DNA of 64,000 nucleotides, taken from NCBI GenBank assembly GCA_028753945.1, contig JAPNXP010000001.1, forward strand, positions 11,770,501 through 11,834,500. The letters are read 5' to 3'. Below the pieces are notes generated by a model. That model worked only from the letters and a program-made list of their open reading frames with translations. It was not told where the DNA came from and searched no databases. The stretch comes from Hexactinellida sp. DTS-2022 (taxonomy: Eukaryota; Porifera; Hexactinellida). The translations under genes and the position numbers were made by a program. Below are positions 1-64,000 of the stretch, in pieces (within the stretch, counting starts at the first letter, position 1; each line of letters begins with the position of its first letter).

Positions 1-11
1 CACCTTACAAG

Positions 12-300
12 CAGGGGCGTCGGAAGCGTGAAATCGGGGAGGGGGCAATCAGAATTTAGATGGGGCAGAGATAAAAAGCTAATTCTTAGTTTTATAAATC
101 CCCACGTGATTTTATGTCTTTTTTGATAGTTTCACTTCGGATAAGAGCAGTGGTATCATGACATTTGAACTCATGTGTATCATTGGTGTTGTTATTACAT
201 CTATTTGGACAGGGGAAGGGAGCACAGGCGAGGGGATGCACAGATGAGGGGGCACCGAGATTTTTGAGGGGGGCACGTGCCCCCCCTTCTGACGCCCCTG
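12..300. mobile_element. hAT-type MITE with 8-bp target duplication
   Basis: The ends are inverted repeats (CAGGGGCGTCGGAAG on the left, CTTCTGACGCCCCTG on the right). The element is flanked by a perfect 8-bp direct repeat, CTTACAAG, at 4-11 and 301-308. Length 289 bp with G-run-rich flanks and no transposase. An 8-bp duplication and CAG-starting ends are the hallmark of hAT elements, so this is a non-autonomous hAT. The short open frames that cross it are not genes. Confidence 0.85.
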
Positions 301-619
301 CTTACAAGAAAGATTTTTTTGGGTGTACAGGGATTTTGGCCAATGTACAGGGGGAAATAGGAGCCTCGTACAGGGATATGTCTCAAATAGGTTGGCGTGA
401 ATTTTACTTTTTGTGTAAACAGTTGAACACGGATATAACGAATTCATTAGGACGGTAGAAGTGTATTAGATAAAACGTGAATTAGATAAATGCGTGAAAC
501 GATGAAATACATATGAACAAATAGGCTAGTAAGAATAAATTAGTTATATCCATGAATTCGTTATATCCATTTCCATTATAGATACCGTTACCCGTAGATT
601 AATTAACATCAGAATCTAT

Positions 620-3396
620 TCATAACAGAGATTTAATCCTCTCTTCTCTCGCCCTAACGGCCTCCTCCCAAATAGTCTCTCCGGTGCACTGACACACTTT
701 CTTGCGGTTCCCAAACACCCCAGAGGATCTAGCTATCACGCCATAGGTACAGGTTCCCTTTGTGAGTGGAGAGGTGACTAGCGAGCGGCCTATGACGTCA
801 CTAACTTTAAACTGGCTGGTTGTGAAGCTAAAGTTAGCAACTCCGTCAGGCCCTACTTCAAACGTGCCTAGATACCCTTTGGCGTCATTGGTATTTGAAT
901 CTGTAGAGACAATACATTCTACTTAGAAAACAAATGGACGAATGAAGGGTAATGAAGAAATTGTTCGAAATTGGAAAATATTCGAGCCAAATAGGAAATA
1001 GCCTGGGTTTTCTTATATCCATGGTCTAGTAATACTAAAAATTCGAACTATTTGCTACTTTGGTTTTTCGAACTTTCGAACCATTTCCACCATACCGAAG
1101 AAACAGCCTGAATTTAATCAAATCACCATGGATACCAAATAAGCACTGAAACGCATGATCATATCCAGGACTAATAAAATAAAGTCATTTTGACATATTT
1201 ATGTTAGTTTATATAGGAAAAAAGACAAGTTTACTACTTATTTATTGAATAAGAGTAACTAAAATGAACAAAAAGGGAACTATTTAGGTGTTTTAAGCGT
1301 GCGTAGTCTTAATACTGATCTGATTTTAGAGAATTGTGCTCCAGAAAATTATTTTTCCAATGCGGGTTTTTCGAGGACCTTCGCGGGTCAGCGGGTTTCG
1401 ATGCTCAAATGCGGGTCACTTGGGAGCCCAGCTTACCTTTCCCAAACACGTCTCCACAGCTCTCTGCCCCCCGCGTGATATCTCCCCGCGTGTGCACCCG
1501 TGCCTCGTACCGCCCCTGCCGTACCCCACTGAGGGACCCCTCCACCCCGCAGACACCCGCCCCCTGCAGCAGTCTGCTCAGCCCTGCCACTTTCCCGCCA
1601 CTCAGCATTGTGACCACTCCCGAGTCCACTGGAGTGGCGCTGGTGGCGTAGCTGTAGCCTCGCAATACAACGATGAACCCTACAGATACCAATGTAAACA
1701 ACAACAAATATGGGAATAACAGAAACACCAATGTAAACAACAACAAATATGGGAATAACAGAAACACCAATGTAAACAACAACAAATATGGGAATAACAG
1801 AAACACCAATGTAAACAACAACAAATATGGGAATAACAGAAACACCAATGTAAACAACAACAAATATGGGAATAACAGAAACACCAATGTAAACAACAAC
1901 AAATATGTGAATAACAGAAACACAGTAATTATATGCATACACGTTTTTTTTTTTATAAGGAACACCTTTATAAGGAACTGCCCAGGCTGAGATGAGAATT
2001 CATTAAGAATATACCCATCAATTTTAATTCACTAAGATTAATTTTATACAGTCAGGTCTGCTTATTATGAACAAGATTTCGTCTGCTTAATATGAAGATT
2101 TTTTATTATGAACAAACCCTACGGTCCCAATTTAACAACTTACATAGGGTTTGTATTAAGTTGAGTTCGCTTATTATGAAGTCTCTCTATTATGAACTCA
2201 ATTTTTGGTCCCTTCAATGTTCATAATAAAAGAACCTGACTGTATTATGAACTCAATTTTTGGTCCCTTCAATGTTCATAATAAAAGAACCTGACTGTAA
2301 TAAGATTAAGTCAATATTGTCAATATCCTCCTTCGAAATATAATCAATTATGTAACGGGGTAGTTAGTTTAAAAAAAAATCGCAGTAATGTCCTACAAAG
2401 GAATATTTACTATTATTTAGTGCCCAAGAAAATAAGGAACCGATAAGGAACTTTGAGGCTGAAATTGACAAAATAAATAAGGAACTTCACCCTCAATTTT
2501 GAATTAGGGTTCCTTATTAAAAAATAAAACGTGTACACTGAGATAACTATTGTCTCTATCTCAACTGTTTAATAATAAACTCTCTTGGAGTACAATTTTA
2601 GCTACTGGTTTTCGGTAAGAAAATATAAATAACTATTCTCGTTAATGCGAATTCCCGTACACTAATTCAGTCGCTTCAATTTTCAATACAAATGACACCG
2701 ATTAATACGAATTTTAGATAAGGTGTATATATTTTGACGGTTCCTTTGGTGTACCTAAAACGAAACTCAACCTATTGTATTAATTAATTAACCAGATTCT
2801 ACTGTATTCGCATAAAAATCTGTACACCTCTGATCAAGGAATTATCCAGGAGCGCGAACGCTCCTTTTGGAGCATGATTTTTGGGAAAAATTTAATTAGG
2901 AGCGCGAAAATTTGGAATCCTCTCCTTATACCGTAACATTAATTTGGGATTTTAGGCACGTATGAAAATTGGATGAGACCAGGATTAGGAACGTAATTAC
3001 AAATGGCTGTATAATACACTGCCTCTGATGTACAGATTTTACTAAGGAAATCAAACCCAAAAGTAAGTCTCACAAACAATCCCTGTTAGCCAATATTTGT
3101 AATGTACACAAAGTAAATAATTTATGATGAAATGAGAGCAAACTAGTACAATTCCTATGGAACTGTGAATAGAATAAATCAATAATATTACCAGTCGACT
3201 CCAGGAGCTGCTGTACTCTGAAAGAAGGTAGGATGGAATTGACAACGACCGTCTCCTCAGAAAGGTTTATATCTATATTTATAACACCTTCTACATTTTG
3301 CAGCGAATGTCTAACCAACTGCTCATCAGCAGTGGACTCCATGCGGACTGCAAACTCTATTATAGTCGCATCCTGCTCTGTATTAGACACAGCCAT
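620..3396 (-). CDS. CCS: copper chaperone for superoxide dismutase, three exons
   Basis: Three minus-strand exons join in phase: 3396-3192 (ATG at 3396), 1679-1437 and 900-620 (TGA at 622-620), giving about 242 residues against about 274 in human CCS. Exon 1 encodes the HMA-like domain I (FAVRM...LLESTG). Exon 2 starts at FIVVLRG and carries the SOD-like domain II with VHTRGD...SCGDVFGK. Exon 3 holds FKVSDVIGRSL, GVIARSSGVFG and the domain III tail VCQCTGETIWEE. CCS delivers copper to SOD1 and forms its disulfide through the C-terminal CxC motif, which is kept here (CQC). Oddities: the MxCxxC copper site of domain I is replaced by MESTAD, and a histidine expected in the SOD-like domain is changed (VHTRGD against human VHQYGD). 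All splice junctions are GT-AG and keep frame (205, 243 and 281 nt). Identity is strong from three separate matching exons; copper binding by domain I looks lost. Confidence 0.88.
1681..1921. repeat. 39-bp minisatellite in CCS intron 1
   Basis: About six near-identical 39-bp units (ACCAATGTAAACAACAACAA then ATATGGGAATAACAGAAAC). The last unit differs by a G to T change (tatgtg). On the minus strand this lies directly upstream of the CCS exon 2 acceptor at 1681/1680, so it supplies the T-rich tract before that splice site. The unit length is a multiple of three, so long open frames appear on both strands; these are artefacts. Confidence 0.93.
2049..2297. mobile_element. TA-flanked MITE, family D (TTATTATGAAC type)
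   Basis: Begins CAGTCAGGTCTGCTTATTAT and ends AAAAGAACCTGACTG, with TA on both sides. The motif cttattatgaa recurs inside. The right end is duplicated (about 54 bp, copies ending near 2243 and 2297). A second copy is at 39141-39328. TA targets and CAGT ends suggest a Tc1/mariner-pogo-type non-autonomous element; no transposase is present. Confidence 0.75.
2632..2811. mobile_element. degenerate MITE, family C (CTCGTTAATACGAA type)
   Basis: Contains the family C motifs ctcgttaatgcgaattcc, ttcaatacaaatgacac and attaatacgaat, and ends near tctactgta. Better-preserved relatives are at 43120-43289, 60582-60782 and 62723-62894. Old and diverged; boundaries are approximate. Confidence 0.5.
2834..2995 (+). 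repeat. dispersed repeat J
   Basis: A block running from aaggaattatccaggagcgc to about accaggattaggaacg. It reappears reverse-complemented at 49086-49245 inside another MITE, and a shorter piece (tataccgtaacattaattt) is at 27698-27735. Three occurrences in the window show it is a dispersed repeat. No coding capacity or clear terminal repeats were seen. Confidence 0.7.
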
Positions 3397-3711
3397 CAGC
3401 TAGCAGAGTTCTAATTAATCGTCATTACAAGTTGTATGCATAAATGGGATTTATTATATACGTTTTAGAAATTATTTATGTCATTATTAAAATACAAATA
3501 AGTATATAATTATTATAAACTCAATAGTATACTACCAACTTAAGAATTATTGAGCTATTAATTAACTAATAATTATTAACTAATGAGCAATGAGAATAAC
3601 TTACAAACATAATTTCCCAAAACAAATTACAGTAACTAATCAAAACCAAAAATGAATTTTAGGCACGGACACAGGTGAACTCATTATTAATATTATTGCT
3701 TTTGGGGAGGG

Positions 3712-3833
3712 AAAGGCCGCGAAGCGGCCGTTAATTGCATTGCGTAGTGCCTAACACGAACGAACAAAAGTCGCGAAGCGACTTTTGTGAGAGAGTGATC
3801 CGTCGCGAAGCGACCGAGACCGAAGGGCTCGTA
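3712..3833 (+). repeat. three-hairpin repeat F, copy 1
   Basis: Three perfect stem-loops with a GAA loop: GGCCGC-GAA-GCGGCC (3715-3729), AAAAGTCGC-GAA-GCGACTTTT (3766-3786) and GTCGC-GAA-GCGAC (3802-3814). The block ends GACCGAAGGGCTCGTA. Other copies: 7371-7492, about 9163-9238, and in reverse at 51337-51412 and 56128-56160. Each stem closes with GCGAAGC, known from biophysical work as an unusually stable DNA mini-hairpin. Multiple terminal hairpins recall Helitron or other single-strand transposon ends, but this is not proven. Confidence 0.8.
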
Positions 3834-4104
3834 TAGATTAATATTGAAGACTTGACAAATTGAATACGAGTCCTTTGTAAGTTAATTATATTGCGTGGTA
3901 AAGTGTAAATTATACATAATAATGAATTAAGTGGAATAGTTAAGTATTCCTTAGCAAAAGCGAACGAGATTATAGGCTCGTAATAAATATTTTTCCTAAT
4001 CTACTCGCGAATTCAAACCATTTCACTCAAGCCACCAGTTTAATCTCCAATACATATAGTTTTCAATACATTCACTACATAAACAGAACATAATTAATCG
4101 CGAC

Positions 4105-4215
4105 ACATTCTCAAATGAATGTTGAGTTTATTGATAAGCTGGTTGTGTTGTTAGTTGGTTTAATAGTTGGTCTTGCTGTTAAATCAGCTTATCAATATCA
4201 CTAAGTTGAGAATGT
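4105..4215. repeat. foldback inverted repeat
   Basis: The outer arm ACATTCTCAA pairs with TTGAGAATGT, and the inner arm ATTGATAAGCTG pairs with CAGCTTATCAAT, around a T/G-rich loop. Probably a small foldback element; no target duplication was identified. Confidence 0.6.
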
Positions 4216-5319
4216 ATAGCGAGTAAATGAGTAATTACGTTCTATTTATGTAGTAAATGTGTTTAAAACTTTAAATGTGCATCTATAAATTAACAATACA
4301 AAGGCTAGGCTCTGGTATGGTTGGTAGGGCCATGGACATACAAATTTTTGCCAACTGAATCACCAATGTGCAATGATCTCACAATGTCACCGTAATGGAC
4401 TAACCTATGGGCCCTACTAATCCCATTCCGAGACTACGTCAAACTCCGTATGTGGGAATTCTCCGAATCTAAGATGTTGACATTTTTCAGACTACTTTCT
4501 CAATATTGGAAAAGTAGTCTAAAAATAACAATTGTTATGATATGCAACCAGAGATGGGGCCAAATCCCTATGGAATTAGAGTTTTAAAGATTTTATGATT
4601 AATCCCAATCCATTCAGAAGGGATTGGGAATTAATCAGAAAATCTCAAACTCGGTCAGTGTGTGTGAATTAAGGAACTTCTAAATGATATTATTTCCAAA
4701 CTGATCTGAATTGGTGAATGACAAATAGGACATGTTAATCCAAGTTCTTTAAATTTAATGCGGCAATCTACACCAATTTGCATTTCTACAGGTCTGAAAA
4801 GTAATTTCGTTTCTCGTACCTCCAAACATACATACAAATGTGTATTGTAATTTGTAATCATATTAATATAATTGATATTAATTATTTATTTAGAAGCTTC
4901 ATTATACTTTCACTAAGTGATATAATATGAATTTACTTAAACAGCGATCATCGGCGTTTGTATTAAAAAAACTGGCTACTTTCTACCGATTGTTTTTTTT
5001 TAAAAACTGAGCTATCAGGCCACACATAAGGTTGTTTCAGGCCGCATGCGGCCTGAAAAACCTAGTTTGCGGAACCCAGCTCTAGGTAAATTCTAATATT
5101 TTACAAACTTTTTTACCAATTTTGTCAATAACAAGAACAAATAGACATAATATAAATTTGTGAGTGTCAAATTCGTATTCAGCATACTTGTTTACCTAGT
5201 ATTAAACATTTGGAAGTGAACAAATAAAGGGATTAGATCTGAGATATAATTAATTTTTAACAACCCATAATATTTAGTCAAACATTTTCTATATAAGTAG
5301 CTCTCGCCTAGGCGAGAAT

Positions 5320-6346
<1,027 letters not shown>

Positions 6347-6435
6347 TATAGTAAGTAATAAATATTCTGATATACGTAGTATACTTATATCTAGTACCTA
6401 ATCTAATTATACTATACGTGCACGTGTATCATATA

Positions 6436-6585
6436 CAGTCAACTCCTCGTTATAACGAAGTGCTCGGGACCGTTGTTTTATTTCGTTATAAGCGGAGTTC
6501 GATCTTAAAAGAGCTCATTACAAATTGGAATTCGTTATAACCGGAGTAAAATCAATTTCTTAGAGGCTTTATCTATCTATCTGTA
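6436..6585. mobile_element. MITE fragment, family B (GTTATAACGAAG type)
   Basis: Left end CAGTCAACTCCTCGTTATAA after TA, followed by internal motifs ttcgttataagcggagttcg and attcgttataaccggag. The right half is missing where the next repeat begins. Fuller copies: 42251-42413, 49011-49555 and 50484-50655. Confidence 0.65.
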
Positions 6586-6589
6586 TCTG

Positions 6590-7130
6590 TATATTAAAAG
6601 CGGAATTGTTGTGGATGTGTGTGTGTGTGTGTTTGTCCAGAATTAATAGGAAAGACTACGAGTCCTACAAAGCTGAAAATTGGCATACAGGGGTAATTTT
6701 GTACTGCGACAACGATCTATTGGTTTTTGAACAAAATAACGGGATTATGACGTCATAAAGGCACTTATTTGAGAATAACTCTTTCAGTTTTTATTCGATT
6801 CGCCCACAATTTTAGATGATAACACAACATACAATGAGACACACGTATACCGATTTATGGGATTGTGACGTCACGTACGAACTAATTTGGATTCAGCTCT
6901 TACATTTTTGATTCAATCGTCAAACAAATTTGTCACATTATAAAACAGAATGTGTTGCATATCCCAAGAAATTTTTATATTTTTCGCATTTAATCTGAGC
7001 CAGGCAATAATAAAAATGTAACCTCCAATTGCTGCGTCATTGCTCATACTGAGGTTTGATGATTTAATCTTCACATACATATCACCGAAATTGCATTCTT
7101 GATTAATCCAGTTTGGCTTCCATCAGTTTA
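6590..7130 (+). repeat. dispersed repeat N, copy 1
   Basis: Starts attaaaagcggaattgttgtg, then a GT-rich stretch, tccagaattaataggaaaga, gacaacgatctattggtttt, tgacgtcataaaggc and finally gaggtttgatgatttaa. Copies 2 (7493-7760, shorter) and 3 (7868-8335) follow in the same orientation. All carry TGACGTCA sites, which match a CRE/ATF core. No coding potential was seen. Confidence 0.8.
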
Positions 7131-7370
7131 TTTCTATTCGTGATATTTAGCCTACGTCAATCAGTGACAATCACATAAGTGTACATAATATTACTATCAA
7201 AGTAATTCAACTATTTACAAACAATTTTCCTATGTAAATCCTGGGTTAGTAAATAACATGAATGAATGAATTAATTAATTAGTTGACATACTTAATAGCA
7301 GCATAGAGTACGTGTAATTTACAAGTCACAGGTTTAACCTATTTAATATGAGTGATAGTTGAGTAGTGTA

Positions 7371-7492
7371 AGGCCGCAAAGCGGCCGTTAATTAATTGTG
7401 TTGCGGTGTGTAACACGAATGAACAAAAGTCGCGAAGCGACTTTTGTGAGAGAGTGATCAGTCGCGAAGCGACCGAGACCGAAGGGCTCGTA
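7371..7492 (+). repeat. three-hairpin repeat F, copy 2
   Basis: The same block as at 3712-3833: GGCCGC-AAA-GCGGCC, AAAAGTCGC-GAA-GCGACTTTT and GTCGC-GAA-GCGAC, ending GACCGAAGGGCTCGTA. It is immediately followed by repeat N copy 2, so F and N may be parts of one element. Confidence 0.8.
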
Positions 7493-7760
7493 TTAATAAA
7501 AGCGAAATTGTTGTGTGTTTGTTTGTGTGTTTGGATGTTTGTCCAGAATTAATTGGAAAGACTACAAGTCCCAGAAAGCTGAAAATTTGTATACAGGGGT
7601 AATTTTGTACTGCGACAACGATCTATTGGTTTTTGAAACAAAATAACGGGACTATGACGTCACAGTTGCGAAAAACAGATCTTTTGTGCTAGCTTCCTAA
7701 TTTTGATCCGATCTGTAGAAAATTCAAAGCATTAGACGTACACTAAATTTCTACACCTGA
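7493..7760 (+). repeat. dispersed repeat N, copy 2 (truncated)
   Basis: Starts aaaagcgaaattgttgtg and shares gtccagaattaattggaaag and gacaacgatctattggtttt with copy 1, then diverges after the TGACGTCA site. It abuts hairpin repeat F. Confidence 0.75.
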
Positions 7761-7867
7761 TAGCAGTTCACGAATTCCCATTTTTCTTCTGATTGTGACA
7801 CGGTTAATTAATTAGCCCCTATACTAATCAACCATAAATAGTGTATCGTACCAACACAGGTATAGCA

Positions 7868-8335
7868 AAGTGCAAGTGGTGTTTGAGGGTGTGTTTCTCC
7901 AGAATTAATAGGAAAGACTACGAGTCCCAGAAAGCTGAAAATTGGCATGCATTGGTAATTTTATACGCTGACAACGATCTATTGGTTTTCTAAGCGAAAT
8001 AACGGGATTATGACGTCATAAACGAACATATTTGGGGATAACTCATTCAGTTTTTATTCGATTCGCCCACACTTTTAGATGATAACACAACATACAATGA
8101 GACACACGTATACCGATTTATGGGAATGTGACGTCACGTAGGAACTAATTTGGATTCAGCTCTTACACTTTTGGTTCAATCGACAAATAATTTTGTCACA
8201 TTATAAAACAGAATGTATTGCATGTCCCTAGAAATTTTTATAATTTTCGCATTTAATCTGATCCAGGCAATAACAAAAATGTAACCTCCAATTGCTGCAT
8301 CATTGCACATATTGAGGTTTGATGATTTAAACGAC
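7868..8335 (+). repeat. dispersed repeat N, copy 3
   Basis: Aligns with copy 1 almost end to end, from ccagaattaataggaaagac to gaggtttgatgatttaa, including two TGACGTCA sites. The start is altered (caaagtgcaagtggtg), so its left end is diverged. Confidence 0.78.
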
Positions 8336-8579
8336 TTTGTTAATTAAAAGCGGAATTTCGTTATATCCATTTCGTAACAAAAGTTTTAATAATGTACTAA
8401 TAGATATAGGGTTACCAACTCGACTCAGTTGTTTTCCAGGAGGATTTTTTCCCGAATTTGTTTGCACAAAATACGGAAATTTTTACCTTAGTGACGTCAA
8501 AAAGGTAAGAAAAATGTAAGTTTTTTCTTTCTGATTTGGATAGATAGCATGTCAAAGGATAGTTTGGAGTATTGAAATA

Positions 8580-8763
8580 CAGTCGACTCCGCTTAATAGA
8601 GCCACCTCGGGACCAGGTTGTTTTGACCCGATTAAGCGGAGAAACCGATTAACCGAAAATATTGTAAGCCAAACTCTAATTCTGCCTATAAATCCTGTGA
8701 AATTTTGACCCGATTAAGCGGAAAAACCGATTAACCGGTGGCTCTATTAAGCGGAGTTGACTG
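8580..8763. mobile_element. TA-flanked MITE, family A (GCTTAATAGAGCC type)
   Basis: 184-bp element from CAGTCGACTCCGCTTAATAG to CTATTAAGCGGAGTTGACTG, flanked by TA. The cgattaagcggaraaaccgatt motif occurs in both halves. Relatives: 11321-11490, 12716-12900 and 41845-42031, with a stub at 10279-10300. Pogo/Tc1-like by TA target and CAGT end; non-autonomous. Confidence 0.85.
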
Positions 8764-9162
8764 TATTTCAATGATTTACTGGTAATCGAGTACCGTGTCA
8801 CCTTAATTAATAAGAATCGACCTCAGTTTACAAAATCCATGAATTTGGACATCAACAATATAATTATAACATTTTTAGAGTATTAAAAACTCCCGGATTG
8901 GATTTGCTGATTTCCGGGAGACTCGGTCTGATTCCGGGAGGGTTGGCAACCCTAAATAGATATAAGGATTTCCGGACCATTGAACGAAATCGTTATAAGC
9001 AGGTATAATTTTTAATGTATAAATCACAATATGAATATTGATTGTTGTGGTTTACAGAAATAGGTAAACAAACTAATGAAAATTCAAAATCAATATGTCA
9101 GCTTTCATCGGAGATTATTGGTAAACTTAAAACTCTGGAAAATGGTAGAAAGGGTGAGTAGT

Positions 9163-9238
9163 AAGGTCGCATAGCTGCCGTTCACTTGAAGTGCGTAGCA
9201 TCAACCCGTCGCAAAGCGACCGAGACCGAAGGGCTACT
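9163..9238 (+). repeat. hairpin repeat F, degenerate copy 3
   Basis: Contains ccgtcgcaaagcgaccgaga followed by ccgaagggct, so one hairpin is well kept; the first stem is mutated (ggtcgcatagctgcc). Shorter than copies 1 and 2. Confidence 0.6.
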
Positions 9239-9408
9239 ATTATATAAATTTCATTTAAAAAGTGAATTCTTTTGGCAATGTTTGCCCCCCCCCCGGAATT
9301 GGCTAAAGCTCCGTCAGAATTCCTGCACCCCGAAAATTAGAGGGAACGCTGCCCCCCCCCCCCCCCCAATCCCATAATGGTTTAAAATTTATGATTCTCA
9401 TGCTATTT

Positions 9409-10151
9409 CAGGGGCGGATCCAGGGGGGTTTAGGGGGTTGCAACCCCCCCTTTTGTGTTGAGTGGTAACTCTATCGCATTACTTTGTGAGTTTCCATTCT
9501 ACCACAGATACTTGTGCTGCACCTCATGATAAGAAACACACTCTTATAAAGTCCACCGATTAGCTACTGGGTGTACTAATGAGTAGTATCTAAACTAGTA
9601 TTTGGACAAGATAACTAACTTTCGCAATAACGCTGTGATAGTTCGTAAAAGAATCAATTGAACAACATAATATAATTGGATAATAATAGTATGTTTGCTA
9701 GTCTTAAAATGGCATCTAAAATCATCTCCAGATGTATAAGGGTCGATTTTTTTCGGGGGGACACACCCAGAGCTGCATGGGAATGGGATGGGAATGGGAA
9801 TCAGATTTTCCCCTGTGGGGATCCCCATAGGTATCCTGTGGGAATTCCCATGGGATATTCGAATATGGTTTCATTAGGCCATCCTTAATTAATATAGGCT
9901 TTACTATTGATACGAATCTGCTTTAGTATTAAATTGTTTTTTATGTATACGTACGTATATTATACTCCCCTATGGGGATTCCCATGGGGATTCCCACAGG
10001 ATTCCTATGGGAATGGGATGGGAATGGGATGGGAATGGGAATGGAAATTCCATTCCCACGGCAACCGTGGACACACCCCCAGACCCCCCTTGGATATGGT
10101 CGCTTATATATTAACATCCCCCCCTTTAAAAACACTCTGGATCCGCCCCTA
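9409..10151. mobile_element. hAT-like element with 5-bp target duplication
   Basis: Left end CAGGGGCGGATCCAGG; right end CTCTGGATCCGCCCCTA (last base changed from the expected G). Flanked by TATTT at 9404-9408 and 10152-10156. The same end sequence and 5-bp duplication recur at 11709-11964 and 42107-42242. The interior holds gggaatgggat repeats also found near 37225-37385. No transposase frame. Confidence 0.75.
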
Positions 10152-11043
10152 TATTTTGCATTTGGGTTAATATTGATCAGATAATTTATTGAATTGATTC
10201 AAGCGAATTCTAAAATGACAACTAAGGAACCTCGAAATCGAAGTGAATAGACCCAGGAATAACATTAGTAATTTATATACAGTCGACTCTGCTTAAGTTT
10301 AGGAAGGTTGTGTTAGATTTATAAATATTCCGTTTGTTTTGTTATTTGATTAATTTATGAAATCAGCTTGTATTTCTATTGTTTACTAAAAGTGAAAATA
10401 TCCAATATTAACTCGAAGCACTTAATTATTTGAACAAAGTCCCTGTTCCATCAGAATAATTAAAAGTATAAGTTAGATAAATATATTAATGATAGCTAGG
10501 GTTACAAAGGAATTTGCTTTAGGGACACTTTGTGGATAATATGGACAAAAACTTTAAAGCAGACTTAATTAATCTATATAAATAGAATTGATTTAGCTAT
10601 AGGCATAATTTCATAAACTGGATTCTAACAATTATTATTTATCAATTTGAGAGTTATCATCATTTCAAAGAGTCTTACGCCCGAATTTAAAGTGAGCTAT
10701 ACCAACAAATTACTCAATATATTACTATGTGTATACTGTATAATAAATATAATATTATACGTACATATGTATGGAACACGGTTTGCTAAGTTGTATTGGT
10801 AGAGCTGTAGAGCAGTTGTTCTCAATTAGGGAATTGTAACAAATTGGGTATGCACACATCAGGCAACTAATTTAATTGATCCCAATTATCGGGGGATTTA
10901 TCGCACAAAGTTAATAGAATAACATTTTGTATATATCATTCTAAGATTGAGAAGTATAAGGTGTAGACAGCATAAGAATTATTTAAAAGGAACTGCTGCT
11001 ACGAGCACAAATTGAAAGGTTAATTATTAATAACTATCTACAT

Positions 11044-11183
11044 CAGGTTTTTTTTAAAGGTTGATACCTTGGTGCAACTCAGCGCGGCCTTGGTGTAATT
11101 CAACACTGCAGCGGCCGCGGCCGACCCGAATCGTGGTGTAACTCCAAAAAATTTACACCAAGATCGGCCTTAAAAAACCCCTG
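11044..11183. mobile_element. hAT-type foldback MITE, 140 bp
   Basis: Ends CAGGTTTTTTTTAAAGG and CCTTAAAAAACCCCTG form inverted repeats, flanked by a perfect 8-bp duplication ATCTACAT (11036-11043 and 11184-11191). The interior pairs too (ccttggtgcaactc against the distal half), so the element can fold into one long hairpin. Confidence 0.85.
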
Positions 11184-11320
11184 ATCTACATTTGTACACT
11201 TCCCCTTTATGGTGGTATCAGAGAATCCCCCTAGGGCCATGTGTCGTCACAGACTCCTGTACTAGGGTCAGATGCTTCCTGTGTCGTAGGAAATGAGTAA
11301 GAAGCAACAATTACAATATA

Positions 11321-11490
11321 CAGTATACTCAGTTTTGTTCCAGGGTAGTTTGACCAAATTGAGCGAAGAAATTTATTAACCGAAAATATTTGAGTCAAAC
11401 TGTAATTCCTCTAAAAATCCTGTGAAATTTTACCCCATTAAGCGGAGAAATCTATTAACCGGTGGCCCTATTAATAGCGAAGTAATTCAA
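11321..11490. mobile_element. degenerate MITE, family A
   Basis: Shares attaaccgaaaatatt, aatcctgtgaaattttacc and attaagcggagaaat with the intact copy at 8580-8763. Both ends are eroded. Confidence 0.6.
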
Positions 11491-11708
11491 TTCTATAAAT
11501 TGAGAAAAATTCAATTTACTTCAACGTTTGCATGATAACATTTGTTCAAAATTTAAGCTACTAATGTGTCTATATATATATATAGTCACCACTAATTAGC
11601 CACAATTACTATGGAAAGTTTTTCTATTTATCTACAATTTAAGAATATCAATTACAAATAAAGTTGACCTAGTAAATTTGGTCCAAATCTTAACTGTCCC
11701 ACTCCCAA

Positions 11709-11964
11709 CAGTGGCGGATCCAGACACGTTGAAAAGGGGGGGCCCAAGAAAAATGCGAGCGTAGCGAGTAACTTATAAGGGGTCTGGGGGATAACCCCCA
11801 GATTTTTTTTGAGTTATATACACTCAGAAGTAATTTTAAACGCTAATTTCTTTATAAGGAGCCATAGTTCAAACTTGAAGCTGAAGTTTCTTAAAATATT
11901 TTGTCAATTTCAGTTTCGAAGGGGGGGCCCAGGCCCCCTGGGGCCCCCCCTGGATCCGCCTCTG
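11709..11964. mobile_element. hAT-like element with 5-bp target duplication
   Basis: CAGTGGCGGATCCAG at the left end, CTGGATCCGCCTCTG at the right, flanked by CCCAA (11704-11708 and 11965-11969). Same family as 9409-10151. Confidence 0.78.
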
Positions 11965-11969
11965 CCCAA

Positions 11970-12715
11970 TTCCCAAACACAGATGACCTTTTGGCCAATA
12001 TCGTGTAAGAGATAACTTATTAATTATTTAAAATTGAAATGCAACAAGTAAAGTAATTGATTTGGTTAATCTTACACTATAGTATACTTCACATAATACG
12101 TGATACATCTTCAGAAATTGCAAATATACTTCCAATTAGTCAATTGTTCTTTATGGTATACTTAACTCTAATAGCCCGAAATATGAAAAGTTCTATTTTT
12201 TTCAGTTGGAACAGTAAAGTGGAGTAACAGCGAATGTTTAAGGCAAAGTTTAAAGAATATTCGCCTCACTTTAATGCATCCAGAGTTTTCCCAGGATTAT
12301 TCTATGGATTTTCCTGAATCACTTATTGGCTTTTGAATTTGTCTAATGACCTACTTATCGATTTTTTCACGCAACTATTTATTGACATTAAAAAATACAA
12401 TTCTAAGAGTTGGTGATTGAAATCAAGACGAAACAATAAATTAAAAAAACAATTGCAGAAATTCAGGGAAATCCATTGAGAATCCATTGAGCAATAACAT
12501 TCACGAAAATTGTTTGAAAGGGCTGGTAAGGAATATTATTAACTTAAACACATTTCCAAATGGTATTACACCTTCGGACGACGATGACGTCATCATTAAT
12601 GTTAACTTATCTTACAATTTCGCGAATTTTAAGATTCGAATTATTGGGTTGTTCTTAGATAATTCGATAGGTAAAGAATAAATGCAGAATATTCACACAT
12701 AGTATTAATGCTGTA
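11970..12715. other. gene-free AT-rich stretch
   Basis: Only short accidental open frames are present. I see no conserved domain, splice pattern or repeat before the MITE at 12716. Confidence 0.5.
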
Positions 12716-12900
12716 CAGTCGATTCCGCTTAATAGAGCCACCGCTTAATAGATTTCACTGCTTAATCGGGTCAAAATTTCACAGGATTTATAGGACGGTA
12801 TTACATTCTGGCTTAAAATATTTTCGGTTAATAGATTTCTCCGCTTAATTGGGTCAAAGCGACATGGTCCCGAGGTAACTCTATTAAGCAGAGTCGACTG
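12716..12900. mobile_element. TA-flanked MITE, family A
   Basis: 185-bp element from CAGTCGATTCCGCTTAATAG to CTATTAAGCAGAGTCGACTG between TA dinucleotides; the same internal motifs as 8580-8763. Confidence 0.82.
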
Positions 12901-13615
12901 TAGTTCAAATTACTCAGAATAAGAAGGGTTAGAAGGAAATAACGAATAATTACATTCACTACCACCCGAAATACTTAACTGAAATTGTTTAACACATTTA
13001 TACTAGTGATGAAAAATCGTAAATAAATTCAAAATAACAGCAGCTCCTGATCTAGTAGAAATAAAATAAAGTGCCTCCAAAAGAAATACTTTTGGTGCAA
13101 TTGAAATGGTAAAAAGAGGGAAGGGGCGTCGAAGACTTGGGGTATAAGTAATTTTGCGTTACCTAATGTAAGAACTGCCCTTAGCTTAGACTACACCATC
13201 TAATAATTATATTGTAGTAGAGAGCATGCAATCCCAATTATTCGGGCCTATCTTTGACTATTTCAGCTGTAAATATAAATATATTTAAAATATACTTAAC
13301 AGTCTTAACTAAATGTCCTTCCGCAGTATGAAATATTCTAGTAAATAAATGACAAAAAGACTAAAAGCATTGATTACAACAGTTATAATATTTAAACGTA
13401 AACAGGTATGCTAATTGCAAATTAATATTATATACTTGCTAATATTAACTAAGCAAATAAAAACAGGGAGTAACCTAGGGTAGGGATACTATAAATTTTT
13501 ATTTGAGAGAAAAGGGAATCTAAATTAAGAAAACTAAAGCAGAAAGCGATGCTATTTGGGGTTTTTAGACATTAATATTACATTATAATCATTTTTTTCC
13601 ATAGGATCTAACGGA
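12901..13615. other. upstream region of the NLR gene
   Basis: AT-rich with no gene seen. A strong splice acceptor (pyrimidine tract then ccatag) ends at about 13604, 11 bases before the NLR ATG. This suggests a 5' untranslated exon lies upstream and that the NLR coding exon begins just before its start codon. Confidence 0.45.
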
Positions 13616-16600
13616 ATGGATCAAACAATCACTGAAATGAAAAATATTTACGAGTTATCGAGTGAGCTAACGACTGGCGACGTAGCCAAGTTAAGAACAC
13701 TAATGAATGTACCTTCGGGGATACGCGATGAAGACTGTGATGGAATAAATTTCCTGTCAGCCATATTAAATTGGGAAAAATTTAATCCGCACTCATTTTA
13801 CCAGGCATTGATCAGTTTGAAACGTCCCGACTTAATTCAAATTGCAATTAAAGTTCCAAGGCTATGTGTGTCAAAGCCTTTACAGGGAACCGATATATTC
13901 GAAGAAACTTTATCAATGAAAACGTTTTTACAACTGTTGAGAGCCGAAATTCCGCAGAAAAAATGGCAAGTAATAACTATATGCATCAAAGGTAGCTTGC
14001 AAGGCATATACGATTTTGAAAACATAATCAGGGATTGCTTAGATAGTCAATTAATCAACAAAGAACTGAAAGATTTCGAAAATGCACTTACAGCAATTAA
14101 GTGCATAGATGTAGCAACCAAAATCAGAGAATACAAATCATTGTTCGTAGAAATGTCAGAAGATGAATTCATCGGGAAATTGAAAAGGGCATTAAGACTG
14201 CAAGGCGTTGAAATTAAACAGTGGGAACAAAAACTGAAACAGTTCCTTAACATAACATACACAATGGTGACACAAATGCTGGGAGAAGAGGATACTGTGA
14301 GCTTAACGAGTGTGTACATAGAACTGACCATTGTTAAAGAGGAACCTCGTCCCGTGAAACTAGAAGATGAAACAACGTTTAATGAGATAGCCTATCTGAG
14401 GAAAATCGCTAACAAAGAAATCGAAATAACATCAGTGGACTTTACAAACGAATTGAAAACCTATACCGCAGAGAAACCGGAGATTTGGTGCCTAATTGGC
14501 AACCCCGGATGTGGGAAAACATTCCTTTCTAAGAGGATAGCGTTACGATTCGCAGAGGCTGAACTGAAACAAATTTCATATTCCATTTCTATCCCTTGTC
14601 GCAACTCCAATTGGCACTCCATGGAAACCACACGCGTAGAAGAAGGCAAATCAGTCACGTCTGAATTTGTCCAAGAATGGCTGTGCTTGGGATTGCCAGC
14701 GACATCCGATTGGACGAAAGACCTCGCCAAGCACATAGCCAAATCGGATGGAGAGGGTCTGTTGCTCATCATAGATGGACTCGATGAGTTCACTAAGAAG
14801 ATACCGTTTGACAAGTCTCTGCTATACTCGCTGCTAACAAGAGAAACACTGAATCAGTCCACCATCATAGCCACCACGAGACCAGGGGCCTGGACAGACA
14901 TTAGCTCGCATCAAGGAATCATAATAGACCGATTCTACCAAGTCTTGGGATTTTCACCTGAAAACAGAGACAGGTATTTCCAAAAGCAAATTACAAAGCT
15001 GGATAAGTTGAACGAATGCAAGAAGCTACTGTCTCTGTACGACGAGATGAACCAGCTGTCTCTAATACCAGTGAATGCCTCCCTGTTCGCGGCCCTACTG
15101 AAGGATGATACCGTGACTATCCAAACATTAACACACCTATACAGAGAACTAACCTGCTACCTGATCAGGAGACAATTAGACAGGATGGCTCTAAAGGAAC
15201 AGGCAAAAGTTAAAAAGATTGAATTATTCGACAAAAGCATCCTGGACTGCCTCTACGCCATAGGGAGAATCGCAATGATAGGTGTGGCTAGCCGCGAACT
15301 GACCTCCACCGAAAGAGTCCAAATGATAATTAATTATGTAGAAGTAGAGTGCCAGTGCTTAGGCCTGGCACATGAATTCTACACCAAAGACTCAGTAGGC
15401 ACTATTAAAAAGGTTTGGGCATTTGCCCATCTAACAATGCAGGAATTCACCTCAGCCATCTTCCTAAAATCAACCTCGTGGATAAAGCAGTGCATGAGTG
15501 TACGCTACATAGCCGACTGTAACGAGCACTTCTCGATATTTCGAATGGTTGTTCGTTTTCTCTGTGGTCTCCTGGCTAATAAGTCTGCTGCTCTGCTAAC
15601 CATTCTGTGTAGAAAGTTGCTGCCTGAAACAACTGAAGATCTACCCATGTATCACCAATTAGGGTTTGAAATCGGTATATTTTCTACTTTATTATTGCCA
15701 TACACAAGATATTATGACTTTACGAAGAAATACTTCCAAATAATCCCAAATCTTTTCGAGACGAATTCCCTCCATATCCACCTCGCCATCAAGCGATTAC
15801 TTCCCACTTCTGTCTCGCTGTATCTCGATGGGAATGTACTACCCGTGTCTCCTAACGAGTGGCTTTGCTTCACACAGTCACTACAGCTAGTCCAGCGAAT
15901 TAAAGTCCTCTACATACACACCACGCACGTGAGTATAGAGCAGTTTGAATCTCTAATGAAGCAAATACAAATCTATCCACTATCCCAGTTAGCTGTTAAA
16001 TTTGAAACGATTTATACACTTAAAGAGCCTATGAGTCGTAAAGTCCTAGCCTACACTAACCTCATTAATAAAGCTGTATTTGGTCATAATACTCGCATTT
16101 GCATAGAACTAATGACATGTGATATAAAGGAATTGACAGATATCGATTTGTTTACTTCTCCTACCAATCAGCATATTAATAGCGTGATGCTGTACAGTAG
16201 TAGATATTCCAATGAATTACTTGACCAACTAGTCAACTGTGTTGTATCTTCCGAATGCTTTCAGTATCTGGCTATTGATACAACAAAACACTTGAGCATC
16301 TTCCTACCTGCACTAACCCAAGCCACTCAGTTAAAGGGACTATACATCCAGGCTCTACATGGAAACTATGATCAGCTATTAGATGAACTGATGCCTAAAC
16401 TCACTCAGTTAACAGAAATTGTATATCCTGGCTACTCCCCGCTACCTCACATGGCACATCTAACTGGACTCACATATCTATATATAATGTCTGGATATGG
16501 ATCTGACAAATCACAATCAGCCAATCTACTCCGAGTACTGAATAGTAACCATAATACACTGAGGGTAGTTAACCTACCGCACTTAGATAAGATAGAATTC

Positions 16601-17014
16601 AAGCGCTGGACAGAATTCTTATCTGCTATACAATGCTGTGTTAATATAGTTAGGCTAGAGATAAGCAATACTTTTTTAATTTCATCAGAGGATACTTCTC
16701 AATGGACACACACCCTGAGATGTCTGCAGTCATTGCTTTATCTAAACATTTCCTATGTTGCACTATATGATGCTGGAATGTTATATGTGTGTCTGGGACT
16801 AGCCAAACATCCATCAATTAGGTTCTTACAAATATTTTACTGCCAACAGACCTCTCAGTCGTGTGAAGCACTCACTAACCTAATCCCTACTCTCAGACAG
16901 CTGGAGATACTGAAGATAAACGATCTCTCCAAACCAGATCCAGTTCCCATTGAAGCACTCAGATTAGCAGCGGAGGAGTACTCTATTTATTTTAAAGATT
17001 TTCTTTTCCATTAA
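13616..17014 (+). CDS. NLR-type receptor: two DED-like domains, NACHT, LRR-like tail
   Basis: Intact 1,132-residue protein in one exon, a predicted cytosolic STAND-family sensor. Residues about 10-82 (IYELSSELTT...VPRL) and 100-172 (MKTFLQLLRA...IREY) each fit a six-helix death-effector-like fold; the second has the typical LINKELKDFENALTAI...VATKI pattern. NACHT follows: Walker A GNPGCGKT at 295-302, Walker B LLLIIDGLDEF near 382-392, and TTRPGAW as sensor 1. The winged-helix/arm region contains FAHLTMQEF. From about residue 730 the sequence becomes repeated LRR-like segments (LEISNTF, LYLNISYVAL, LEILKIND). By family knowledge the NACHT binds ATP and oligomerises, DEDs recruit adaptors or caspases, and LRRs sense or inhibit. 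The DED calls rest on pattern, helped by two paralogous pseudogenes nearby; death or CARD folds are alternatives. The first ATG after a likely splice acceptor was chosen. Confidence 0.85.
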   Translation: MDQTITEMKNIYELSSELTTGDVAKLRTLMNVPSGIRDEDCDGINFLSAILNWEKFNPHSFYQALISLKRPDLIQIAIKVPRLCVSKPLQGTDIFEETLSMKTFLQLLRAEIPQKKWQVITICIKGSLQGIYDFENIIRDCLDSQLINKELKDFENALTAIKCIDVATKIREYKSLFVEMSEDEFIGKLKRALRLQGVEIKQWEQKLKQFLNITYTMVTQMLGEEDTVSLTSVYIELTIVKEEPRPVKLEDETTFNEIAYLRKIANKEIEITSVDFTNELKTYTAEKPEIWCLIGNPGCGKTFLSKRIALRFAEAELKQISYSISIPCRNSNWHSMETTRVEEGKSVTSEFVQEWLCLGLPATSDWTKDLAKHIAKSDGEGLLLIIDGLDEFTKKIPFDKSLLYSLLTRETLNQSTIIATTRPGAWTDISSHQGIIIDRFYQVLGFSPENRDRYFQKQITKLDKLNECKKLLSLYDEMNQLSLIPVNASLFAALLKDDTVTIQTLTHLYRELTCYLIRRQLDRMALKEQAKVKKIELFDKSILDCLYAIGRIAMIGVASRELTSTERVQMIINYVEVECQCLGLAHEFYTKDSVGTIKKVWAFAHLTMQEFTSAIFLKSTSWIKQCMSVRYIADCNEHFSIFRMVVRFLCGLLANKSAALLTILCRKLLPETTEDLPMYHQLGFEIGIFSTLLLPYTRYYDFTKKYFQIIPNLFETNSLHIHLAIKRLLPTSVSLYLDGNVLPVSPNEWLCFTQSLQLVQRIKVLYIHTTHVSIEQFESLMKQIQIYPLSQLAVKFETIYTLKEPMSRKVLAYTNLINKAVFGHNTRICIELMTCDIKELTDIDLFTSPTNQHINSVMLYSSRYSNELLDQLVNCVVSSECFQYLAIDTTKHLSIFLPALTQATQLKGLYIQALHGNYDQLLDELMPKLTQLTEIVYPGYSPLPHMAHLTGLTYLYIMSGYGSDKSQSANLLRVLNSNHNTLRVVNLPHLDKIEFKRWTEFLSAIQCCVNIVRLEISNTFLISSEDTSQWTHTLRCLQSLLYLNISYVALYDAGMLYVCLGLAKHPSIRFLQIFYCQQTSQSCEALTNLIPTLRQLEILKINDLSKPDPVPIEALRLAAEEYSIYFKDFLFH

Positions 17015-17305
17015 ACTTTCTGGAGACTATATCCGTACTTCGCTAGCCCCAAAAATGAATAGCTGCTACACAGTATACGGAATTCCTAACTAACATTTAA
17101 TTCTATATAATATTAGATTCCAGTTACATTTAGAATTAACAATGCAACGGTTGTAACTTGTAGTAAAGTTATATTATGATTAATTGTTCTACATATTTCC
17201 ATACACCAAGGCATGAATATTGTATTGGAATATTGTAAATTGTATTTTTTGGTTCAGATTACCAAATACATATCATATTCAAACTACTCATTGTACTGTC
17301 TTATA
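17015..17305. other. NLR 3' flank
   Basis: AT-rich sequence between the intact NLR and the antisense NLR pseudogene. No gene or repeat was recognised. Confidence 0.5.
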
Positions 17306-18290
17306 AATTCGTCGAGTCCGTCTATTATCAAGAGGAGACTCTCCCTCCTGTCCTCATTATGTATCGTGTCAGGGACTCTGCCCATCCTACACCGAGTGGC
17401 ATACTGATGCCAGCCATCTGCGCATGTATTTGTTGATCTCTTTGTCCTCTTGTCTCGCTACCTCTATCATGCCATTCTGTGTCTCTGCAGTGTGTGCACA
17501 GGAGATACTGGGAGTTCTCTAGTTTATCCATCCCGTAATAGTATCCGGAGTACTTGCATAGGAAGGTGTTGCCACAACCTGGATTCCCTATTAGCGTCCA
17601 GATTTCTGGTTTCTCGGTGCGACAATGGGAAAGATGAGATTCAAAGTCAACTATTTCTGATACGTACTTGGTATTCCATTTCCATTTCAAACCTCCTCTG
17701 CTCTTTGTTCATTTCCCTCGGGAATTCTATCTTTTTAACGGAGGTCTCTGCTTCTGGTTTGACTCTATCTGTCTGTTGTTTAATGGCAGTGAATGGAGTA
17801 TACATGGATTCCAATGCAACCATTTCTCTGTCTAGTATAACATCACTGACATCTCTGTGCTGCAATAGCATATACTCTCTCAGTTTCCTCATCCATTGGG
17901 GATGGTTATCGAATTATCTTCTCCTTCGTATTCTATCTCGGACAAGAGTTTAGTTTTGAATTAATCTTCACTTAAACCTTCGAACATAGATGCGTACTTT
18001 TGGATTTTCGGTACCAAATCGACTTTTCATCCGGAGTTCGTATAACCGGAGTACCCATTGAATATCCATTGTAGGGACCTGATTTTGTGGAACTGTTTGT
18101 TCATATTATCCGGAAATTTGTATTAACCGTTTCGTACTAAAGAGGTTCTACTGTGTATATACAGTAGAACCTCGTTAGACTTTAGTAAGCTTCGAGATTA
18201 TTCCTTCTTGTATCAAGTTGTATGCAAATATTCAGTATCTCTTTTGTGTTATCACTCTCTGTTATGTTTTGTGCGATTATTTCCTAAGTT
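17306..18290 (-). pseudogene. NLR pseudogene 1 (DED2 to NACHT Walker B)
   Basis: Minus-strand relic of an NLR related to the intact gene at 13616-17014 and closer still to the copy at 30776-31918. Visible pieces: the DED2-derived segment near 18290-17990, MRKLREYMLLQHRDVSDV, SMYTPFTAIKQQ, TEKPEIWTLIGNPGCGNTF and finally the Walker B segment near 17340, after which homology ends. The Walker A lysine is asparagine (GNPGCGNTF), and the frame shifts several times. A family C MITE and a second end fragment of it are inserted at about 18028-18180, splitting the DED2 segment. The part of NACHT beyond Walker B and the LRRs is missing. Confidence 0.85.
18028..18180. mobile_element. MITE, family C, inserted in an NLR pseudogene
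   Basis: Contains ccggagttcgtataaccgga, attgtagggacctgatttt and aaagaggttctactg. It is followed at once by a second left-end fragment (cagtagaacctcgttag). It interrupts homology between the two NLR pseudogenes. Confidence 0.7.
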
Positions 18291-18552
18291 GATTAATACG
18301 CGTATTATAGTATTATACTTATTATATGATCTAGAAAACTGTCAGTTCTAATTAGCATAAATATTCAACATGTGCTATGCAAAGCTATGACAGAAATTAA
18401 AAGTAGTACGCTATCCACCAGTAAGTACTACGTATTATACGTTAAATCTATGATCACCCAGGGAATATTACGAAATGAATTCAATAGAATATTTAGAATT
18501 CTTGTTGTAAATATAACATCTAGCCAATAATCATATTTGACTGTTGTATGAC

Positions 18553-19077
18553 GGTGTCATAGTGCCAGCGGTCCCCCCAAAATAATGTCCCCCCGGACCA
18601 ATTGCACTAGGGCCAGCTGTCCCCCCGGACTAGTGGCCTTAGTGTCAGCTGTCCCCCCTCAGGGTCAGATGTCCCCCACTCGGACTACTCACCCTAGGGC
18701 CAGCTGTCCCCCGTCAGCAATTATCCCATATCCTGACACAGATACATGTTGAAAACTAATGAATTGCTATACATCTTGTTGTAATCGAAAAATACATGCG
18801 CTAGTCATCAGGATATTGTTACTAAATTAAAATGATGTAAATCTATATTGGGAAGATATGTAGCACTTAATGTAGAATATGAAACTATAGTGATGTGCAT
18901 TGTGAAATTTAGTGTTCTGGGGCCCTAGTGTGAGGTTTCTGAGGGAAGACATCTGTCCCTAGGGCCACAGGTCCGGGGACATCTGATCCTAGGGCTACAA
19001 GTCCGGGGACATCTGACCCTAGGGCCACAGGTCCGGGGGGACATCTGACACGGGGGGACAGCTGGCACTCTGACACC
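18553..19077. mobile_element. inverted-repeat element with GTCCCCC / GGGGGAC subrepeats
   Basis: Ends GGTGTCATAGTGCCAGC and GCTGGCACTCTGACACC are inverted repeats. Inside each end lie several tandem-like units of the type agggccagctgtcccccc (left) and gggacatctgaccctaggg (right). About 525 bp with an AT-rich, non-coding centre. No clear target duplication was seen. The open frame at 18909-19103 is an artefact of the repeats. Confidence 0.75.
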
Positions 19078-19213
19078 GGATTATAGAGTGTCGGAATATG
19101 CAAGTTCTACTGTATACAAAGCCCATGATATTATATCATTACTTTTCATGAGTGAAAAAATCTTGAATTAGTAAATTAGAAAGAAAATATAAATTACTAT
19201 ACAACTTGTGGAG

Positions 19214-20470
19214 TTATAAAGCCATGAGACAGCACTCCTTGCTTTCAAGTGCTACAACAATGTTATTGTGCTTGCTAACTGCTACTCCTCTCGGACGAAC
19301 AAACTTGTGATCTCCAGACAGCATATCGTTATTTATAGTGTGTACTAACTCTCCTTTGTTGGTGAATATCTTGATTTGAGCTTCAAACCAGTCAGCTACT
19401 ATAATATTCCCAAATCGGTCTATTGAGAAGAAATAACAGCAACTAATCTCACTTTTCGGTATCAAGCATCTCACTAGCTCTCCTTCTAGGGAGAATACCT
19501 GGAGATGGAAAGGGGGAATGGGACCAAACACTACATACATATTGTCTTCGTAGAGTTTTATGCTAAATATGTCTGTGTTAGAATTCATTTGAGAAGTTTT
19601 GAGAGTTATTCTGTTTAGGAATTCAAGGTTGGAATTCAAAATAATAATCGACTTATTTACCCTCTCACACCCGTAGATATTATTGTTGTTATTGATATCA
19701 ATTCCCCACACATCGTTCTGTGTATCAACTGATTTGACGATTTTATTATTTGATTTTCTTATCTTCAACATATGCTTACCAGCTGCTACGAATATATATT
19801 CATCGGTTAGAGCTATTCCAATAGGAGATTTAGTTGTTGGAATCTTGTAGAGATGAATACCTTCTTCATTGAACACTTGAATTAAGTTAGACTCGTTATC
19901 AGCTACAAATATATTCTGTGTTGAATAGTCAATTGCCATTTGCATAGGCCATTTAATCTCACTAAGCCCTGTCCCTTCACGGGACCAGACAGGACTCAGT
20001 TTCAGAGAATAGTCCTCTGTCCTGAAAGGTCTCTCCTTCAGAGTCACAACCTTACACACCTCAATCACTGACTGTTCCAGCTGTTCCCTCTTCCAATCCA
20101 ACTCTACCCACCCCACACTCACACCCCTTGATACCTCCTCTCCGATCTTATCTTCCAGCGTACGGAGGTTCTTCTCAAGCACATCTCTCAGTTTGTTGTC
20201 TCTCAAATCTCTCTCTGTTGATTCTCTGGCTGTGTTCAGTTCATTGAAGATCCGTCTCTTCTCTGCTAACTCGTGTCTCGCTCGTGCAACTATCCCATCC
20301 ATCTCTTGCAGCAGACTGAGTTCTCTCACTGCTAGCAGAGAGTGTAGCTGTAGGAAGTCACTACTCACTCTCTCTTTCTCTTCCTGCACGTGGCTAACCA
20401 GAGCCGCTAGCGCTCTCTCCAACTTGTCAATACACAGCAGCTCTCCTGGTGCTGCTATACGTGTCGCCAT
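19214..20470 (-). CDS. coiled-coil and NHL-repeat protein (TRIM/NHL-like, no RING)
   Basis: 418 residues in a single exon. Residues about 10-150 are charged and helical (VQEEKERVSSDFLQLHSLLA, LRTLEDKIGEEV), consistent with a coiled coil. From about 165 onward NHL-type beta-propeller repeats appear: WPMQMAIDYSTQNIFVADNE, IGIALTDEYIFVAAG, WGIDINNNNNIYG, FFSIDRFGNIIVADW and RPRGVAVSKHNNIVVALES. This is the rear half of a TRIM-NHL layout, but no RING or B-box cysteines are present, so E3 ligase activity is not expected. NHL propellers bind protein or RNA. It lies about 345 bp downstream of the VLIG-like gene on the same strand. No substrate or partner can be named. Confidence 0.82.
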   Translation of the reverse strand: MATRIAAPGELLCIDKLERALAALVSHVQEEKERVSSDFLQLHSLLAVRELSLLQEMDGIVARARHELAEKRRIFNELNTARESTERDLRDNKLRDVLEKNLRTLEDKIGEEVSRGVSVGWVELDWKREQLEQSVIEVCKVVTLKERPFRTEDYSLKLSPVWSREGTGLSEIKWPMQMAIDYSTQNIFVADNESNLIQVFNEEGIHLYKIPTTKSPIGIALTDEYIFVAAGKHMLKIRKSNNKIVKSVDTQNDVWGIDINNNNNIYGCERVNKSIIILNSNLEFLNRITLKTSQMNSNTDIFSIKLYEDNMYVVFGPIPPFHLQVFSLEGELVRCLIPKSEISCCYFFSIDRFGNIIVADWFEAQIKIFTNKGELVHTINNDMLSGDHKFVRPRGVAVSKHNNIVVALESKECCLMAL

Positions 20471-20815
20471 GTCTCCGAAAAAATCAATATATATTCAATG
20501 GTACGTATTCACTAAACTAAAGTAAACAGTTTCACTATATTATACTACGTATACTACATTGGATATTTCAGATTTAAGTTGGTATACTCTAAACACAATG
20601 ATTGTTAGAAAACTCATGTGATTATCCCAGCTAATAGCAAAGAGCATAAGTACACTTACTATATGGGGATATATATACAAGAGTTCTTATAAATAGGAAA
20701 ATATTTAACAAATAGTTCTGAGGTCATCTACCGTACTAAAATTATGATATATAAAATACGTAAAAACATAAAATATACTCAAAATATTCCTTCATGTAAA
20801 ATATTATAATATTTA
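20471..20815. other. gap between the NHL and VLIG-like genes
   Basis: About 345 bp of AT-rich sequence holding the 3' end of the VLIG-like gene and the 5' side of the NHL gene. No separate gene or repeat was recognised. Confidence 0.5.
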
Positions 20816-23800
20816 TCAATCCACGTTGTGGTCGATGAATATTTGCAGGATTGCTTCGTTCACCACTTCCTTACCGACAAACTGAAACTTACCACAGAGA
20901 TTTCCCAGATTAATTTTCATTGCATCCTCGAAATGAGGGAAGTGTATTCCCGTATTAATTCCATGATAATTAATGTTGAACTTCTTCATATTATCCCACA
21001 CATCTCTGTTCCACTCGAACTTACACAGAGTGCCATTATTGCAGCAGCAACAATGCTGTTTGTTGCTTTTCGGTAAATGTGATTCGTAGTTGGGAAAATC
21101 TCCGTGTGGGGGTGCATCAAATAAATGAATAATAATATTCCTAACTTCAGTACTAATCTTCCAATCACACTTTGTAGTTGCAGTTGCCAGTCCGTCTAAC
21201 ACGGCTTCCGGGTAATCTCCTCCCCCATAGGCTTTAACTGATGCGAGGAATTGTTGAACACTCTCGTATTGTGCGGTAAATTGATTGTTGGTAGGAAACT
21301 GCTCTATCATTTTCTCATCACAATGGTCACGGTAAATAACAACTTTAAACTCCGATTGAAGATTGTTATATTTGTTAATAAACTGCCCTACAGAGATGCG
21401 AGCTTTCTTTATCTCTGAAATCATAGAGCCAGTGCCGTCTATCACGAAGCATATGTAATGAAACTTTGAGTTTAGAGTTATACTAAGCTCATCATAGGAG
21501 GTATAAGGTACGAATTTAATCTTGGTTCCTCGAGTATCATGATAGTTCAATATTCCTTTTCCATATTTGTTCCATGTATGTATCATTTTTTGTCGATTTT
21601 CATGCTGCAACGCCAAATATTTCTCTTCATTTGGTTGGTTCCAGTTCCAATCGTTCTCACATAGGTGTTTAAATGATTTCCAGTTCAGTTTACATCCTGA
21701 GAAATCAACCCTTGTATCATCTTTATAATCGTCACACATAAATAGGACGGCAGTTTTTTCTTCATCATTGTTCCACACTCTACCACCCATCGAACAGATT
21801 TGGTGTCCTGTTTTTATCTGGCATTTGCCGTTGTTTGGGTGGAGCTCTCTCTCGCACAGTTTCCCACAACTGGGACACCGAGACGGACAACCGAGTGCAT
21901 CTTTCTGAAATTCTTCTTTGACACGTTGCACCATTTCCGAAAATTCAAAATCAGTCAATTGATATTCGTAGGTGTTTAAAACCGAAAGAAATTCTGTGAT
22001 ATATTCAAATATGTTGAAAATATTCTCAGTATTGAACATTTTAGTATTTTCTAGCTTTTTAAATAAATCTTCATTGAGGAGATTGGATGTATTGGTTGGT
22101 TTATCACATAACACATAAGTGTCAGATCTTTTCACCTTAACTCCATCCAGCACAAAAGCATTAGAAAAGAAATTGTTGAATTCTTCACTACTTACCCTTG
22201 GATCGAGGTACATTCGCAAATATAGTATCGCACTTTTAAACGGACTTTCTTTCGCCTTAATCAGGAAATCGGCTCCACTTTTTCTACAAGATTCCATGTC
22301 TACTATCTCAAAGTTGCTGTCTGAGTCGAAAGCATTTCGCTCAGTACTACCTGAGCATTTAGCAGCAAGAGCAGTTAGCAATGCATTAAGCACTCTTATG
22401 ACAATTCCAGTTTGCTTTGTAAATTTTTCATCCATATCTCTATTTATTTTCTTATAGAGTTCAGATTCAACTTGTGACCATATATCTTGGAAGCTCTTAT
22501 TAAGCACTTCATTACGATTGCATATGTATTGAACAACAAAATTACCTTCGTACATCACTTCTTCCTCATCCCTATATAACTCCGTGGTAAAGTTAGAATA
22601 AGCCAAAAATAATACACTTTCATATGATAAGTCTTTTCGAGCCCTGAATTGGTGCTCAATAATAGGCTGTTCTACTGTTTTCAATCTTCGCGCTACACAA
22701 CCATTAAAGTCTAGAGCAAAAGATCTGGCGAATTTAAGATCACTTTCTCTCATTTTCTTACGATCCCACGCCCCTCGAACAATTCTACGACTTTCAATCT
22801 TCTGCAAAAAGTATTGAAGAAGGAAGGCCTTCTTTTCTTTCGTTTCTTCCTTATTCTCAATCCGAAAATATGATTTAATATCCCAGAGAGATTTGAATGC
22901 ATAAATAAACGCCAAAGTTGTAATAACTCTCTCCGCTGTATTCGTAAGCCTTGCTCCGAAGTAGTTTATTTCATAGTTGACTAGTTTAAATTTAGTGCAC
23001 AAGAAATAAATAATCTCTTTAACAGTTCCGTGGGAAATAAAGCGATCTTTCTCTATGAAGGATTGTACCTCGCAAGTTATATCATCAACAAACTTTTCCC
23101 AAGTACTTTGAAAGAAATTGTCTGGAGATCTTAATTCGGAAGCCAATAATAAAATCTGAGAGTTTTGGTCTAATCTTCCCCAATTTATTTCTGGGTGATT
23201 ATAATAACCTGAGCAATACTTTACCAGAGGTCGACATTCCTTCGGAATCCAATCATGGATAACTAGATTTGGTTTATCTTGCATAGATTTCTGTCTCATT
23301 TCAAATAAGGAATTCTTCCCAAAATATTGACATTCAGTTAATCCGGGATATGGCGTCATCTCTTTAATAGGAAAATTAATCTCACCGCAGGGGAATATAA
23401 ACTGGTCTGGTCCAGAGATTTTAATAAGATTTGTTATAAATCTTGTACAAATATCCGACTTCAAGGCGTTAATTGAGTCATCAATTTCAAATTGGAAATC
23501 TCGAAATATTTCAAAAATTACTGGACCATTTTCCATTGTTTTAGATTCCATTCTAAAAATAGAATATAAATCGTTGAAGATTTCATCTCGCTCAATCTCT
23601 TCTTCTTTCTGGTCATCACAACCAAAACACTCTCGCCAAGTCTCTTCAAAAGGAATTTTCAGTTCATCAACGTTGAAATCCAAATATTTATCAACATTTC
23701 TAATTATCATTTCTTGAAACTGTTTCATACTCTGAGATAATTTAATCTCGGTTAAAACAGCTTTAATTTCTAATTTTAGCCAATCTTCATAAAATTTTCT

Positions 23801-26800
23801 TTCAATGTAGACAAGTCTAGAAAGATTTAACCTCGATTCATTACAAACATGACTCATCTTCCTAAGTAGAAGTTCAGTTTGACATTTAGTATCAAATCCA
23901 GCGAAACAACGATCTTGATATTGGTCGAAAACATCATCAAATTTGATCATTATCTTTGTCAATATTAGATTAGGATGGGATGGAGTGTCAATGGCATTAA
24001 TTTCGAGAAAAAGATTTTCTGTGTTTTCAAGGAATAGGTGTTTTTGAAGATAAATATTTGTCTCCATTAGTTCTGAAACTATTTTGCCAAGGATGTTACT
24101 GCATATCTCCTCCTCTACATTCCTATACTTTACAATATCTTGGTATTTGATTATTGTGTCCCAAATGGTGCCAGACATTTCTATCCACTGATTCATCGTG
24201 TCAAAAGTCGCTCTCTCTCCTACTGGCATATTATCCAGCTGTTTAATTATGGCCATTCTAAGATCTGCACACTTATCAGCGAAAGTGATAGTAGGAGATA
24301 GTTTGGTTACCTTTGAATCGAATAATTTTCCTCCTGGCTTATTTATTTGTTCTGAATTGAATGCAGAAGGAAGGATAAATAGATTTTCTTTTGATACCTG
24401 AATCAGATTGGAAATCTTGACTCCTTCTGTGTCCACTAACTCTGGCCTCTCATTCAATTTGTTTATCAGAATATTCATGGAGTCCAAGTGTTTGTCAGGA
24501 TCAGGATCAGCCTGTTGGTTCAAAACAAAGAATATCTTAGGAGTAGGTACTTTTGTGACTTTAAGTCTGTTCAGAGAATAAGCACACACTTGCAGTAGGT
24601 TTTGCATTTCACTGCCTATGTCTCCTATCACATTAATAATAACTACTTGGGACACAGCCATACAGAATAGCACCATGGTCCAGTCGAAATGGATATGTGA
24701 GGTGTCTTTGATGTTTCCTCTCTCAATCGCATCCAGACCTTCCGTGTCCAGAATAAGGAAATAATTTGAGAGATTAACAGGCCGACTCAACCTGGAGAGA
24801 GACCCATAAATTCCTTTGGTGCATCTCCCAGCGCTGGTTAGGAACTTGCAACCAAAGCAGTAGTTAAGCAATGTAGACTTCCCGGAGCTCTGTGGCCCGA
24901 ATATACTCACTACAATAGGGGCCTGTTTTATTTGGATCGTTTGACCCTCATTTATTAGCTGTAACTCTCCAAATTGTTTATCATACAAATGAAATAAGAG
25001 ATAATCAATTTCTTTGTTAAAGAACCGGAGATTATCACCATCTATCAGCTCGAAAGGCTCTCCTCTCTCCACATGATTACTGAAGTTTTTCACGAATAAT
25101 TGTAAATAAGAATTAACTTCATTATTGTCGAGTAAACCACCATAATGATACGACAAGAAAGCCTCCCTCCAAATTATCTCTAATTTAAATAAATCGTTCT
25201 TTGACTTTATCTGTTTTGAGAGGATAGAAAGTTCTTGAGATAGCTTCCATAAAATAAATGTTGAATTCTTCTGTTTTAATATTTCATTAAAGTGTACAAC
25301 TACTTCACCCATTCGAGTGCTTTTCAGCGCTTTTGATACATCTGTACATTGGACATTGAGTTGATCAACCTTCTTCTGGTCAGTTTCAGCGGAAGCTCTG
25401 TGATAACAACTCATGTAACTGACAAAGAGAGGATAGTAAGGTAGGGAGAGATTACTGGGAATAAGGTTCATAATTATTTGGATTAACTGTTTGTCCGATC
25501 GAAGTTCCTCTAAGCTATTGGGATCAAGCTTCGCAATAACATTCTCTAGAAAGCTATCTCTAATACGCTTAGGATTATCATATCTCAAATGTAAAATTTC
25601 ATAGCCAATTTCTTTCAATGATTTCTTCATTGAGTGGTTATTTGTTTTAGATTTTGTGAGATTAGGTATGAAAATTCTTTTAACTGATTGATTATTGGTA
25701 AGCTCTTGTTCTATTTTCACTTCATTATCTTCGCAATCTCTGATAAACTGAAACACGTATCTAACTGATCCTGTTAGCCTGTCTAAGTCATTATTCAATT
25801 CTCTACGGTTTTGTGAATAATCAAGATAGCTCACATGAATCAATGCAATATCCAACTGCTGACAGATTATATTAATCACAGACAAGTCAGAATGTCCATG
25901 ACAATCAATGTATGCCCATTTGGTAGACTCATCACTCGCCTTCTCTCCGAACAGATTCTTTGTCAGTTGGATGTCAATCGAGCCAAAGTGAAACGCACTA
26001 GTTGGAGGATTCCCCTGAACAAAGTCAGTACCGAAAATGAAATCAATAAGATACGACTTTCCAATTGGATTCCAGCCTGCTCTTCCTAAACCGAATGACA
26101 CCAATCCATTAAATTCCTGCAGTGAGTACCATAGTTCTTTGCAAATCTCTAGCTCCCCATTGAGATTCGGATAATAGAGAGGCACGGGATTACTGAATGA
26201 ATAATGCTCAATGCAGTATCCTCTGAGCACAGGTTCTGACAGCTGGAATAAAATGTGGAACATGTCGTGTGTAGTTAGATCTATCCTACTGGTGTTGGCT
26301 ATTATCTGAGTTATGTCATCAAGAGGGAGACTGCACTTGAGGTAGTAGAATGCTAAGGGGAGGAGGTCATCGAATACATTCTTTTCGACCTGTTCGTTCT
26401 GGTCTGTACCATAAATAATTTCTTTGAATGAATTTGAGATTACCATCCTATACGTATGGAATGTTATTCTCTCCTTACCAAAATTGTTGACAATTTTAAG
26501 AATTTGGTCTCTTTGCGACTTGAAACAATGTTCTCTCACTACTGTACTTGGACTGTACTGTTCTAGGTAGTCTTTAATTACTGTTTCTACCTTATTCAAT
26601 TTTAAGCTCAGTTCTTTAATTGAATTATGACTACATTGTTCGATGAGAGTGATGTCTTCAACGGATAACTCTAAATCAATTTCGAAAAATGTCTTAGATT
26701 CTTCAAACTTAGCGAAATAATTTTCTAATATCTTGTATTTAACATTATCTTGCTTTTTTAATATGCAACCGAGTTTGTCTTGTAATGTTAGGTCGTTTGA

Positions 26801-27661
26801 AATTATCATGGTGCGCAGCTTAGAAAAACTAATCTCGGAAAAGTATTCACATATAGTTCCCAACATTTTGTGACCTTCTTCCCCTTCAAATGTCAAAAAT
26901 GTAATCTCTACGTATTCACGGACCTTTAATTCAGATAGCCTCAATATATTTGCAATATCACCTATTGAGTAACCAGCATTTACCTTCTCCCCAATCACAG
27001 TTTTCTGCCTGTCGTTAAGTGCTTTTGATTCGAAATACGCTGAAACTATAGCTTCATCAATATCACACAATAATGCAATATCTTCCATATTATCAAATTG
27101 AGGGTTGTCTATCATGGTTTGTTCGATTTTTGAAATGTCACATTGACTTATGCTGACGATTGTTTGTTGTTTCTTAAAAGATTTAAGTGCTTCAATTGCT
27201 AATTTGGCTTTCTCTTGAGATACTTTTAGCCTTGCAGCTAATACTGCTGGCCTTTCTATAAACTTTTCGCCATGATCTAGAATAAACTCTATATCCCCTT
27301 GCTTAAGGCCGAGAGAAAGGAGCTTGCTTTGTAAAGCATTGTCTTTCAAAGGTATTGACAAACTCAATGCATAACTGGTAAGAGGCCCCTCCCTTTGCGG
27401 GTTGTATTCATCTGAGGGCGAAACAATTGAACTTGCAAGAGCTTCGACAGGATCTTCTAATTCTTCACTTAAGTTCGGCGACATGATTACTGGAGGATTC
27501 GCGGGAAGATCGGATTTCTGGTATCTAGGGATATCTTTCGGAGTTGTGGTACATTCGCTTGTATCTCCATCAGGAGAAGCTTTACTACTTGTATGACCAT
27601 GCTTCACAAAAGGGTCTGTTTCAGGTTCAATTTTCCTCCCAGCCATGCTAATAAATACCAT
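20816..27661 (-). CDS. VLIG-like very large GTPase with C-terminal VWA domain
   Basis: An uninterrupted 2,281-residue frame; giant single-exon coding is typical of VLIG/GVIN genes. A degenerate GTPase-like domain lies near residue 525 (FGLGRAGWNPIGKSYLIDFI). The main G domain is near 915-1050: G1 GPQSSGKS, a switch segment GRCTKGIYGS, G3 LDTEGLDA and G4-like NQQAD, matching the VLIG/GBP layout. Near 1920 a cysteine/histidine cluster (CPSRCPSCGKLC...GHQICSMGGRVW) resembles the zinc-like motif of VLIGs. From about 2065 to the end is a VWA domain with a MIDAS-type DGTGS and VVIYRDHCD, most like VWA domains of the alpha-kinase/vwkA kind. Vertebrate VLIGs are interferon-inducible cytosolic GTPases; the VWA tail is not part of that familiar layout. 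The start could be 27661 or the second Met at 27646 (MAGRKIEP), which follows a possible acceptor TTATTAG. Confidence 0.87.
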   Translation of the reverse strand: MVFISMAGRKIEPETDPFVKHGHTSSKASPDGDTSECTTTPKDIPRYQKSDLPANPPVIMSPNLSEELEDPVEALASSIVSPSDEYNPQREGPLTSYALSLSIPLKDNALQSKLLSLGLKQGDIEFILDHGEKFIERPAVLAARLKVSQEKAKLAIEALKSFKKQQTIVSISQCDISKIEQTMIDNPQFDNMEDIALLCDIDEAIVSAYFESKALNDRQKTVIGEKVNAGYSIGDIANILRLSELKVREYVEITFLTFEGEEGHKMLGTICEYFSEISFSKLRTMIISNDLTLQDKLGCILKKQDNVKYKILENYFAKFEESKTFFEIDLELSVEDITLIEQCSHNSIKELSLKLNKVETVIKDYLEQYSPSTVVREHCFKSQRDQILKIVNNFGKERITFHTYRMVISNSFKEIIYGTDQNEQVEKNVFDDLLPLAFYYLKCSLPLDDITQIIANTSRIDLTTHDMFHILFQLSEPVLRGYCIEHYSFSNPVPLYYPNLNGELEICKELWYSLQEFNGLVSFGLGRAGWNPIGKSYLIDFIFGTDFVQGNPPTSAFHFGSIDIQLTKNLFGEKASDESTKWAYIDCHGHSDLSVINIICQQLDIALIHVSYLDYSQNRRELNNDLDRLTGSVRYVFQFIRDCEDNEVKIEQELTNNQSVKRIFIPNLTKSKTNNHSMKKSLKEIGYEILHLRYDNPKRIRDSFLENVIAKLDPNSLEELRSDKQLIQIIMNLIPSNLSLPYYPLFVSYMSCYHRASAETDQKKVDQLNVQCTDVSKALKSTRMGEVVVHFNEILKQKNSTFILWKLSQELSILSKQIKSKNDLFKLEIIWREAFLSYHYGGLLDNNEVNSYLQLFVKNFSNHVERGEPFELIDGDNLRFFNKEIDYLLFHLYDKQFGELQLINEGQTIQIKQAPIVVSIFGPQSSGKSTLLNYCFGCKFLTSAGRCTKGIYGSLSRLSRPVNLSNYFLILDTEGLDAIERGNIKDTSHIHFDWTMVLFCMAVSQVVIINVIGDIGSEMQNLLQVCAYSLNRLKVTKVPTPKIFFVLNQQADPDPDKHLDSMNILINKLNERPELVDTEGVKISNLIQVSKENLFILPSAFNSEQINKPGGKLFDSKVTKLSPTITFADKCADLRMAIIKQLDNMPVGERATFDTMNQWIEMSGTIWDTIIKYQDIVKYRNVEEEICSNILGKIVSELMETNIYLQKHLFLENTENLFLEINAIDTPSHPNLILTKIMIKFDDVFDQYQDRCFAGFDTKCQTELLLRKMSHVCNESRLNLSRLVYIERKFYEDWLKLEIKAVLTEIKLSQSMKQFQEMIIRNVDKYLDFNVDELKIPFEETWRECFGCDDQKEEEIERDEIFNDLYSIFRMESKTMENGPVIFEIFRDFQFEIDDSINALKSDICTRFITNLIKISGPDQFIFPCGEINFPIKEMTPYPGLTECQYFGKNSLFEMRQKSMQDKPNLVIHDWIPKECRPLVKYCSGYYNHPEINWGRLDQNSQILLLASELRSPDNFFQSTWEKFVDDITCEVQSFIEKDRFISHGTVKEIIYFLCTKFKLVNYEINYFGARLTNTAERVITTLAFIYAFKSLWDIKSYFRIENKEETKEKKAFLLQYFLQKIESRRIVRGAWDRKKMRESDLKFARSFALDFNGCVARRLKTVEQPIIEHQFRARKDLSYESVLFLAYSNFTTELYRDEEEVMYEGNFVVQYICNRNEVLNKSFQDIWSQVESELYKKINRDMDEKFTKQTGIVIRVLNALLTALAAKCSGSTERNAFDSDSNFEIVDMESCRKSGADFLIKAKESPFKSAILYLRMYLDPRVSSEEFNNFFSNAFVLDGVKVKRSDTYVLCDKPTNTSNLLNEDLFKKLENTKMFNTENIFNIFEYITEFLSVLNTYEYQLTDFEFSEMVQRVKEEFQKDALGCPSRCPSCGKLCERELHPNNGKCQIKTGHQICSMGGRVWNNDEEKTAVLFMCDDYKDDTRVDFSGCKLNWKSFKHLCENDWNWNQPNEEKYLALQHENRQKMIHTWNKYGKGILNYHDTRGTKIKFVPYTSYDELSITLNSKFHYICFVIDGTGSMISEIKKARISVGQFINKYNNLQSEFKVVIYRDHCDEKMIEQFPTNNQFTAQYESVQQFLASVKAYGGGDYPEAVLDGLATATTKCDWKISTEVRNIIIHLFDAPPHGDFPNYESHLPKSNKQHCCCCNNGTLCKFEWNRDVWDNMKKFNINYHGINTGIHFPHFEDAMKINLGNLCGKFQFVGKEVVNEAILQIFIDHNVD

Positions 27662-27739
27662 CCATTATATAGGGTCGTGACTCGTAACCAGGAATTTTCC
27701 TATACCGTAACATTAATTTGTATTTGGGCGTATGTAAAC

Positions 27740-28222
27740 CATGCGCGGCGCCAGGATTTTAGAACTGGGGGGGCAGAGGGGGGGGCAACCAATTTTTCAA
27801 GGGGGCAGCTTTTCCATCTGTCAGAATTTATCTGAAAACAATTGAGCTACGATGAACTTGTCATACATGCAAACTATCCAGGGATTTTGGACTTCATCGA
27901 AAATTCAGTGATTTTTTGAAATCACTTACTAGATATGCATTGTATTACAAATAATTTTATTTTTGAACAAAATAATTATCACAAATACTGTTAGTAAATT
28001 TGTATTTGCTACTTTTGGGGTGCGGCGATGCTATAATACGAGATATACGATATTAATATGTATGTTTTTGACGAAAATTGAGCGAGCGTAGCGAGCGAGC
28101 GAAAATTTTCAGACAATCGAGCCTCTAGAATGGTGTCCAGGGGAATGGGCTTTGGGATTATCATGGGCGAATTTATCACATATAATTTTAACTTGAGAAT
28201 ACACTAAATCCTGCCGCGCCTG
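27740..28222. mobile_element. hAT-type MITE upstream of the VLIG-like gene
   Basis: 483-bp element with ends CATGCGCGGCGCCAGGATTT and AAATCCTGCCGCGCCTG, flanked by a perfect 8-bp duplication ATGTAAAC (27732-27739 and 28223-28230). It contains G-runs and gcgagcgtagcgagcgagcg but no transposase. It lies within 100 bp of the start of the VLIG-like gene and could affect its promoter. Confidence 0.87.
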
Positions 28223-28230
28223 ATGTAAAC

Positions 28231-29700
28231 TAGTAAAAATTTAATGTTTCAGATTCAATTTTTTTACTAGCCATACTAATGAACAACATCGTTAACACGT
28301 ATATATCGATTATTCGAAATATTGTGTGAATGATAAGTAGATACAAGTTGTTTGGAATTTATAACCTGGAGTAAAATTAATGAATCAATTTAAAATTGTA
28401 AGAAGGTAGAATTGCCTCAAAAACTATTTTCCTATGATAATGGTTCTGGACACATTTGTATAAAGCCAAATATCATAGCCACTTTAGGCCAAACACTACC
28501 ACTACAGTATATTTCTTGTCGGGATCCCAGAATGTTAATTATTTTTTTAATGTTACACTATATTCCGTTTCTATTCCAATTATATTTTGGGACAAAGTTC
28601 ATACCTACAAAGTGGCAACCATTGGCGTAAATACATAACAGAAGGTGGGTACATCATGCAAAAGTTGAAACAAATTGTGCATATATTATTACAGGGCATC
28701 GCACCTTCATAAAATGTGGTTGCCTGGTTGGGACATATTTCCACATCCCTCGAATTTACTCTTGCTGCCAACTTAATCCAGACAAATCCCTGGGCATGCC
28801 GAGAACCCCCTGAACATTGATTCATTTCCCTGGACTCATCAATTTGTCCGAACGTAAAGTATTCGTTTGCTCGGTGTTCAATTACAAGATAAATAATTTA
28901 ATTATATTTAGGTGGGTTGAAAAAATCCATTTTATTCCTAAATGCTTGTTAGTCACTGTCAATTACAACATTAACTGCTAACAATATAATAGTTTGTTTT
29001 AAAATACGTAAATCCTATTCCAATATGAATGAGAATTCGACAATATAATTTGTTTTTAGAACTACATTATTCTCATTAAAAAAACAGTATTTGATTTACT
29101 ATTACATATGTACCAGTGTAATTTATCACGCACATACTAAGGGGATATCGAGTTCTAATATTACATGGATGTGCATAGTCACTATTTCCCATGATAAGTT
29201 ATATAATATCAGTTAGAACCACTTTAAATTTCATTTTCTCAATATTTATCCAAACAAATGTTCATTTTTTCGATTTTTTAAGTAATCGCGATTATTATTA
29301 ATTTTCCATCCGAACTGTAGAGACATTGATTGTTAATAGCATTTCGAATAAATTTGTTATTACAGGCGATATTCAATAGAAAATAGTATTGATCGAAGTA
29401 GAGCCAATCTCTTCTGTGGGTCTAGCATTGAATTCCTGAAATATAATAAATATCCCTTAACCAGAATAAATTATAGCACATAACTAAATAGCGCATATAT
29501 TTGTGTGGAATAAAATTAATTAGACTCTTGAATTATCTACTTTTTTATGTGATTTTGAAGGTGGGTGTTGTCACTTGTGTCTTGAGTGCGATGATTATTG
29601 GCTTGTTTGTAGTCCAGATTGCTTCGGAGAATAGACTCGAGTTTTTACTAGAGATTGTAACTGGCTTTCAAATGTTATAATAGGAAAATAAATACTACTC
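28231..29700. other. gene-free stretch
   Basis: AT-rich sequence with short accidental open frames only (for example near 28412-28825). No domain, splice pattern or named repeat was recognised. Confidence 0.5.
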
Positions 29701-29962
29701 TTGTCATGTAGCGGCATGGCGAGATGCGCTACTAAAAGATGAGTCACTCCCAGGAGGCCTAGGTGCTGCTAGAGTCCGCGAGGGATAGGAGCGAGAGCAG
29801 ACCTAGAGTGTGCGCTGACGGAGCTCCTAGGGAGCAGTGGTCAGGCACAACGGTCGTCCCAAAGCTTCATAACAATTGGACCAATTGTTATGAAGAAGCT
29901 TTGGGACCTCATCAAGCTGCCACAGTTCCTGACTGCGGGCGGTCCAAGTGGTGTCGCCACCA

Positions 29963-30016
29963 CTCAAGGGTTTCGGCCTTCCAGGCCTCATCAAGAGGAC
30001 GGTCCAGTCCTCTACG
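29963..30016 (-). pseudogene. hammerhead ribozyme, defective copy
   Basis: Minus-strand mirror of the ribozyme at 30066-30120. Stems I and II are kept (GAGGAC/GTCCTC, GGCC/GGCC), but the core CTGATGA reads TTGATGA and the strand before the cleavage site (gctccgta) no longer pairs with ACCCTT. Predicted inactive. Confidence 0.75.
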
Positions 30017-30065
30017 GAGCTCCTAGGGAGCAGTGGTCAGGCACAACGGTCGTAGTGAACGTACC

Positions 30066-30120
30066 GAGGGTAGAGGACTGGACCGTCCTCCTGATGAGGC
30101 CTGGAAGGCCGAAACCCTTG
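30066..30120 (+). ncRNA. hammerhead self-cleaving ribozyme, type III topology
   Basis: All core parts are present in order: stem III 5' strand GAGGGT with cleavage triplet GTA (cut after 30072), stem I GAGGAC-TGGACC-GTCCTC, core CTGATGA, stem II GGCC-TGGAA-GGCC, core GAAA, stem III 3' strand CCCTTG. Stems I and II are closed by loops and stem III is open, which defines type III. Base pairing is complete in stems I and II and nearly so in III. Self-cleavage is predicted from the motif and not shown. It sits in a repeated element with a second copy at 36999-37056. Confidence 0.88.
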
Positions 30121-30414
30121 AGTGGTGGCGACACCACTTGGACCGCCCGCAGTCAGGAACTGTGGCAGCTTGATGAGGTCCCAAAGCTTCATAACACTCT
30201 GAATGAAAATATTTTCATATTCATATAACACAGAGGGATTCAATAGACTGAAATTGAATAGAGCCATTTTATTCCATTACCATATTACTCAGATAATTGT
30301 TTATCTTCTACCTCCAGTGCTTACGGTCAGTGTTACTGTTGAGTTTGTATAGACTGAGATGGCCAAATTCCAGTAACGATTAGCGGCCGCTATGAAGCAA
30401 TTATCGAAAGTGTG

Positions 30415-30775
30415 ACGGATCCTCAGGAGTACTGTCCTTGGGAAAGGCGGTAGGTGGAAGTACGGGATGCTGCATGAGTAACTCTGTAGCATAAGTCCGG
30501 CAGTACGGCTGGTAACCTAGTAGCGACACTAGGTTGGCGCGAGGCGCAATAAGAGTGGTGAGGGTTTTTCTCCTGATGAGTCCTTGAGATAGGACGAAAC
30601 CACTGACATGACATTTCCATGAGTTGGGCCAGCAAGAGCGCAGAGTTAGCAATTTAATACCTGGTTGGTAGCTAACTTTACTTTTACGATTATTCGATTT
30701 GGAATTGCGAGCGAAATTTCCATCTTTTTCGATGTCGACTCGAGTTAATGCTTTTGTCATATGAGAGGCCACGCA
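30415..30775 (+). repeat. ribozyme element family 2, single copy
   Basis: Runs from gacggatcctcaggagtact, through gtccggcagtacggctggta and ggttggcgcgaggcgcaata, to a hammerhead-like core and gaggccacgcact. The same blocks form the arms of the palindrome at 35322-36365. It borders the NLR pseudogene that begins just downstream. Boundaries are approximate. Confidence 0.75.
30553..30605 (+). pseudogene. hammerhead ribozyme, probably defective
   Basis: Core CTGATGA, stem II GTCC...GGAC and GAAA are intact, and stem III AGTGGT pairs with ACCACT. Relative to the good copy at 36161-36220 the cleavage-site C is missing (AGTGGT directly followed by GAGGG) and stem I is weakened (gagggtttttctc). Cleavage is therefore doubtful. 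Confidence 0.7.
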
Positions 30776-31918
30776 CTGCTGAAGAAATGGAACTAATTTA
30801 ACCCCGTAGAGTTCATGCGAGTAATTGAGGAAATGGGCAACAGAGAATTGCTATCTCTACCCAAGAAGATAGCTTGGAAGATACAGTTCCAAAACAGGTC
30901 ATAACAAAAACGAAATCAGCTCACCTCATAGAATTGTTAAGTGATGCATGATGTTTCATCTGTGATTGGTATATAATCGCACAAAACATGACAGAGAGCG
31001 ATAACACAAAAGAGATACTGAATATTAAATACAAATTGATACAAGAAGGAATAATCTCATAAAGATCTAACTGTGCTATGCAAAGCTATGACAGAAATTG
31101 AAAGAGTCGATTTGGTACCGAAAATCAAAAATTACGCATCTATGTTCGAAGGTTTAAGTGAAGATGAATTCAAGACTAACTCGTGTCCGAGATAGAATAC
31201 GAAGGAGAAGATAACCATCCCCAGTGGATGAGGAAACTGAGAGAGTATATGCTATTGCAGCACAGAGATGTCAGTGATGTTATACTAGACAGAGAAATGG
31301 TTGCATTGGAATCCATGTATACTCCACTCACTGCCATTAAACAACAGACAGATAGAGTAAAACCAGAAGCAGAGACCTCCGTTAAAGAGATTGAATTCCC
31401 GAGGGAAATGAACAAAGAACAAAGGAGGTTTGAAACGGAATGGAATACCAAGAATCAGAAATAGTTGACTTCGAATCTCATGTTCCCATTGTCGCACCGA
31501 GAAACCAGAAATCTGGAAGCTAATAGGGAGCGAATCCAGGTTGTGGCAACACCTTCCTATGCAAGTACTCCGGATACTGTTACGGGATGGATAAACTAGA
31601 GAACTTCCAGTATCTCCTGTGCACACACTGCAGAGACACAGAATGGCATGAGATTGAGGTGGCGAGACAAGAGGACAAAGAGATCAACAAATACATGCGC
31701 AGATGGCTGGCATCAATATGCCACTCGGTGTGGGATGGGAAGAGTCCCTGACACGATACATAATGAGGACAGGAGGGGAGAGTCTCCTCTTGATAATAGA
31801 CGGACTCAAAGAGTTCATTAAGACAGTCCCATTCGACACAACACTACTCTACCTCCTCCATGAAAGAGAATCTTACTTAGCGCTACCATCCTACTCACCA
31901 GCAGACCAGGTGCTTGGT
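30776..31918 (+). pseudogene. NLR pseudogene 2 (DED1 end to NACHT RPGAW)
   Basis: Frameshifted relic parallel to the intact NLR. Segments recognised: FMRVIEEMGNRELLSLPKKI (DED1 end), IKYKLIQEGIIS and TEIERVDLVPKIKNYASMF (DED2), MRKLREYMLLQHRDVSDVIL, SMYTPLTAIKQQ, LLIIDGLKEF (Walker B with Asp-Glu changed to Lys-Glu), and in another frame LLTSRPGAWSD. At that point the 21-bp array takes over. The Walker A region near 31530 is shifted by several small indels. It pairs with the inverted pseudogene at 17306-18290 and lacks LRRs. Confidence 0.85.
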
Positions 31919-34900
31919 CTGACAAACTGGTTTTGAAACAAGATAGACCGGTTTTGAAACAAGACAAACAGGTTTTGAAACAAGACAAACCTGTTTTTGA
32001 AACAAGACAGACGGGTTTTGAAAATAGATAAACCGGTTTTGAAAATAGATAGACACGTTTTGAAAATAGATAAACTGGTTTTGAAACAAGTCAAACGGGT
32101 TTTGAAACAAGACAAACCGGTTTCTGAACAAGACAAACCGGATTTGAGACAAGACAAACCGGTTTTTGAGACAAAACAAACAGGTTTTTGAGACAAGACA
32201 AACCAGTTTTGAAATAAGATAAACCGGTTTAGCAACAAGTCAAACCGGTTTTGAAACAAAATAAACCGGTTTTGAAAATAGATAAACCGGTTTTGAGACA
32301 AGTCAAACCGGTTTTGAAAATAGATAAACCGGTTTTGAAACAAGTCAAACAGGTTTTGAAAATAGATAAACCGGTTTTGAAACAAGATAAACCGGATTTG
32401 AAAATAGATAAATAGGTTTTGAAACAAATCAAACAGGTTTTGAAACAAGAAAAACCGGTTTTGAAAATTGATAAACACGTTTTGAAACTAGACAAACCGG
32501 TTTTGAAACAAGGCAAACATGTTTTTGAAACAAGTCAAACCGGTTTTGAAACAAGGCAAACCGGTTTTTGAAACAAGACAACCCGGTTTTGAAACAAGTC
32601 AAACCGGTTTTGAAACAAATCAAAACGGTTTTGAAACAAGTCAAACAGGGTTTGAAACAAGATAAACCGGTTTTGAAACAAGGCAAACCGGTTTTGAAAC
32701 AAGTCAAACCGGTTTTGAAAATTGATAAACCGGTTTTGAAACAAGTCAAACAGGTTTTGAGACAAGATAAACCGCTTTTGGAAATTGATAAACAGGTTTT
32801 GAAACAAGATAAACCGATTTTGAAACAAGACAAACCGGTTTTTATAATAGATAAACCGGTTTAAATCCAAGTCAAACCGGTTTTGAAACAAGATAAACCG
32901 GTTTTGAAACAAGTCAAACCGGTTTAGAAACAAGACAAATCGGTTTTGAAACAAGACAAACCGGTTTTGAAACATACAAACCATGAGTAAAAATAGATAA
33001 CTGGTTTTGAAAATCGATAAACCGGTTTTGAAACAGGACAAACCGGTTTTGAAACAATTCCATACGGTTTTGAAAAAGACAAACCTGTTTTGAAACAAGG
33101 CAAACCGGTTTTGAAACAAGATAAACCGGTTTTGAAACAAGTCAAACAGATTTTGAAACAAGATAAACCGGTTTTGAAAATTGATAAACCGGTATTGAAA
33201 CAAGTTAAACACGTTTTGAGACAAGATAAACCGGTTTTGGAAATTGATAAACCGATTTTGAAACAAGTTAAACACGTTTTGAAACAAGATAAACCGATAT
33301 TGAAACAAGACAAACCGGTTTTTATAATAGATAACCGGTTTTGAAACAAGTCAAACCGGTTTTGAAAATTGATAAACCGGTATTGAAACAAGTCAAACTT
33401 GTTTTGAGACAAGATAAACCGGTTTTGGAAATTGATAAACCGGTTTTGAAACAAGACAAACCGGTTTGAAACAAGATAAACCGATTTTGAAACAAGACAA
33501 ACCGGTTTTTATAATAGATAAACTGGTTTTGAAACAAGTCAAGCCGGTTTTGAAACAAGTCAAACAGATTTTGAAACAAGATAAACCGGTTTTGAAAATT
33601 GATAAACCGGTATTGAAACAAGTCAAACAGGTTTTGAGACAAGATAAACCGGTTTTGAAACAAGTCAAACAGGTTTTGAAACAAGATAAACCGGTTTTGA
33701 AAATAGATAAACCAGTTTTGAAAATTGATAAACCGGTATTGAAACAAGTCAAACCGATTTTGAACAAGACGAACCTGTTTTTGAAACAAGACAAACCGGT
33801 TTTGAAACAAGTCAAACCGGTTTAGAAACAAGTCAAACAGGTTTTGAAATAAGATAAACCGGTTTTGAAAATTGATAAACCGGTTTTGAAACAAGACAAA
33901 CCCGTTTTTGAACAAGACAAACCAGTTTTGAGACATGCTAAAACCGTTTATTTCTGGAACAACCGGTTTTGAAACCAGATAAACCGGTTTTGAAACAAGA
34001 CAAACTGGATTTGAGACAAGACAAACCGGTTTTTGAACAAGACAAACCGGTTTTGAAAATAGACAAACAGGTTTTGAAACAAGACAAACCGGTTTTGAAA
34101 AGGACAAACCGGTTTTGAAAAAAGACAAACCGTTTTTGAACCAAGTAAAACCGGTTCTAAAACAAGTCAAACCGGTTTTGAAAATAGATAAACCGGTTTT
34201 GAAACAAGACAAACCCATTTTTGAACAAGACAAACAAGTTTTGAGACATGCCAAAACCGTTTATTTCTGGAAAAACCGGTTTTGAAACCAGATAAACCGG
34301 TTTTGAAACAAGACAAACTGGATTTGAGACAAGACAAACCGGTTTTGAAGATAGATAAACCGGTTTAGAAACAAGACAAATCGGTTTTTCAACAGACAAA
34401 TCGGTTTTGAAAATAGATAAACCGGTTTTGAAACAAGACAAATCCGTTTATTTCTGGAAAAACCGGTTATGAAACCAGAAAAACCGGTTTTGAAACAAGA
34501 CATACTGGATTTGAGACAAGACAAACCGGTTTTTGAACAAGACAAACCGGTTTTGAAATAGATAAACAGTTTAGAAACAAGACAAACCGGTTTTTGAACA
34601 GACTAACCGGTTTTGAGACAAGACAAACCGGTTTTGAAAATAGATAAACACGTTTTGAAACAAGACAAATCCGTTTATGAACAAGACAAACCGGATTTGA
34701 GACAAGACAAACCGGTTTTGAGACAAGACAAACCGGTTTTGAACATGACAAAGCAGGTATTGAAACAAGACAAAGCGGTTTTGAACATGACAAAGCAGGT
34801 ATTGAAACAAGACAAACCGATTTTTGAAAAGACAAACCAGTTTTTGAGACTAAACAAACCGGTTTTTGAACAAGACAAACCAGTTTTGAGACAAGACATA

Positions 34901-35203
34901 CCGGTTTTGAAAATAGATAAACCGGTTTTGAAAAAAGTAAAACCGGTTTTGAGACAAGACAACCGGTTTTGATCCTGACAAACCGGTTTTGAAACACCCA
35001 AACCGGTTTTGAGTCAAGACAAACCTGTTTATTTCTGGAAAAACCGGTTTTGAAACAAGACAAACCTGTTTCGAGGCAAGACAAACCGGTTTTGAAACAA
35101 GACAAACCTGTTTTGAGGCAAGACAAACCGGTTTTGAAACAAGACATACCGGTTTTTGAGACAAGACAAACGGTTTTATCTGGATAAACCGGTTTTTGTG
35201 GTT
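31919..35203 (+). repeat. 21-bp tandem array, about 155 units
   Basis: About 3.3 kb of tandem units with consensus ACCGGTTTTGAAACAAGACA plus A. Variants are gaaaatagataa, gaaacaagtcaa, gagacaagacaa and gaacaagacaa. Most units contain the palindrome AAACCGGTTT, so the same symmetric site recurs every 21 bp. Single-base length changes occur throughout, and larger higher-order units are visible (for example, gtttatttctgg occurs near 33946, 34257, 34447 and 35028). Unit length is a multiple of three, producing long open frames on both strands (VLKQDKP forward; CFKTGLS or LFQNRFI in reverse) that I do not regard as genes. Confidence 0.95.
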
Positions 35204-35888
35204 AACACGATTACATAGTTCCAATATATCTCGAGAAATAAGGTGAGAAAGAATAACAGTGGTAGTAGAATGGTAGTAGAAATCTCATGCAACAGACAAA
35301 AGCCGAGCCATATATGGGTAACGTGACGTATCCTCAGGGGTACTAGTTGTGGGCAAGGGCGGCGGAAGCAGGGAAGCTAGGGGGGCTCAGCCCCCTACTT
35401 TCCCCCTCATATACATTATACTAATTTAAATAATACTAGTAAAGGACATTTCAGTAACTATCTGCGTTAGTGAGTGTATTATTTGTTGATGTTGTTTTCT
35501 CAATACTTTTAATATTTATTTGGAAAATGATTTAGTTATTTGGAAATGACTTGAAAATTTATTCTAATTATTTTATGTTGTTTTTTAAATTTATTTGACG
35601 ATTTGTTATTTATTTGAATGATCTGAGAAATTAATTGAATATTGAAATTTTGTAATATCACTTCATTCACCATGAAACTATAATATGACAATTAAATGTC
35701 AGTCCTCGCTATGATTTTGGAATATTTATTGTGTAAATAATGGTAAATACATAGATATACTTAATTTAGCAAATATTTATTTCGAATACTAATTGTGATT
35801 TTGTGGCCAATCGAGAGATTTACAATATTGATCCGGCAGTACGGCTGGTAACTAGTAGCGACACTAGGTTGGCGCGAGGCGCAATAAA

Positions 35889-35940
35889 AGTGGCCGAGGG
35901 TTACCCTCCTGATGAGTCCTTGAGATAGGACGAAACCACA
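35889..35940 (+). pseudogene. hammerhead ribozyme, left arm, defective
   Basis: CTGATGA, stem II GTCC...GGAC, GAAA and ACCAC are intact. The cleavage triplet reads GCC where the right arm has GTC, and the stem I loop has lost about six bases. Predicted inactive. Confidence 0.72.
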
Positions 35941-36160
35941 CACGTAACATCCCTATGGGATGGGGTCAGCCATAGCGGCTAGTCTTCATACTAGTACGTG
36001 GCCTCATCTCATAACATAATAGCCGGCCATAACATAATAACCTCCGACGTTAACGCCGGGGTTATTATGTTATGGCCGGCTATTATGTTTTGAGATGAGG
36101 CCACGCACTAGTATGAAGACTAGCCGCTATGGCTGACCCCATCCCATAGGGATGTTACGT

Positions 36161-36220
36161 GTGTGGTTTCGTCCTATCTCAAGGACTCATCAGGAGGGTA
36201 ACCGGAACCCTCGACCACTC
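36161..36220 (-). ncRNA. hammerhead self-cleaving ribozyme, type III, right arm
   Basis: On the minus strand: stem III GTGG plus cleavage triplet GTC, stem I GAGGGT...ACCCTC, core CTGATGA, stem II GTCC-TTGAGATA-GGAC, core GAAA, stem III CCAC. All conserved core positions are present, so this copy is predicted active. It differs from the left-arm copy exactly at the cleavage triplet and the stem I loop. Confidence 0.87.
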
Positions 36221-36434
36221 TTATTGCGCCTCGCGCCATCCTAGTGTCGCTACTAGGTTACTAGCCGTACTGCCGGATCATCTACAGACTACTCATGTAG
36301 TGTCCCGTACTGCCACCTACTAGTTGGTCCCACAATTAACACCCCTGAGGATCCGTCACAGTAATACAAATGTATATGTAAGAAAACCTGGTCTAGGAAG
36401 TCTACATATACATTATTTCATAAAAAATTTAAGA

Positions 36435-37911
36435 TTAAAATAATTGTTTAGCTAAGGAGATAAATACAAATATAATAATTGGTGAAATAATAACAAAATA
36501 CCTTCCGAATGTGGACCCTATATTCAGAATGTCGCCGTCTTCTAGCGAGATGGCTAAATGCGATAATTGATAATTATAATTCATCATGGTCAGACTGTGG
36601 ACCATTTTCTTGTGTAGACACGTATTTTCATTTGCAACACCCTGTAAGTTTCCAATAGCTTCTTTTGCATCACGTTGCAGTGCTAATTCCTTGTGAGATA
36701 ATATAATCTAAACGGATCAAACTTGAACATACCACAATAGGAGACTGGAGTAACAATAGTTTATTATTGAATCTGAAACTTAATATACAAATACTTATAT
36801 AAGATACTGTGTTGGAATATGTACGGTACATGTCACGAAGTGCTTAGAGCACGACAAAGGTCACGTCACTCCCAGGAGGACTAGGTGCTGCTGGAGCTGT
36901 GTAGACAGCGAGAGAGAGCAGGCATAGATGTGTCGCGACGGATGGAGGCAGTTCACATCTGGTCGTTAGTCGGTCACAGCGGTAGCAGTGAGCGTACCGA
37001 GGGTAGAGGACTGGACCGTCCTCCTGATGAGGCCTATGGAGGGCCGAAACCCTAGAGTGGTGGCGACACCACTCGGACCACTTGAGCTGTCATGGTGGCA
37101 GCTTGATACAGTCAGGGTGAAAAGCTTCATGACATAGTATACATACTATTTTGCTGCAAAATTACCACTTTGACCGACTTATTGGAAAATACTGATTAAT
37201 TATTGACTCTACTCTTACCGTTCTATATGATTTCTATTCCCATTCCCATGAATCCCATTTTATTCCCACAGGATTTATTTGCTGATTCATATGGGGATCC
37301 ATGTGGGAATTCCCACAGAAATCCTGTAAGATTAGAGATTCCAATCTCGGGATCCTGGGACACCAATATTGTGGCAGGCCATCCTTTTGGTATTACAGAA
37401 TTGTCAGAATGCGTATCATACTAAATCACTATAGTGATTTGGAGCCGTTAAAACCTTCCGTAATGCAAAATTACCTAAAATTAAACACCCCAGTCACGCT
37501 CTTTTGATCATTTTGTAACACAAAAGAATCGTATCTAACATTGGATAATTACCCCCTCCCCCCTTTGAAGCGTAACGTCACAGTTGAACCGAGGAGGCCA
37601 AAACCGAAACCGAAATCACTAGCGATTTAGTTAGTAATTAGAGCCGTAAAAAAACGCAGGGATTTTGGGCTCCAAAACGCGCTTACAAATACAACCCATA
37701 TTGGTACAGCGAATTTCGTACCATTTCCATTATTCCCGGGCCTCAGATGCATTTCAGACGAATCATACTTCTCTATAGGTTCTGCAATGAGCAGCCTCAA
37801 ATGATGCAAGTTCACAGCAGGATGAATGCCTTCTGGGAATTCGCTATACAAGTCTAATACCATGCTCAGGCTCACGTATAAGTCATTAGTTATAATCAGT
37901 GAATCAAGCAT
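36435..37911 (-). CDS. two-exon predicted membrane protein, family not recognised
   Basis: Exon A 37911-37687 opens with ATG after an in-frame stop and ends at a consensus donor (gtaagc). Exon B 36689-36435 follows an acceptor AG and ends in TAA. Both junctions are phase 0, giving 159 residues. Exon A reads MLDSLIITNDLYVSLSMVLD, with HPAVNLHHLRLLIAEPIEKY in the middle. Exon B starts ELALQRDAKEAIGNLQGVAN and ends with a hydrophobic stretch (YFVIISPIIIFVFISLA), a likely C-terminal membrane anchor. The start lies about 250 bp from RAB21 on the opposite strand, suggesting a shared divergent promoter. A family 1 ribozyme element occupies the intron. I do not recognise the protein; extra exons are possible. 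Confidence 0.5.
36822..37135 (+). repeat. ribozyme element family 1, single copy
   Basis: From about catgtcacgaagtgct through cactcccaggaggactaggt, the hammerhead at 36999-37056, and a hairpin agtggtggcgacaccact, to aaaagcttcatgaca. It aligns with the rearranged copy at 29705-30230 and gives the probable unit length of about 300 bp. No long terminal repeats, no reverse transcriptase and no tandem partner were seen. Confidence 0.78.
36999..37056 (+). ncRNA. hammerhead self-cleaving ribozyme, type III topology
   Basis: Same design as 30066-30120: GAGGGT and cleavage triplet GTA (cut after 37005), stem I GAGGAC-TGGACC-GTCCTC, CTGATGA, stem II GGCC-TATGGAG-GGCC, GAAA, CCCTAG. The stem II loop differs from the other copy while its stem is retained, which supports selection or recent activity. 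Predicted active. Confidence 0.87.
37225..37385. repeat. ATGGGAATCC-type simple repeat region
   Basis: Runs of attcccattcccatgaatcc, catatggggatccatgtggg and aattcccacag resemble the interior of the element at 9409-10151 (positions 9776-10040). Probably a fragment of the same element or a shared simple repeat. Confidence 0.5.
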
Positions 37912-38164
37912 GGATTTGTATGAATTATTTGATTAGCTTTTCGGACTGAATTATTTCAAATTCTTTCGATTACACTATAATTGATTGATTTTTGTAGTAT
38001 GCATGTATAAATGTACCCCAAACTGTGAACGGTCTATTTAACTTTACGTAAATTACTGCCTAATTAATTCTTGTGGCACTTGGTTTATGACACAATTGTA
38101 GAGTTTACTTGTACCTCGCCATATGACGTATGACATTATATTGTGTGTGCTATTTATAGACCTG

Positions 38165-38782
38165 ATGGCAGAAAGACCATCTTTTGAATTCAAGGTTGTT
38201 CTTCTGGGCGAGGGTTGCGTGGGCAAGACCTCCATATTCCTCCGGTACACAGAGGGGAAGTTCAACGAGAGACATGACGTCACTTGCCAAGCCGCCTTCC
38301 GCACGAAGAAGCTGACGCTAGCCGGCAAGCGGGTGTCTCTGCATATTTGGGACACGGCGGGACAGGAGAAGTTCCACGCGATAGCGCCGATATACTACCG
38401 CGACAGCAGAGGGGCTATCCTGGTGTACGACATAACGGACGCTAACTCGTTTGACCGCGTAAAGATATGGGTGAAGGAGCTGAGACGCATGTGCGGGGCG
38501 GAGCTGGTGCTGGCTATTGTGGGCAACAAGACGGATCTGGAGCGGGAGAGACACGTGGAGGAGGAGGTGGCGGCAGAGTACGCGCAGCAAGTGGCAGCTA
38601 GGCACTTCAGCTGCTCCGCTAAGCAGAACAGAGGGATAGAGGAACTGTTCCTGGACCTGACCAAGCGGCTGATCACATCGCAGGGAGATTCTAAATACAA
38701 ATCTAGCTCCCCGGGCCGGCCCGCCCCTAACCTAGACATCGTAGAGGACTACAGCGAAGATAAGAAGGGCGGGTGCTGCTGA
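38165..38782 (+). CDS. RAB21: Rab21-type small GTPase
   Basis: Single-exon 205-residue Rab. MAERPSFEFKVVLLGEGCVG opens the protein; P-loop GEGCVGKTS, switch II WDTAGQEKFHA, guanine-binding NKTDL and SAKQN, and a C-terminal CC (GGCC) for geranylgeranylation are all present. GEGCVGKTS, LTLAGKRVSLHIWDTAGQ, YYRDSRGAILVYDIT and NRGIEELFLDL match animal Rab21, which acts on early endosomes and in integrin traffic. The start at 38165 follows TTATAG, a likely splice acceptor 4 bp upstream; an in-frame upstream ATG at 38123 is probably not used. The coding region is much richer in G+C than its surroundings. Confidence 0.95.
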   Translation: MAERPSFEFKVVLLGEGCVGKTSIFLRYTEGKFNERHDVTCQAAFRTKKLTLAGKRVSLHIWDTAGQEKFHAIAPIYYRDSRGAILVYDITDANSFDRVKIWVKELRRMCGAELVLAIVGNKTDLERERHVEEEVAAEYAQQVAARHFSCSAKQNRGIEELFLDLTKRLITSQGDSKYKSSSPGRPAPNLDIVEDYSEDKKGGCC

Positions 38783-39140
38783 CTCAGGTCTCAACACTTT
38801 AATGGACATTGAACAGTGGTTGCCAAACTCTATAGTCTATCTTTTTATTGTTCTATAAGAGAGTAATATAGCTAGCTGTGAGGGTTATATTTCTGTAATG
38901 AGTTAGTGTACCTAATGTATTGTATGTAGTTTGGCAACGGATATATTTATAAGAATGTTTATACTACTCGGATAATTCCACTCTTTATTGCTAATTTTTG
39001 ATTGGTTATTACTACAGACAAGTTATGTCACATAAACAAATATAATTTGTAAATAAAATATGCAAATAAGTAAGTTTGAAAGGTCAAATTATATGTTTAG
39101 TGCAGACATCTTGTTTCCCACACAATAATCCCTAGTTACG

Positions 39141-39328
39141 TCACAGGTCTGCTTATTGTGAACTATTTTTGATCTGCTTAATATGAAAAACTATTATGAA
39201 CAAGCCCTATGGTCCCAATTTAGCAACTTACATGGAGTTTGTATTAAGTTGAGTTCTCTTACTATGAAGTCTCTATTATGAACACAGTTTTTGGTCCCTT
39301 GAATGTTCATAATAAAAGAACCTGACTG
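39141..39328. mobile_element. MITE, family D
   Basis: From cacaggtctgcttattgtga to aataaaagaacctgactg; the same internal blocks as 2049-2297 (ggtcccaatttagcaactta, tattaagttgagttc). The left end is slightly eroded. Confidence 0.72.
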
Positions 39329-39534
39329 TAATATGTTCGGGTACAATATTAACTGTGAATAAGAATCACTCTAACCTGTCGGTTACTATTAATAAATACA
39401 GTTTTACTATCGTTATTAAATTTAAACCCGTGCATGTGTAACACTAGGCACGTCCATAAACTGCAAGATTAATACTTTACCTTGAATAATAAGCGACACT
39501 TCATTCATAAATTATTGCTCTTCCAAGTTCAAGC

Positions 39535-39638
39535 GTTCTGGTGCAAATGGTCCCCACTGGATATTTGGACCAAATTTCTAGTTTTTGGTCCAATGGTTCC
39601 CTGGGACCAAATATCCAGGGGACCATTTGGACCAGAAC
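39535..39638. repeat. long foldback (GTTCTGG...CCAGAAC)
   Basis: Arms gttctggtgcaaatggtccc and gggaccatttggaccagaac pair, continuing through actggatatttggacc against ggaccaaatatcc. A single transcript would form a hairpin of about 36 bp. Confidence 0.75.
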
Positions 39639-39747
39639 ACGAGTATGTATGTCTTCTTGAAGTTTAGCTTCTACTCTAATAAGTAGTGCACTATGGCGGG
39701 TCTAACTCTCCGTATATTTTATAGTTATATTATGGGATGTACCAGGG

Positions 39748-39910
39748 ATTAGATCCGGAGTAAACACGTTTTGGGGATCCCAGCGTTTTAGGGACCACGT
39801 CCCTAAATCGCTAGCGTTTTGGGCCCCCTGGGCTTTAAAACGCTAGCGATATAGGGACGGGGGTCCCTAAAACGCTGGGGTCCCCAAAACGCGTTTACAC
39901 CGGATCTAAT
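39748..39910. repeat. long foldback (TTAGATCCGG...CCGGATCTAA)
   Basis: Arms ttagatccggagtaaacacg and cgcgtttacaccggatctaa pair, with gttttggggatcccagcgtt and tagggacc continuing the stem, around a centre containing cgctagcgttttggg. Probably a foldback transposon; target duplication not resolved. Confidence 0.75.
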
Positions 39911-40430
39911 TGTGATATTATTATAAAGAACGAACGGACAATTCTTATCTTTCTGAGGAATGGCTATGTTAAGCTAGTTTCAGGACTATCTTGTAGTAAT
40001 TCATTAAATACAATTAGAAAATACTGAGTATACAAATAGCAGTATCTAAGGTCCCCAAGGTAGAATCAGACTTTAATTCTGGTACAATTAGATTTAGTTT
40101 AAGCTCGCTCACACGTTTAATTAAATTACTCAGTCTATAGGAGTATGTCTCGATTTCGTTCGCCTAGAAAAGTTTCCCTCAAATTTACACGCATGTGGGC
40201 GCGTGCGGTCGCCTGGATGAAACCTTAGGTCGAATATTATTGTATGATTAGAGACAGTAGATTAATTGATTGGAATATATGTAACTCTTAACGAATCCAT
40301 TTGATTATTCACACATATACACTTTTGCCTTAATCAACTCACTTTTTATCAAACGGTTGAGACCATGGATATAAACTGATTTTGTAGTTCGGAACTTTCC
40401 TGACTATTTCGATTGAACAACTACGTATAA

Positions 40431-40573
40431 CCTCGTTAGTAGTTACGTAGTACGAACACTATTTCCTTCCCCTTTAAAGCCTTTTCAATACAAATGATGT
40501 TGGTTAATACGAATCCGGATAAGGCGAACCCATTTTCCGGTCTCCTGGTGTTCCTACTAACAAGGTTCTACTG
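40431..40573. mobile_element. MITE, family C
   Basis: Contains ataacctcgttagtag, ttcaatacaaatgatgttgg, ttaatacgaatccggataag and ends ctaacaaggttctactg before TA. Left end eroded. Confidence 0.68.
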
Positions 40574-40693
40574 TATATGGTTAGATAGTATGCCTGGCTG
40601 TTATAAGGGAGTTATTTGATTCAGATAGTGCTAGACAATAAGGAGTATAACCACACTTATTGTAACATATGTAGCAAGTTAGCTGTAACACAG

Positions 40694-41638
40694 ATGGCTA
40701 CATCTTCTACAGTTAAACTGAACTGCCGCTACTACCAGTCCAAGTTCCCTCAGCTGGACGAGATAGTGATGGCTAACGTTAACCGCATTCAGGACATGGG
40801 CGCCTACTGCACCCTCCTGGAGTACAACGAGATAGAGGGCATGATCCTCATGAGCGAGGTATCGCGAAAGCGCATTCGCTCCCTCAACAAACACCTCCGC
40901 GTGGGGCGTAACGAGTGCGTGGTGGTTATCCGCGTGGACGAGATAAAGGGGTACATCGATCTGTCCAAGCGCCGCGTGTCAGCCCAGGAGGCGGAGAAGT
41001 TCCAGGAGAAATTCATAAAGTCTAAGACGATTAACCAGATCCTGCGTCACGTAGCAGAGACACTCAAGTACCAGTCTAACGAAGAGTTCGAGGACCTCTA
41101 CCAGCGCACTGCCTGGTGCATAGACGCGGGCAGGGACCGCAAGGGAGCCTCTTATGATGTGTTCAAACGCGCGGCTATTGACAGCTCGGCGCTGGGGTCC
41201 CTGGACCTGGAGGAGGGCACGCGGGAGGTGCTACTGGGCTGTATTCGCAGGAGACTCACTCACCAGCCAGTTAAGCTGAGGGCCACCTTCGAGCTGAACT
41301 GCTACAGCTACGAAGGCATAGAGGCCATTAAGTCCGCGCTGAGGGAGGGACTCCGACACGCGGCCGAGGGACCCGCGCTGCAGATTAACCTGATCGCCCC
41401 GCCCGAGTACATAATGACAACCACGACCCTGGACCAGGCGGAGGGCGTGGCGAAGCTGATGGGGGCCCTGGCCGCGGTTAAGCAGGCTATCGAGGATAAA
41501 CACGGGAGCTTCTCTCTCGTGGTGGAGCCCAAGGTGGCCACCGAGCTAGACGACCTTAAGCTGGAGAACGAACTCAAGCAGCAGGAGCTCGCTAACAGAG
41601 AGGTGGACGGAGACGATAGCAACAGCGAGGACGATTAG
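40694..41638 (+). CDS. EIF2S1: translation initiation factor eIF2 alpha
   Basis: 314 residues from MATSSTVKLNCRYYQ, against 315 in human. The S1 RNA-binding domain contains MGAYCTLLEYNEIEGMILMS. The stress-kinase phosphosite is conserved as Ser57 in SEVSRKRIRSLNKHLR (equivalent to human Ser51), followed by the kinase-docking KGYIDLSKRRVS. The C-terminal domain contains INLIAPPEYIMTTTTLDQ and an acidic tail VDGDDSNSEDD. eIF2 alpha is the regulatory subunit of eIF2 that delivers initiator tRNA. The open frame extends upstream to 40616, but conservation starts at 40694, which directly follows CACAG, a possible splice acceptor. Intact and G+C-rich compared with its flanks. Confidence 0.96.
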   Translation: MATSSTVKLNCRYYQSKFPQLDEIVMANVNRIQDMGAYCTLLEYNEIEGMILMSEVSRKRIRSLNKHLRVGRNECVVVIRVDEIKGYIDLSKRRVSAQEAEKFQEKFIKSKTINQILRHVAETLKYQSNEEFEDLYQRTAWCIDAGRDRKGASYDVFKRAAIDSSALGSLDLEEGTREVLLGCIRRRLTHQPVKLRATFELNCYSYEGIEAIKSALREGLRHAAEGPALQINLIAPPEYIMTTTTLDQAEGVAKLMGALAAVKQAIEDKHGSFSLVVEPKVATELDDLKLENELKQQELANREVDGDDSNSEDD

Positions 41639-41844
41639 TTATGTATTGCTCTCTTACTGCTCTCTTATTGCTCTGTCTGTGAATAGTTATTAGCAGAGTC
41701 GTGTCTCGTAGGGATAGAGCGCTATTCGAGCTCCCATTCAGGTCGCATTTTAAACGGAACTTAGCACAATTATAGCGTATTGGCAGGCTAATGGGTAATA
41801 ATAATATCCTATTGGAGTGAATGGACGTATCCACAATTTAATTA

Positions 41845-42031
41845 CAGTCGACTCCGCTTAATAGAGTCACCTCGGGACCAGGTTACTTTGAACCGATTAA
41901 GCGGAGAAATATATTCACCGAAAATATTTTAAAAAGCCAAACTGTAATTTCGTTCTACAAATCCTGTGAAATTTTGACCCCCTTAAGCGGAGAATTCTAT
42001 TTCCAGTGGCTCTATTAAGCGGAGTCGATTG
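41845..42031. mobile_element. TA-flanked MITE, family A
   Basis: CAGTCGACTCCGCTTAATAG to CTATTAAGCGGAGTCGATTG between TA dinucleotides; the same interior as 8580-8763. Confidence 0.82.
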
Positions 42032-42106
42032 TATTTATATTGGTTGCTATAAAGATTAATTTGGCGATTCCATGTCTACTGAGTGTCATAAGTTGAGTAC
42101 ACTTGT

Positions 42107-42242
42107 CAGGGGCGGTCGCAGGATTTGATAAAAGGGGGGGTCTAATTTTACAAAACTCCAGAAATAATTTCTGAAGAGGCATTTCTGACAGGCATAATTT
42201 CATTGGTCCAGAAAAAAGGGACCCCCCCTGGGACCGCCTCTG
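42107..42242. mobile_element. hAT-like element with 5-bp target duplication
   Basis: 136 bp; CAGGGGCGGTCGCAGG at the left, CCTGGGACCGCCTCTG at the right, flanked by CTTGT (42102-42106 and 42243-42247). Same family as 9409 and 11709. Confidence 0.75.
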
Positions 42243-42250
42243 CTTGTTTA

Positions 42251-42413
42251 CAGTGAACTCCCGTCCCGTTATAACTAAGTCGGATATAACGAATAAACCG
42301 CTTATAACTAAATGGAGATTTTCCCCCAGATCACTAAATGCATTATAATTAATATCCTCTTATAACGAAGGAATAACAGACCCCAAGCACTTCGTTATAA
42401 CGAGAGTTGAATG
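42251..42413. mobile_element. TA-flanked MITE, family B
   Basis: CAGTGAACTCCCGTCCCGTT to TTCGTTATAACGAGAGTTGA followed by ATG and TA. Internal ggatataacgaa and cttataacgaag motifs repeat several times. Only four bases separate it from the target duplication of the element at 42107-42242. Confidence 0.78.
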
Positions 42414-43119
42414 TACTTGTTTTGTACTGACCTACTGAGTATAACTTGAGTCTTTGTATACGTATGCCGATAGCAATTCGCATAGAATGTGCTGAGACTC
42501 ATAGTCATAGGAGCCAACAGTAGTTTGCTAAAGGCAATTGATATTAGGCTATTTGTATTAAGTTTTATGAGAACCTATGTCATTCACGAGTTTGCTTTGC
42601 TCAATATCAGTGACAGAAAGTACTTAGTAGTTTGTTTGAATTCCTTTATATCAAATAGCGTTTAACTAATGTATGCTTCATACGCGTAGGCTCCAATAGG
42701 TTGCTACGTGGTCCTAGCAATAATTTGTCCTAGCATTAGAATCACCAATAGCCTTACCAATGTCCCCACAATGGACTAACAAATGGGCTTTACCAATCCC
42801 CATCCGAGGATACGCCCCTATACGTATTGTATGTATGAAGAGTCAATTTGGGCTTGTGTTTCTAAAATATTTTGTAGACCGCATATTTCGGAAAATGTAA
42901 TTTCACAGTTGCTTCCTAGGGAATTAACACACGAAACTATAAGAAACGTATGCGTATATTCATTAAGGAAATTGTGTATTTATTGATTGCGTATCTTCTG
43001 TCCATATACTTAACAGTTTGTTCTATTACAAAGCTTTGTGATTCACAAAATTAATAGTATTGGCATATTTCGATAAATCGGAGATTTGGGCTGGATCGTA
43101 CTCGGGAGCACCCAATATA

Positions 43120-43289
43120 GAGTAGAACCTCGTTAATACGAACACCAACGGACGGTAAAATTGTTTGCTTTATCCGGAGTTCGTATTAACCGGACTAATA
43201 GCCATTGTAGGGACCTGATTTTGTGGATCTGTTTGTTCGTCTTATCCGCAAATTCGTATTAACCGTATTCGTACTAACGGGTTATACTG
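43120..43289. mobile_element. MITE, family C
   Basis: gagtagaacctcgttaatac to aacgggttatactg, TA at the right. Internal ttatccggagttcgtattaa and attgtagggacctgatttt. Good representative of the family. Confidence 0.8.
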
Positions 43290-46200
43290 TAATAAGAGTA
43301 AGGCCAATGTTTGTTGGAATCTTGTTTCAGCTCCACCGCCCGCGTCAGATTTCACTCCCGCACGAATATTGTCATTATTTCCATTATTACATCTACATTT
43401 CAAAGTAAAGCCACTGTTCGTTGCTAATTTAATGGTAGGACACACTCTAAAATGGCCATAATTACTAGTTTCAAAATCAGAACATATAACAAGCATGATT
43501 ACCCAACGATTGCATATTTTATCAATAAGCACTCACAAATTAGAATATTTGCTCAGATAATTATTAACTATGTTGTCATCAAATAATGAGATAATGATAA
43601 TGAGATGCCGCCCTCCCGCATCCTCTGATAGACTTCGTGTGGAGCTGAAACAATATTACCACTAACACTGGCCTAATAGTGTATACTAGAGAATATAGAG
43701 TTGACCACTTGACCTCCCAGAAGATTCTAAGTTTTTAATTAGTGTTCCTATCTTCTATCTTGAGTAGCAAGTTGTATGGTGGTAATCCTGTTGGATTCTG
43801 ATAATTGAGGAACTCTGCTGGATATTGGACTGCTTTATTCGTTCTCAGGATTCATAACCTTTGTAATGGGACCTGTTGTAGAATTTTAAAGATTTATCAT
43901 CTTTTTACATCAAATTGTTATTGGCTATACTGCATTGAAAAGTATAAAAATCCTACAGAAAAAAATGATTTTACTAATGTGATATGGTATTCTCATATAA
44001 CTCCTTAAGGGTGCTCTGTACTGATATTTTGACACCCGACGACCTAATGTTTTTATTGCGTTTTTGGATAGTACTAATATATCTAAGATATCCCTGAAAA
44101 TATTAGAGTTCTACTATGTATATATCCTTAGTTATGAACTAGACAATGTCAATATAGGCCTAATCCATACTAGCCAAATATTTGAAAAAAATTTTAATGT
44201 TAGTTTTTAGCGCGAAACATGTCAATTATAAAATATACCTGAGTCAATACTCAATGTTTTAAATCGAACCGAAATATGCTTTTTCTTTAATCTACTCTAT
44301 GTTATTGTCATTTTTGTGAAATTGGTCAAAAAAAACCCACTATTTTTCATTAAAAGTATACTAATTCAATTTTTTTGTATTATATTGCCAAAACTGCCCG
44401 CTTTTAAAACATGCGCCTACATATACTGAGCATTTTAAAAAAAAGTTTGACTTTCTAGAATAAAAATTCACTTTTTTACATCCATATGCCCAAATGGTCT
44501 TTTTTTACACCTTCATAATTAGCATTTAATTAATTTGTGTCGAAGTGGCTGAGTCGAGAATATGAAAGTGCGAGGAAAAGGAGTTCCTAAACTGCATAAA
44601 ATAGATAATGTCATTTGAAATTGAATTATACTATTTTTACCAATTTAGAGCCAAGCTCTATCTCATTTGGATCAGAAGTTGGATTTTTGTCAGCTTTTTA
44701 ACATATTGCCACTTTGACACCACCATATTTGGGCATTTGAAATCAGAACACATCATTCGAATTATAATATAATCCCAAAAGTTTATCCAATGAGTAAGAA
44801 ATAGTATCATGATGTGACTAGAATTTTAGAGCTAGTCTCTGCTGTCCAGAGATCAAGAGTTACAAAATTTGATTCGTCATCAAAATTGGGCACATCAAAT
44901 TACCATATATGGTCATGTTAAAAAGTGTGACACCTAGAGTCCTAAAATGTATTATAAACGTATAGAAAGTCAGGTATTTACAGTATTTTCTAATGCCTAT
45001 GATCATTTTATCTCAAAGCGTTTCTGAAATATCAACAGGTGTGAAATGTCAGATTTTTTGCCCCCTTCTGTGGCCCAAAAGTCCATAACTTATCGAATAA
45101 TGATTGGATCGTGTTGTGTAACGTCTCATTTTGTGCGCAAATGCTATTTCCATATTTGTATTACCAAATTGGTGTTTTATATAATACATTATTGTATATT
45201 TGAGGGCCTTGAGGTGTGAAAATATGACAAAACAGACAAAACCATAGTCATAAATTGGTCATAACTCATGATATAATATTGTAAAAGTGTTGAAAACAAA
45301 TGCTACGCATAGATAAGAAGCTGGCGCATTTTTATGAAGAATAACAGAATTATTCTGCTGTCCAATTTCCCACAGTAATATATGATCACCGGGTACTTGC
45401 ATACCCTTCATATTCTTTTATGCCCCTAATTTCCTAATTTTTGACATATTCCTGAACTTTTTGACGTGAACCTGTATATTTTGACCTGTAGATTCCGAAA
45501 TTTTTAATTTTGGGAACAATATATGGCAGTGTAGAATTTTATCACCTCTTTTGATGTTGAAATTCGGAAAAATTCGTGGGCCGCAGCCTTAGAATGCTTA
45601 TAAAACCAAAAATAATAATCAGAAAGTCAAAAAATTTCTCTGGGGTAACACATGATACATCCTCAGACCCTTGAACTAGAATTGAAAAATTTTTCTTCTA
45701 ACATTTTATAACGATAGTTTAGTGCACGACTGCGTTTTATGATTATTTTGAAAAAATGCCCTTTAGCATCGTTTCTTCTGCAAAAATAAATAAAATAAAA
45801 ATTATTACTGAGAGGAAATAGTCTCATAATAATATGTTCAAAAATTCGAAAAGATTCAACAATTTTTGAAAAAATGTCATGCCCATATAAGGAAGTCGAC
45901 GTCTTATTTTATTAAAAAACACCATCTTGATTGAAAATTAAGAAAAAAAAAATCTTAGAAGTCAATCTCTATCTCATCTAGAGTATTCCTAGTAGTAAAT
46001 TATGCAATTCTGAGATTCACCGTGAACGCCCGAATATCAATACAGATTACCCTTAACCTGGAGTTGTCGGGTATTACCTCATAGATGACATACACAAATT
46101 GGTACAGTTCGTTTCAGGCAATTCTCATGAGATATGTTGGTAGATAGGCAGACACTGTTATACATTAATATACGTAGATATTACATACGTATAGTAGATA

Positions 46201-46993
46201 AAGATTATAATTAATAATTAAAATATTCGCATCATCAAGATGAGTATGATAGACTGTATTTTACATTCTACCAGTTTGCAAGGTAGCAGTAACTAACACA
46301 AGTACGTAAATCGTCAATCATTGTTACTCAGCAGTGGCAAATTATTAATTTATTTAAATGAAAATAAAATATTTATTTGCTTCCTTCAGATTTTAGGAAT
46401 TCTCCTTCTCAGATGGGGTTCTGGGGTTTATAATTACAGTACTATAGTTATTAGTGGAGTTATTATTACGCGTAATAGTTCTAGGAGTTTTCATTGTTTA
46501 ATTAATTCAGGCAACATTTATATTAATTAAACAAGAGTAACTGATGAATATTTAGAAATTCATAAACTGCAAGTCACCCAACCTTATAATTTGTTATTGT
46601 TTGGAAATATGGAATTTGAACCTGTCATTTTCAGTTTTGTAGCTGCAGGTATTCTCTGTGGTGAGTATTACTTTCTTTTCAATTAATTAGTTCGGAATTC
46701 GATACTAACATATATACTGTATATGTTTTTCCCTTGCCATGTCAACGGATAACCAACGCTGTTGAAAATTTGATTTATTTTTGAAATAATTTTTTAATAA
46801 TTATAAATTTGTCATCACATAATGTCCCAAGCTTGTTGATACTATACTTTGTCTCCATGGCTACTTTGTAAGATTGCATAATACTATGTTATGTAAGCAC
46901 CTTATTCTGGCTCACTTTTCTTCTTCTCCATCTCGTAACTTAATTGTACTTAGTCAAAGTGTGCTTGTATCTGCTATAAGGCAGTGTAGGGAG

Positions 46994-47001
46994 TATAAAT
47001 A
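46994..47001 (+). promoter_or_regulatory. TATA box upstream of MED25
   Basis: TATAAATA, 110 bp upstream of the MED25 start codon at 47111; initiation about 30 bp downstream would leave a short leader. An in-frame TAA at about 47063 supports the chosen ATG. Function is inferred from sequence and position only. Confidence 0.5.
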
Positions 47002-47110
47002 CAATTGATTGCTCTATTCATATTAGATCACTAGTTTGGCTTATCTTATTTAGTTTAGCTTGTAATTACTTACTATCAGATTCTCAGCTCTCAATTCATA
47101 CCTACAGAGA

Positions 47111-50100
47111 ATGTCAGTTTTCTCTCTCATCCAACCACAAATTTCAGATCAGCCATCGCCCTACAATGACGTAGTGTTTGTGATTGACACCTCTTCCAGT
47201 CTCGGCCCCTGGTTCACATTACTATTGGAGGAATACATCGTCAAGATTATAAGGTGCGTTCTTATTTCTTTCCTAAAGTGCTTGATTGATTTATGAAAAC
47301 TATAATAGCCATCTCTTATCTCTAGTTCTATACTATATATAATAACAGGACAATTCATACTGACGATCTGTAAATAATGGGAATTATAAAGACCCTTTTA
47401 TGTATTTATAATATGAGATACATAATTGTATTATTTAGAGAGAGAGAGCAATTAGTCCCAAGGTTTGTGAGAATACCAGGGGCAACTGTTCTCATTATCA
47501 GTGTCACGATTTATACATGCGCGCTACAACAAAAGTAGCACATGAAATAGCATAACTTTAGAATTGAGAATAAATACAATAAAATGAAAGCAATTTTCCA
47601 CATTTTTTATTTACAGCCAGCAAATGGGTTTCTGTGAGGGGAAGAATTAATGGGCGTAGCCACCAAAAGTTCTTTAGGGGGGCGCATATTTGGCAATCAA
47701 TAGGCTGCCGCATTTTACCATCCCTGGTCATACCTTAGAATACATAACTATTGACACAGCGGTTGTTAGTATGGATTCAGTGTAGTTTAAAGTGCCTACT
47801 CTTTAGTCTTCTAATCCAGAGTATACAATAGTATATAGCATCTCTATATTATAGCATTACTATTCTCAATTAATTTGCATAATTACATTATTGAGGAAAT
47901 ATAATTGTTACTAAATCCATATTACGGACATGTCTCTTGGTCTAAATAACTCGTTGGGAAGGAAGCACAATATATAATATGTATTCTAGAGTTATACTCA
48001 ACATAACTTATTAAATTACTAAAGTGATTAATTGATATGACCATTAATTATTAGCAGTTAAATGTAGACAAACAAACAAACTATTCAGTTTAATATATAT
48101 CTAAATTTATACTTAGAAGCGTATATAATATGCTGCCTAATAATAACATGGGAAGTAATAGCAATTTATTCCAATGCAATTTGATGTCTCTTTTAATGTC
48201 CTGGTTTCCTCAGTTTTAAGAGAGTGTCTTTTCACCAGTGTACTACACGTGTGTGTTATGAATCTAACTGAATTCTCTTTAATACTTGGCTTGTGTCAAA
48301 CATTGCTACATTCCTAATATCATGCTGTGTAACTGTTTGTGACATGAGCGTATATAATATCTATTTGCATGAGCGACATACACCACCAAATTAATCATTT
48401 ATTCTGAAGAGGATTCTGACTGATAAATTAAAGTGTAATTGAGTTTAATTTAGAACTAATTGCGTACACGTAACAATAAATAATACATAATGTTTACTTT
48501 TCTCCCTGGTACAAGAACTGTGATTTCTTCAGAGATATAACTTAGTTCAATAATAATACCACGAAGCCATTGTACTATCTGTCCAATTAATTAAGTGGGA
48601 TCTCTGATATAATAGAGAATTAATGATATCTTGGATATCGTAATGTATATTTGGGCTACCTTAAAGTATACATAATTACTATGGATTTCGATTGTATGTT
48701 TTCTGTATGGAAAACTAAGAGCGAATTAGTAGTGCGCGTGTGATTGATTATTACTATGATTGTCCAACTATATTATGGTAAGATGCCCAAATTTGGATCA
48801 GGTATTTGTTGTTTATTTGTTTATAAAAAAAGCGAAAAATGATGATTTTATCACTACGTAATTCATTTGTGTCAATTTGCACGCTTCTTTTTTTAGAACT
48901 ACCCAGAACTAATTACTTATTTTAGAATTTAGAATTATAGGTTATACATACATACCTTTCCCTTCATTCCGTTTCCATGTTCCTTGGAGTCCATTATCAA
49001 TTATTATTATTACTCCCGTTATAACCAAGTCGGATATAACGAAGTCGTTCAATCAGTGTATTATACAATTATTTGTAAATACGCTCCTAATCCTGGTCTC
49101 CAATTTCCATACGGCTAAATTACAAATTAATGTTACGGTATACGGTATAGGAGAAGATTCCAAATTTTCGCGCTCCCTAAATTAAAATTTTCCAAAAATC
49201 ATACTCCAAAAGGAGCGTCTCGCGCTCCTGGATAATTCCTTGCCGTTCAATGGTCCGGAAATCCTTCTATCTTATTACATTATCAAAACTTGGTTTACAA
49301 CGAAATGAAAATAACGAAATTCCGCTTATAATGAAGTTATTTTATTCCCATATAGCCTGTAATCTATTGATTTTACTCCGGTTATAACGAATTCTGCTTA
49401 TAACGAATTCTGCTTATAACGTACTCCGGTTATAACGAAATCCGGTTATAATGAACTCCGGTTACAACGAAATCAGATTGATGGGAACTCTAAAAAGGTC
49501 GAACTCCGCTTATAACGAAATGGTCCCGAGCACTTCGTTATACGGGAGTTGACTGTAATTGAACGAGTCCATGTTTGCTTATGTGTTACATTCAATTTGA
49601 CAGTTGATTGGGTAAATGAATCTCTGTATACTGTTTCTATGTTAGTATTCGTCCTTACATTCATCTAAAGTTCTAAACACTGACAACTTTGGTTAGTTCT
49701 TTCTCGATTTATTAAAATATTTTGTAATTAAAGTGTTCTTATGGTTATCATGGTTATCATGGTTATCATGGTTATCATGGTTATCATGGTTATCATGGTT
49801 ATCATGGTTCTTATGGTTCTTATGGTTATCATGGTTACACAAATTATGTTTCATTTTCTCTGCAACTGTTGTTACCTGGTACGGCTGTAATCCTATTTCT
49901 ACTTAATTTCAATAATTAAATTGAATACTAATGCATACTTCACAGCTGCAATTAACTTAATTAATTAATTAATAATGATTAAAGATATATAGATGTAGTC
50001 CACAAACATAAATGGCTCATATACATTATAACCGTAGTATGAACAATTCGTTTTATATTTGTTTATGAAAAAGTTTGCTTAAAATACTTTGCAGTTTCAA

Positions 50101-53100
50101 CAAAGTATGCTTACTAATAAGGGACCTTGCCATTAGAGCTAGAGGAGCTCAGTTATTACAGTTATTCTATTTCGACCAATTATATACAGTAGAGCAATCT
50201 TGCTATTAGTCAATTGTTATTAATTGTGCTTAAATAGATGTATCTAATTTTAATATTTGACAACCTAAACAAGACATTTTGAGCACGGAGCAATAGGTTT
50301 TGCGGGACATCTTTATCAGTATTATTTAGGTGCTTAAGTTGATTAAATAATCACATAAATAACAAGTATATTCAATTTTTCACATAATTTTTCTGTACAT
50401 ACACAATAGTATATATTGTGATAAGTTAGGATATAGTTAGTATTAAGAAATTCAGGGTGGTTCTATTTACATATATATTTATACAGAGAATTCCCGTTAT
50501 AACGAAGTCGGATATAACTAATTACCCGCTTATAACAAATTGATATTTTCCCCCAGTCTACTAGATGCATTAATTATTATCCGTTTTAACGAATATCGAA
50601 TATAACGAATGAATTTACAGGTTCCAAGCACTTCGTTAAAATGGGAGTCGAGAGTTCCTAATTTAGAATACTTTGTATAACTTTATATTTTTGTTTATAT
50701 TATTCTGGGGCGAATATGCTAACTTACTTATTGTTACAATTAGTAATTACTTTAGAGCAGAATCAGCCTGCGCAACTATCTATTGGTTGTGCAATGACTG
50801 AATACCTAATTTTGGCTACTATGACTCAAAGTGTCGTGCGTAATTCAATTTATTTGATATTTCCAGGGCTTTTCACGAGTCATTTAATTGACTCGATGGA
50901 TCGAGTAATAAAGGTCGTGACGCATGAAATTCCCTGGTATTTCCCTTGAGAAGTAAAGCGGATAATCTATGAACCCTTAGGATCCTGCGATTATTTATAT
51001 TGTAGGCTCTCGTTAATGCGAACATCAGGCACAGGGGACCTTCGATATTTATCGTAATATCCGGAATCGTATTAACCTGAGCTGAGTCACTTAATTCATT
51101 TGTATAGGTTATGTCCAGGATTTCCAATTGTCCTTTTATTGCTGCCTGTCCTTTTTTCTATTATGTCCTTTTTGTCCTTTTTTAGCTTTTAACTTATAAT
51201 GACCAAGAGAAAATGTAATGTACTAATGAATTTGATGTATCAATTCCTCAAATTATCTCTAATTACTAACATCCTTTATTTCGTATTAATTTATTTTAAA
51301 AATATCAATCTATTATTACAATCAGGTTCCATATGTAACGAGTCCTTCGGTCTCAAACGCTTTGCGACAGATCGGTGCTACGTACCTCAAGTTAACGCCG
51401 CTATGCGGCCTTACTCCTCACCCTTTCTACCATATAGGATGTTTTATTACACCCCTTTCTACCATTTTCATAGTTTTAAGTTGTTTAACAATAATACCCG
51501 TTGAAATACGAAATTCGTGTTCAGCAAACTTGTTTACCTATTATAACCTTTGAAAGTTAGATTATATCTCATATATAAATTTTGTTTCTATTCCCCATCA
51601 CTTTAATACAGTGGGATGTCGCCCCGGGGATGTCGTTATTCCAAATTATAATTGTGTTAATCCATGGTTCTTTTAGCTGAAAGTATTTGTCAATTCATAA
51701 TTCATGTACAAGTGCTCTCTCATTGTTTAATTTGTATAACTTTGAATAGAAATGAGTAATATATCATCAGGAGAATAATTTTGTGCCATATCTCGAAGGT
51801 TACCCTTATACAGCCTTTGTTTACTATTTAAAGTCATAAATATTAATGGTCGATAAGCGTCCTGAATCATGATTCATGAATAAAATATCATCCTTGAGGC
51901 TAGTTACTAATAATTATTTAAATTATTTCAAATGTAAAACAACTGAGCTATGGCAACAAGTTTGAGTTCTGTTAAGTTGGAAATGTTAGAAATTAAATTG
52001 TTTGAGAGAGGTTTCCATGCTTATATGGATATTTGGATTCCAGGGAAGGAGAACATTTAAACTTAATCCGGGACTCAGAATTTATTAAAGATAAGTATGC
52101 AGGAACCTCTGAGATACGGAAACTAAATGAATTCCGGATTGAATGTATTATATTGCAAAGTTACCTCCGAGATGTCTCTCTTCAAAAAATGTAAAATTGC
52201 GTGCTAGGTTAAAGAGAACAAGGCATACAACGAGGCCATCTTTCAAAACTGGTACCAAGATATACTATTTGTATAGGAAATCAATAGGTGGAATGGGATT
52301 GTGCGTATCTGGAGAGTTGCCACTTTGGGAGGTTTTCCTTTGGATATATTCAGCTTTTTTCCTTAAATATAATTTGTCTTTAGATGTTTGACTGGTTATT
52401 AGTTACATATTATTGTTAAGATAAGAAAGTTTATTAGAAATTATTTACAGTGGTTTCTTATTGACGTATCCACTAAAGTAAAACTACAGAATGCTATTGT
52501 ATATATGAAAGCCATTTAGGTTTGAACTTGAAATTCCGCATCCGTATCCAAATCTGCCGAGTTAAATATTTAGCATCTGTCCCTATATTTAATATTACGT
52601 AGTGCGTATATAATATCATAATCAACAGTAGTTTATAAATGTAAATAATCCCGGTCGGTCTGACTCTGAGAATAATTTGTTAACAGTGTGGCTGAGTAGT
52701 AATACATAGTACATGCTGTAGCACTAAATTATCAGTCATGATACGCTTACTTTATTGCTTTAAAATAATTTTTATAAATATGTAGTAATAATAATTATAA
52801 TATACTAATAGTATTGCATTAGTGATAGCGCCATGTTACCTGCATACACGCCACGAACGATCTGTAGAAATATTATTTGCACTCTCTCCTCATGTTTATA
52901 ATTTGTGCCCCAGGTATTCCTACCCCATGTCTCATTCACACTTATTTACTGTTATTTATGAATTCTGAATGTTATAGATACTTCACTGGATTTATTGGAA
53001 ACCCAAAAGATTTTTACGAATCTAAGGTTAGTTTATTTCTCATCATTCTTATTCTAATATTTAAAGCAAATGAATTACTATTTCTCTAAATTTACTAACT

Positions 53101-56100
53101 CTTTTATTATTTTGAAACTTTACTGTGAAGTACCGTATTGCTTCGAATAAGCGCCCCGGCGCTTATTGTTTTCATCGGGCAAAATTATCCTGAATTTTTT
53201 GAAAATCCAGAAAATAATATTTAGGTCGGTTTAATGGTCTCTCACCTAAGTTGCCAAAATCTATGGAATTACACTCCAGTGATCAACTTGTGTTTATATT
53301 TTATCATACCTATGTCATTTTTATTGACCCGGCGCTTATTCGGGGAATACTGTATTTGAAATTAATATAAATATACTGCCTTTACTTTTTGGCAATGTGA
53401 CTAAAGCAATATATACTTGAAATAACTACTTTTAGCACCTCTAAATCTAATATAAATTCCTCTGTTGCAATTGTATTAATCCTACAATTACACCAAACTT
53501 TGTAAACAGAGCAAGACTAGTCAGAGCACACATGAATACTTTATTTGATTTGAATAGAGCTCCCATCCACCTCAGGCCAGGTCTCTAAGATGTATTCTTC
53601 CAGATCCATCAAGGTGCCTTGTATTATAATCTGGTCCTCTCCGGTTATGGAAGCGCCTCTGGAGTAGTGCTGGGAGAATAATTTCGAGGCTTTTTTCAAG
53701 TCTATGTCCCAGGTCTTGAGGCCTTCTACGATTGTAGCGTACTTCCCTTTCGCTCGGCTTGAGAGAGATATCGTTATCAGCCTGTCTGCATCGTTTTTCT
53801 TGGTTTTCTTGATGGCCTTCCCGCCCCTAGTTTGTTTTTTCTTTTCATCAAAAATGGACAGTTCCTCCAGCTTTTCTATTCCCAGTCTCGCAACGAGTGC
53901 CTCGTATTCCGAAGGTATATTCTCCTTCAGCCACTTTTGGCACATCCCATAGACCCCGCTGTATTCACAGAACTCTGTTGGCATTGTGCACACGCCACAG
54001 TACTGCATCTTTATGGGATAGCTACTGCTCTCACTTGCCTGTTCAACCTCGTTTGTAGCCATTATAGAATAGGTTAGATTACTGATATAATTATGATGTG
54101 TCTGAATTGCTTGCTTCTTACACTAGTTTAAACATTGTGGTTTCACTAGATATGCTTCATTATTTTGCTGCAGTCTATAACAATTGATATTCTATCTCCA
54201 GTAAAGTAAAATAATAGTTTATTGTAACCTCCTTTCCCATCATTATTCTTAATAAATTATTTTGGTGGCTCATATGATTAAAGACTCTATTAAATACTTA
54301 TTATTTACTGCTGTTTAGAATTATTATTCAAAATATTCATATTTTACTCCAGCGATTCCCAACCTTTTTCAACCGTGGACCCCCTATACCTATAGGTTAT
54401 AACAATTCTGTTGACCCCCTCATATTGACCACAATGCAAAATTTGAGATCTTGTAGACCCCAGGTTGGAACCACTGTTTACTCTGTGAAGGCAATCGAGA
54501 AAAATACATTCGTGTGCATACTTTTGATACGAATCTAATTATTTTATGTATTATTTTCTTTATCCAGGAGGCATTCACCCAATTCGGCATTGTTCTCATT
54601 GTCCCAACAGAAACGCCCACCTCTCCTCTGGTTAAGAGACTCAGAGTTACAAGCAGCAGCGGTCTCCTATACGAGTGTTTGCATAATTTAGTGTAAGTTC
54701 AATACTGCCCCTATACTTCAGTGTATTATAAGCTCGCATAATAAATAGGTTTGAAGGTGCGGGCTTCGAATACTTCTCTCTGGCAGATGGACTCTTAGGC
54801 GCAATGAGTGTGAGTTATAATCTTATTATCTGATTGTAGTGCCTGACAGTGATTGCTCTATAACAACTGAATTTAGGTCTCAAAATAAATTTATATATTT
54901 TAAGTACAGCTTGCTTACAAAACTCCCATTTTATCCAATCACTTGCACCTCTAAATTGCATTCGATACATCCTACGTGGGATACCGACATTTCGTTACAC
55001 GACCATACTACGTATATTATGCGCTAGTTGAATTGAATATTTATTCTATTTCGATATAACTGAGTTCACTGTACTATACAGTAGGTGTGATAATTATTGC
55101 ATCGCCTCATGTTATTTTAATAACTTGATCGTTTCATCTGTTAGAAAATTCACTTTTCTCTTTACCTTTGAAATTTCAGTTTTATTTATTTTGGTAGCCT
55201 ATTTACTGCATCTTATTATTTGTGTAGATATTTAGAGAGCTCAATAACAATCAAGACTTGAGGTAGGCCAGTTTCAATTCGAATTTATTTAATTTGAATA
55301 TTCATATTAAATACATCATTAATTTCTCTCTACAACTTTTAATTTCTATCTAACTACGATTTTTTTGTTTTCCATAATAAGTTGTTTTTCATGTATCTAA
55401 GAGAGGTCAATCTAATGACCTAATATATTTCTTGAGTATATCAAATTTTATTCTGTACTAAGCCTATATATTTCAAATTTAATTTGTATATACTACAATC
55501 TATACATCTAATTAACCCGATCCACATAATAACATTGACTACAAATTTGTCATTAGGCCTGGTGTTCATGAACAGTATTGCATCGTAATCAGCAACAAAC
55601 CTCACCATTCTCTCCCATACACGAAAGGACTAGAATTCAAAGGGAGTACCATATCAGATTTCATCGATTACATAAAGAAGGTATGTTTGTATATTAGCAC
55701 ATTTTGACTTACGCATCCCAACACTGGGGGGGTGACACCTACTAACAGATAAATACAGTTAACCTCGTTAGTACGAACACGGTTAATACGAAATTCCGGT
55801 TATACGGACATAATTTCAGTCCCCTTCAAAGCCTTTTCAATACAAATGATATTGGTTAATTTAGACGCTCCCCTGGTATCTACTGTATAAAGTTAGCTAT
55901 TTACTTACACCCCTTGAGCCCAAAGGATAAATAGCACTTACAGTTATGTCCCATGTAGGTTACGTATAATTTGACTTGTGTGGAGATTATCTCAACAAGT
56001 TTATTTAGATTAGATACGATGCTTACATTTTGTTGAAATTTTACTCAAATTTCTACAACAACAACAGAAGTATAACTTATTTGATCATTCTGACGCAATA

Positions 56101-59100
56101 TTCTTATTAAAATAATTATTCACGATTCCTCTGGGTTCGATCGCTTTGCGACGGATCAACCAACAATTACGCATTAGTAACAATATAGATATTACAAGTT
56201 GCAAAACTACTCGTTACATAGCCATATTGTTATACAATAACAGAAGTTGCAATGTAGTAAATTTTGTTTATAAGTAGTAATGCACAATTTGTTAGCTAAA
56301 ATTATGATTGGAAAATTGGTCTCAATAATGTTTTGCAACCAATTGCCCAGTTTCCTCAAATTGAAAGGGCTCTTCCAAAGGCAGATGGCCCTCTAACAGA
56401 GGATGTTTCCAGACTATTGCCATGTTGTGCAACACTGCACAGGCAATTATTATCTTGCAACTTTTCTGGTTTCATCCGTATTTCGCCATGAAGACAATGA
56501 AATCTACGTTTCCACCTTCCAAATGTTTGCTCAATTAAAACTCGTGTCTCTTATGCTCATAGTATAGTGTCTGAGTATATATCCACTATCACCTAATATA
56601 ATATGTGCTCCCCAACAGATAAGTTACTTTCAATATATATTCCAGCCTGTGACAGCTTCCATATATGGAATCGTAAACTCACTCGGGAAACCGTGCCAAC
56701 ACATCGTTGGCATATAGCTTGGACGTTAATTGAGTGATTAAAATGTCGATCACTTTGTCAGCTTAGTTTTCAGATGGTTTCTGAATACGTACGTGTGTCC
56801 CATTAACAAGCCTTAGCACACCTGGGAAGTGAGCAAGTTCGTATAACTTTGTTTTAACTTCCGCTTTATCAGCTGGACCTGGCATGTTAATACGCTGGGG
56901 GTATCTCTTGTTAACTTAGTGCAGCATTTTGAATATAGCGACTGATTACTGATATTGACTAACCCTGAACTCCGTCTCCACATATTCTGACATTTTTGGA
57001 ATTATGATAAGTTATAATAATATAATTATGATAAGTTATACGTAGTACTCTCCCATATTGGTGCGAGAACGTAGCATGCATCTAGTAACGATGCAATTGT
57101 TTTGCATCCAACACAATTTTGTACTACGATTGTGAGTAACATTATAGTGTATATGATGCAACTTTGTTGTACCAATGTATGGTTATTTTAGCAAACATAA
57201 TAATTGATAGTATATTTAGCTTACAAGGACTGATGCTTAGCAACAATATACTATAAATAAGAAAGAACAATTGCATTTAAGTATACTTTAGATAAATATT
57301 AGTTAGTATACTTCACAATTGATGCAATTATTTGTACAAAACTATTAAAAATAACATTTGAATAATATACCAAATTTACAGTTCGAACTTAAGTATGTAC
57401 TTAACTAAGTACTTCCATATACTAAGTCCGACAATATTTCTTAATGAATACGACGAATCTGTATACAATTTTTGCTTATTTTTGCTTACCCCTCTAAACA
57501 AAATGGTTAATATTTTTTTAATAATTGCAAAATATTTTATAATCTTGTATGCTCAGTTACATTATTGCATATGTTGAATTATGTGGTTTAGGTTGAATTG
57601 AATTATACGTGTACTATTTATGCTTCTATCCACAATGAGGATATCATATAATGGTACAGTATAAATGCTGCTTTGTGCACTTTTATGAAAGCCAGTCTGA
57701 ATTACTGACATTTATTAGTTACGATTATATTTTATACTTTTCTTTAGCAACAGGTCAAATTATCCGTCGTTTCACCTAGGAGAATTCCTGAACTCAAGTC
57801 GCTCTATGAACAGGTGATACACCGCACTATTTTATGCTACTAAAATTCCAATTAACCCATTTACGTAACTAAGCGGTTCATTGATTTCTCCAAAAATACT
57901 GCTATCGTTGTATTGGCCTTATACCACTATAGTGAATATATATTGTCATTGTGCGCCTATTTATGTTCTATAGTCTATGCCGTATCAGATTTAAATTCAT
58001 TTAATTATTGAATTGTATATTTTTATATTTTGTATTGCATAACTATTGCTAGACCCAATTATTTTACAACATCAGATGTTTGGCCCTGTATGAATGTATT
58101 TTTGGTTATTTTTTCCAATTCAGAATATGAGCTGTGCATCTGTTGGCGTTAATACAGTATAACTCGCATTATACGTAATCTATTGACTCTACACAGTAAC
58201 CGAGTTAACGTTACAAGGAATGTATAGCACTTGCTTAGCGAGTAATCTAGTTAAGATCAAAATTATTAGTTATCTCTGTTATTTTTATGCAGACTCTTAG
58301 AATTTTCATTCCCCCTTTTCATATTTTTATGTGAGTGTACGTTACAGAACACATAATTGCCCCATTGGGCAATATTGGCTAGAATATAGCTTTCGTGTGG
58401 GTATGTATTTAATTCCATAATTATTCTATTATATTTAGGCCTTGCTTTCGCCAGATTCTTCTGCCATGGATTCAAACAAACAATACAAACACCTTGTTCT
58501 GCTTCAGGGCATTGACTTACAGGGTAGCACACCTTTCTTCTATAACCTATTAATTAATTTAACAAATGAGTATTATACGTATTCCCTAATGTATATTCAT
58601 TTCTATGGAGTGGAAAACATCAAGAGTTTATCTTGCATATTTAATTTAGATTTGAAACTACAATACAGTATACCCTCGCTAATCGAACGGGAAATCCTCC
58701 ATTCTTTGTATAAAAAGTTGAAAAATTTCAATTGGAATAGGAATTTTTAATACATAGTGATGTTTTGTTTGGCTGGTTATATCTTAAGTACCATAATATG
58801 GTTGTAATACATAGTAAACTAATATTATTTATTCCTATATACGTATATGTATGTATACTTCACTAATTCGACAAATTCTCTAATTGGAACACCTCTGTTC
58901 GGATTACCGAGTGTGTACTGTATTTCCCACAAGTTAAACTGACCTTCATGACTCATTGTCAATCTACTTGTAGGAGATCCCATGAGCGTGCTGCCACCCA
59001 GTGAGCAGCCCCAGATGCTCACCACTGACCTCACCTACTCGCCACTCGTCCCCGCTCCGAACCATGGATTTATATCGCACCCCCACAACACTCAGATTCA

Positions 59101-59213
59101 ACACAACAACCAGAATCAGCAGAACATTCAGTCCCAGGCTCAGATGGGGCAGATTCCCCAGCAGCCTTACCAACCTGCTTATCACATGCCAACCACCCAG
59201 CCACAGTTCCATG

Positions 59214-59244
<31 letters not shown>

Positions 59245-62200
59245 GCATCAACAACAACAACAATTACAAACATCGACTCAACAACAAACACAACAACTCC
59301 AACCACCACCAACACAACAACAACAAACGCAACAACAACCGCAACAACAAACGCAACAACAACCGCAACAACAAACGCAACAACAAACACAGCTACAAAC
59401 ACAGCTACAAACACAGCCACAGACACAGCTACATACACAGCCACAAACACAGCTACAAACACAACAACAAACACAACAACAAGCACAACAAACGCAATCA
59501 ACACAACAACAACAACAACAACCAACACCACCACAACAGCTTTCACATCCTTATCCACAGGTGCCATCTCCCTCGCACCAAAAGATTTCTCCCAAAGCCT
59601 CGCCTAGTGAGTGCAATTCTGTTTTATTTCTATTAATGCCGAGTATTAGTGTTTAACCAGCGAACCAGTTAAGTTGTGTATACCTATACGTGTATGATGG
59701 AAGTTATTTACAGGTATTAATTCTACTGTGAGCATCCCTTCTCCTAACATTGGTAACTCGAACGAACCCAAAGAACCTCCTCCAAAGAAGGTTTGTGTTG
59801 ACGATCCGAGCAACTCTCCGTCGATGGTACCGTCTATAGACTTGCAGACAGACCTCACAGACATCAAGCCGGATATTAACCTACTGAACACCGCCTACAG
59901 TAGGCCGCAGCAGCACATTCCTGAGAAAGACGTTAAGCCTAACCTGGAGGACTTCAAGCCCTTTATAACGTCTCCGCCCGGTGGACTAGGTCAGTTTATA
60001 TAACTCTCTTCCTTACACTAGGTTATGTTAATTCCTAACAACACTAAGGTATTCTAATTTTCCCCTTTCGTAAACAAAAACTAGCAATTCAAAAAAACAA
60101 TTCGGCTAGCCTGAAAATATTTTGGCGGTCCTACTTTTTAAGATAATAATTAATTTAAAAAAATTTGTACATCAATTACCCTGAGAATATTCATTTCCAC
60201 AAATCGTACTAAGTGCTTATGTTGCTTAACACTGTTTATAGATCTACGTATTAATTATTCGTACAATCCAATTATACTTCAAACTATTTCGCAATTAAAC
60301 GTCACAGTATTATCATATGAACTCACTAAGCATTTATATGTAGACATTTGTCTCAATCTATCGATGCATAATTCAATTATTCTGTTGAGTTAATTTTGTT
60401 GCTGTGTAACATTTAATATTTAAGCAAGTTTGTAACATTATACACAATTTCTCATCAGTTTCTTATCTACTGATCAAACTTCTCAATTCAACCACCTGTA
60501 ATATTTACACAATTATACACAAGTTAGAAGCTCGAATTTGTTTGCTCTTATTTGTTAGCGACATCTGCAATTACGTTAATACAGTAGAACCTCGTTAATA
60601 CACGACCTCGTTAATGCGAACACTGTACTAATTTGTTCGCTTTATCCGGAGTTCGTGTTAACCGGAGTAATATCCATTGAATAGTCATTGTATGGAGGCT
60701 ATGGACATGATTTTGTGCAACTGTTTTTTCGCTTTATCCGGAAATTCGTATTAACCGTGTTCTTACTAACGAGGTTCTACTGTATATTTAATCTCTATTA
60801 CTCTTTAATATTCTAAGCTAATGTAGATAATCTTATTCCCAGTTTGCAGATGTTGCTTAATTAGATTTAATAATTTATTGATAATCGATGAGATATTACT
60901 TATCTGACTAATTAACTCGAGTAATTAAGAACTTGAATAGTATTTATTTTTGAAATTTTTTTTGAATAAAGTAACTTATATTTTAATTACCACTCAGAAA
61001 ACATACAATATATTGTGATAGTGGTCAGTGTGTGTATTCATATTTTCATATCCAATCAGATTGTTATTCCACTGTAAAGTACAATAGAACCTCGTTAGTA
61101 CGAACATGGTTAATACCAATTCCGGATAAGGCAAATCAATTTGACAGTGCCCTGGTGTTCGTACTAACAAGGTTCTACTGTATAGTACATTTACATGGGC
61201 CATGCCCAGATACTAATTACTATTTGGACAAATAAATTGCAGTCGACTTCGGTTAGCACCATGACCTCATCCAAAATTCGTACTATTAACAGGTGCAAAA
61301 TATTTACTGTCTTGAATGACGAATATAGTATATGTATTAGTTTTATTTATTACGTTTCTAATATACTGTTTATGGTTCTGTTAACGCAGTGGAACACTGC
61401 ATTAAACCACCTAACACAATTTATTTCCAACAACCAACAAATTATCTAAACTGTCGATAAGTACCAATTAACTAATTCCTGATTCATCATTAAATCTATG
61501 ATTCAGATTCCTCTGCTAAGCCTGGCTATTCCCAAGGCATGCTCCCTATGCCCACCAACCCTGCCTCAGCCCAGCAGCCTCAGCCCATTGATATCACCCT
61601 GGAAGAGGTGGGCCGTCCGCCGATTGGGGGAAACTTCTGTCAGGTCAAGGGCCGCGTCACCTTCCAGCACCAGAACCTCATTCCGGAGGGGTTCCCGAAG
61701 AGGTGGACCTTCAAAACGAGTCCGCCAATCGTGTATCTCCGGGAGATCCTATTTGCGCAGTCTGAGCCTAACCAGTACGGGAACCCCGGGATACAGGACA
61801 GGGGACTCATATACGGGACCATGCAGGTGAGTATATATATAGCGATTCCAAACCTTTTCAATCGTGGTCCCCTATAGCAAATATTATACATTCTGTGTAT
61901 TAGACATCCTCCCATTTCCGTAATACTAATTTAGAGATATTGTGGACTCCTGTTTCCCTCCCTGGACCACTGGTCTACATATACTATGCAAGCTTTCAGC
62001 CAGGCTAATTATCTGCCCGCCTAGATTTAGTTGAGCTCGCTCACACGCGCTTATATTACTCCAGATATATTTTAACGTCCGATCTTGTCTGAAAATTAAA
62101 TGCTGGAGTTTAATAATATTCTGAATACATTAAATCAGTGGCGGCGCCAGGATTCCAGCTCTTGGGGGGCACTGGGGGTGCTGAAAAATATTAGGAATGG

Positions 62201-64000
62201 CACAAATTTAATTAAATCTCCGCCAATGTTGGAAATATATATTTCAGCCTATACATTACTCAGTATCATACCTTTGTGCCCCCCCCCCTTAGATGGGGGC
62301 ACATAAAATTCAAGGGAGGGCTTGAGCCCCCCCCCTGCCGCCGCCACTGCATTAAATTGTTGCGGATAATTTTATTAAATGACCTGTATCGAATGCATAA
62401 TAGATATATGTTTATCTACGTCAAATTATAGATCCTAGACAACCCCAACATGCTGCCCTGTCTGCACACACTCACCGAGAACAAAATGTGTCTCTTCCTG
62501 TTTCACCACAGGGTGCACCAGACCACCAACTTTCAGATCAACTTCCAAATGCTAATCGTGAAACTTAACGAGCTAGCTGACAAGTCAACTCTCACAGTTC
62601 TCTACCCAATTGATAAGCGATTCTACCAGCGATTCTCAGAAGTCATGAAAAAGGTATTTACTAGCAATGTTGTAATAATCCTAACAAGTAACACTATATA
62701 TAGATTATATTTATACATACTACAGTATAACCTCGTTAGTATGAACACCAGGGGACCGTAAAAATGCTTTCGCATTTCCGGAATTCGTATTAACCAATAC
62801 CACTTGTATTGAAAAGGCTATGAAGGGGACTGAAATAGTGTTCCTATTTACCGGAATTTCATTTAACCGTATTCATAATAACGAGGTTCTACTGTTTAAG
62901 TAACAAACAGCATAGTATATGAATATTGACTCCTAAACTAGGTCGACAATCCAATCATTTCACTATTTATTTGTTATATGCTACTTAATAGAGTGAGTAA
63001 TACAATATACACATATTCAATATACTGTACTAGGGACAGTTGCAGGTGAATATCCAGCAGAAGCAGGTGCCCCGCAATCCCTCTTCTCACCACAACGTGC
63101 CTGGCATGATGTCTAGGTCCCACCCGCAGGCAATGGGGCTAGAGGCACTCGCATCGGTAAGTAATAAGTATACACAATTACACATACACATACATATAGG
63201 AATAGTATTACAGGAAACTCCCGTTATATGTAGTATGTAACGAAATAACTGCTTATAATAAAATGGAAAATTCCCACAGAGCAGAAAATGCATTAATTTT
63301 TATCCGCTTATAACGAATATCCGGATATAACGAAGGGATTTACAGGTCCCAAGCACTTCGTTATACCGAGAGTTCACTTCAAAGAACCTGACCGTATCAT
63401 TATAAAATCAATAAATATTATTATTGTGTGTTTCACGCATTTCTAATCCTCCCGTGTATATGTGAGCGTGAGCTCAGTATTAACCATGGAATAATCTAGA
63501 AGTTAAGACTGTTTAGAACATTATTTCACACCCTGATCTTTCCTGTACTTACTCATTGAACGATGCATTTTATTCGGTCTATTAGGATTCTTTCCTTGTT
63601 TAAGTTCTTAGGAACAAACAAGCAAACAAACAAACATCTCCATTATACGCCTCTTTGCTTATTACATTAACTGTGTACAGTAGATGCCGGATATAAGAAC
63701 ATCGGTTATAAGAACATTATACTGGAAAACAATTGACATATACCCTATGTAATTTATGCCGGTTATAAGAACATTCTGGTTATAAGAACATTATACTATG
63801 CAGTTCCCGACGATGTTCTTATATCCGGTATCCATTGTACTAGTATAGTACTTACATTAATTTATACTATCCCTGTTCTATAGAACCACATGGGAGCTAC
63901 CAACCCTATGGGCATGAGTGCCATGAGCGGGATGGGCCCAGCTGGCTACGGCACTAGCTCCATGCTGCAGGGCGGGGGCGGCATGGCTGGTGCTGCTGGC
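47111..64000 (+). CDS. MED25: Mediator complex subunit 25, 14 exons, 3' end outside window
   Basis: Exons join in phase: 47111-47253, 52978-53026, 54568-54692, 54749-54809, 55228-55262, 55557-55680, 57748-57813, 58439-58523, 58974-59606, 59714-59989, 61507-61826, 62432-62653, 63034-63156 and 63884 to beyond 64000 (793 residues so far). Residues 1-201 form the MED25 VWA domain, which docks on Mediator: [51 protein letters not shown] and [20 protein letters not shown] align directly with vertebrate MED25. A long poly-Gln linker follows, then a region (61507-62653) whose end ([20 protein letters not shown]) fits the activator-binding ACID domain, though weakly. The last exon starts a Gly/Met-rich tail. 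Exon 5 is only 35 nt. The NR-box would lie beyond the window. The acceptor of exon 7 could also be six bases downstream (CAACAG). Confidence 0.9.
49011..49555. mobile_element. MITE family B with nested repeat J
   Basis: Left end actcccgttataaccaagtc and right end cttcgttatacgggagttga followed by CTG and TA. Internal cttataacgaa and ggttataacgaa motifs repeat at least six times. Repeat J (reverse orientation) is inserted at about 49086-49245. In MED25 intron 1. Confidence 0.7.
49736..49840 (+). repeat. 9-bp tandem repeat (ATGGTTATC)
   Basis: About ten units of ATGGTTATC with two ATGGTTCTT variants, in MED25 intron 1. Simple minisatellite. Confidence 0.92.
50484..50655. mobile_element. MITE, family B
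   Basis: cagagaattcccgttataac to caagcacttcgttaaaatgg then gagtcgagag. Carries cggatataactaatta and ccgcttataac motifs. In MED25 intron 1. Confidence 0.7.
51337..51412 (-). repeat. hairpin repeat F, reverse copy
   Basis: Reverse complement reads ggccgcatagcggcgttaac, then ctgtcgcaaagcg and gagaccgaaggactcgt, matching copies at 3712 and 7371 with point changes. In MED25 intron 1. Confidence 0.68.
53133..53352. mobile_element. TA-flanked MITE, family H (GAATAAGCGCC type)
   Basis: Left end CGTATTGCTTCGAATAAGCG after TAC, right end GGCGCTTATTCGGGGAATAC then TG and TA. Interior is AT-rich. Only copy seen; lies in MED25 intron 2 beside DENR. Confidence 0.7.
53541..54062 (-). CDS. DENR: density-regulated protein DENR, nested in MED25 intron 2
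   Basis: 173 residues in a single exon, on the opposite strand to MED25. [20 protein letters not shown] is the N-terminal zinc-binding-like motif of DENR, followed by [10 protein letters not shown] and a basic linker ([16 protein letters not shown]). The C-terminal SUI1 domain contains [40 protein letters not shown] and [20 protein letters not shown], ending [13 protein letters not shown] pairs with MCTS1 to promote re-initiation and 40S recycling. Human DENR is 198 residues; the linker here is shorter. Lying wholly inside a host intron without introns of its own suggests a retroposed or long-nested gene; the frame is intact. Confidence 0.95.
   Translation of the reverse strand: MATNEVEQASESSSYPIKMQYCGVCTMPTEFCEYSGVYGMCQKWLKENIPSEYEALVARLGIEKLEELSIFDEKKKQTRGGKAIKKTKKNDADRLITISLSSRAKGKYATIVEGLKTWDIDLKKASKLFSQHYSRGASITGEDQIIIQGTLMDLEEYILETWPEVDGSSIQIK
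54350..54476. mobile_element. hAT/Charlie-like MITE
   Basis: Ends CAGCGATTCCCAACCT and AGGTTGGAACCACTG are inverted repeats of the Charlie type; flanked by TTTACTC on both sides (54343-54349, 54477-54483; one base short of 8). A diverged relative starts near 61839. Confidence 0.72.
55755..55885. mobile_element. MITE, family C
   Basis: cagttaacctcgttagtacg, gcacggttaatacgaaattcc-like interior, ttcaatacaaatgatattgg, right end ggtatctactg then TA. In MED25 intron 6. Confidence 0.7.
56340..57000 (-). pseudogene. PIF/Harbinger (HARBI1-like) transposase relic
   Basis: Minus-strand pieces in shifted frames: [15 protein letters not shown], then [20 protein letters not shown], then MKPEKLQ and [15 protein letters not shown], which follow the C-terminal half of HARBI1-type DDE nucleases in the right order. 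Stops and frameshifts make it non-functional. No terminal repeats were found. Lies in MED25 intron 6. Confidence 0.75.
59211..59537 (+). repeat. CAA/ACA repeat coding the MED25 poly-Gln tract
   Basis: Imperfect CAA-rich stretch within MED25 exon 9, encoding Gln runs broken by Thr, Leu and Pro. The non-MED25 frames give long Asn-rich or Val-rich open frames that are shadows. Poly-Gln is usual in invertebrate Mediator subunits. Confidence 0.9.
60582..60782. mobile_element. TA-flanked MITE, family C (most complete copy)
   Basis: CAGTAGAACCTCGTTAATAC to CTAACGAGGTTCTACTG between TA dinucleotides; the ends are inverted repeats. Internal tttatccggagttcgtgtta and ttatccggaaattcgtatta. In MED25 intron 10. 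Confidence 0.85.
61082..61180. mobile_element. short MITE, family C
   Basis: caatagaacctcgttagtac to gtactaacaaggttctactg, TA-flanked, 99 bp, with most of the interior deleted. In MED25 intron 10. Confidence 0.75.
62136..62349. mobile_element. hAT-type MITE with 8-bp target duplication
   Basis: CAGTGGCGGCGCCAGGATT at the left, CCTGCCGCCGCCACTG at the right, flanked by a perfect CATTAAAT (62128-62135 and 62350-62357). 214 bp, in MED25 intron 11. Confidence 0.87.
62723..62894. mobile_element. MITE, family C
   Basis: cagtataacctcgttagtat to ataacgaggttctactg. Interior includes ttgtattgaaaaggctatga. In MED25 intron 12. Confidence 0.8.
63205..63380. mobile_element. degenerate MITE, family B
   Basis: Contains aaactcccgttata, tgcttataataaaatgg, gcttataacgaatatccgga and cccaagcacttcgttatacc. 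In MED25 intron 13. Confidence 0.65.
63678..63837. mobile_element. TA-flanked MITE, family E (GGTTATAAGAAC type)
   Basis: 160-bp element from CAGTAGATGCCGGATATAAG to GTTCTTATATCCGGTATCCA then TTG, between TA dinucleotides. The motif ggttataagaacatt occurs three times. In MED25 intron 13. Confidence 0.82.

Follow-up and report, generated by a model that had tools for sequence, protein, structure and literature searches.

Type III hammerhead ribozymes within small LTR retrotransposons of a glass sponge genome: candidate animal LTR retrozymes

The locus and its hammerhead elements

The stretch of glass sponge DNA analyzed here (the window, 64,000 nucleotides) encodes a NACHT protein, a URGCP-type GTPase, an NHL protein, a Ras-family GTPase, eIF2-alpha and DENR. 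The NACHT frame (13589-17014) and the 2282-aa URGCP/VLIG-like GTPase with a VWA-like domain (20816-27664) are of innate-immunity type. One of these proteins, eIF2-alpha, shares 80% identity with its counterpart in the glass sponge Oopsacas minuta, which bears out the placing of this DNA in an animal genome by the initial annotation; among the best 120 of 3512 matches the other named proteins reach at most 58%, and four unnamed ones 76-88%. A search with COX1 gave no match. Two simple repeats were also noted. A 3.3-kb array of about 156 copies of the 21-bp unit GACAAACCGGTTTTGAAACAA (31921-35177) lies between two clusters of the LTRs described below and reads as several long open frames, probably owing to its periodicity, and a repeat of 12-bp period (59214-59538) codes for a run rich in glutamine in one of a pair of overlapping open frames.

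The initial annotation had placed the conserved core of a type III hammerhead, with stems I and II closed and stem III open, at 30066-30120, and direct reading of the boxes and stems confirmed both the core and the topology. The ribozyme occupies 30065-30120 on the plus strand: the 5′ strand of stem III (30065-30071), the cleavage triplet GTA (30070-30072, with the predicted cut after 30072), a closed stem I of 6 bp with a 6-nt loop (30073-30090), the CTGATGA box (30091-30097), a closed stem II (30098-30110), the GAAA box (30111-30114) and the 3′ strand of stem III, which follows 30114 and ends at 30120. The type III covariance model RF00008, searched over the 9 kb of 28500-37500, matches it with 39.8 bits (E 5.6e-6). 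This is below the RF00008 gathering score of 48.5, so that, of the hammerheads in the window, a default scan reports just those at 35888-35941 (+) and 36161-36220 (−). Altogether five hammerhead cores lie in the window, at 30091, 30573, 35909 and 37024 on the plus strand and at 36193 on the minus strand.

Judged from its sequence context, the hammerhead at 30065-30120 is not a free-standing ribozyme but sits within a small LTR retrotransposon. It belongs to an LTR of the GGCC (tRNA-Gly) family, here termed A1 (29702-30196, +), which starts with TGTCATG, ends with CATAACA and is flanked by identical CTCT target duplications (TSDs; 29698-29701 and 30197-30200). A1 spans 29702-30196, as against 276-307 bp in seven listed solo LTRs of the GGCC family, and contains two inserts, an inverted copy of 121 nt and a direct duplication of 40 nt. 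The 40-nt segment (29818-29857) recurs exactly at 30014-30053, while among the copies read it is single per LTR in L041, L042, L043, L052, L053 and L057. The inverted copy (29895-30015, −) is 99% complementary to 30070-30190 and carries the antisense of most of the hammerhead. At the fold-back junction (29868-29892) the LTR 3′ end, CATAACA, is joined to ATTGG and then to the reverse complement ACCAATTGTTATG; ATTGG is the start of the tRNA-Gly primer site, and the junction would be a by-product of reverse transcription. RNA of 29895-30190 is predicted to form one long hairpin (MFE -291 kcal/mol) that engulfs the ribozyme. A1 can thus be described as a scrambled, fold-back solo LTR, the ribozyme of which is predicted to be masked by its own inverted copy, and this makes it a poor choice for the gel assay of cleavage that the initial annotation had suggested.

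The remaining hammerheads of the window also lie in LTRs. B1 is a GTCC-type LTR (30413-30640, +, delimited by local alignment to L108), the 3′ part of which was not found; its degenerate hammerhead (30557-30601, +, 37.0 bits) lacks the cleavage-site nucleotide, reading GTGGTGAGGG where GTGGTCGAGGG is expected. B2 (35322-36360) is palindromic, composed of an LTR, a hairpin and an inverted LTR between GTAA duplications (35318-35321 and 36361-36364), and its initial TG is changed to CG. The triplet of the left-arm hammerhead is mutated to GCC (35888-35941, +, RF00008 49.9 bits), and that of the right-arm hammerhead is an intact GTC (36161-36220, −, 57.6 bits). The left arm also holds unrelated DNA (35354-35830), possibly a nested insertion. 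A2 (36861-37134, +) is a diverged LTR of the GGCC family which ends with CATGACA and has an indistinct 5′ end; no target duplication was seen at its flanks, and its hammerhead (36998-37055, +) scores 36.2 bits against RF00008.

Hammerhead fold and LTR anatomy across the genome

The assembly (112.4 Mb, 18 contigs) contains 370 matches to the hammerhead core pattern, with places listed for 100 of them, and a single match to the reversed pattern, which supports the initial annotation in its claim of a dispersed element. The GGCC stem II subfamily, to which the hammerhead at 30065-30120 belongs, accounts for 42 cores (reversed control, 0). A covariance search had been proposed as a check; across the genome 64 of the 68 scored RF00008 matches lie above the gathering cut-off, but the copy that gave rise to the proposal, with 39.8 against 48.5 bits, does not. 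The type I model RF00163 gave no match, and control genomes were likewise silent.

A total of 82 distinct contexts, taken from the window and from fetched loci, were parsed into stems, and 9 that had no clear stem I or no NU at the cleavage site were dropped; in the 73 remaining contexts the cleavage triplet is GTC in 50, GTA in 21, and TTC and CTC in one each, and stem I is mostly of 5-6 bp with a short loop. These contexts yield 42 distinct stem signatures. The paired cells amount to 209 of 210 in stem I, a figure that is partly circular because parsing required four stem I pairs, and to 166 of 168 in stem II and 222 of 252 in stem III, in each of which the search pattern itself fixes one pair. 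When the same signatures are slid by one base, the paired cells fall to 129, 110 and 101, respectively. Pair 4 of stem III varies among G-C, T-A and A-T, and pair 2 of stem II between T-A and G-C. By this comparison of copies the fold is preserved through paired changes in stems II and III, and since the ribozyme stems are kept in this way in several LTR families, cleavage is probably under selection.

The aligned copies begin with TG and finish with CA, and each LTR of the full copies (L053, L106, L028) contains a type III hammerhead. Intact LTRs measure 233-331 bp. Target duplications of 4 bp were matched in 27 of 37 insertions listed by hand, these being the copies with two recognizable outer ends, where by our own arithmetic uniform chance would give about 0.15. 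Matches were found in 9 of 11 insertions of family A, in 15 of 18 of family C and in 3 of 5 of a group made up of family B and the GTCC palindrome of the window (two solo LTRs, one tandem and two palindromes). The 10 insertions that have none include all 3 of family E; one of the family C misses, L105, would match with its start moved to the next TG. Outside the list stand L098 (5′ end missing), L087 (5′-truncated), L110 (left flank beyond the fetched stretch), B1 and A2 of the window, A2-type copies with shared flanks, and unread loci of other families in L001-L038. An automatic flank scan, in which every LTR was taken singly and the inner LTRs of multi-LTR copies were included, found duplications in 13 of 39. 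A satellite repeat or a ribozyme standing by itself was rejected, since the boundaries are LTR ends, mostly with TSDs.

Three clean full copies were measured (L053, L028, L106), and their LTRs are separated by 73-174 nt, which hold a primer site and a purine tract. L053 consists of two 302-bp LTRs with 2 mismatches around 73 nt and is flanked by CTAT, while in L106 two 330-bp LTRs with 1 mismatch enclose 174 nt between TACT duplications; L054 also has two LTRs around 73 nt, and its flanks (CTTA and CTTC) do not form a TSD. The junctions between the purine tract (PPT) and the LTR read GGGAAGGTGA followed by TGTTATAG, and GGGAAGAGTGA followed by TGTCATG. Solo LTRs seem to be the commonest form, by general impression rather than by a one-by-one count, and L018 lacks an internal region. 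Three GGCC LTRs (L069, L070 and L072, and nearly so L073) share their near flanks on different contigs, with the duplication ACAG inside, and are probably a single retrozyme insertion carried by another dispersed repeat; since at least three GGCC copies are such passengers, copy counts exceed the number of insertions.

Some copies are inverted upon themselves. L090 (TSD CGTA), L052 (CAGG) and B2 of the window (GTAA) are each built as an LTR, a hairpin or primer-site remnant, and an inverted LTR, and because matching duplications bound these palindromes, it seems that the molecule was already inverted when it was integrated. No TSD was seen at the ends of the inverted copies L109 and L086. The palindromes may be read as products of reverse transcription that turned back at the primer, and A1 (TSD CTCT) as a variant of them. 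A larger assembly (L028/L032, G000:C1:7627700-7629950) comprises five LTRs, two forward and three inverted, which are 92-100% identical to the query; with a single outer duplication, CTAT, this multi-LTR molecule, about 2.2 kb long, seems to have entered the genome in a single piece. Inverted repeats were rejected as the defining feature of these elements, being secondary forms where many copies are plain LTRs. Copy ends set opposite the ribozyme by a reverse-transcription start on a circle were also considered, and were replaced by LTR ends given the TSDs, primer sites and PPTs.

Primer sites and likely helper elements

Two classes of primer site were distinguished. Families A (GGCC) and E (GTTCC) carry TTGGTGCATTGGCCG or ATTGGTGCATTGGCCG immediately after the LTR. 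The 14-mer TGGTGCATTGGCCG has 9 matches in the genome (reversed control, 0), all of them, by eye, directly 3′ of the LTR of such an element, although the hammerhead is degenerate in two of the 9 (L083 and the minus copy of L085). As the primer site of L054 carries one mismatch, 9 is a lower bound for elements of this class. The 3′ end of tRNA-Gly(gcc), with CCA added, is complementary to this 14-mer, and the complementarity extends to 18 nt in L084. A 17-mer query, which we take to be the 3′ part of tRNA-Gly, matches the genome at a single place, and this is where a tRNA-Gly(gcc) gene predicted by ARAGORN ends.

No tRNA primer site was seen in the GTCC-family copies read. Instead, six elements (L023, L028, L106, L107, L108 and L109) have a hairpin across the LTR end, in which the last 7 nt of the LTR and the next 7-9 nt pair with a strand shortly downstream over 14-16 bp. 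All six helices end 7 nt inside the LTR, with non-complementary bases beyond, and the LTR end covaries with its partner (CATAACA with TGTTATG, CGTAACA with TGTTACG, CATGACA with TGTCATG). A helix as long as that found did not arise in any of 200 shuffles of the downstream region in L028, L106, L107, L108 or L109 (L023 stood outside this test, and for L109 the longer helix, reaching its inverted LTR, was taken). A wider scan of 47 distinct GTCC-type cores gave 13 hairpins or palindromes of at least 12 bp, a number that includes double views of one locus and some structures away from the LTR edge; the remaining cores are mostly solo LTRs with no internal region. The hairpin is absent from the first LTR of L037, and the hammerhead core of L107 is mutated.

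Elements that could supply the enzymes in trans were sought by means of the integrase core, which has 150 scored matches in the genome. Eight Ty3/Gypsy-type elements with long open frames (among L112-L125, and L126) were sampled, of which only the edges were fetched, and in six of them the LTRs are clean and measure 153-177 bp. The PPT/LTR junctions of these six, for instance GGGAAGGGTGA and GGAGGGAGGTGA, each followed by TGTCATG, match those of the retrozymes, and because these junctions are shared, it is presumed that such helpers mobilize the retrozymes. The six likely helpers have TAA after the LTR end in common with the hairpin-class retrozymes. In addition, the bases following their LTR are complementary, over 11-15 nt, to a segment located 30-71 nt upstream of the LTR end, which was equaled in 0-3 of 3000 shuffles for each of the six, and in an earlier form of the test in 0-2 of 1000 for each of four (1, 2, 0 and 0). 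The other two of the eight are L116, with nested repeats, and L126, with an apparent tRNA-type site.

This arrangement resembles that of Tf1/sushi elements, in which the 5′ end of the mRNA acts as self-primer (PMC6317226, PMC10085805): in six of the eight sponge autonomous elements examined, the LTR-adjacent primer site is complementary to part of the LTR of that element. One of these sources, in its accessible part, counts Tf1/sushi elements among the chromoviruses. A Chromo domain was not matched, at E up to 0.1, in five C-terminal pieces, four of which come from the self-primed six, and the putative helpers are therefore not called Tf1/sushi members here. Unlike in Tf1/sushi, the putative primer strand of the hairpin-class retrozymes lies in the hairpin just 3′ of the primer site and not at the mRNA 5′ end. 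Within the LTRs of this class a self-primer partner extends at best over 3, 4 and 7 nt (L028, L106 and L108). The retrozymes seem to have moved the self-primer of the helper type into the hairpin. A circle made by a ribozyme has no 5′ end, and on it a Tf1-like enzyme would be deprived of its self-primer; the hairpin would supply one beside the primer site.

The hairpin may be no primer at all but a recombination scar, a DNA or RNA structure of other use (e.g., in packaging) or a trace of earlier palindromic copies, and this we hold to be a doubtful but serious alternative. A similar central hairpin is indeed carried by the palindromes L090, L110, B2 and part of the L028 array. Against this alternative stand the constant end of the helix in the six elements, the covarying pairs with non-complementary sequence beyond, and a position which equals that of the self-primer site in the autonomous elements.

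Relation to known retrozymes and proposed mechanism

The rarity of type III hammerheads in animals, on which the initial annotation had laid stress, stands only in part. They are rare, but the accessible portions of earlier reports already place them in the genomes of dipterans and termites, as well as in HDV-like RNAs from toad and termite (PMC7936874), mention them for insects (PMC7761336) and describe a discontinuous form in mammals (PMC6155905). The true oddity of the sponge copies is their LTR-retrozyme anatomy, rather than a type III hammerhead in an animal. The closest likeness is to the plant LTR retrozymes, which, in the part of the source available (PMC4918200, Cervera, Urbina and de la Pena 2016), combine LTRs of about 300 bp, each holding a type III hammerhead, with PBS, PPT and TSDs of 4 bp. 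The sponge elements agree with them in the hammerhead of each LTR, LTR size, 4-bp duplications, PBS, PPT and little coding room, as well as in PPT/LTR boxes common with Ty3/Gypsy elements and in the presence of solo LTRs. They differ in their animal host, in their palindromic and multi-LTR copies, in a shorter unit between cleavage sites (238-504 nt in the four measured, against about 600-800 nt in plants according to the accessible text of PMC7229834) and in the primer site, which in plant LTR retrozymes is for tRNA-Met (PMC4918200, PMC11722881, as far as their available parts go). No tRNA-Met site was encountered in the sponge copies read, which have the tRNA-Gly site or the hairpin instead. 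With the exception of the tRNA-Met primer, all retrozyme features tested are present in the sponge elements.

The retrozymes so far described from metazoans are of another kind: non-LTR, with type I hammerheads and neither PBS nor PPT (PMC4918200; PMC7229834, Cervera and de la Pena 2020, both in their accessible parts). These are animal, non-autonomous and built of small, self-paired hammerhead units, as are the sponge elements, but they form type I tandem repeats lacking LTR, PBS and PPT, with TSDs, when present, longer than 4 bp (PMC7229834, same portion), whereas the sponge elements are of type III and have LTR, PBS, PPT and 4-bp TSDs. Penelope-like elements and Terminons are also retroelements with a hammerhead; theirs are minimal type I variants, unlike the sponge type III (PMC7229834, same portion). 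The hammerheads of HDV-like RNAs and of dipteran and termite genomes share with the sponge copies the occurrence of type III in animals; as far as the accessible text of PMC7936874 goes, their helices I and II are longer and they form a loop-loop pseudoknot, against a sponge stem I of mostly 5-6 bp with a short loop, and termite genomic copies are isolated motifs whereas the sponge copies lie in LTR elements. In the available part of a 2024 review (PMC11722881) complete plant-type LTR retrozymes are identified in dicots only, and metazoan ones are given as non-LTR and type I. In the open-access literature, as far as its texts were available, no animal LTR retrozyme and no sponge hammerhead was found, subscription journals and preprints lying outside that search.

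Taken as a whole, the hammerhead very probably belongs to an LTR retrozyme of animals, an LTR retrotransposon that is small and non-autonomous and is spread in trans. From the sequence we infer its transcription, cleavage, RNA circles and hairpin priming. In the proposed course of events, the LTR promoter would give rise to an RNA with two hammerheads, each of which would cleave itself and thus release a unit predicted at 238-504 nt (four measured), which a host ligase may close to a circle; in 4 of 4 cases the fold predicted for the circle is more stable than those of its 40 dinucleotide shuffles (z −3.3 to −8.1). A Ty3/Gypsy-type enzyme would then reverse-transcribe this RNA, primed by tRNA-Gly in families A and E or by the LTR-end hairpin in the GTCC families, and the integrase of a Ty3/Gypsy-type helper would insert the cDNA with a 4-bp duplication. 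Palindromic and multi-LTR copies between matching duplications would be by-products of reverse transcription. For the fuller reading, in which these are glass sponge LTR retrozymes and one branch has a built-in hairpin that lets a Tf1-like reverse transcriptase start on a ribozyme-made circle, we consider the case about evenly balanced.

The copies might instead be solo LTRs or small LTR elements of an ordinary, TRIM/SMART-like kind, the active hammerhead of which only trims the transcript, with no RNA circle involved in mobility. This is unlikely, even though the LTR anatomy, the TSDs and the many apparent solo LTRs, which LTR recombination could produce, are all compatible with it, and an uncleaved transcript would upon reverse transcription yield identical DNA. 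It is opposed by the paired changes that conserve the stems in several LTR families, from which cleavage is probably selected, by the lack in the three hairpin-class LTRs tested of a self-primer partner comparable to that of the autonomous elements, and by the placing of the hairpin primer strand where a circle or a cleaved RNA retains it. Integrated relics of an infectious viroid-like or HDV-like hammerhead RNA, with no retrotransposon involved, are far less probable: viroid-like RNAs and HDV-like RNAs of toad and termite are known, from the accessible portions of the sources, to carry type III hammerheads, and small, strongly self-paired units would suit them, but TG...CA ends, 4-bp TSDs, PPT and PBS are left unaccounted for by the integration of such an RNA and would not be expected of chance capture, and the long split helix I of the HDV-like kind is absent from the parsed contexts. 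A chance or low-information match with no ribozyme, to which the sub-gathering score of the copy at 30065-30120 might point, has next to no probability in view of 370 matches against 1 in the control, of 64 of 68 RF00008 scores over the cut-off and of the paired stem changes.

Sponge LTR retrozymes, if the preferred reading of the elements as animal LTR retrozymes is true, would mean either a lineage far older than flowering plants or an independent origin, and would break the rule of thumb that type III belongs to plants and type I to animals. They would offer an animal system for asking if viroid-like circles derive from retrotransposons. Since the primer position differs between the retrozymes and their likely linear helpers within one genome, the question of a circular template would become testable. 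The hairpin class, if true, would be a priming mode of LTR elements that was not encountered in the accessible parts of the literature examined, and in it ribozyme circularization and self-primed reverse transcription would be mutually fitted.
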